26,224 bases of DNA, taken from a virus. The DNA lies in IMG/VR virus record IMGVR_UViG_3300035698_006362, positions 1 through 26,224 of that record; one strand, given 5' to 3'. The position numbers and the translations under genes were made by a program. Positions 1 to 26,224 of this stretch are shown one piece after another (the first letter of the stretch is position 1; each line of letters starts with the position of its first letter). A model generated the notes under the pieces. That model made no database searches. It had not been told where the DNA came from and saw only the letters and a list, made by a program, of their open reading frames with translations.

Positions 1-91
1 CGGCGTTATAGTCCATAGACATAGTCAAGTCATTAGTGTTTGGCTCGTATGTATGAATGTAGTTTGTACTATTAGGATTTAGATTTGGCAT
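1..91 (-). CDS. partial hypothetical protein, N-terminus only (probable virion protein)
   Basis: The ATG is at 91..89, directly abutting the stop of the next gene (92-94), and the frame stays open to the left edge. The visible N-terminus begins MPNLNPNSTNYIHTYEPNTN and continues with Thr, Ser, Met and Asp-rich residues. It is polar and has no signal peptide or membrane segment. About 30 residues are visible. It continues the minus-strand series of small proteins downstream of the fibre genes and is probably in the same transcript. I do not recognise the family; a virion role is inferred only from position. Confidence 0.6.
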   Translation of the reverse strand, partial: MPNLNPNSTNYIHTYEPNTNDLTMSMDYNA

Positions 92-331
92 TTATGGAGC
101 CCAAGGTCTGCCGACTTTAAGTCCGCCAGTGTTTGCGTTGTCTACTACTAGACTTGTTACATTGGTGTTTGTTGCGTATTGCGTAGGCAGTTGTGTAATG
201 TCAGGAGTTATATCTACATAACGTCCTGGCTCTATTAAATTTTGTGCTGCCTTATCGGCGGCTGCTAGAGTAAGTTTGGCAAGTTGCCTATCTAATTTAT
301 ATGTGGCCGTTGAAATTCCATTTGCTGCCAT
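92..331 (-). CDS. hypothetical small protein (79 aa)
   Basis: Complete ORF starting MAANGISTATYKLDRQLAKL. It has a basic, Ala and Leu-rich N-terminal half that could form a helix (about residues 10-33), then a polar C-terminus with several Asn and Thr residues and the ending GRPWAP. There is no signal peptide, membrane segment or catalytic motif. It lies 2 nt after the gene at 334-675 and abuts the next one at 91, so it is part of one translationally coupled minus-strand run. The neighbourhood of fibre genes suggests a minor virion or assembly protein, which is inference. Family not recognised. Confidence 0.6.
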   Translation of the reverse strand: MAANGISTATYKLDRQLAKLTLAAADKAAQNLIEPGRYVDITPDITQLPTQYATNTNVTSLVVDNANTGGLKVGRPWAP

Positions 332-333
332 GA

Positions 334-675
334 TTAAAATCCTTGTTGATTTGGGTATGCGCTAGGATCTTTTAAACGAATATCATGAGGGTGTTTTGGT
401 CCATTCATTCCGCCACCTGCATCGGTAGTAACCGATTCTATTCCTGCTACTATTTCAGTAGGACTGTTAGCATAAGTACCTTCATGTTCTGTCGACAACA
501 GGTCAAATATCTGTTTAAATCGGCGAGGACCGTCGTCTAACACCTGGCCGGTTACTTGTGTAACTGCTACGGCAACTTGTGGTTCGTGCTGTGCAACGTC
601 AGGTTGCACCTGTTGTTTATTGTCTATTACATCTATTAGACACAATAGTTCACGTATAATATCAGTTGCTCTCAT
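334..675 (-). CDS. hypothetical protein (113 aa)
   Basis: The ORF begins MRATDIIRELLCLIDVIDNK, an amphipathic N-terminal helix of about 20 residues. A polar, low-complexity stretch rich in Gln, Val and Pro follows (about 21-45), then a C-terminal half with GGGMNGPKHPHDIR. The start codon overlaps the stop of the upstream gene in an ATGA arrangement (672-675), which supports the start and implies translational coupling. There are no Cys pairs, membrane segments or nuclease motifs. Proteins with this kind of N-terminus followed by a Pro, Gln and Gly-rich tail are familiar to me from marine phage genomes as uncharacterised proteins, so no function is given. Confidence 0.65.
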   Translation of the reverse strand: MRATDIIRELLCLIDVIDNKQQVQPDVAQHEPQVAVAVTQVTGQVLDDGPRRFKQIFDLLSTEHEGTYANSPTEIVAGIESVTTDAGGGMNGPKHPHDIRLKDPSAYPNQQGF

Positions 676-1052
676 TTTAGGCCCGCCAATGAACGAATCA
701 TACCTAAATCTAATGCTTCTTCTTTAGGTGCAGGTAGTGCCGGTTGTTCTGTGCTGCCTACTATGCCTTCATATTGGTCCATAGTCAATGTTTCGCCTGT
801 TTGGCTCATTGCAATGATCTTTTCAGTAACTGAATGTAAGTCCATGTCTGTTTTAGCATCTTCTCTAGCATACTCAAGTAACCGAATAAACAAAGGAACA
901 TCCAATCTGACTACGTCCTTGGGATTATCTGACTCTGTTAAACGATTTACTTTGCGTTCTAGTTGTGCCATTAGAGAATCTTCAAAAGATGTGCTTTCCT
1001 TTACTGGCTTTTTGTTAGGTGTTAGGCTACGGATAAAGTTCATTTGTTTCAT
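672..1052 (-). CDS. hypothetical protein (126 aa), probable virion or assembly protein
   Basis: The ORF begins MKQMNFIRSLTPNKKPVKES. It contains a long charged, predicted helical region (about residues 20-80: SFEDSLMAQLERKVNRL, then LDVPLFIRLLEYAREDAKTD) and a Pro and Ala-rich linker (EQPALPAPKEE) before a short C-terminal helix ending SLAGLK. This looks like an oligomerising helical or scaffold-like protein rather than an enzyme. A TAGGAG ribosome-binding site lies about 12 nt before the ATG at 1052. An internal Met at residue 4 is an alternative start. The 3' end overlaps the next gene (ATGA). The plus-strand ORF opposite (751-1071) is treated as a shadow. Confidence 0.65.
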   Translation of the reverse strand: MKQMNFIRSLTPNKKPVKESTSFEDSLMAQLERKVNRLTESDNPKDVVRLDVPLFIRLLEYAREDAKTDMDLHSVTEKIIAMSQTGETLTMDQYEGIVGSTEQPALPAPKEEALDLGMIRSLAGLK

Positions 1053-1059
1053 TTGTTAT

Positions 1060-2238
1060 TTACACTCCTAAATTGGCAACTTCTAAAGTTTCAATTTTTG
1101 CTGCCCAACGAATATTACCACTGTGGCCGCCTGCAGGCAATGCTCGAATAAACATACATCCAATTGTAGCATCTAAATCTAATAATATGCTGTGTGTAGC
1201 AGTTGTTAAAGGAATTACAGTAGGATTAACAATATAGTTAGTAGTTGTAGATCCTATATCTCTGCGAACAGCACCTTCAATTGTCCAAATGTCAATATTT
1301 GTGGTGTTGGTGATGTCTTTGGCAACAACGGTACCTTTAAAATGTACCACTGAATTGTTGGTCATTGCTATTTGATTTGTAGCATCTAATACACCGCTGG
1401 CATTTGTAGTCAATATACCTTGATCTGCATCTGAAGTTAATGCACTTAACAAATACAATCCGCTTTGTATTAATCCACTTGAATTACCGGCTCCGCCTGT
1501 TGCATAACCTGGAGTAATAACAGAACCAATAACTCCGCGAGTGTTACCGTTAGCGCCACCTAATACAACTGCATAATCTGCATCGTTGGTATTATTGTTA
1601 CCGCCTATAACAATAGAGTGTAGTCCACTTGCTTGATTAAAACTGCCGCCGCTTATAATACCGTAGTTACCAGACGCTACATCGGCATCTAGACCTCTAA
1701 TACGTTGCCAATCAACAGCGTTGGCACCACGTTGGTTGCCGCCGTCATCGTTAGCAGTTGCTCCATTGCCTAACGGTTTAATCACAGCATCGATATTTGT
1801 CTGGGTTCCTACTACGGCTAAACTAATAATAGCAGTTTGGCTAGAATCAACTATGATCTTATCTTCAGTCCAATATTGCAGGCCTTCACGAACGCTAATA
1901 ATGCCATCACCATCTACGCTGATACCAGCGCCGATGATAACACCGCCTAGTGTTGCAGTAGTGGCAGTGCTCAATGGCTCTGCTTCAATTGCAATTGTAA
2001 CGATAGTAGTGTTGGTAGAAGTAACTACAACTCCTGCACCTACAAAGTTAAGTACGCCAGTTGACGTGCTTATTATTGTTGAAGTATTATTCCACACTTC
2101 AATAATAGCGCCGCCGCCGGCAATTGCGCCTTGTGTAACTTGTCCTGCCCACTTAACGCCGTCCCATATGTAAGTAACGCCGTTGTCACCTACGTACTCG
2201 TCGCCCGGATTCGGGTCTATTGGAAATTCTAATGCCAT
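1060..2238 (-). CDS. tail-fibre-like structural protein with YadA-like beta-roll repeats (392 aa)
   Basis: Likely a trimeric receptor-binding or decoration fibre. Residues 1-32 form a short domain with the pattern GDEYVGDNGVTYIWDGVKW, of a type repeatedly seen at the start of marine phage fibre proteins. Residues about 45-115 are Thr, Ser and Val-rich and contain TATLGGVIIGAGISVDGDG, a motif also found three times in the neighbouring collagen-like fibre, so the two genes share modules. Residues about 189-231 carry repeated SIVIGGNNN and AVVLGGANG units typical of YadA or trimeric-adhesin head beta-rolls. An AGGATAAC ribosome-binding site precedes ATG 2238. No membrane segment or signal peptide. 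The fibre call is strong as a class; the receptor is unknown. Confidence 0.75.
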   Translation of the reverse strand: MALEFPIDPNPGDEYVGDNGVTYIWDGVKWAGQVTQGAIAGGGAIIEVWNNTSTIISTSTGVLNFVGAGVVVTSTNTTIVTIAIEAEPLSTATTATLGGVIIGAGISVDGDGIISVREGLQYWTEDKIIVDSSQTAIISLAVVGTQTNIDAVIKPLGNGATANDDGGNQRGANAVDWQRIRGLDADVASGNYGIISGGSFNQASGLHSIVIGGNNNTNDADYAVVLGGANGNTRGVIGSVITPGYATGGAGNSSGLIQSGLYLLSALTSDADQGILTTNASGVLDATNQIAMTNNSVVHFKGTVVAKDITNTTNIDIWTIEGAVRRDIGSTTTNYIVNPTVIPLTTATHSILLDLDATIGCMFIRALPAGGHSGNIRWAAKIETLEVANLGV

Positions 2239-2252
2239 TTTGTTATCCTAAA

Positions 2253-4076
2253 TTAAAACGTTGTACCTGTAAACTTTAACCAATTATCAGTAGATATACA
2301 AACATAAAGGTCTGTTCCTGTTGTTGCAAATTGTCCTGCTGTTCCAGTTGACGCACTTTGTAACGGAACATCAACAAACACAGGATAAGGCCCTGTAGCA
2401 CCTGTTGCACCAACTCCTTCTGGGCCAGTTGCACCTGTGGCACCGAACGGTCCTTCTGCACCTGTTGCACCTTGTGCGCCTGTAGCACCAATAGGACCGG
2501 GCACTGTTGAATCTGCGCCAACTGCACCTGTTGCGCCTGTAGCACCAATAGGACCGGGCACTGTTGAATCTGCGCCAACTGCACCTGTTGCGCCTGTAGC
2601 ACCAATAGGACCGGGCACTGTTGAATCTGCGCCAACTGCACCTGTTGCGCCAATATCTCCAACTGCACCAGTTTCACCAGTGGCTCCTTGAACACCTATA
2701 TCTCCTGTGCGAGCAAATGTAATAATAACTTCTTCATTATCACTAAAAGACACTGCACCATCAACGTAACTGCATGCTACTTTGAAATATCCTATTTCTT
2801 CTGTAATAGCAGTAATAGTAAAGAACACAAAATCATTTGAGTTATTTTTGTTGCTAATTCTGAAATGACCTTTAAGCGGACTTGTTGAATCATCAATTGT
2901 TCTTAGGAAACTTTGTACATCAATGCCGCCGACGTTTTGGTCATCAATGTATAATTCAGTAGCACTAGTTAAGATAGCATTGTTTAATTTTAAGATACCT
3001 ACACCAGGATCACTATCAGTTACTGTTGTTCCAAAGCGATACTCTAGTGTGATGCCGCCAAATACACCAGGAGCACCTGTAGCACCTGTTAGGCCTGTAG
3101 CGCCCGTAAGACCTGTAACACCTGTTGCTCCTGCACCTGTTGCACCGGTTAACCCTATAACACCAGTTGAGCCTTGAGGCCCTGTTGATCCTGTTGATCC
3201 ATCAAATCCAGTTGCACCTGTAGCACCTTGTGGACCAGTAGCACCTCCCGGATCTCCTTGAATACCTTGCGGACCAGTAGCACCTGTTGCTCCAAACTCT
3301 CCTTGTGGTCCTGTTGCACCTGGAGCAGGTTGTATCTGCGGACTGTATTCTACCCACAATCCTTGATATCGAATATATCCTCGGCCAGCGGCACTGTCCC
3401 ACCAAAAGTCACCTTCTCGTACATCTTCTGTAGGAGGTGTGTCTGAATTAAAAGAATACTTTACATTAACTATGCTAGTTCCAGTAGTTGTGTATAATCC
3501 GTGACCTAATGTAATGCCTCCGATAGTTGACGTAGTAGCAGTTGTTAATTCAAAGGTTTGTGTACTTGCGCTAACAGTAACAGTAATTGTACTACCGTCA
3601 GCAGTTGCTTCTACACTACCGCCTACAAAATTAAGTGTAGTTGTTGCGGTGCTAACTTCAATACCCTCGTCTTGTACTGTTAATACTGTAGTTTGTTGAG
3701 GTATCTCTTGCACTACTGTGCTTAACACTCCGTCGCCATCAATTTCTAATCCTGCACCTACTGTAATACCGCCAATGGTGCTTGTCGTAGCAGTTGTTAA
3801 ACTGTAGTGAGTAGATGTTAATAATCCCTCTTCATCAACTGCTAACCCATCACCCACTTTTACTAGACCTAATGTTGCTGTTGTAGCAGTATTAACTGAT
3901 GTTAAGTATCCTGCATCATTATTAAATGCGCTAACATCAGTAGGAATTATTGTATCAATGTAGTCTTTTACATTTTGCCCAGTGGCTTTTCTACTTTGTC
4001 CGCCCTGCACTACAGGAAAGACAGTTGTATCAGTTAATGTTGATACAGAATTAAAAGAATTGAATATATTGCTCAT
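2253..4076 (-). CDS. collagen-like tail fibre protein (607 aa)
   Basis: Fibrous virion protein. Residues 1-250 hold repeated short beta modules with the shared pattern [16 protein letters not shown] and DGDG (about 65-120 and 178-195). Residues 220-245 contain a [20 protein letters not shown] segment. A first collagen-like Gly-X-Y block runs about 252-339 (GATGPQG type). Residues 340-457 form a globular domain. A second Gly-X-Y block runs about 458-563, and a 44-residue C-terminal cap ends [10 protein letters not shown]. Gly-X-Y blocks in phage fibres form trimeric collagen helices. I chose ATG 4076 (GGA about 10 nt upstream) over an in-frame TTG at 4091 with no good ribosome-binding site. 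Antisense Pro and Ala-rich ORFs here are shadows. Confidence 0.85.
2476..2646. repeat. three exact tandem copies of a 57-bp unit inside the collagen-like fibre gene
   Basis: Three apparently identical 57-bp copies start at 2476, 2533 and 2590 and are followed by a 5-bp partial unit. Each encodes the 19-residue block [19 protein letters not shown] in the second collagen-like region. Because 57 is a multiple of three, gain or loss of a unit keeps the frame and lengthens or shortens the fibre. Nucleotide identity between copies indicates recent duplication or ongoing homogenisation. Confidence 0.95.
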
Positions 4077-4109
4077 ATTTTTTGGGTCCAAAGCGGCTCG
4101 CTATTTCAA

Positions 4110-4117
4110 TATTTATG
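4110..4117 (-). promoter_or_regulatory. candidate T4-type late promoter box (CATAAATA) for the collagen-like fibre
   Basis: On the minus strand this reads CATAAATA, one base off the T4 late -10 box TATAAATA, about 34 nt before the fibre ATG at 4076. No -35 hexamer is obvious. The same octamer stands before the virion-like gene at 19061-19909, which supports a shared late class. Functional assignment is inference. Confidence 0.4.
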
Positions 4118-4130
4118 CAATTTTAAACTA

Positions 4131-4159
4131 TTGCTCTTTTTCAATAATCTTGCTATAAT
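4131..4159 (+). promoter_or_regulatory. sigma70-type promoter for the HNH gene
   Basis: TTGCTC (4131-4136), a 17-bp spacer and a perfect TATAAT (4154-4159), 34 nt before the ATG at 4194. The -35 box matches the consensus weakly at its 3' end, but spacing and position are ideal. Confidence 0.6.
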
Positions 4160-4193
4160 AAATTGTTGTTTGACCCCTCAATAAATAATTAAA

Positions 4194-4709
4194 ATGAGCG
4201 ATACTCTATTATTAAACAGTGATGCACAACCAGTAAGTTTTTTACCGTTATCTACTATTATTTGGCAAGATGCTATTAAGTACATGGTTTTAGAAAAGGT
4301 CAGTGTTCTATCATGGCATGACGATTGGATTGTGCATTCTGCCACTTGGGAAACTCGTGTTCCTAGCGTTATTATGCTGAAAGAGTACACCAAACCCAAG
4401 ACTCGTGTGAGATTTAGCAAATCAAATATCTTTTTGAGAGATAGGTATGTTTGTCAATATTGTAATATCGCAGTAAACAACCGCACTGCAACTGTAGATC
4501 ATGTGCTACCAGTTAGTCACGGCGGTAAGAGTACTTTTGAAAACACTGTAACTTCGTGCTCTCCTTGTAATGGTCGAAAAGGCAACAACAAAAAAATCAA
4601 GCCGAAGATTGCTCCTCACAGACCTACATATTGGGAACTTGCAGACAAGAAAAAAGAGATGCTAAATGACATTAGGCATCCCGATTGGCTAGTGTTTTTA
4701 AATATTTAA
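4194..4709 (+). CDS. HNH endonuclease family protein (171 aa)
   Basis: Probable metal-dependent DNA-cutting protein. The C-terminal half carries the full HNH zinc-ribbon signature: CQYC (C87, C90), [11 protein letters not shown] (D102, H103, H109), FENTVTSC (E116, N117, C122) and PCNGRKG (C125, N126). Residues 1-70 form a separate N-terminal domain of the type found in bacterial and phage 5-methylcytosine-restriction-like HNH proteins of about 170-190 aa. It may be a free-standing homing-type nuclease, a recombination or packaging nuclease, or an anti-host nuclease; nothing nearby decides. It has its own promoter, lies opposite to its neighbours and ends convergently on the IF-1 gene, sharing 4 bases (TTAA). 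Confidence 0.85.
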
Positions 4710-4924
4710 CGAGTCCGATAAACAATCCGGGCTTTGTTTAAATCATAAGGACTCATTTCAACTTTTACTTTGTCACCGAGTAAAATCTGTATACGGTTCT
4801 TGCGCATTTTACCAGAGATGTGCCCGAGCACAACATGTTCATTTTCTAACTTAACTCTAAACGTAGCGTTAGGAAGGACTTCTTGAACAATGCCTTCCAT
4901 ACTAATATAGTCTTCTTTAGCCAC
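4706..4924 (-). CDS. infA: translation initiation factor IF-1
   Basis: A full-length, 72-residue S1/OB-fold protein. It opens [20 protein letters not shown] and contains [32 protein letters not shown] and [13 protein letters not shown], the hallmark blocks of bacterial IF-1. Compared by eye with the remembered E. coli protein, it is collinear without gaps and about two-thirds identical. IF-1 binds the 30S A site and works with IF-2 and IF-3 in start-codon selection. The start is GTG at 4924. An AAGGAG sequence directly follows the ligase stop, about 13 nt before this GTG, so the gene is translated as the third member of the SWIM-ligase-IF-1 operon. The basic and aromatic residues for rRNA contact look intact, so it is probably functional. 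Confidence 0.95.
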
Positions 4925-4943
4925 GATTAATTATTTTCTCCTT

Positions 4944-6239
4944 TTAAATCTTTTCACCTGCTTGAAATCCTCGAAATCCTTTGAATCTTGGAAACCGTAA
5001 ACTGTATGTACCATCTTGATTTTGCGTAACAGCATCTGCTCTTACTTCTACAATTTGACCAGGGAGGCTATCGCGACTATCCCAAAACTCACTTCGATCA
5101 TTATCGCTAAAACCACTACCGCAGTTGACGAGAATCTCTTTTCCGTCATCCACACCTGAGCAAACAAGTGCTCCCAAGCGTCCTTCATTACGTCCAGTAC
5201 CTTCTTCAACATTAGTTACCTCCAGGCTCACTTCAATAAATGGCTTTTGTTTAAGCCAACTTGCTGAACGTTTACATTCGTAAACTGCATCAACATCTTT
5301 AATCATAATGCCTTCGTAGCCATCTTCGATAGCCTGCTTGTTGAATTCCTTAAACAGCAGTTCACCTGTAAAGTCATTAAGATCTACTTCAGTTTGTGGC
5401 ACAATACCAATATTGCCCACTAGATCAAATGTGGCCTTAAAATTCTCTAAAAACTTACTACGGCGTCTTTGGCCCAAACTACTCTTGCCCTTTTTAAACT
5501 CGCTAAGTGGCAGGATATCAAACAACATCAGCACAGCATCATCTGCTTTAACATTATCTTTGCGATGTACTTGCTTCATTAATGCTTGAAAACTGGTACT
5601 AACAATCTCTCCATCTAGGACGAAACTACGTTCAAAGTTGTCAATGTGAGCAAGTAGACCTTCAGTAATGTGTGAAAAGTTTTCCAACACTTTACCGTTT
5701 CGAGTATACTGCACTACAGTCCGATTGTCTGCATCAATTACAGTGAGTACACGAACGCCGTCTAATTTAGGTTCGAGCAGTTTCTTACCCACAATTTTCT
5801 TTTCGTGGTTTGCGCCGTCATGTGCCAGCATACATTCAAACACAGGTACTGCGCTCTTTTTAACTTTATTAATTGTTTTTTCACTAACGCCGCAACGTAG
5901 GTCCTTGATAAGGATACGACGGTACCAATCATTCCATTGCGACTTAGTCGATGCTGACAATGCCAACTCAATAGCATCACGAGCAGCGTCACCGGTAAGT
6001 TGCCGTGTAGCCAACAAGTCGCACAATTCTTTAAAGGCTACCCAAGGTAGTCTTTGGCCGTCTGGACCTCCGTGAATAGGTACTTTTTTAACACCAAAGG
6101 TGATATATGGACTGAGTGCTAGTACAAATCCTTCAAATAGTTCTTCGTTATCAATTTGGGCCAGGATAATAGCCTCTTTGTTCAAACGGCTAGGATGTTC
6201 TTCTAGGCTACGAATTACGGTATCGCAAGGATCGATCAT
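4944..6239 (-). CDS. ATP-dependent DNA ligase (431 aa)
   Basis: Seals nicks in phage DNA during replication and repair. The nucleotidyltransferase motifs appear in order: motif I EPKLDGVRV with catalytic Lys158, motif III FVLDGEIV (206-213), motif IV EGIMIKD (309-315) and motif V SWLKQKP (327-333). The OB-fold domain follows (about 336-431) with the basic ending RFPRFKGFRGF. An N-terminal helical DNA-binding region precedes motif I (1-150), as in T4 gp30-type ligases, and the length is close to that group. The ATG overlaps the stop of the SWIM gene by 4 nt, so the two are coupled. It is the middle gene of an operon with an ideal sigma70 promoter, which suggests early or middle expression. Confidence 0.95.
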   Translation of the reverse strand: MIDPCDTVIRSLEEHPSRLNKEAIILAQIDNEELFEGFVLALSPYITFGVKKVPIHGGPDGQRLPWVAFKELCDLLATRQLTGDAARDAIELALSASTKSQWNDWYRRILIKDLRCGVSEKTINKVKKSAVPVFECMLAHDGANHEKKIVGKKLLEPKLDGVRVLTVIDADNRTVVQYTRNGKVLENFSHITEGLLAHIDNFERSFVLDGEIVSTSFQALMKQVHRKDNVKADDAVLMLFDILPLSEFKKGKSSLGQRRRSKFLENFKATFDLVGNIGIVPQTEVDLNDFTGELLFKEFNKQAIEDGYEGIMIKDVDAVYECKRSASWLKQKPFIEVSLEVTNVEEGTGRNEGRLGALVCSGVDDGKEILVNCGSGFSDNDRSEFWDSRDSLPGQIVEVRADAVTQNQDGTYSLRFPRFKGFRGFQAGEKI

Positions 6240-6562
6240 ATTGCTTCTAAATGTTTACATGCACTACGAAATTGGAATCCAGGGCAGGTGCAAGTATTTG
6301 CGTCTGGATCTACATAATAAGTTTGTCCTTTACTACCCTGTACTGCAATAGTATTAGATTCTTTTTTCTGTTTAAAAGGATTTGGTTTTACTTCGACAAA
6401 CTTTCGGCCACGTTTGTTAAATCCTTTAATAGGATTCTTAAAGTAAAAAGGAGTTTTTTCACCTTGCTTTATATAGGCGACAAGATTATTGCCATCAAGC
6501 AGGTATGTGTGATTGTGTGCTTTTGATTTAGCCCAATCAGTAGTTTCAAGCAAGGCTTGCAT
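6236..6562 (-). CDS. SWIM-type zinc-finger protein (108 aa)
   Basis: The C-terminus carries a CxC-n-CxH SWIM zinc-finger signature: C91, C93, C102 and H104 in CTCPGFQFRSACKH. SWIM fingers bind DNA or mediate protein contacts. The N-terminal 85 residues form a basic domain with an aromatic and Lys-rich middle (IKQGEKTPFYFKNPIKGFNK). It is the first gene of the operon with ligase (4-nt overlap) and IF-1, behind the perfect promoter at 6595-6623. An accessory role in DNA replication or recombination with the ligase is a reasonable inference. The protein stops 4 residues after the last zinc ligand, so it consists only of this finger and the N-terminal domain. Confidence 0.75.
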   Translation of the reverse strand: MQALLETTDWAKSKAHNHTYLLDGNNLVAYIKQGEKTPFYFKNPIKGFNKRGRKFVEVKPNPFKQKKESNTIAVQGSKGQTYYVDPDANTCTCPGFQFRSACKHLEAI

Positions 6563-6594
6563 GTTTACTCTACAAAAGTGTTGAACATGTGTAT

Positions 6595-6623
6595 ATTATA
6601 CAGGGTTTTAGTTAGTTTGTCAA
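6595..6623 (-). promoter_or_regulatory. consensus sigma70 promoter for SWIM-ligase-IF-1 operon
   Basis: On the minus strand: TTGACA (6623..6618), exactly 17 bp, TATAAT (6600..6595), then a leader of about 32 nt from the -10 box to the ATG at 6562. Both hexamers match the E. coli consensus at all positions. It fits a strong promoter read by host RNA polymerase soon after infection. Confidence 0.9.
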
Positions 6624-6639
6624 CAACTGATTTTACCGA

Positions 6640-6882
6640 TTATAGATCGATAACATTGATTCGGATGCTCCCGCCTTTACCAATGGCTACTACTTTGGAA
6701 GTAACCAGCGTAGCATACTCCATTGTATAAGTGCTGGTCAATTTACCAGTGTCAGTTATCCAATGTAAAAATACTTTGGTCCCTGGTGGAGGAATTAGAA
6801 TAGAACCGTTTGGGCCTGGTTCTATTTCTACTTTTGGATTTGAATCAACCCAATAATGTTTAAGTGCTTTGTATTTGTTCAT
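6640..6882 (-). CDS. hypothetical small protein (80 aa)
   Basis: The ORF begins MNKYKALKHYWVDSNPKVEI and contains a Gly and Pro-rich stretch GPNGSILIPPPGTKVFLHW, followed by alternating beta-type residues to the end (TLVTSKVVAIGKGGSIRINV). It looks like a small all-beta domain. No Cys pairs, membrane segment or catalytic motif. It lies 18 nt after the PP-loop gene and is probably cotranscribed with it. Its stop is next to the promoter of the SWIM-ligase operon. Family not recognised. Confidence 0.6.
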   Translation of the reverse strand: MNKYKALKHYWVDSNPKVEIEPGPNGSILIPPPGTKVFLHWITDTGKLTSTYTMEYATLVTSKVVAIGKGGSIRINVIDL

Positions 6883-6900
6883 TTTAGTTAATTTTGTTTA

Positions 6901-7803
6901 TTATTCCGTGTAAAGAACATTTTCGTAAAATCGTTTTACTTGTCCATCACCTGAAGATAAGAATTCTAAGAATTCAAAATACGGAATTACAACTGCATTT
7001 TTTTTAAAACATTTTGTGTAATATTCGAATGGTAGTTTTTCCCATCCTCCATATTTTGGAAAATAAATTAATTCATCTTTCCAATATTTTCCGTAAAGCA
7101 ACGGCTTTATATAATAATCCCATCTATCTAAATCTCGTAGATCTACTCTGTCTTTAGTGAGTCCGTTGCCGTCAAAATATTTTGAAGAATACAACGCAGA
7201 TTTGAATATATCATCATTTAAGTAACTATAAATGAATTCACTAGTATTGCCGTAAGAAATAATCTTTCCTGTCCTATTTAAACTATTTCCAACTCTAAGT
7301 TTAATTATTTCGGGATCGTAAAATCCCTGAAAATAATAAAAATTGCCTGGATCTGTTATTTTTACAAATGGGTCGTGAGACATTTGTAATACATCCCAGT
7401 CTTTAGGTAATAATGATAAAAAATGATTTTGAATGATATGAATAGCAGATACTTTATATTGATCGCACTCTGCCAATATTGAATCTTTAATTGATAACAG
7501 ATCTAAATCAATTATATCGCATTTAATGCCATATTTTTTAATTAAAATTTGTAATTGATCATATTCAATGTCGTTATACCCAGGCATATAAAAAAATACA
7601 TAATTTATAGGAATTCCCTGAGTCCAAAAACTATGCAATACACTTTGGCTATCTAATCCTGCGCTTAAAGATAATGCAAGATGAGATCCTTGTTCGGCTA
7701 GATCTAATGCACGTCTGTCAGACTCTTCTTTCATGTTGCCGGGAGTTCGACTGCATGAAGTATGTTCTACATAAAATTTATTATTTTCAAATCCAAAATT
7801 CAT
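6901..7803 (-). CDS. PP-loop ATPase (adenine nucleotide alpha-hydrolase superfamily, asparagine-synthase-like), 300 aa
   Basis: The N-terminal part contains LALSLSAGLDSQSVLHSF with the PP-loop SAGLDS at 47-52, a variant of the SGGxDS ATP pyrophosphatase motif, with one Gly replaced by Ala. Enzymes with this loop adenylate a carboxyl or carbonyl group (asparagine synthetase C domain, NAD synthetase, tRNA thiolases, beta-lactam synthetase). A second Rossmann-like strand IPINYVFFYMPGYNDIEYDQ follows, as expected. Residues 170-300 are rich in Tyr, Phe, Trp and Lys and I do not recognise them. No glutaminase domain is fused. Start at ATG 7803, divergent from the 7867 gene. The neighbouring ACP and Fe-S carrier make an amide-forming or tRNA-modifying role possible, which is inference. 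Confidence 0.7.
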   Translation of the reverse strand: MNFGFENNKFYVEHTSCSRTPGNMKEESDRRALDLAEQGSHLALSLSAGLDSQSVLHSFWTQGIPINYVFFYMPGYNDIEYDQLQILIKKYGIKCDIIDLDLLSIKDSILAECDQYKVSAIHIIQNHFLSLLPKDWDVLQMSHDPFVKITDPGNFYYFQGFYDPEIIKLRVGNSLNRTGKIISYGNTSEFIYSYLNDDIFKSALYSSKYFDGNGLTKDRVDLRDLDRWDYYIKPLLYGKYWKDELIYFPKYGGWEKLPFEYYTKCFKKNAVVIPYFEFLEFLSSGDGQVKRFYENVLYTE

Positions 7804-7866
7804 TTATACATCAGTAATAAATTGCGAGGCAGAATATTTAGCGATAAATATGAGGTAAAGAATATT

Positions 7867-8445
7867 ATGATAACAGGTCATGTTCAAATAGTTCCAGACG
7901 TATACAACGATTATTGCAACGCAATTATGTTGTCGCAGACTCGTATAGGCGGCACTAAACCTACATCTCCAATTAAATTTCGAGAAATACAAAATGCATC
8001 TTCTATAATTAAGATCGGATATTTCGAATCTAACGATTTGATAAGTTGGATAGAAATTAGTTTTCATCAAAGTATAATGCGTGGAAAGTTTTGGGCTATT
8101 AGTGGATTATACTCTACTAGAATTGGTCAAGTGTTTTCATTTAATAGACCGGAAATTGGCCTTACTATCAAACATGCTTTCGAAGTTGCTGAAAAACAAG
8201 GGTATTTTCAATATTTTTATTGTATTTCCGAAAAGTTAGAAAGAGTATATGAACGTCAGTGGAAAAAGAATCAATGGGGATTTAACAATCGATACGATTT
8301 AATTACTCTCGACGTTGTTCCTGCTAACACAAAACCAACATATGAGTTGTATTGGCGATTAATGGGCCAAGAATTAAAACCTGATAACATTGCAATAAAA
8401 TCACGAATATTAAAAGGATACGATCCTTTCAAAACACTACAATGA
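7867..8445 (+). CDS. hypothetical protein upstream of iscA (192 aa)
   Basis: I start it at ATG 7867 (MITGHVQIVPDVYNDYCNAI), preceded by a GAGGTAAAG ribosome-binding site, and not at the earlier in-frame ATG at 7762, which lies inside the divergent gene. The protein is mixed alpha and beta with many aromatics. It includes SIIKIGYFESNDLISWIEI and a C-terminal block with LYWRLMGQELKPDNIAIKSR. The pattern of two central beta strands followed by helices is compatible with an acyltransferase (GNAT-like) fold, but no clear acetyl-CoA motif is visible, so I give no function. The last 4 bases overlap the IscA gene (ATGA), so it is the first gene of a three-gene plus-strand operon. Confidence 0.65.
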   Translation: MITGHVQIVPDVYNDYCNAIMLSQTRIGGTKPTSPIKFREIQNASSIIKIGYFESNDLISWIEISFHQSIMRGKFWAISGLYSTRIGQVFSFNRPEIGLTIKHAFEVAEKQGYFQYFYCISEKLERVYERQWKKNQWGFNNRYDLITLDVVPANTKPTYELYWRLMGQELKPDNIAIKSRILKGYDPFKTLQ

Positions 8446-8768
8446 TCACACTAACAACAGCCGCAACGAAACAAATTACACGTTATCTAGCAAAGCGAGG
8501 AAAAGGTGCAGGAATTCGGATTGGTGTTAAAACTACTGGTTGCTCAGGGCTTGCATATGTGTTAGAATATATAGGCAAGTATGAAGCAGATGTAGGAGTA
8601 ATCAACTTTGCACAAGATAAATTTGCTGTAATTGTTGATAAGAACGACTTACCATACTTAAATGGAATGATTATTGATTTCGTAAGACAAGGATTGAATG
8701 AAGGGTTCGAGTTCAAAAATCCTAACGAAAGAGATAGATGTGGATGTGGAGAATCATTTAGGATATAA
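8442..8768 (+). CDS. iscA: A-type iron-sulfur carrier protein (IscA/HesB family), 108 aa
   Basis: Family hallmarks are all present: MITLTTAATKQITRYLAKRG at the N-terminus, GIRIGVKTTGCSGLAYVLEY with Cys34, and the C-terminal RCGCGESF with Cys100 and Cys102. This is the CxnCGC arrangement that holds Fe or a [2Fe-2S]/[4Fe-4S] cluster for delivery to client enzymes. Length and spacing match bacterial IscA, so it should be functional. The ATG overlaps the preceding gene by 4 nt and the ACP gene starts 1 nt after the stop. Clients could be the two radical SAM enzymes encoded further along (11993-14517), which need [4Fe-4S] clusters. That link is inference. Confidence 0.93.
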   Translation: MITLTTAATKQITRYLAKRGKGAGIRIGVKTTGCSGLAYVLEYIGKYEADVGVINFAQDKFAVIVDKNDLPYLNGMIIDFVRQGLNEGFEFKNPNERDRCGCGESFRI

Positions 8769-8769
8769 C

Positions 8770-9018
8770 ATGAATAATATAGAAGAAACAATTAAAAAAA
8801 TTATGGCCAAATCTTTTTTGGTCAAACTAGATCGACTTACAGACGATGCACGGCTTGTCGAAGATGTAGGTGCAGATAGTCTAGGTGTATTTGAAATGGT
8901 AATTAACTTAGAAGATGAATTCAATGTTGAATTTACAGATAAAGAAATGTTAAAATTTCAAACTGTCGGAGATGCTGTAAAAGTTCTCGCAGAAGTAATT
9001 AGAAAAGAAAAATCCTAA
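8770..9018 (+). CDS. acpP: acyl carrier protein (82 aa)
   Basis: Acidic four-helix carrier. The phosphopantetheine attachment motif GADSL has Ser37, preceded by LVEDVG and followed by FEMVINLEDEFNVEF, and the third and fourth helices include FQTVGDAVKVLAEVI. This closely follows bacterial AcpP, and the size is normal. I use ATG 8770 (AGGATATAAC just upstream), not the upstream in-frame ATG at 8698 that lies inside iscA. No acyl synthase or phosphopantetheinyl transferase is visible here, so the protein would need host Acp synthase for its prosthetic group. It could divert host acyl chains or carry aminoacyl or acyl intermediates for the nearby enzymes. It ends tail to tail against the 9019 gene. 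Confidence 0.92.
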   Translation: MNNIEETIKKIMAKSFLVKLDRLTDDARLVEDVGADSLGVFEMVINLEDEFNVEFTDKEMLKFQTVGDAVKVLAEVIRKEKS

Positions 9019-9240
9019 TCACTTTCCGTCTTGGTCAGGTAGAGGGCCGCCGTACTTAGAACCTTTAATTTTTTTACCTTTGATATAACTACCTTTGCCG
9101 TCAGTATGGCCTTTGCCCTTAGAATTATGGGGTCGAAGGCCCTGACTTACACAACTGCTGTGGTCGCTGCTGCCTAATCGTTTGGGACTGCGGCACAACG
9201 AAGGCTTTGTCTTTTCAGTTATAAACTCATGTGCTCTCAT
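9019..9240 (-). CDS. small basic Gly/Lys-rich protein (73 aa)
   Basis: Starts MRAHEFITEKTKPSLCRSPK, an N-terminus of the MRAxEFITE type I associate with many small marine-phage proteins. It then has two Cys (positions 16 and 30) and a Gly, Lys and Ser-rich tail (KGKGHTDGKGSYIKGKKIKG) ending GGPLPDQDGK. It is strongly basic and probably poorly ordered, with no membrane segment. It overlaps the 3' end of the 9227-9940 gene by 14 nt and converges on the ACP gene. It could bind nucleic acid or be a small virion component. A role as peptide substrate for the radical SAM cluster is conceivable but has no direct support. Confidence 0.6.
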   Translation of the reverse strand: MRAHEFITEKTKPSLCRSPKRLGSSDHSSCVSQGLRPHNSKGKGHTDGKGSYIKGKKIKGSKYGGPLPDQDGK

Positions 9241-9940
9241 AATGATATTTATATCTACCGTAAGTAAATTGATGATATCCTGTTAGAAATTCGGAATAGT
9301 TGGCGAGTACCGCAGGATGTAGTGTATCTATATTTAAAATATTACATAATTTTTCTTTAAAAATTTCAGGTTTATATATCATCTCTTGATATTTAATTTC
9401 AAATATGTTTGGAGAATCTGGAATAACTAAATTATGATAGCCTGCCAAAACTGCTTGATTTGACAAAATATAGTGCAAAGTTCTTGTTTGTTGGAGAGTA
9501 AGGTCAAATGGTGTTATAGTAGAATCTGGAAAGAAATTTGGATAATTTTCTATTGTGTTCTTGAAAGAATCTTTTACATAATCATCACTTTCCCAACTTC
9601 CTATGTAATAATGCTCAAATATAGAAGATGCTACCGTAATACAATCATCAAGAGAATACGTTACTACTATATTTTTTGCATTAGGATATTTTGTTTGAAT
9701 ATTTTCATAGTCGGGCAAATGAAACACGTTACAAACATGACTGCTAGTAGTTGCTGGGTTAAGGGACCAGTGGTCATAAAACCAATCTGCTGATATTAAA
9801 TCTGGTTTGTCTTCGTCAAATATTATATCATCTCTCATTACAGGTAAATCAGTTGATAAGTATTGTTTATGTATTAGCCCCGAAACTAGATAACCTAATG
9901 CTCCTGGTAAATTATTAACAATATAAATGTCTTGGTTCAT
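9227..9940 (-). CDS. possible sulfotransferase-like P-loop protein (237 aa)
   Basis: The N-terminus has a beta strand plus glycine loop, IYIVNNLPGALGYLVSGLI, where sulfotransferases carry their PAPS-binding loop. Residues about 80-115 (YPNAKNIVVTYSLDDCITVA) resemble the strand-helix block that holds the 3'-phosphate-binding residues in that family. The canonical P-loop residues are not clearly present, so the assignment is weak. Rich in Tyr, Asn and Ile, as is the whole AT-rich cluster. The ATG overlaps the stop of the 9937 gene by 4 nt, which makes it the last but one gene of the coupled minus-strand run. If not a sulfotransferase, it may be another nucleotide-dependent transferase. Confidence 0.4.
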   Translation of the reverse strand: MNQDIYIVNNLPGALGYLVSGLIHKQYLSTDLPVMRDDIIFDEDKPDLISADWFYDHWSLNPATTSSHVCNVFHLPDYENIQTKYPNAKNIVVTYSLDDCITVASSIFEHYYIGSWESDDYVKDSFKNTIENYPNFFPDSTITPFDLTLQQTRTLHYILSNQAVLAGYHNLVIPDSPNIFEIKYQEMIYKPEIFKEKLCNILNIDTLHPAVLANYSEFLTGYHQFTYGRYKYHYEST

Positions 9941-10428
9941 AGTAAACTCGCAGTGTTATATAAATTTTCTATTTTATTAATATTCATAGGATACAAAGTG
10001 TAATTTGGTATAGAAGGATCGTATTCTCCTACTTCGCAATCTATATACTTTAATTCTCCTATAGTCCACCCTACTAAACTACACATTGATCGAGTTTTTT
10101 CAAGAAGATCAAAATAGCAGGTATTAGCCTGTATCACATTAGTAAAATATTCTTTGTTATATGTTGCTAATGAAGTGTAACCTATCAAAGAGTCTTCATT
10201 AGCAATATGAAGCCTGAACGTATTAGTTTCAGTCCTATTCATTATTGCTCTACGTTGATCTATAAAAAGTTGACTCAACCGAAAAACTTCAAACAATTCA
10301 GAACTTAACTCACTTGATATTTCTGATGAAAGAAATTTAGAAATATTGATAAAGTAAGAAGAATTGTATTTTTCGTTTAATGTTACTTTTCTAATAAAAA
10401 TAGTCATTTTCATACACGTATTTACCAT
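9937..10428 (-). CDS. unknown protein, paralogue of the 10428-10901 product (163 aa)
   Basis: A TAATG stop-start overlap with the upstream gene at 10428 supports the ATG at 10428; an alternative Met is residue 6. It shares a clear pattern with its upstream neighbour: an N-terminal strand MTIFIRKVTL, a central LIGYTSLATYNKEYFTNVI, and a C-terminal WTIGELKYIDCEVGEYDP then LYPMNINKIENLY. The two genes are tandem paralogues that diverged a long time ago. Mixed alpha and beta, no known catalytic motif, no membrane segment. The family is not recognised. Two adjacent copies suggest a heterodimer or two related partners. Confidence 0.65.
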   Translation of the reverse strand: MVNTCMKMTIFIRKVTLNEKYNSSYFINISKFLSSEISSELSSELFEVFRLSQLFIDQRRAIMNRTETNTFRLHIANEDSLIGYTSLATYNKEYFTNVIQANTCYFDLLEKTRSMCSLVGWTIGELKYIDCEVGEYDPSIPNYTLYPMNINKIENLYNTASLL

Positions 10429-10901
10429 TAAAAGTTAGCAGATTTCCAAAGAGAATCTATTTCTTTAAATGTAATAGGATATCCGTTATACATTGCAGAT
10501 TCTTCATCAAATTCTCCAACTGATATTGTTACTGTTTTAGCAGGAGTCATTGACCATCCTAATAGATTCCAAATATTATTAGTAGTGTTTATTAATTGTT
10601 TATGTTCTTCTGAATTACACATGACATTTTTATATGTATCAATGTCAATGAATCCAATTGAAGTATATCCAACTAATGGGAGTTGTTCATTGACAAAAAA
10701 TTTAGTAGGGTATGCTTCTTCGTCAGTGATTAACGGCCTCATGGTTGTTTTTAAAATTTCAACAGATTCAAAAAAAGAAAATAAAGCGTCTATTTGTTCA
10801 TTTGATAGATCTACTTCTAATAATTTTCCAAAATTTCCAAAATATTTTGAAGGAAAATTCTTAGTGAGTGTATGTTTCCTAATAATTAATTTCATTTCCA
10901 T
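10428..10901 (-). CDS. unknown protein, paralogue of the 9937-10428 product (157 aa)
   Basis: Starts MEMKLIIRKHTLTKNFPSKY. The conserved pieces shared with the downstream paralogue are LVGYTSIGFIDIDTYKNVM in the middle and WNLLGWSMTPAKTVTISVGE with EFDEESAMYNGYPITF at the end. The conserved Gly-Tyr-Thr-Ser and acidic VGEFDE/VGEYDP motifs may be the functional core. No recognised domain. Starts 2 nt after the aspartyl-hydroxylase-like gene and is part of the same coupled transcript. The strong AT-bias in codon choice matches its neighbours. Confidence 0.65.
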   Translation of the reverse strand: MEMKLIIRKHTLTKNFPSKYFGNFGKLLEVDLSNEQIDALFSFFESVEILKTTMRPLITDEEAYPTKFFVNEQLPLVGYTSIGFIDIDTYKNVMCNSEEHKQLINTTNNIWNLLGWSMTPAKTVTISVGEFDEESAMYNGYPITFKEIDSLWKSANF

Positions 10902-10903
10902 AA

Positions 10904-11446
10904 TTAATCCTTCGGAGATATAACAAGATGTATTCTATCATGCTGACCTCCATTATATACAAAATGTTTCCTAGTAGTATCAACTTTGTAAAATGTTTGA
11001 TTGGCAGGAATATGAAAACATACTGCTGAAATATTAGCCTGTTTCATTATATGGGCAATAAATGCATTTTCATTAGTATAAATGACTAGATGATATCTCA
11101 CAGTATTATCTGCATGAACAGTTAATCCTGTTTTAGGGTGTAATCTCATAAATCTAGCACGGCCAATTTCAAATCCATGTTCTTGACTAAATTTTTTTAA
11201 TAAGTTAGCAGTGTATTCGGGAGTTTCATTATTGAATTCAGTAAACTCTGATTCTTTTATTAATTCAACATTGTTAACTCTATCATATAAACTTCCTGTA
11301 GAATCTTTCCACCTATCTGTTGCGTTAGGTCGATAAGTTAATCCTATTTGATTTTCGACTCCCAAATCTGCTTTAATTAGAATAGTATCGAGATCTTTTC
11401 GAACTTGTTCCAAATCTGCTGTAAATTTTAATTTTTCTATGAACAT
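10904..11446 (-). CDS. aspartyl/asparaginyl beta-hydroxylase-like 2-oxoglutarate oxygenase (180 aa)
   Basis: Fe(II) and 2-oxoglutarate-dependent hydroxylase of the Asp_Arg_Hydrox type. The core starts at GRARFMRLHPKTGLTVHADN, with H111 and D113 as likely iron ligands. Then come RYHLVIYTNENAF, FHIPANQTFYKVDTTRKHFV with H161 as the second histidine, and HDRIHLVI with R171 as likely 2-oxoglutarate anchor. The order and spacing match the family. Targets may be Asp, Asn or His side chains or a small molecule. The N-terminal 90 residues are less typical. It sits 4 nt after the methyltransferase gene. Together they resemble a tailoring pair for one substrate (inference). Confidence 0.75.
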   Translation of the reverse strand: MFIEKLKFTADLEQVRKDLDTILIKADLGVENQIGLTYRPNATDRWKDSTGSLYDRVNNVELIKESEFTEFNNETPEYTANLLKKFSQEHGFEIGRARFMRLHPKTGLTVHADNTVRYHLVIYTNENAFIAHIMKQANISAVCFHIPANQTFYKVDTTRKHFVYNGGQHDRIHLVISPKD

Positions 11447-11450
11447 GCAA

Positions 11451-11996
11451 TTATTTAACGCCTATTAACATGTATCTTTTAAATGACCAGTCTGGATAAA
11501 CAAACTCTTTTTGACCTGTAAAAACTGTATCAGACAACGGATATTCTTTAACAAAATTTTCTAACGTCTCCGAATGCACATGATGATCTGCATGCGGCAT
11601 GTTATTACCTTGCAATATAACTCTAGTACCTATAGGAATATTATCAAACCATTGCTTCGAAATAAAATGTTCAGTACTAGTATTAATAATTAAATCTCCG
11701 TATACCGCATCAAATGTATTACAATCTTGGGTAAAGGCTTTAAACTTCCATTCTTGCCATACCCAATTTTCATTAATTGTATCTGCAATTGATTCACATG
11801 CGGAATCTACATCTAAACTACGTATGCTATTGACTTCAAATACTCCTCTACTTAATAAAAGGAATCCTAATATACCATGCCACCCCCCATAGATGTATGT
11901 CATTCTAGATAACCATTTTAATCTTTCTAGTTCTTTGCACAGCCAAATTTTACTGCCTATCTGTCCGCTGCTAAATGCATCTTTATCTATATTCAT
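11451..11996 (-). CDS. SAM-dependent methyltransferase-like protein (181 aa)
   Basis: Rossmann-type class I methyltransferase features: a Gly-rich loop after a first strand (TYIYGGWHGILGFLLLSRG, about 33-51), an acidic end of strand two (SIRSLDVDSA, 58-66), a motif IV strand DLIINTSTEHF (101-111), and a later strand PIGTRVILQGNN (121-132). It is short for the class and has the extra N-terminal helix of small phage methyltransferases. Substrate unknown; the absence of a DNA-methylase DPPY or NPPY motif argues against DNA methylation. It overlaps the radical SAM gene by 4 nt (ATGA), so it is translated with it. Confidence 0.7.
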   Translation of the reverse strand: MNIDKDAFSSGQIGSKIWLCKELERLKWLSRMTYIYGGWHGILGFLLLSRGVFEVNSIRSLDVDSACESIADTINENWVWQEWKFKAFTQDCNTFDAVYGDLIINTSTEHFISKQWFDNIPIGTRVILQGNNMPHADHHVHSETLENFVKEYPLSDTVFTGQKEFVYPDWSFKRYMLIGVK

Positions 11997-13228
11997 AACA
12001 ACTCCGTAAAAAAACTACTATCACATGATCTTAGTTTGTCTAACTTTTCTAAATACTCCAATGTCTGTGGAAGCAGATGGCTCCAATCTTCGCTATTCAT
12101 AAAATCAACCATTTTTATCATTCGCTGTATACTGGGATTGTTTTTATGTTTTTTACCGAATGCCAATAACTTGTCTGTTGTTTCTTTCTTTAGATGGCTA
12201 GGTAATATTTTAGCACATAGATACTGAGGATAATGAAGTACCCCTGGATGAAAAGTGCCGTCTAAATTTTTCTGACTAATTTTTTTGTAGTTCTGTGATA
12301 ACAACCATTCAGTAAACTCTGGAAGATAGTAGATGTTTAATGCTTGTACCGTACATAATAATTTAACATCAATGTTATCAGGTGTTGTATCGTATAAATG
12401 CAAGTTACGTTCAATTGTGTTCCAGTCGGCTGGGTATCTAATATAATCATTTAATTGTGTATGCCCGTCTATACTGATCATTACATCTACAAATTTAAAT
12501 TGCTTCCATAACTCGACAACTTCTTTATCATAGATAGTTCCGTTAGTATGATATCTCAATTCTATATGTTCTGAATGGCCTAGTTCAACTAAACGTTTTA
12601 GAATTTCTTTGTGTTCTTTTATGTACAAAGGTTCACCGCCACCGAATATAATGTGCTTCATATCGGCAGCAGATTCGTAAAACTCTTCTAAGAATGATTT
12701 GCTTTTATACCAATCGAAATTGTTAACAGAATAAGATTCAATTTTGTATTTCCAATCCCACTTGACTTCAGTTTTAAGTTCGTCTTTAAGAATATTAGCC
12801 TGCTTTACCCATTTACTACTGTCAACAGGCCTGCACATAACACATTGTAAATTACAAGTATTGCCTAATCGTAAATCAAGTGTAATCCAACGTTGATTTA
12901 AAGTACCGTCAGAATCTGTAGATGCAATAAGTTGATCAATGTAGTCATCACCTAATTTGTTTTTCCAAATCCAATTTTCAATTTGTCTATGACTTCTAAT
13001 ACCTACATCTTCAACATTATAACAGGCGCCACATTCTTTTACTTTTTCACCGTTCAACATTTTAACACGAGATTGTTTAAAATGGTTGCTATTCCAAACC
13101 TGTTCTAATGTTTGTTGATTAAAATTTAGTTTGTCTGTTGAATTAGCAATACAACACAAGAGAGCAGAGCCGTCTGTATAAGAAGCCATGTGTGTCCAAG
13201 GTAATATACAAAATGTTTTTGTTTTCAT
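11993..13228 (-). CDS. radical SAM enzyme with N-terminal Cys cluster (SPASM/twitch-like), 411 aa
   Basis: A radical SAM domain is shown by RLGNTCNLQCVMCRP (C125, C129, C132, the CxxxCxxC that binds the [4Fe-4S]/SAM) and a GGEP motif in HIIFGGGEPLYIKEH, followed by MISIDGH for SAM binding. Before it, residues 7-69 carry a separate Cys set (C7, C25, C26, C66, C69), the pattern of an auxiliary Fe-S-binding SPASM or twitch-type module, placed at the N-terminus. Such enzymes oxidise or crosslink peptides, or modify sugars and small molecules by radical chemistry. Substrate unknown. A 4-nt overlap with the upstream paralogue at 13225-13228 indicates cotranslation. Confidence 0.85.
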   Translation of the reverse strand: MKTKTFCILPWTHMASYTDGSALLCCIANSTDKLNFNQQTLEQVWNSNHFKQSRVKMLNGEKVKECGACYNVEDVGIRSHRQIENWIWKNKLGDDYIDQLIASTDSDGTLNQRWITLDLRLGNTCNLQCVMCRPVDSSKWVKQANILKDELKTEVKWDWKYKIESYSVNNFDWYKSKSFLEEFYESAADMKHIIFGGGEPLYIKEHKEILKRLVELGHSEHIELRYHTNGTIYDKEVVELWKQFKFVDVMISIDGHTQLNDYIRYPADWNTIERNLHLYDTTPDNIDVKLLCTVQALNIYYLPEFTEWLLSQNYKKISQKNLDGTFHPGVLHYPQYLCAKILPSHLKKETTDKLLAFGKKHKNNPSIQRMIKMVDFMNSEDWSHLLPQTLEYLEKLDKLRSCDSSFFTELL

Positions 13229-14517
13229 AAGTTTGCTAATCTTTTACTAATATCTGATAAAGATTGATCACGTTCTTTATCTAATGAGTGGGTATAAGTT
13301 TTAAATTTATTCAACTGTAATTCCCAATCTGCTGCCCTATCTTGTTCTAACAATCCTATAATACCATTTACACTATTCACAGTTAATTCGGGTGTTCTAC
13401 TATTGAAATAGGTATTTTTATAATCAATTAAATCTGCTGCAACTCGGTGTCGAATATCGTCGGGCAATATTCCCACTGCTAGATGTTTCGGATGTACATT
13501 AATTAAGAAGTCAACAAAAATATTAGTGTTGTATTTTTTGTTTAAACTTTCTACCCATTCGAGCGTATCAACTAAATTGAATATATTATATACCTGCACT
13601 GTGGGAGTTACTCCTAAATGTACATTTGGCATCTGTGCTAATGTTTCAATGTTTTTAGATATCTGACTCCAATTACTCGGTGAACGTATATAGTCGTTGA
13701 CTGCACCTACGCCATCAATGCTTGCATTAATATTAACTCTGTTAAATTGCGATATAAGATTTGTAAACTTAGTGTTAACATTAGTACAATTAGTGTTAAA
13801 GAACATAACAATGTCTTTACGATTCTTATCAATGCATTCTTGCATAAATTTAAAGTTATTCTTAATTAGAGTAGGTTCGCCACCTGTCATGTAAACTTTT
13901 TTTAAATTAGGAATCATTTCATTAACTTGATCCCAAAGAATGTCTTTGTCAAACCATTCTTGGATGTCGTTAAATCTAGGATCAAATTTGCCAAAAGTAC
14001 TAGCCCATACTACTTTGTATGCAGGATCTTTCTGTTCTAACTCTATGTGTTCTTTAGCAATCTGACTGCTGTTAAACGGACTGCACATCCTGCATTTTAA
14101 ATTGCAAAGATTGCCTAATCGCAAATCTAAATAGGCAATACTGTAATCAATTTCGCCGCCTGAAACGATTGCTTGATCTATTCGTTTATTAATTTCGCTT
14201 TCAGTTAATTGATTAATCCATTCTGAATTTGCATATTGTCTGTTACTAGTTCTGCCACTAGATTCTTGTAGATAACAAACATTACATCCTTCCAATTTCT
14301 CACCGTTAATCATTGCCATTCTCATTCTACGCATTTCTTGAGAATTCCATGCATCACTTAATTGATCTTTAACAGTGTATTTTGTTCCGTCGGATTTCTT
14401 TAATTGACTATATTGGCCTTTGATCATACAACAAGGACGAATAGCACCGTCAGTATTAACTACTAGGCTAACAAACGGTATAGTACAAAATGTAGGAGAA
14501 TCTTTAATAGGTTTCAT
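13225..14517 (-). CDS. radical SAM enzyme with N-terminal Cys cluster, paralogue of 11993-13228 (430 aa)
   Basis: Same architecture as its downstream neighbour. The N-terminal Cys set is C11, C29, C30, C78 and C81 (FCTIPFVSLVVN, RPCCMIKG, LEGCNVCYLQ). The radical SAM CxxxCxxC is at C138, C142 and C145 (RLGNLCNLKCRMCSP), with the GGEP motif in VYMTGGEPTLIKNN and a later INASIDGVGAVNDYIRSP block. The second copy has diverged strongly, so the two may do different steps on one substrate or form a pair. The start overlaps the 14504-15694 gene by 14 nt. Both enzymes require [4Fe-4S] clusters, which the IscA-type protein at 8442-8768 could help supply. Confidence 0.87.
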   Translation of the reverse strand: MKPIKDSPTFCTIPFVSLVVNTDGAIRPCCMIKGQYSQLKKSDGTKYTVKDQLSDAWNSQEMRRMRMAMINGEKLEGCNVCYLQESSGRTSNRQYANSEWINQLTESEINKRIDQAIVSGGEIDYSIAYLDLRLGNLCNLKCRMCSPFNSSQIAKEHIELEQKDPAYKVVWASTFGKFDPRFNDIQEWFDKDILWDQVNEMIPNLKKVYMTGGEPTLIKNNFKFMQECIDKNRKDIVMFFNTNCTNVNTKFTNLISQFNRVNINASIDGVGAVNDYIRSPSNWSQISKNIETLAQMPNVHLGVTPTVQVYNIFNLVDTLEWVESLNKKYNTNIFVDFLINVHPKHLAVGILPDDIRHRVAADLIDYKNTYFNSRTPELTVNSVNGIIGLLEQDRAADWELQLNKFKTYTHSLDKERDQSLSDISKRLANL

Positions 14518-15694
14518 TGTTAAATTTTTCCTTTAACCATTGCCTATCATTTATCATTTTTAATGCTTCTGAATTATTTTTATTGTCTAATCCGTATTTT
14601 CTTCCAGCACGAGCACCTTGTATTGAATAATTGCCAAATTCTCTATCTCGTCCGTAATCACTGCACCATTGACTTAACCGTTCGTCGTTTTCTTCGACTA
14701 TTTGATTTTTAATAGTCGATGCTGCAAGTTTAGCACACTCTCTAAATGCACTCCGCCATGTACTGAAAGGATCAGTATTAAATTTTGTTGTATTGCTTAC
14801 TCTATTCATTACTTTAAGTTTGTAACTGATGCTAGTGGTCATATCAACATTCCACGTTTCGGCGGCATCCAAAATATGTTTAGGAAACAGTTTCACTCCT
14901 CCGTACCCATATTCTAGATCATTAATAGGATTAACACTTTTCCATACATGAATTGTATCTCTATTCCAAATATTAGGTTGATAATTAAAATAAAAATTGT
15001 CTAACAGGTCTGCATCTCCGTCAACAACATAGAACATATCAGTTTGTGATAATTGTGCCGCTGCCTTGTGTGCTTCAAATATACCTTTAACACCATGTAC
15101 TCTTTGTGCGAAAGGACACTTTTTTAAAACTTGTTCCCAATTTGCATCAGCATTAGGTTCGTCATAACTGATAAAAACAACATCTAATTCGTCAGCAATA
15201 TTAGGTGTAAGATATCCCATATTCTTCATACCAACAGTTTGCGTAACAGTTGACCAATTGCGCACCCAAATAAGTTCATCTGCCCATTTTGGATCTAAGA
15301 ACCATGTATGTTCTAGATTATAGTCTTCCAGTTTAATTTTATAATCAATATTGTCAAACAAATAGAGAGGAAGTTCTGTATTTTCTTTTTTATATGTATC
15401 TAATTCTATGTCTTTCAAACTGATTTCAATTATTTCCCATCCATCAGCAGGTTCCCAATCTTTTTTAAATTTTTTAACTAACCATTCATTTTCTTCTACC
15501 CAAACTATGCATTTACTAGATCTAATAGAAGTATCGATGTAATTCGTAATCCAATGTTCATACACAGGATTAACAACTAAAAATTCATTATGCTTTGTGT
15601 TAAGCGTATGCAATCGTTCATCGAAAGTATTAGGTGATACATCCCATCGTACAGCCTTAACTAATTCTTTGTCTATTAAATTTATAGATCCCAT
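14504..15694 (-). CDS. glycosyltransferase-like protein, larger paralogue (396 aa)
   Basis: A GT-A-like fold is suggested by a block shared with the next gene upstream: VVFISYDEPNADANW (about 172-186), RVHGVKGIFEAHKAAA (198-213) and FYVVDGDADLL (221-231). In the last, the DGD triad is a DxD-type sugar-nucleotide and metal site at the end of a hydrophobic strand. The first 165 residues are an extra N-terminal domain absent from the paralogue, with many Trp and acidic residues. The C-terminal part has WRSAFRECAKLAASTI, also matched in the paralogue (WRAGFREGVKMTL). Donor and acceptor are unknown. It overlaps both neighbours (14-13 nt). Confidence 0.65.
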   Translation of the reverse strand: MGSINLIDKELVKAVRWDVSPNTFDERLHTLNTKHNEFLVVNPVYEHWITNYIDTSIRSSKCIVWVEENEWLVKKFKKDWEPADGWEIIEISLKDIELDTYKKENTELPLYLFDNIDYKIKLEDYNLEHTWFLDPKWADELIWVRNWSTVTQTVGMKNMGYLTPNIADELDVVFISYDEPNADANWEQVLKKCPFAQRVHGVKGIFEAHKAAAQLSQTDMFYVVDGDADLLDNFYFNYQPNIWNRDTIHVWKSVNPINDLEYGYGGVKLFPKHILDAAETWNVDMTTSISYKLKVMNRVSNTTKFNTDPFSTWRSAFRECAKLAASTIKNQIVEENDERLSQWCSDYGRDREFGNYSIQGARAGRKYGLDNKNNSEALKMINDRQWLKEKFNNETY

Positions 15695-16593
15695 TTTACA
15701 TCCTTTTCCATTAAGGCTGTGTTAGTGCGAGCAGGATTAACAAATACTTCTCTAAAAAATTCACTGCTGGCGGCATCTATATCTGCAATAGGTAAATTTA
15801 ATTTTTCTCGAAGAACATTACCAAAATGTTTTGCATCCTGTATAGGATCACAATCTTTCCATTCTTCAAATAGTTTATTAAGATATTCGAAATCACGTAC
15901 TTGCACATAATTCCAATCAGTGCAGTTAGTCATATAGGCACCTTGCCGTGCTCCTAGTATTGCCCAGTCGCCATTCTCTACATCAGCACCTACTGAACAC
16001 CACATGAGTAGTCTACGATAATTCCGCAATCCTAATTGTTTTTTAATATTAATTAATTCTTGCTTAACGCCTTTGTTAAGTGTCATCTTAACACCTTCAC
16101 GGAATCCAGCACGCCATGCCTGTAGCGAACTTGCATTATTATGCACTACAGAATAACAATCTGCCATTTGCACATAATTGTTCTGCCAACAGAAATCAAC
16201 CTGATTGGTATTGTTGTCTGCTTGTTCGTGTGTTTGCATGTTTGATACAAATTCACGAGTCCAAACTTTTAGTCCACCATTACCGTAAACAAGTCCGTTA
16301 ATTATATTACGGCCGGTCCAACTCATTTGAGTCATTTCTTTCTTAGGTAACTTATCTGTGTCTATTGTCAAATTAAAAAATGCAGGATCAATTATATTGT
16401 CTCCGTCTACTGTAATAAAATGTTCAGTTTCACTTAAATTAGCACATGCTTTGTGGGCCGTGTCACTGCCTTTAACACCGTGAACACGCTTTGCCCAGGG
16501 TGCTTTGTTTAATAAATTAGCATAGTTATATTCAGCATTAGGTTCATCGTAACTTAAAAATATGCAATCGATTTCAGATAAGTGTAGTTTCAT
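15682..16593 (-). CDS. glycosyltransferase-like protein, smaller paralogue (303 aa)
   Basis: Begins close to the conserved core: DCIFLSYDEPNAEYNY (about 9-24), KRVHGVKGSDTAHKACANLS (35-54) and FITVDGDNII (59-68) with the DGD metal and sugar-nucleotide triad. It is collinear with residues about 165-396 of the 14504-15694 product, including the Trp-Arg-x-x-Phe-Arg-Glu block, so the two arose by duplication with gain or loss of an N-terminal domain. Probably a GT-A transferase for a sugar chain on phage virion or host envelope. The exact CAZy family cannot be fixed by eye. The start overlaps the 16590 gene by 4 nt. Confidence 0.65.
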   Translation of the reverse strand: MKLHLSEIDCIFLSYDEPNAEYNYANLLNKAPWAKRVHGVKGSDTAHKACANLSETEHFITVDGDNIIDPAFFNLTIDTDKLPKKEMTQMSWTGRNIINGLVYGNGGLKVWTREFVSNMQTHEQADNNTNQVDFCWQNNYVQMADCYSVVHNNASSLQAWRAGFREGVKMTLNKGVKQELINIKKQLGLRNYRRLLMWCSVGADVENGDWAILGARQGAYMTNCTDWNYVQVRDFEYLNKLFEEWKDCDPIQDAKHFGNVLREKLNLPIADIDAASSEFFREVFVNPARTNTALMEKDVKWDL

Positions 16594-17114
16594 TTTTTAA
16601 TATGGCTGTACGTTCCAAAAATTTTCATAGTATATAAATTAAAATCGTGTGTTCCTGTGTAGTGATATCTGTCTCCGGAATTGAACTGAGTTGGATCTAG
16701 AACTTGCGACCATAGTGGAAAATACGGATCATTAGGCATGCACGCAACTAAATGTATTTTCTTTTTGCTTTCTTTCCACCACGTTATAGCATCTGATTGC
16801 ATATCTATTTTAATAATACAGTTAGCAGTATCTTGCGTTACTGTAAAGTTAGATTCCGTGTTTAAAAAAGGTATTTTATAAACTTTTTCATCTTTTGGAA
16901 TTACAGAATTCCCTAACATTTTTTGTTTAATTATTCCTTTTGTATTATCAGATAACAAAGGAACTATAATATAATTTAAAGATTTTTCTCTACCTAAAAA
17001 AATATTCAATGCAAGAGGATCAACTGTGTCAATCCAAGGATCAACAGTATTATCAAGCAATTTATGGCTTAATCCAGTGATACTATAATTTAACGGATTG
17101 TAATAAACTATCAT
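16590..17114 (-). CDS. hypothetical protein within the glycosyltransferase run (174 aa)
   Basis: The ORF begins MIVYYNPLNYSITGLSHKLL and has mixed alpha and beta content, with blocks such as YIIVPLLSDNTKGIIKQKM and WWKESKKKIHLVACMPND. Cys are at about 98 and 124 but not in a metal-binding pattern. No DxD motif. Both ends overlap glycosyltransferase-like genes by 4 nt, so it is translationally coupled and probably works with them, for example as a partner, acceptor-binding or donor-making subunit. No family is recognised. Confidence 0.6.
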   Translation of the reverse strand: MIVYYNPLNYSITGLSHKLLDNTVDPWIDTVDPLALNIFLGREKSLNYIIVPLLSDNTKGIIKQKMLGNSVIPKDEKVYKIPFLNTESNFTVTQDTANCIIKIDMQSDAITWWKESKKKIHLVACMPNDPYFPLWSQVLDPTQFNSGDRYHYTGTHDFNLYTMKIFGTYSHIKK

Positions 17115-17884
17115 ATGAAATCTTTCTCAACATAATGCAGAATTCCAGTTTGAGGAAAAGCACCAATTTTAAAGCTGGCGGCACCCTTATAAGCACCTAG
17201 TACTCTTGTCCATTTATTATTAGATGTTGCCAACCCTTGACAATTATCTTTCATATGTGTAAAAGTTGGATAACTAAATTTAGAAATTACTTGAGATTCA
17301 ATATCTAGAATTTTAACCGCAATAGCCATAGCAACATCAATAGATGGAAATTTTTGAGAATATTCGGGAGAATATCTCACTGTCCAGTCTTTCCAGTTTG
17401 CTACAATATGTTTAACCAACTCAAAAAATTCAGCAGTTATTTTAGATTTTTTAAAATAAGTAAACGCAGAATACACGTCAGGTAATTGATTGTGAATAAA
17501 CGTCTTTCGGTAGGGACTGTTAATTATTTTCATGCCCCTATATGTTAACACTTTGCTAGTTAAAAGTAAATCATATTTTTCAAACATCTTCCACCAATGA
17601 CTAACATCAGATAAGAACAGCATATCTGCATCTAATATCACAGTTTCTTCGTAAGGTGTTAGGTTGTAAAATTTTACTCTATTTTCTATTTTCCACTTTG
17701 AATTAGCAGCCAGATCTTCATCAATCGATATTACTTTGTCGAACAAGGTGCAATCAACATCTTGATCAGTTATCACAGACAACCGAGAAACACCACTTTG
17801 AGTGTTTCGAATACTGTGAGCAAGGTGTTCTGATTGTCTGGCATACTTTTCTCCTTGCGCCATTACTAAATAACCTTTGCTCAT
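17111..17884 (-). CDS. GT-A glycosyltransferase-like protein (257 aa)
   Basis: N-terminal strand MSKGYLVMAQGEKYARQSEH, then LTPYEETVILDADMLFLSDV (about 75-94), in which DAD at 85-87 is the DxD metal and sugar-nucleotide site at the end of a strand. The 'Tpy.eTvilDaDml' pattern is typical of GT8-like transferases. Conserved hydrophobic segments and a His near the C-terminus (GILHYVEKDFI) fit the late metal-binding His of this fold. A paralogue lies directly upstream (17881-18684, overlap 4 nt). Probably transfers a sugar to a phage or host glycan; donor unknown. Confidence 0.7.
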   Translation of the reverse strand: MSKGYLVMAQGEKYARQSEHLAHSIRNTQSGVSRLSVITDQDVDCTLFDKVISIDEDLAANSKWKIENRVKFYNLTPYEETVILDADMLFLSDVSHWWKMFEKYDLLLTSKVLTYRGMKIINSPYRKTFIHNQLPDVYSAFTYFKKSKITAEFFELVKHIVANWKDWTVRYSPEYSQKFPSIDVAMAIAVKILDIESQVISKFSYPTFTHMKDNCQGLATSNNKWTRVLGAYKGAASFKIGAFPQTGILHYVEKDFI

Positions 17885-18684
17885 ACTAGTTCCTGATTAA
17901 TTAATTTTATTAAATCGTATTTGTTAAACATATGTACATCATGTGATATTTTGCAAACACCGTTAGCAGTTAAAAACGCAACATAATGATCAGTTGTTTT
18001 TATCAATTGGTCGTCGTAAGTACTGTACAACAAGTTGAACGGAATAGTGGCAGCAGGGTGGCCTAAACTATGCAGTGCAATACTCCAAACAAAATCATTT
18101 CTCAACGGATTAGCGGGTATTTCATGTACATGTGCTAGCCAACTATAATTCTCTTTGACCCATTTACATTGCTTAAAAAATAATTCAGTAACTTCTGTCT
18201 TTTTAAAGTAGCAGATAGTAGCCCAGTAAAACTTAATACTTCGATCACTTATCCAGGTAAATTCAGACAATTTGTTGCCGTATAGATTAGTCGATTTATC
18301 ACACACTAGCAGGTCTTCACTAGTTCCCCATAATTTGTTTAGATTCTCAGTCTGTATTAAAATATCAGTGTCAATTAGAATTGTTTCATCGTAGGGAGTA
18401 ATGTCCCAGGCATCAGATCTATCTAAATTATGAAAAGTCAATTGATTTTTTCCGGCGCCGTATCTTTTAGTTTGAGTAGCAACAGATTCTAAATACACCA
18501 CCTGGTCAAAACAAGATTTCCAATTTGGTCGCAAATTATCAAGATCGGTAGCAGTTGCTTGATCAAGAACCACAGTGACAGGTTTGTTTAATATTTTTTT
18601 AATTTGCTCGGCTTGAGATACTGCAAGTAGTCCATAAGATATGTGTTCGTTGTTGTGAGCAAACACTAGAAACCCTCGAGTCAT
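17881..18684 (-). CDS. GT-A glycosyltransferase-like protein, second copy (267 aa)
   Basis: Clear relative of the 17111-17884 product. The start MTRGFLVFAHNNEHISYGLL corresponds to MSKGYLVMAQGEKYARQSEH, and ITPYDETILIDTDILIQTEN to the downstream LTPYEETVILDADMLF block, with DTD (105-107) as the DxD site. A C-terminal HDVHMFNK offers candidate metal-binding His residues. The tandem pair is consistent with two successive sugar additions. Start at ATG 18684 overlaps the stop of the 18681 gene (4 nt). The codon composition is as AT-rich as the cluster that follows; the gene upstream is less so. Confidence 0.7.
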   Translation of the reverse strand: MTRGFLVFAHNNEHISYGLLAVSQAEQIKKILNKPVTVVLDQATATDLDNLRPNWKSCFDQVVYLESVATQTKRYGAGKNQLTFHNLDRSDAWDITPYDETILIDTDILIQTENLNKLWGTSEDLLVCDKSTNLYGNKLSEFTWISDRSIKFYWATICYFKKTEVTELFFKQCKWVKENYSWLAHVHEIPANPLRNDFVWSIALHSLGHPAATIPFNLLYSTYDDQLIKTTDHYVAFLTANGVCKISHDVHMFNKYDLIKLINQELV

Positions 18685-19016
18685 AGACCTACCAAAGATC
18701 TTACAGATCGCTGGCGACGAAGCAGTTGATATTGTTCTCCGTACTGGCCCAATGCTGTTCGGTATGCTGTTTTTGCAGCAGATAACAATGCAGCAGAATC
18801 TTCAACTTGGACAGGAGTTCCGTTAAGATCTAATACCCATTTGTTGTCAATGTCAAAACCGCCTAACCATTCTTGAGATATTCTAAACAGTCCGCCGGCA
18901 TGGGCTAGCAAGGTATCTGCTTCAAATTGTTCTTTAAGCAGTCGTCGTTGTTGATTTAGAGTTTCTTGGTATTTGGCAAAACTTAATGCCTTTTCTAGAT
19001 GTTGTTCTGTAGTCAT
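18681..19016 (-). CDS. hypothetical helical protein (111 aa)
   Basis: I use ATG 19016 (MTTEQHLEKALSFAKYQETL); a GTG five codons upstream at 19031 is possible. Highly helical and charged in the first 45 residues (NQQRRLLKEQFEADTLLAHA), then GGLFRISQEWLGGFDIDNKW and a helical C-terminus with YRTALGQYGEQYQLLRRQRS. It looks like a small structural or chaperone-type protein, of the kind seen near virion genes in marine phages, but I cannot name it. The start codon falls within the 19012-19044 inverted repeat. The stop overlaps the GT gene start, so this is the first gene of the long coupled run. Confidence 0.6.
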   Translation of the reverse strand: MTTEQHLEKALSFAKYQETLNQQRRLLKEQFEADTLLAHAGGLFRISQEWLGGFDIDNKWVLDLNGTPVQVEDSAALLSAAKTAYRTALGQYGEQYQLLRRQRSVRSLVGL

Positions 19017-19044
19017 GCTAGTAATTATCACTAGACAGCATGAC
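19012..19044. other. imperfect hairpin over the start codon of the 18681-19016 gene
   Basis: The 6-bp arms GTCATG/CATGAC (19012-19017 and 19039-19044) and the 5-bp inner arms CTAGT/ACTAG (19018-19022 and 19030-19034) enclose a 7-nt loop, with a 4-nt bulge at 19035-19038. On the minus-strand transcript the structure includes the ATG at 19016..19014. There is no T-tract, so an ordinary terminator is unlikely; translational control or an RNase site is possible. Confidence 0.5.
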
Positions 19045-19060
19045 TAATCAGATATTATGA

Positions 19061-19909
19061 TTACCAGTTACTGGTGTTGGCAGGCGTCGGGTTTGTTAAT
19101 GTAATAGCATCTACACTGTGATACCTAGTAATCGATGCTGCTGCATCTGTGGTAACGTCTTCATCTACAGGTCCTGTAGTACCTGCTCCGAGCTGGTCGT
19201 CGCCTATGTCAGCGTCGTTGATTGTAACAGTAACAGTAAGCACAGTTGCGCTGGTCTTGACTATCTCAATTCGTGCAAAGTTTTCAGTGTACTGACTGAC
19301 GTCACCATACTCGTACACATCTATAGTTGTACCAGCATCCCATTGTGTGTTACCGTAAACCTGCGTAGGAATCACATTTAAGATGTTGTTCTGCCAGTCA
19401 TCATCCTTGCTAGATCCTGCAGAGTTACTACCGCTTACGTCTACTGAAAAATAGCCGCCTGCGTTAAACCAGTAATTGGCCTGCGCTGCATCAGCCCACG
19501 TATATGTATAGGTCCAACCATGATTGCCGTTCCAGGCTGAAGTTAAACTGGTACTAACCACACTAGACGCTAATTGTGTAGCAGCAAAGACTGTATTTTT
19601 GTTAGTTTCACAATAATCAGCGGCTGTTTTGTAGGCGTTATAGTCACTGGCATTGATTAAGCCTGCGGCTGCAAGATCATTAATTGAACTGTTGCTGCCA
19701 GTAATATGCGTGTAGGCCTTGTTGATGTCAGTTCTCAGCAGATCCATATCGCTGGCAGTGATTACCGGAACTCCGCTTAACGTAGCACTAACAATGCTGT
19801 TACCGTAATAGGTACTGACAACACCTGCAATTACTGTCTGTATTGCATTATAGTCTGCTAGATAGACTAGATCGCCTGTTGCTTTGGGAAAACTGCCTGC
19901 TGTTGCCAT
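19061..19909 (-). CDS. virion structural or fibre-like protein (282 aa)
   Basis: Starts MATAGSFPKATGDLVYLADY. Ser, Thr, Ala, Asn and Gly-rich with few charged residues. It has a helical N-terminal half (TDINKAYTHITGSNSSINDL), then a beta-rich region with many aromatic residues (WTYTYTWADAAQANYWFNAG, YFSVDVSGSNSAG) and a C-terminal half of Thr, Val and Asp strands ending TLTNPTPANTSNW. This composition is typical of tail or fibre proteins and not of enzymes. An AGGATAAGTT ribosome-binding site precedes ATG 19909, and a CATAAATA box lies about 28 nt upstream. Exact position in the particle is unknown. Confidence 0.6.
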   Translation of the reverse strand: MATAGSFPKATGDLVYLADYNAIQTVIAGVVSTYYGNSIVSATLSGVPVITASDMDLLRTDINKAYTHITGSNSSINDLAAAGLINASDYNAYKTAADYCETNKNTVFAATQLASSVVSTSLTSAWNGNHGWTYTYTWADAAQANYWFNAGGYFSVDVSGSNSAGSSKDDDWQNNILNVIPTQVYGNTQWDAGTTIDVYEYGDVSQYTENFARIEIVKTSATVLTVTVTINDADIGDDQLGAGTTGPVDEDVTTDAAASITRYHSVDAITLTNPTPANTSNW

Positions 19910-19936
19910 AAACTTATCCTGGGTTAAACTAACACT

Positions 19937-19944
19937 TATTTATG
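19937..19944 (-). promoter_or_regulatory. candidate T4-type late promoter box (CATAAATA)
   Basis: Minus-strand CATAAATA followed by AGTGTTAG, about 28 nt before the ATG of the virion-like gene at 19909. It is the same octamer as before the collagen-like fibre at 4110-4117. The box lies just upstream of that gene, in the short gap after the GT2 stop at 19945. Late-promoter function is inferred from the resemblance to T4 TATAAATA. Confidence 0.4.
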
Positions 19945-20694
19945 TTATTTTTGTTTAACTAGATCGTGCCCGAAGGCAAACTCACCTAGGTGTTGTACTT
20001 GACGACTTAGAATGTCGTCTACCAATACTCGAAACCCTTTAGATCGTGCTTTGGTGCAGAAATTAAAGTCTTCGCCTAGGTAGTCTTTGGTCAAAGGATC
20101 CCATTTGATTTCAAACCAAGGGGCTGGCTCTGATTCAAACACCCTAAGATCTGTCAGCATACAGCCCATGCCAATACCTTCTACTTCGATCAGTTCTTTT
20201 ACCAATGGGTCCTCTGAAGTATGTGTCAACACTGTGTCCCATTTGTACAGTTGCGTGTAGGCTACTGTTTTGTATGGTTGTTGTCGGCGTACATAGTTAG
20301 CAGCCACAACAGGCTCCTTGTGATCCAACAGTTTGTAGGCAGTATAGAAAGGAAAACTCATATCCGAGTCCAACCACAGAATATGCGTAGCAGCCCAACT
20401 CTTAGCAGCACTGACTAGACTCTCACGCTGGTTGCATACCAAGGTACCCATATTGTAAAAAACTTTTGTCTCTATACCCTTTTGCCAGTTGTATTGCAGC
20501 AGGCTATTGAGATTATGGCTAAACACAGAATGAAGGGTGTCTTTGCAGGGCACGCATATGGCCAATCGAATTTCTTCAGGGGGCTCTATTACCGAAGTTG
20601 TCGAGGCCACTGGTGCAGGAGTAGGGGTGGTAGTTGATTTAACCGGAGCCACTGGTCCAGGGACAGTGTTCAGGGCTTTTTTGATCATGCTCAT
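19945..20694 (-). CDS. GT2-like glycosyltransferase with Pro/Thr-rich N-terminal tail (249 aa)
   Basis: Residues about 10-40 form a Pro, Thr, Ala and Val-rich, probably flexible tail. The GT-A core starts at EIRLAICVPCKDTLHSVFSH. The DxD motif is in ILWLDSDMSF (D109, D111), and GEDFNFC (207-213) supplies the acidic ED-type motif near the catalytic base, followed by His-rich QHLGEFAFGH. These order and spacing features fit a family 2-like glycosyltransferase. No membrane segment, so it probably works in the cytoplasm on a soluble or virion acceptor. The ATG overlaps the stop of the 20691 gene (ATGA). The neighbouring virion-type genes suggest virion glycosylation, which is inference. Confidence 0.7.
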   Translation of the reverse strand: MSMIKKALNTVPGPVAPVKSTTTPTPAPVASTTSVIEPPEEIRLAICVPCKDTLHSVFSHNLNSLLQYNWQKGIETKVFYNMGTLVCNQRESLVSAAKSWAATHILWLDSDMSFPFYTAYKLLDHKEPVVAANYVRRQQPYKTVAYTQLYKWDTVLTHTSEDPLVKELIEVEGIGMGCMLTDLRVFESEPAPWFEIKWDPLTKDYLGEDFNFCTKARSKGFRVLVDDILSRQVQHLGEFAFGHDLVKQK

Positions 20695-21179
20695 TGCGGT
20701 TCACCCTCTGGAAGTTGTGGGTGCATGCCCATTTCTGTCTCTACTTCACGAGTTACCTGCGTAATTACCTGTAGAATAGTATTGCAGGTCTGTGAAAACT
20801 GTCTATAAGCCGATTCGTCAAACAACACTGCTCGCTCCATTACGGCTTTACTGACCTTGCCCACACTCAACAGGTCTACGGCCGCTTCGCGGGCCAATCT
20901 TTCTGACCAATAGGCAGATTCTGTATTTTCCATGCCCTCAAGGTGCTGAGTAATTTCTTCTTGGCTAAATTGACTCAACCATGCTCCGACCTGTTGAATT
21001 TCATGTTGCACATCTTGATCATCTGCATCAAGTTTGTCAAGATCACGCAATCTCCGCAACTGGCTTAGTATAGCACGGCCTTGAAATTCTCCGTAGGGTT
21101 CAATCACAAAGTTAACGTATTCCCAGCGGCTGCGTTGGGGGTATTTGGCCGTTAAGGCCTTGACTGTTTCTAGTTCCAT
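20691..21179 (-). CDS. hypothetical helical protein upstream of the GT2-like gene (162 aa)
   Basis: Starts MELETVKALTAKYPQRSRWE after a GAGGATC ribosome-binding site. Nearly all predicted helix, strongly charged: residues 30-60 (EFQGRAILSQLRRLRDLDKL) and 85-120 (ESAYWSERLAREAAVDLLSV) look coiled-coil-like, and the end is Pro and Glu-rich (MHPQLPEGEPQ). No catalytic motif, Cys pair or membrane segment. Likely an assembly or structural protein. Immediately upstream the minus strand has TATAAAC 17 nt before the ribosome-binding site region, possibly a degenerate late box. Family not recognised. Confidence 0.6.
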   Translation of the reverse strand: MELETVKALTAKYPQRSRWEYVNFVIEPYGEFQGRAILSQLRRLRDLDKLDADDQDVQHEIQQVGAWLSQFSQEEITQHLEGMENTESAYWSERLAREAAVDLLSVGKVSKAVMERAVLFDESAYRQFSQTCNTILQVITQVTREVETEMGMHPQLPEGEPQ

Positions 21180-21245
21180 TTGATCCTCATTTGTTTATAA
21201 TGTCTGTATTTAAACAGTGATCAACCAAGGCGGAATAATTCTTGG

Positions 21246-21431
21246 TTAGTAAGTAAAGGGGTAGTATCGTCCAGCAAAACTGCTGCTAAGTGCAATGTTT
21301 GAGTTGCTGCCGCTGTAGTAGTTCCAAGCATAACTCATAGAGGCTGAACTGCCTAACCCTAAATTTCGTGTGGCTCGTGCTGTGCGACCAAGTTCACGAG
21401 TGTTGCCAGTTGCTGAGAAATATCCTGCCAT
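21246..21431 (-). CDS. small Ser/Gly/Tyr-rich protein (61 aa)
   Basis: Starts MAGYFSATGNTRELGRTARA and continues with Ser, Gly, Asn and Tyr-rich sequence (SASMSYAWNYYSGSNSNIAL) ending GRYYPFTY. Low complexity, neutral to basic, no membrane segment. An AAATAATAG stretch precedes the ATG on the minus strand; no clean ribosome-binding site is visible. A small virion component is plausible given the neighbours. Reality as a gene is moderately supported by the compact position and composition. Confidence 0.5.
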   Translation of the reverse strand: MAGYFSATGNTRELGRTARATRNLGLGSSASMSYAWNYYSGSNSNIALSSSFAGRYYPFTY

Positions 21432-21462
21432 AGTCTATTATTTAGTGTGAATAAATAGCAAC

Positions 21463-21630
21463 ATGAACGAAAGACTAGAATTAATATTGGCTCGCATACG
21501 TGACACAGAGCAGGAAATGGCCCTGGCATATCGGAATGAACCCTGCAGCGAACACCTCGATGATCTACTGAACATACAGGCTCGCATCAGTCAGATTGAG
21601 GCCGAGATACAAGCCCATAGTGGTCAATAA
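21463..21630 (+). CDS. small coiled-coil-like protein (55 aa)
   Basis: Reads MNERLELILARIRDTEQEMA, then ALAYRNEPCSEHLDDLLNIQ and ends ARISQIEAEIQAHSGQ. The Leu, Ile and Ala spacing in both halves fits a short helical hairpin. It overlaps the 3' end of the PMM-like HAD gene on the other strand by 44 bp (21587-21630) and stands between minus-strand genes. No obvious ribosome-binding site or TTGACA promoter. Included because the reading is clean, acidic-basic balanced and helical; it may be a genuine small phage gene. Confidence 0.5.
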   Translation: MNERLELILARIRDTEQEMALAYRNEPCSEHLDDLLNIQARISQIEAEIQAHSGQ

Positions 21631-22297
21631 GCACCTGTTGGGTGTTGCGCCACCCCTTGACTTCCCATACTGTTTCGGCACGACGGGCGATGGTCTCATC
21701 GTTGCCCCCGGGAAACGCACTGTCTCCAAAGAAGTGAAAGGGCATGACCCGGTCCGCAATCTGACTCTTGTCCCAACCTCGAGGGTAGATGTCAATGCCG
21801 GTTTCACCCGCCACAGTGGCCTGTAGTTCCGGGAAGGTGGCTTCGAGACGTAGGGCCAACTCCTGCCTATATCTGTACTGTTGATCCCATGCGTAGAACT
21901 CAGCCCGTGTGTCACGATTGCAGCCCCTGCCCACGGGACTCCAATTGGTCAATCCCACTCGTTCCTCTAGATGCTGACCAGTTTTAACGGCCCAGGGCTG
22001 TGTGCTCAAATGCATGAGCAACCAAGCACGTAGTTCATCGGAGGGTGACCAACTGCGTTGATCCTGCAGTACGCCCCCCGAGTGCAGTTGATTCCCTGCA
22101 CAGTTGTAGACTCCCACAACTGATTCACATATGGCCGAGCCAACCTGCTCTAGTGTTTTAGGGTAGTCTGATCCCGTGATCAACCAAACAGCATGTCCAC
22201 TCGAACCAACCCAAGCAAGAAATTCCCGCTGAAATCCACGATCCATCCCCGCACGACTGTCCGTTAGTGTGCCGTCTACATCAAATACAATATTCAT
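21587..22297 (-). CDS. HAD-superfamily phosphatase/phosphomannomutase-like protein (236 aa)
   Basis: Start at ATG 22297 (AAGGTGG about 10 nt upstream), so motif I is FDVDGTLTDS with nucleophile D6 and acid-base D8. Motif II is LITGSD (39-44). Then comes a segment close to the eukaryotic-type phosphomannomutase signature: NWSPVGRGCNRDTRAEFYAW (118-137), GETGIDIYPRGWDKSQI (164-180) and FFGDSAFPGGND (189-200). In PMM these residues bind the sugar phosphate and convert mannose-6-P to mannose-1-P for GDP-mannose. The protein could therefore feed sugar-nucleotide synthesis for the phage glycosyltransferases, or be a sugar phosphatase. The first 12 residues of the longer ORF (from 22333) are excluded. 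Confidence 0.8.
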   Translation of the reverse strand: MNIVFDVDGTLTDSRAGMDRGFQREFLAWVGSSGHAVWLITGSDYPKTLEQVGSAICESVVGVYNCAGNQLHSGGVLQDQRSWSPSDELRAWLLMHLSTQPWAVKTGQHLEERVGLTNWSPVGRGCNRDTRAEFYAWDQQYRYRQELALRLEATFPELQATVAGETGIDIYPRGWDKSQIADRVMPFHFFGDSAFPGGNDETIARRAETVWEVKGWRNTQQVLIDHYGLVSRPQSD

Positions 22298-22321
22298 AAG
22301 TTCATATCCACCTTTTGAATA

Positions 22322-22352
22322 CTTATACAACACTCACGGCCACTCCTGTCAA
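22322..22352 (-). promoter_or_regulatory. probable sigma70-like promoter for the PMM-like HAD gene
   Basis: Minus strand TTGACA (22352..22347) followed either by TGTATA at 17 bp or TATAAG at 19 bp (22327..22322). The surrounding GTGTTGTATAAG resembles the GTGTTATAAT of the early promoters on the right, with two bases more. 25-31 nt lie between the -10 and the ATG 22297. Confidence 0.45.
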
Positions 22353-22429
22353 ACTAGAGTGTAACGACTCAGCGCAAGAATTTTTGCTAACTGACGATCA
22401 CTTCAAATATTCAAAAATAAACTCAAAGG

Positions 22430-22484
22430 CAATCGGTGTATAAGTGACTGTGTATATTGATAACACAAGACTACTCACCGATTG
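22430..22484. repeat. 9-bp inverted repeat CAATCGGTG/CACCGATTG
   Basis: Perfect 9-bp arms at 22430-22438 and 22476-22484 with 37 nt between them, lying in the 224-bp gap between the divergent HAD gene and the 22522 ORF. The direct repeats TTGATAACA at about 22457 and 22483 lie inside and at its right edge. Looks like an operator or protein-binding site. The rest of the gap shows nothing else clear. Confidence 0.6.
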
Positions 22485-22521
22485 ATAACATAAACATTAG
22501 TATACACTAGTAAATATTTGT

Positions 22522-22686
22522 ATGCAAGCAAAACGGAAAGATAATAGCAGTGTTGTCACAGTACAGCCATGGATGCCTAGCCCAGAACTAGCACGGGCTA
22601 TAGCACAACAACAAAGTAATAAACATAAAAATAGCAGCAAAGCCAAAAGACTTGCACTAGAGCAACACTACAGACACCGCTGTTAA
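22522..22686 (+). CDS. small basic protein (54 aa), probable
   Basis: ATG 22522, reading MQAKRKDNSSVVTVQPWMPS then PELARAIAQQQSNKHKNSSK and AKRLALEQHYRHRC. It is very basic, with a WMPSPELA turn and a C-terminal helix, as in small phage nucleic-acid-binding or host-takeover proteins. No consensus promoter or ribosome-binding site is apparent, so it is less certain than its plus-strand neighbours. It is the first plus-strand ORF after the strand switch, ahead of the repeat-rich region. Confidence 0.45.
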   Translation: MQAKRKDNSSVVTVQPWMPSPELARAIAQQQSNKHKNSSKAKRLALEQHYRHRC

Positions 22687-22740
22687 GGGCTGCTATAAGA
22701 GAGTAGTCCAGCGCACAGTGTATCATAGTAGAGTACAGTA

Positions 22741-22868
22741 GAAGAACTTGAGAACACACTAGAACACTTGAGAACACTTGAGAACACTTGAGAGCACACT
22801 AGAACACTTGAGAAGAACTTGAGAACACTTGAGAAGAACTTGAGAAGAACTTGAGAAGAACTTGAGAG
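22741..22868. repeat. array of about 12 short tandem repeats (GAACACTTGA / GAAGAACTTGA)
   Basis: 128 bp of 10-bp units GAACACTTGA alternating with 11-bp units GAAGAACTTGA and the variants GAACACACTA and GAGCACACTA. The core ACTTGAGAA recurs in phase with about one helical turn. Non-coding, and directly at the boundary between leftward and rightward transcription. Iteron-like binding array, replication origin or transcription-control element are all possible. Not CRISPR: no spacers. Confidence 0.9.
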
Positions 22869-23201
22869 TATTTTGACTTAGCCTCTCTGCCCCACAGTGT
22901 TCTCAAAAATTTCTACCATAAAAAACTGCCCCAAAACGCACCAAAATCTGCCAGAATCCATTGAAAATCACTTGATTTTGTCCAATTCTGATGCCAAAAT
23001 GTTCAATATTGTCACTGATTTTTCACACTCAGCACCACTATGTTGATCACTGCTTACTACTATTCACTACTATGCTCTACTGTTCTCACAGTGCAAGACC
23101 CCGCTGCATAGGACTGCTATATACTAATGTATTACAATATACTACTATGTACTACTCTGTATACTAGTGTACTACTACTATGCTCTACTAGTGTATAATG
23201 G
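22869..23201. other. non-coding, T- and TACTA-rich control region
   Basis: No convincing gene. The first half (22869-23040) is AT-rich on the T side of the strand, with runs such as AAAAATTTC and GATTTTTCAC. The second half (23041-23200) is packed with TACTA/ACTACTAT and CTATGCTCTACT motifs; the last appears at about 23071 and again near 23180, and resembles the inverse of CATAGTAGAGTACAGTAG at 22724. Together with the GAACACTTGA array and the strand switch, this resembles a phage origin or early control region. One copy of an 18-bp GACCCCGCTG element sits at 23097. Confidence 0.6.
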
Positions 23202-23230
23202 TTGACAAAACCAGTTTGTTCCTGTACAAT
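23202..23230 (+). promoter_or_regulatory. sigma70 promoter upstream of the 23266 gene
   Basis: TTGACA (23202-23207), 17 bp, TACAAT (23225-23230), 35 nt before the ATG. The -35 box is perfect and the -10 box has one mismatch. The CACATAC downstream of the -10 resembles the ACATAC seen at the other promoters to the right. Confidence 0.8.
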
Positions 23231-23265
23231 ATAACACATACACTAAGTAAAAAGGGTTTTTTGAA

Positions 23266-23412
23266 ATGACACAGTATAAAGTTCTAGTACGCTTGCCCAA
23301 CAGTTCAACGGTGTGGGTTTTCCTATCAGCACAGAACATTGGACAGGCTAGGCAGTTGGCAGAGTCACAGTACAGTGCTCAGTCTGTGCTGCAAGTGATC
23401 ACTAACCAATAA
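23266..23412 (+). CDS. small hypothetical protein (48 aa)
   Basis: ATG 23266 behind a consensus promoter; reads MTQYKVLVRLPNSSTVWVFL then SAQNIGQARQLAESQYSAQS and ends VLQVITNQ. The beta-strand-turn-strand then helix-strand arrangement suggests a tiny alpha-beta domain. AAAAAGGG lies about 9 nt upstream as a possible ribosome-binding site. Probably an early phage protein of unknown role. An 18-bp repeated element overlaps the stop region and precedes the next gene. Confidence 0.65.
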   Translation: MTQYKVLVRLPNSSTVWVFLSAQNIGQARQLAESQYSAQSVLQVITNQ

Positions 23413-23433
23413 GACCCCGCTGTAAAGGACAAT

Positions 23434-24189
23434 ATGTTAACTGAAGGTTCTAATCGAATTGGTATTATACAGAGTAGAGGACTGGGAGATCTAGTGATCG
23501 CCTTGCCCATTGCACTGCACTATCGGGAACAGGGCAAAGAAGTGTTGTGGCCCATATGTGAAGAATTCATGCCTAGTATGCAAAAGGCTGCTCCTTGGGT
23601 CAACTGGATTCCTTTGAAGACTGACACTCACGGCAACTTCTTCTACTTCCATGCCATGGGCAATTTGAAGTATCGAGACTGTGAGGACATCATCTGCTTG
23701 TATCAGTACTTGAGCAATCAACCTGAACTATCGGATCCGGATCTGTTTCCCATACTCAAGTTCGATCAATACAAGTATGCTGCCGCAGGAGTGCCGTTCA
23801 AGCACAAACAACGGTTGGGGGAGTGTATTGTACGTGACCCCGCTGCAGAGGATAGGGTCTACAGTGCAGTGGTCAAGCAGCCTCGCTACATCGTGGTGCA
23901 TACTGAGGGCAGTGCTGCTCATATCAACTTGGATTTCTCGGATGCGGAGTCGGAAGGCTATCAAGTGGTGAGAATCACTGAGGGCGTCACGGATTCAGCA
24001 TTTGATTGGCTCAAGGTCATGGAAGGTGCGGAGTGTCTGTACCTATTTGACTCAGTGTTTGCCAACATTGCGGACGGATTGGATCTGCCCGTAGAGAAGT
24101 GGTTCATCCGCCGCAGCAAAATGGACTTGACTCCTGTGCTGTTGGGCGACTGGAACTATTTTCCCATAAGCCAGTTGACAGCAGACTAA
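23434..24189 (+). CDS. GT-B glycosyltransferase-like protein, GT9/heptosyltransferase type (251 aa)
   Basis: Starts MLTEGSNRIGIIQSRGLGDL. The sequence IGIIQSRGLGDLVIALPIAL (9-28) matches the N-terminal signature of ADP-heptose:LPS heptosyltransferases (glycosyltransferase 9), where GxGD is followed by a hydrophobic helix. A second Rossmann half follows, with YIVVHTEGSAAHINLDFSDA and, in the nucleotide-sugar-binding region, LFDSVFANIADGLDLPVEKW. It is shorter (251 against about 320-350 aa) than bacterial members, so part of the fold may be reduced. It may modify host lipopolysaccharide or a virion glycan. AAAGGAC lies only 3 nt before the ATG. The gene is less AT-rich than the central cluster. 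Confidence 0.65.
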   Translation: MLTEGSNRIGIIQSRGLGDLVIALPIALHYREQGKEVLWPICEEFMPSMQKAAPWVNWIPLKTDTHGNFFYFHAMGNLKYRDCEDIICLYQYLSNQPELSDPDLFPILKFDQYKYAAAGVPFKHKQRLGECIVRDPAAEDRVYSAVVKQPRYIVVHTEGSAAHINLDFSDAESEGYQVVRITEGVTDSAFDWLKVMEGAECLYLFDSVFANIADGLDLPVEKWFIRRSKMDLTPVLLGDWNYFPISQLTAD

Positions 24190-24203
24190 TTATACTGTAC
24201 AAT
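24175..24203 (+). promoter_or_regulatory. sigma70 promoter for the tRNA cluster
   Basis: TTGACA (24175-24180), inside the 3' end of the GT gene, 17 bp, TACAAT (24198-24203), 21 nt before the first tRNA-like sequence. It fits a promoter for tRNA transcription, with the same TACAAT -10 as the 23202 promoter. Confidence 0.75.
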
Positions 24204-24223
24204 AACTGCTTAAACAGTGTTAA

Positions 24224-24268
24224 GGCTCATGGCGCAATGGTCAGCGCAGCGGACTCATAATCTATTGG
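24224..24268 (+). pseudogene. 5' half of a CAT-anticodon tRNA (tRNA-Ile2/Met-like) without a 3' half
   Basis: Sequence from GGCTCAT through a perfect D-arm (GCGC-loop-GCGC around AATGGTCA) to the loop CTCATAA with anticodon CAT matches the front of bacterial CAT tRNAs. The anticodon stem is imperfect (GCGGA/TCTAT). After TTGG no T-arm with TTCG follows, and no ATGAGCC exists downstream to close the acceptor stem. It is a degenerate or truncated tRNA, or a tRNA-like leader for the next tRNA. Confidence 0.55.
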
Positions 24269-24282
24269 GCCTGCCAAACAAT

Positions 24283-24357
24283 CTGGTGTTCGTATAATGG
24301 ATAATACAGGGGTCTTCTAAGCCCTTAATAGGAGTTCGATTCTCTTACGCCGGACCA
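24283..24357 (+). tRNA. tRNA-Arg (anticodon TCT)
   Basis: Acceptor CTGGTGT pairs with ACGCCGG over 7 bp (with G-T wobbles). The D-arm is GTAT/ATAC. The anticodon stem GGGGT/GCCCT encloses CTTCTAA with anticodon TCT. The T-arm is AGGAG-TTCGATT-CTCTT. Discriminator A and an encoded CCA follow (24354-24357). It reads AGA codons, which are favoured in AT-rich phage genes such as the central cluster, and may compensate for host codon bias. Confidence 0.85.
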
Positions 24358-24360
24358 AAT

Positions 24361-24443
24361 GGAGTGGAAGCATCAATGGTGATATTAACGGACTAATACT
24401 CCGCCGCCTTCGGGCACGACTGGTTCGATCCCAGTACACTCCA
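24361..24443 (+). tRNA. class II (long variable arm) tRNA-like gene, apparent anticodon AAT, identity uncertain
   Basis: Acceptor GGAGTGG/ACACTCC pairs except at the last position. The T-arm ACTGG-TTCGATC-CCAGT is perfect. The variable arm is long, with GCC-TTCG-GGC. The anticodon stem CGGA/TCCG encloses CTAATAC, which puts AAT at positions 34-36. Long-variable-arm tRNAs are Leu, Ser and sometimes Tyr, none of which has AAT, so the identity is unclear. The D-arm is weak and no CCA is encoded (TCA follows). It may be a decaying or altered tRNA-Leu or Ser. The rest of the 24444-24482 gap shows a GTGGC/GCCAC hairpin only. Confidence 0.55.
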
Positions 24444-24482
24444 TCATTCCCGTGGCAGATCAGCCACACAATAACCCACCAC

Positions 24483-24511
24483 TTGACAGGGTCTTTGTTT
24501 AGTGTTATAAT
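24483..24511 (+). promoter_or_regulatory. consensus sigma70 promoter for the 24542 gene
   Basis: TTGACA (24483-24488), 17-bp spacer starting GGGTCTTTG, TATAAT (24506-24511), then ACATAC. Both hexamers are perfect. Spacer and downstream sequence closely resemble the 25200 promoter. Confidence 0.9.
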
Positions 24512-24541
24512 ACATACTTAAACAACACAAGGAGCGCAAGT

Positions 24542-24787
24542 ATGCTGTCATTTAATACACTGTTACGTGCTAAACTAGTTTACAACAAAAACAAAGAGGT
24601 ATATAAGATAGTTGCTGCATTTAATGTAACTGAAGTAAATGAAAAGGGCACATTTAAATTCCCTACACAAGCAAAATGTGATTTTATAAGCAGTGAATTC
24701 AGTTACGAAACATTTGAATCAGATAAAAATCGTGCAATTGAATTAATGCAGAGAGATACACGTACAACTAATTTTGAATTTGTGTAA
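24542..24787 (+). CDS. hypothetical early protein (81 aa)
   Basis: ATG 24542 with AAGGAGCG 7-8 nt upstream, behind a perfect promoter. Starts MLSFNTLLRAKLVYNKNKEV. Alternating strands and helices with many Lys, Thr and Phe (YKIVAAFNVTEVNEKGTFKF), ending RDTRTTNFEFV. No catalytic motif or membrane segment. A strong hairpin with T-run follows the stop. Single-gene unit with own promoter and terminator, typical of phage early host-takeover genes. Function unknown. Confidence 0.75.
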   Translation: MLSFNTLLRAKLVYNKNKEVYKIVAAFNVTEVNEKGTFKFPTQAKCDFISSEFSYETFESDKNRAIELMQRDTRTTNFEFV

Positions 24788-24791
24788 TTGA

Positions 24792-24828
24792 CAAAAGCCC
24801 TATAGTAGAGTATGCTATAGGGCTTTTG
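24792..24828 (+). terminator. strong hairpin terminator after the 24542 gene
   Basis: CAAAAGCCCTATAG (24792-24805) pairs perfectly with CTATAGGGCTTTTG (24815-24828) around a 9-nt loop, and the right arm ends in TTTT. It looks like a bidirectional-type intrinsic terminator, although the T-run is short. It separates this gene from the next promoter, whose -35 starts at 24830. Confidence 0.8.
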
Positions 24829-24829
24829 G

Positions 24830-24858
24830 TTGACAAAGTGGTAAAACCTTGTTATAAT
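24830..24858 (+). promoter_or_regulatory. consensus sigma70 promoter for the GIY-YIG-like gene
   Basis: TTGACA (24830-24835), 17 bp, TATAAT (24853-24858). The ATG of the gene starts only 7 nt after the -10 box, so the expected start of transcription falls on or beside the A of ATG. Confidence 0.88.
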
Positions 24859-24864
24859 ACTAGT

Positions 24865-25203
24865 ATGGAAACAAAAAACACCATCCGCAAAAAACGAGTA
24901 GACCGCACACACATCATCTATGAGTTGGTGGTCAACGGAGGCAACTACATCGGCGTCACAGCAAAGACAGAGTCTACTGTGAACAAGAGTGTGTTGAGCC
25001 GTGCTGCCAAACACTTCTACCGTGCCAAGCAGGAGAGCAAGGACTGGTTGTTGTGTAATGCTCTGCGCACATTGGCTGACAAGAGCGAGATTCAGTGCTA
25101 CATACTAGAAACAGTACGAGGCAAGGCTGCGGCTCACTTGCGTGAAGTTGAGTTGCGCAGACAGTTAAAGCCTGTGTTGAACACTGATGTCCGGGGTGAT
25201 TGA
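24865..25203 (+). CDS. GIY-YIG-like nuclease domain protein (112 aa)
   Basis: Start ATG 24865 (METKNTIRKKRVDRTHIIYE). GIY-YIG features: IIYELVV at 17-23 and NYIGVTAK (27-34), then R46 and H50 in a helix, a C-terminal helix with Glu (HLREVELRRQLKPVLNTD, E94/E96) and the typical 'KPVLN' ending. This is a small, complete GIY-YIG module without a further DNA-binding domain. Probably a DNA nuclease or nickase that acts on host or phage DNA. In-frame codons upstream exist (24826) but overlap the promoter, so I reject them. The mRNA seems leaderless. Confidence 0.7.
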   Translation: METKNTIRKKRVDRTHIIYELVVNGGNYIGVTAKTESTVNKSVLSRAAKHFYRAKQESKDWLLCNALRTLADKSEIQCYILETVRGKAAAHLREVELRRQLKPVLNTDVRGD

Positions 25204-25228
25204 CGGGTCTTTGATTCGGTGTTATAAT
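25200..25228 (+). promoter_or_regulatory. near-consensus sigma70 promoter for the 25261 gene
   Basis: TTGACG (25200-25205), 17 bp beginning GGTCTTTG, TATAAT (25223-25228), then ACATACATA. The -35 overlaps the stop of the GIY-YIG-like gene. Very similar to the 24483 promoter over the spacer and initial transcribed region. Confidence 0.85.
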
Positions 25229-25260
25229 ACATACATAGCAAAGCAAAACAGGAGTTGAAA

Positions 25261-25560
25261 ATGTCCAAGTTAACCGAATACACAATTGAAATCTACAAAG
25301 CAGACAAGCGTATCAAACGTGATGAGCGTTATGGTAAGAACAAAGCAGGTTTGCGATTCGTGGAAGTGATGGACTATGCTCCTAGTACCAAAGACTACAT
25401 TGAGTGTCTTGCAGAAGACTTCCGTAAAGCAGGGGTTGTTGCAACGGTGTTTGAAACCTATGTAACCAAGAAGAACATGATGGGCGGTGCTGAGTTCCGG
25501 GAGCGGTATGACACTCCTTACTACTGCTCACCCAGTTCAGAAACTTACTGGAGCATGTAA
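25261..25560 (+). CDS. hypothetical early protein (99 aa)
   Basis: ATG 25261 with an ideal AGGAG ribosome-binding site 7 nt upstream (an in-frame TTG at 25255 is less likely). Starts MSKLTEYTIEIYKADKRIKR. Basic N-terminal half, then EDFRKAGVVATVFETYVTKK and a C-terminus with two Tyr-rich pieces (RYDTPYYCSPSSETYWSM). Compatible with a small alpha-beta fold. No recognised motif. Own promoter, so separately expressed early gene. Confidence 0.75.
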   Translation: MSKLTEYTIEIYKADKRIKRDERYGKNKAGLRFVEVMDYAPSTKDYIECLAEDFRKAGVVATVFETYVTKKNMMGGAEFRERYDTPYYCSPSSETYWSM

Positions 25561-25571
25561 AGACCCTACGG

Positions 25572-25600
25572 TTGACAGAGACTTAGATCTTTGTTATAAT
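25572..25600 (+). promoter_or_regulatory. consensus sigma70 promoter for the 25632 gene pair
   Basis: TTGACA (25572-25577), 17 bp, TATAAT (25595-25600), then ACATACATC. 31 nt before the ATG. Both hexamers perfect. Confidence 0.9.
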
Positions 25601-25631
25601 ACATACATCAACAACGCACTAAGGAGCAGAC

Positions 25632-25811
25632 ATGTTTAATTTTAGTCACAGAACAAGCCGTCCAATAACTTCAGAACTGACGGAAATGGCAGAGCAGGGC
25701 ATGATTGATTGGGAAACCCTTGCCCGTGATGCCCTAGGTTGGATGAGCGAATCAGATGTAGCAGAGTTTGCCCGACGTTACAACTACCTTGTAGAGGAGG
25801 ACGCAGAATGA
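25632..25811 (+). CDS. small acidic helical protein (59 aa)
   Basis: ATG 25632 with AAGGAG 6-7 nt upstream. Reads MFNFSHRTSRPITSELTEMA, then EQGMIDWETLARDALGWMSE and SDVAEFARRYNYLVEEDAE. Mostly acidic helices, in the pattern of small phage regulatory or inhibitor proteins. The stop overlaps the start of the 25808 gene (ATGA), so the two are cotranslated. Function unknown. Confidence 0.75.
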   Translation: MFNFSHRTSRPITSELTEMAEQGMIDWETLARDALGWMSESDVAEFARRYNYLVEEDAE

Positions 25812-25951
25812 AAGCATGGGATGTGATTCGCAATGGAAAGATCGTTGACACCGTGTTCTACAGCAAGGACTGTGATCTGTGGTATGTACGCAACGGATTG
25901 ATCAACCACGATGGATATCCGGTTGACATCATAGTACGAGCGGCAGTATAA
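25808..25951 (+). CDS. small hypothetical protein (47 aa)
   Basis: Starts MKAWDVIRNGKIVDTVFYSK at 25808 (GAGGAGGAC about 8 nt upstream), ending in GYPVDIIVRAAV. Two short beta hairpins around DLWYVRNGLINHDG are predicted by eye. Translationally coupled to the acidic protein upstream. The start of the next gene's promoter lies in its last codons. No function assigned. Confidence 0.7.
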   Translation: MKAWDVIRNGKIVDTVFYSKDCDLWYVRNGLINHDGYPVDIIVRAAV

Positions 25952-25952
25952 T
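25923..25952 (+). promoter_or_regulatory. sigma70 promoter for the 25981 gene
   Basis: TTGACA (25923-25928), 18 bp, TATAAT (25947-25952), inside the 3' end of the preceding gene. The spacer is one base longer than at the neighbouring promoters, but both hexamers are perfect. Confidence 0.75.
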
Positions 25953-25980
25953 ACACTCATACACACTAAAAGGAACTACT

Positions 25981-26224
25981 ATGCAACACTACGATGAACT
26001 AGCAACCTACGAGCGTTCGGGCTTTGATATTATTGTGGACAAGACCTGGGAAGACCTTAGTCTATCACAATGCTTCGATGAATCATGCTACGACATCTCT
26101 GAGTTAGCACAAGATATCGACAGCGGCAATCTAGATTGGTTCATGTTGCGTGTGCGAGTTATGTTTGATGGGCATGAAGTAGCGGCTAATTACCTAGGCG
26201 GATGTTTGTACAAAGATGCCCAAG
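25981..26224 (+). CDS. partial hypothetical early protein (runs off the right edge)
   Basis: ATG 25981 with AAAGGAAC upstream. About 81 residues visible, starting MQHYDELATYERSGFDIIVD and reaching GGCLYKDAQ. Acidic, with LSLSQCFDESCYDISELAQD in the middle; resembles a small early host-interaction protein. Continues beyond the window, so the length is unknown. Confidence 0.75.
   Translation, partial: MQHYDELATYERSGFDIIVDKTWEDLSLSQCFDESCYDISELAQDIDSGNLDWFMLRVRVMFDGHEVAANYLGGCLYKDAQ

Follow-up and report, generated by a model that had tools for sequence, protein, structure and literature searches.

Introduction

Phage glycosyltransferases often act on DNA, and in mycobacteriophages, phage-encoded glycosyltransferases are reported to act on the virion (Freeman et al. 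2023, cited in PMC12619734). A related set of genes occurs in the host recognition cluster of pelagimyophages and cyanomyophages, which is defined by its position between VrlC and gp14. In this hypervariable region of T4-like aquatic phages, tail fibres are found together with GT8 glycosyltransferases and radical SAM cassettes (Zaragoza-Solas et al. 2020, PMC7029224). The available text of that report proposes that the GT8 genes modify the host O-chain, and states that late promoters were not detectable in pelagimyophages.

The window analyzed here is a 26,224-nucleotide stretch of viral DNA, comprising positions 1 to 26,224 of IMG/VR record IMGVR_UViG_3300035698_006362. An initial annotation made from the sequence alone described a set of glycosyltransferase-like, radical SAM and other enzymes at 9227–18684 that matched no known phage system. 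This claim of novelty stands only in part, because the combination of GT8 and radical SAM cassettes had been reported in 2020, whereas the fixed core described below does not appear in the available text of that report (PMC7029224). The locus shares the phage type, hypervariable setting and gene families of the host recognition cluster, but differs in its strictly ordered, fibre-coupled F-t-A-B-c-G core and its late-promoter-like motifs. Like the mycobacteriophage system, it is proposed here to glycosylate the virion itself; unlike that system, it couples the glycosyltransferases to a fibre gene and combines them with radical SAM, methyltransferase-like and oxygenase genes.

Results

Twelve tightly packed minus-strand ORFs are indeed present at 9227–18684, with overlaps of 1–14 nt or gaps of 2–4 nt; from low to high coordinate, the spacings are -4, -1, +2, +4, -4, -4, -14, -13, -4, -4 and -4 nt. 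The extent originally given was too short, however, as these genes make up only the 3' end of a unit of 14 genes: a further -4 nt overlap leads to t (18681..19031, minus strand), and a +29 nt gap separates t from the fibre-like gene F (19061..19909, minus strand), where the unit starts. The initial annotation thus left out two genes, and with them the link to a fibre gene and a late promoter that gives the best clue to function. Four paralogue pairs were confirmed by BLAST, with identities of 27% (9937/10428), 29% (11993/13225), 37% (14504/15682, over 216 aa) and 27% (17111/17881). Hydropathy analysis revealed no membrane-spanning segment in any cluster protein, and no precursor-like small ORF was found inside the operon.

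The first gene of the unit, F, encodes a candidate glycan acceptor and in relatives lies directly behind tail-fibre or virion-structural families. Two further proteins accompany it in the core. The conserved 116-aa protein t was aligned with its homologues and occurs at 152 loci, while c (16590..17114, minus strand; 161 loci) is a 174-aa, mostly beta protein with an Ig-like C-terminal half, as judged from its AlphaFold2 model (pLDDT 92). Residues 86–174 of c aligned with a DUF3244 Ig-like domain (Z 5.5); the structure search of the PDB, in which the effective comparison covered the C-terminal half only, gave no confident match, and a search of BFVD picked up three phage proteins at E values under 1e-6, all with uninformative names.

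The core also encodes three glycosyltransferases, all on the minus strand. The product of B (17111..17884) is GT8-like, with a PDB profile match to glycogenin (5e-7), an invariant DxD motif (D85/D87) and a match to phrog_1903. Its paralogue A (17881..18684) is placed in the same family by a weak glycogenin profile match (E=0.12) and invariant residues D105/D107. The AlphaFold2 model of G (15682..16593; pLDDT 89, pTM 0.89), which carries a VDGDN motif, has the GT-A fold, its PDB GT-A matches reaching Z 9.9 across 141 residues, and D63/D65 are invariant in 40 sequences. The glycosyltransferase domains of collagen-type LH3 and COLGALT1 resemble G, recalling a hydroxylate-then-glycosylate scheme for a fibrous protein, but this similarity is at the level of the general GT-A fold only, and the hydroxylase family differs. 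Downstream of the core, G2 (14504..15694, minus strand) encodes an N-terminal extension and a GT-A domain paralogous to G, to which it is fused at two loci (L007 and L008).

Two radical SAM enzymes follow, R2 (13225..14517, minus strand) and R1 (11993..13228, minus strand). Both are full-length members of the N_Twi_rSAM family (NCBIfam NF033640), scoring 372.4 bits for R2 and 377.5 bits for R1 against a curated cut-off of 170 bits and covering model positions 1–396 and 2–384 of 398, respectively. Each has a CX3CX2C motif and an N-terminal cysteine-rich twitch/SPASM domain, and R2 also matches the Pfam SPASM and Radical_SAM models. The CX3CX2C motif is retained in 249 of 249 full-length radical SAM proteins. 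Matches to a QueE-like radical SAM family were weak and far below the NF033640 score, and every RiPP-maturase equivalog fell far below its cut-off. The NF033640 library entry states no function for the family, and full-text literature searches found no article that treats N-twitch radical SAM enzymes in phages. Copy number behind the core varies from zero to seven per locus, with up to 13 NF033640 matches in one phage record; in roughly half of the contigs recovered with G, the nearest eight genes include no radical SAM gene, so these enzymes are optional. Tandem duplication within one phage was considered as the main source of the copies and rejected, as the nearest relative lies in another contig in 216 of 221 cases.

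The remaining genes are also on the minus strand. The product of H (10904..11446) belongs to the Fe(II)/2-oxoglutarate Asp/Asn-hydroxylase family (PF05118, 3.8e-10; 40.3 bits, cut-off 22.6), with an invariant iron triad (H111/D113/H161) and R171. Its closest solved relative is the caprazamycin beta-hydroxylase Cpz10 (7v4f, 1.6e-16), which shares the facial triad and acts on a small aminoacyl-nucleoside. The hydroxylase call of the initial annotation, like its radical SAM and glycosyltransferase calls, was borne out. The gene that it read as a methyltransferase, M (11451..11996), is class I SAM-methyltransferase-like by motifs seen by eye (IYGGWHG, SLDVD and NTSTEHF), and profile searches of Pfam and the PDB gave no match; relatives occur at 81 loci and in Bdellovibrionota chromosomes. 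The paralogues u1 (10428..10901) and u2 (9937..10428) were related by BLAST and alignment, with u1 having relatives only in close phages. The sulfotransferase call for S (9227..9940), also made by eye, found no support (Pfam Sulfotransfer_3 E=0.19, 12.4 bits versus a cut-off of 27; no PDB profile match), although S keeps its place as last gene of the unit in relatives.

Homologues scattered without order, the outcome named by the initial annotation as speaking against a single pathway, were not what we found for the core. Instead, the order F-t-A-B-c-G is fixed in well over 100 contigs. It was present in 59 of 60 contigs recovered with G as query; in those recovered with B, the other core members were present in 46–47 of 47; and t-A-B-c-G lay directly downstream of F in 62 of 64 contigs recovered with F alone. 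Across loci, genes overlap from t onward (median -4 to -8 nt), with a gap of about 60 nt between F and t. The block in relatives sits behind virion-structural and tail-fibre genes. In one relative, the fibre genes are preceded by a gene for a virion structural protein of 4476 aa, which may or may not be VrlC. Cassette-bearing phages encode T4 Gp23. Searches of 50,697 annotated phage records found no match to G, t or F and no near-identical DNA; B had a distant match in Synechococcus phage ACG-2014f, within a post-fibre gene run, and R had distant matches only, nearly all in Vibrio phages including KVP40.

A T4-type late-promoter-like motif, ATAAATA, lies 28 nt before F (19937..19943, minus strand), the sole minus-strand copy between 9253 and the fibre region. 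When genes with an intergenic gap were scored within 80 nt upstream, the motif preceded 86.5% of gapped fib8 genes and 59.8% of gapped F genes, but 1.2% of block genes. In all 87 loci with ATAAATA within 4 kb upstream of t, the distance from the site to the start of an ORF was 90 bp at most, versus 8% expected. On the replication side, the motif was also present before 19% of the genes with a gap. As a control, we looked directly upstream of gp23, where it was absent in 10 of 10 records; thus, it does not mark every late gene. No intrinsic terminator stands out inside the unit, and sigma-70 promoter and terminator scans showed no excess over shuffles. We infer that the 14 genes are transcribed as one unit. 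The fixed core order, the gene overlaps and the lack of a terminator standing out inside support the earlier reading of a single, co-transcribed pathway.

The GC content of the twelve genes is 28–37%, versus 42–53% for most neighbours, which the initial annotation took to suggest that the cluster was acquired separately. The wider comparison does not favor this interpretation. In 128 of 128 loci, the block has a higher AT content than the fibre genes, but its mean is only 1.2 GC points below other genes, and the contrast persists in diverged relatives that share the cluster. AT-richness therefore characterizes the block over the long term and does not mark a recent gain.

Genes near the unit may contribute to its function. 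In its own clade, an extra glycosyltransferase-like gene, g (19945..20694, minus strand; phrog_1574, 7e-25; phrog_12406, glycosyltransferase, 4.9e-5), lies upstream of F. A phosphomannomutase-like gene (21587..22333, minus strand; PF03332 PMM, 1.6e-23), whose position is kept in close relatives, could possibly supply an activated sugar precursor; relatives carry an epimerase and a UDP-glucose dehydrogenase near the cluster. On the plus strand, an IscA-type Fe-S carrier (8442..8768; PF01521, 2.6e-17), also found near the cluster in L014, L017 and, by sequence, L291, possibly supports the radical SAM enzymes. An acyl carrier protein gene (8698..9018, plus strand; PF00550, 6.3e-10) has the same position in the close relative L291. 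A weakly QueC-like PP-loop gene lies nearby at 6901–7803.

Discussion

The gene order, the A, B, G, R and H families, the conserved catalytic residues and late-promoter-like motifs found at fibre genes rather than within the block are the observations that any explanation must accommodate. We consider it moderately likely that they reflect a late-expressed, fibre-coupled pathway by which a T4-like phage assembles and decorates a glycan on its own fibres. Transcription would most likely start from a gp55-type late promoter before F and run through t, A, B, c, G, G2, R2, R1, M, H, u1, u2 and S. The GT8-type enzymes A and B would start and extend a sugar chain on one or more fibre proteins, with F the prime candidate, and G and G2 would lengthen or branch it with more sugars. 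These sugars or their precursors may then be modified by the radical SAM enzymes, by the methyltransferase-like protein and by the oxygenase, possibly by oxidation, epimerization, dehydration, methylation or hydroxylation. Because the core is fixed while the downstream enzymes differ between phages, the resulting coat would be lineage-specific, and could change receptor choice or shield the fibres. The acceptor, the chemistry and the benefit are all inferred. As in virion glycosylation, the glycosyltransferase genes are linked to virion genes, with F-t-A-B-c-G preceded by fibre and structural genes. A tie to glycan chemistry also exists outside phages, since G-G2-R and M recur in Bdellovibrionota chromosomes, once next to GT2-type genes. 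The nearby sugar-supply genes and the lack of membrane-spanning segments in the cluster proteins likewise favor this model. Counting against the fibre model are the gp23 and replication-side ATAAATA counts, the report that late promoters were not detectable in pelagimyophages (PMC7029224), the optional radical SAM genes and the Cpz10 substrate, which is not a protein.

The main rival, which we regard as rather unlikely, is that the enzymes alter the LPS or another surface glycan of the host, blocking superinfection or aiding release. This is the published interpretation of pelagimyophage GT8 genes in the same type of region (PMC7029224, available text), and it fits the chromosomal relatives of G, M and R, which in Bdellovibrionota are found near ordinary glycosyltransferases, as G is near one in Rhodobacteraceae. 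Yet the block sits behind the fibre gene and late-promoter-like motifs, and its predicted late expression would allow little time to change the host surface. Moreover, it encodes no flippase, polymerase or membrane-anchored GtrB-like protein, whereas Gtr-type O-antigen serotype conversion needs the membrane flippase GtrA, the bactoprenol glycosyltransferase GtrB and a membrane GtrC.

The likeness of H to a caprazamycin enzyme suggests another product, either a decorated small molecule or a building block in which an amino acid is linked to a sugar, then moved to a glycan or released, made by the oxygenase, radical SAM, PP-loop enzyme and acyl carrier protein. At a Halobacteriovoraceae locus, G, M and R do occur together with a PP-loop enzyme and a protein that weakly matches Asp_Arg_Hydrox, and the PP-loop and acyl carrier genes adjoin the cluster here; however, these genes and iscA lie outside the operon and are rare across loci, and the fixed partner is the fibre gene, making this explanation improbable. 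We assign still less weight to RiPP-like maturation, in which the R enzymes would crosslink or epimerize a peptide or fibre protein that is then glycosylated. The SPASM-type auxiliary Fe-S domain, weak matches to peptide maturases and a fold of G that is similar to those of SunS and ThuS, which are peptide S-glycosyltransferases, are in its favor, but the SPASM-like domain is N-terminal, and the cluster has neither a curated maturase match nor a precursor-like ORF. Hypermodification of phage nucleic acid with glycosylated bases, a common role of phage glycosyltransferases that the QueC-like gene might also suggest, is very improbable: the locus is in a fibre operon, not beside replication genes, no cluster protein tested matches a PHROG for DNA glucosyltransferase, and the only base-modification-type matches are the weak ones of R to the QueE-like family.

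Returning to the fibre-glycan pathway, large T4-like phages of aquatic bacteria probably use this gene set to build an unusual sugar coat on their own fibres. More tentatively, virion decoration may be modular, the fixed core being paired with N-twitch radical SAM enzymes that can replace one another, which would give every lineage its own chemically unusual fibre glycan. The fixed core and variable tail make this idea testable directly from gene content. If true, uncultured T4-like phages of aquatic habitats would, as a large group, cover their fibres in sugar structures that vary and are made with radical chemistry, paralleling O-antigen variation on the phage side. This could explain the glycosyltransferase and radical SAM genes noted but left unexplained in host-recognition islands, give the phage branch of the N_Twi_rSAM family a testable role, and make fibre glycans a new layer of phage-host recognition.

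Conservation of the gene cluster

The minus-strand cluster of twelve genes described in the initial annotation (9227-18684) is present in full. Neighbouring genes are -14 to +4 nt apart, the paralogue pairs were confirmed, and GC content is 28-37%, versus 42-53% in most neighbours. The unit also extends upstream beyond the twelve, to t (18681-19031, 4-nt overlap) and then to the fibre-like gene F (19061-19909, 29-nt gap). IMG/VR profile scans identified at least 592 stretches related to G and at least 297 related to B; the best 80 of each were taken, and 165 loci were analyzed by gene calling and iterated HMM search. These loci have a rigid core, F-t-A-B-c-G, followed by variable R (N-twitch radical SAM), extra G, and M. 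The full ordered core was found in 59 of 60 G-anchored loci with enough flank, and each other core member was present in 46-47 of 47 B-anchored loci. When F alone served as anchor, t-A-B-c-G lay immediately downstream in 62 of 64 loci, in a scan of the best 80 F relatives (F-like proteins that match less well could occur without it). Thus, the core order is kept in other phage contigs, a check that the initial annotation had suggested. Close relatives also carry the entire M-H-(u)-S set of the window, in which u denotes the unassigned paralogous genes at 9937 and 10428, and S the gene at 9227-9940.

The AT-richness of the block had been taken as a mark of separate acquisition, a reading that did not hold. 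In 128/128 loci with data, GC content is lower in the block than in the fibre genes (mean difference 5.8 points). The block is only 1.2 GC points below other genes, however, and the same block/fibre contrast recurs in relatives sharing roughly 54-77% protein identity. AT-richness is a stable property of the block and does not mark recent gain.

Overlapping genes for an IscA-type Fe-S carrier and an acyl carrier protein, in different frames (8442-9018, plus strand), are divergent from the cluster and adjoin it in the close phage relative L291 too; L291 also encodes a TctC-like (tricarboxylate receptor) protein (4988-5782, slightly under the Pfam cut-off) close to a cell-wall hydrolase. On the minus strand are a full-length translation initiation factor IF-1 gene (4706-4924; PF01176, 5.9e-27), which overlaps an opposite-strand HNH endonuclease gene at that gene's end, and a eukaryotic-type phosphomannomutase gene (21587-22333; PF03332, 1.6e-23).

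Protein families of the block

The two predicted radical SAM enzymes clearly belong to the twitch-domain family NCBIfam NF033640 (11993-13228, 377 bits; 13225-14517, 372 bits; cut-off 170). Each has a SPASM-like domain at its N-terminus and the motif CX3CX2C, which is kept in 249/249 full-length R. A locus may have anywhere between 0 and 7 R copies, and two 358-382 kb records (L078/G001 and L133/G003) have 13 N_Twi_rSAM matches apiece. For 216 of the 221 R of multi-copy loci the nearest relative is in another contig, so these copies belong to an old paralogue set that is being reshuffled. The claimed aspartyl-hydroxylase-like oxygenase (H, 10904-11446) matches PF05118 with its HxD...H triad intact; its nearest solved relative is Cpz10, from caprazamycin biosynthesis. 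Asp_Arg_Hydrox occurs in 14/26 phage records with R versus 0/10 without (Fisher p 0.003, ignoring relatedness and record length), with one copy within ~4 kb of an R gene in each of the six records where both sets of positions are known.

The two glycosyltransferase-like pairs were also borne out. B (17111-17884) is glycogenin-like (5e-7, PDB profile) and A (17881-18684), its paralogue, has a weaker match; for G (15682-16593), the model predicts a GT-A fold (pLDDT 89, pTM 0.89; Z up to 9.9 across 141 residues), and G2 (14504-15694) has a paralogous domain. The confident model of c (16590-17114; pLDDT 92) is mostly beta, with an Ig-like C-terminal half. For the putative methyltransferase M (11451-11996), the assignment stands only as a class I likeness by motif. 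The sulfotransferase label for 9227-9940 was dropped because family searches gave no significant match.

The G profile also matches cellular loci. Some contigs binned into MAGs carry the complete cassette and are probably phage. Bdellovibrionota chromosomes have G-G2-R or G-M plus further radical SAM genes, and one Halobacteriovoraceae locus also encodes GT2-type glycosyltransferases, a PP-loop enzyme, and a product weakly matching Asp_Arg_Hydrox. Thus, the module without the fibre gene occurs in bacteria, adjoining glycan genes. The window itself encodes a PP-loop ATPase-like protein (6901-7803, minus strand) with a weak likeness to QueC (Pfam E=0.082). PP-loop genes lie beside G/M/R in Halobacteriovoraceae (L192) as well, and in phage KVP40 (L197) a QueC-like gene adjoins radical SAM genes.

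Late-promoter-like motifs and proposed function

Families upstream of F match tail-fibre and virion-structural PHROGs, preceded in one relative by a 4476-aa virion structural protein; T4 Gp23 is carried by 11/16 records tested. The T4-type late-promoter-like motif ATAAATA has only three minus-strand sites in the window. One lies 28 nt ahead of F, another 19 nt ahead of a collagen-like fibre gene (2253-4091), and the third, at 9252, precedes a small gene (9019-9240). Among genes of relatives with an intergenic gap, it precedes 86.5% of the fibre family fib8 and 59.8% of F; the corresponding figures are 1.2% for block genes, 21% for other genes, and 19% for replication-side genes. In all 87 loci with a site in the 4 kb upstream of t, the site fell ≤90 bp before an ORF start (random positions, 8%). 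The simplest reading is that late transcription would run from fibre promoters through the cassette, although the motif was not found directly upstream of gp23 in ten records. The 73-aa basic product of 9019-9240 (minus strand) begins MRAHEFITE, which by eye resembles the T4 capsid-targeting (gp21-cleaved) signal, and is possibly a packaged internal protein.

In the best-supported model, which we consider somewhat probable, the cassette would glycosylate the phage's own fibres late in infection, in coupling with the fibre gene, and radical, methyl, and hydroxyl tailoring would modify that glycosylation. Virion glycosylation is reportedly already known in mycobacteriophages. The main rival, that the enzymes remodel the host envelope, is suggested for similar pelagimyophage genes in a published study (PMC7029224); however, the cluster lacks any membrane component and the cassette has a fixed link to the fibre, and we regard remodelling as unlikely.

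The initial annotation knew of no described phage system of this composition. This is only partly so, as the same study places both GT8 genes and radical SAM genes in host-recognition clusters (PMC7029224). As far as the literature consulted shows, what is new is the fixed fibre-glycosyltransferase core with its late-promoter-like signals, together with a radical SAM complement that varies and the Bdellovibrionota parallel.
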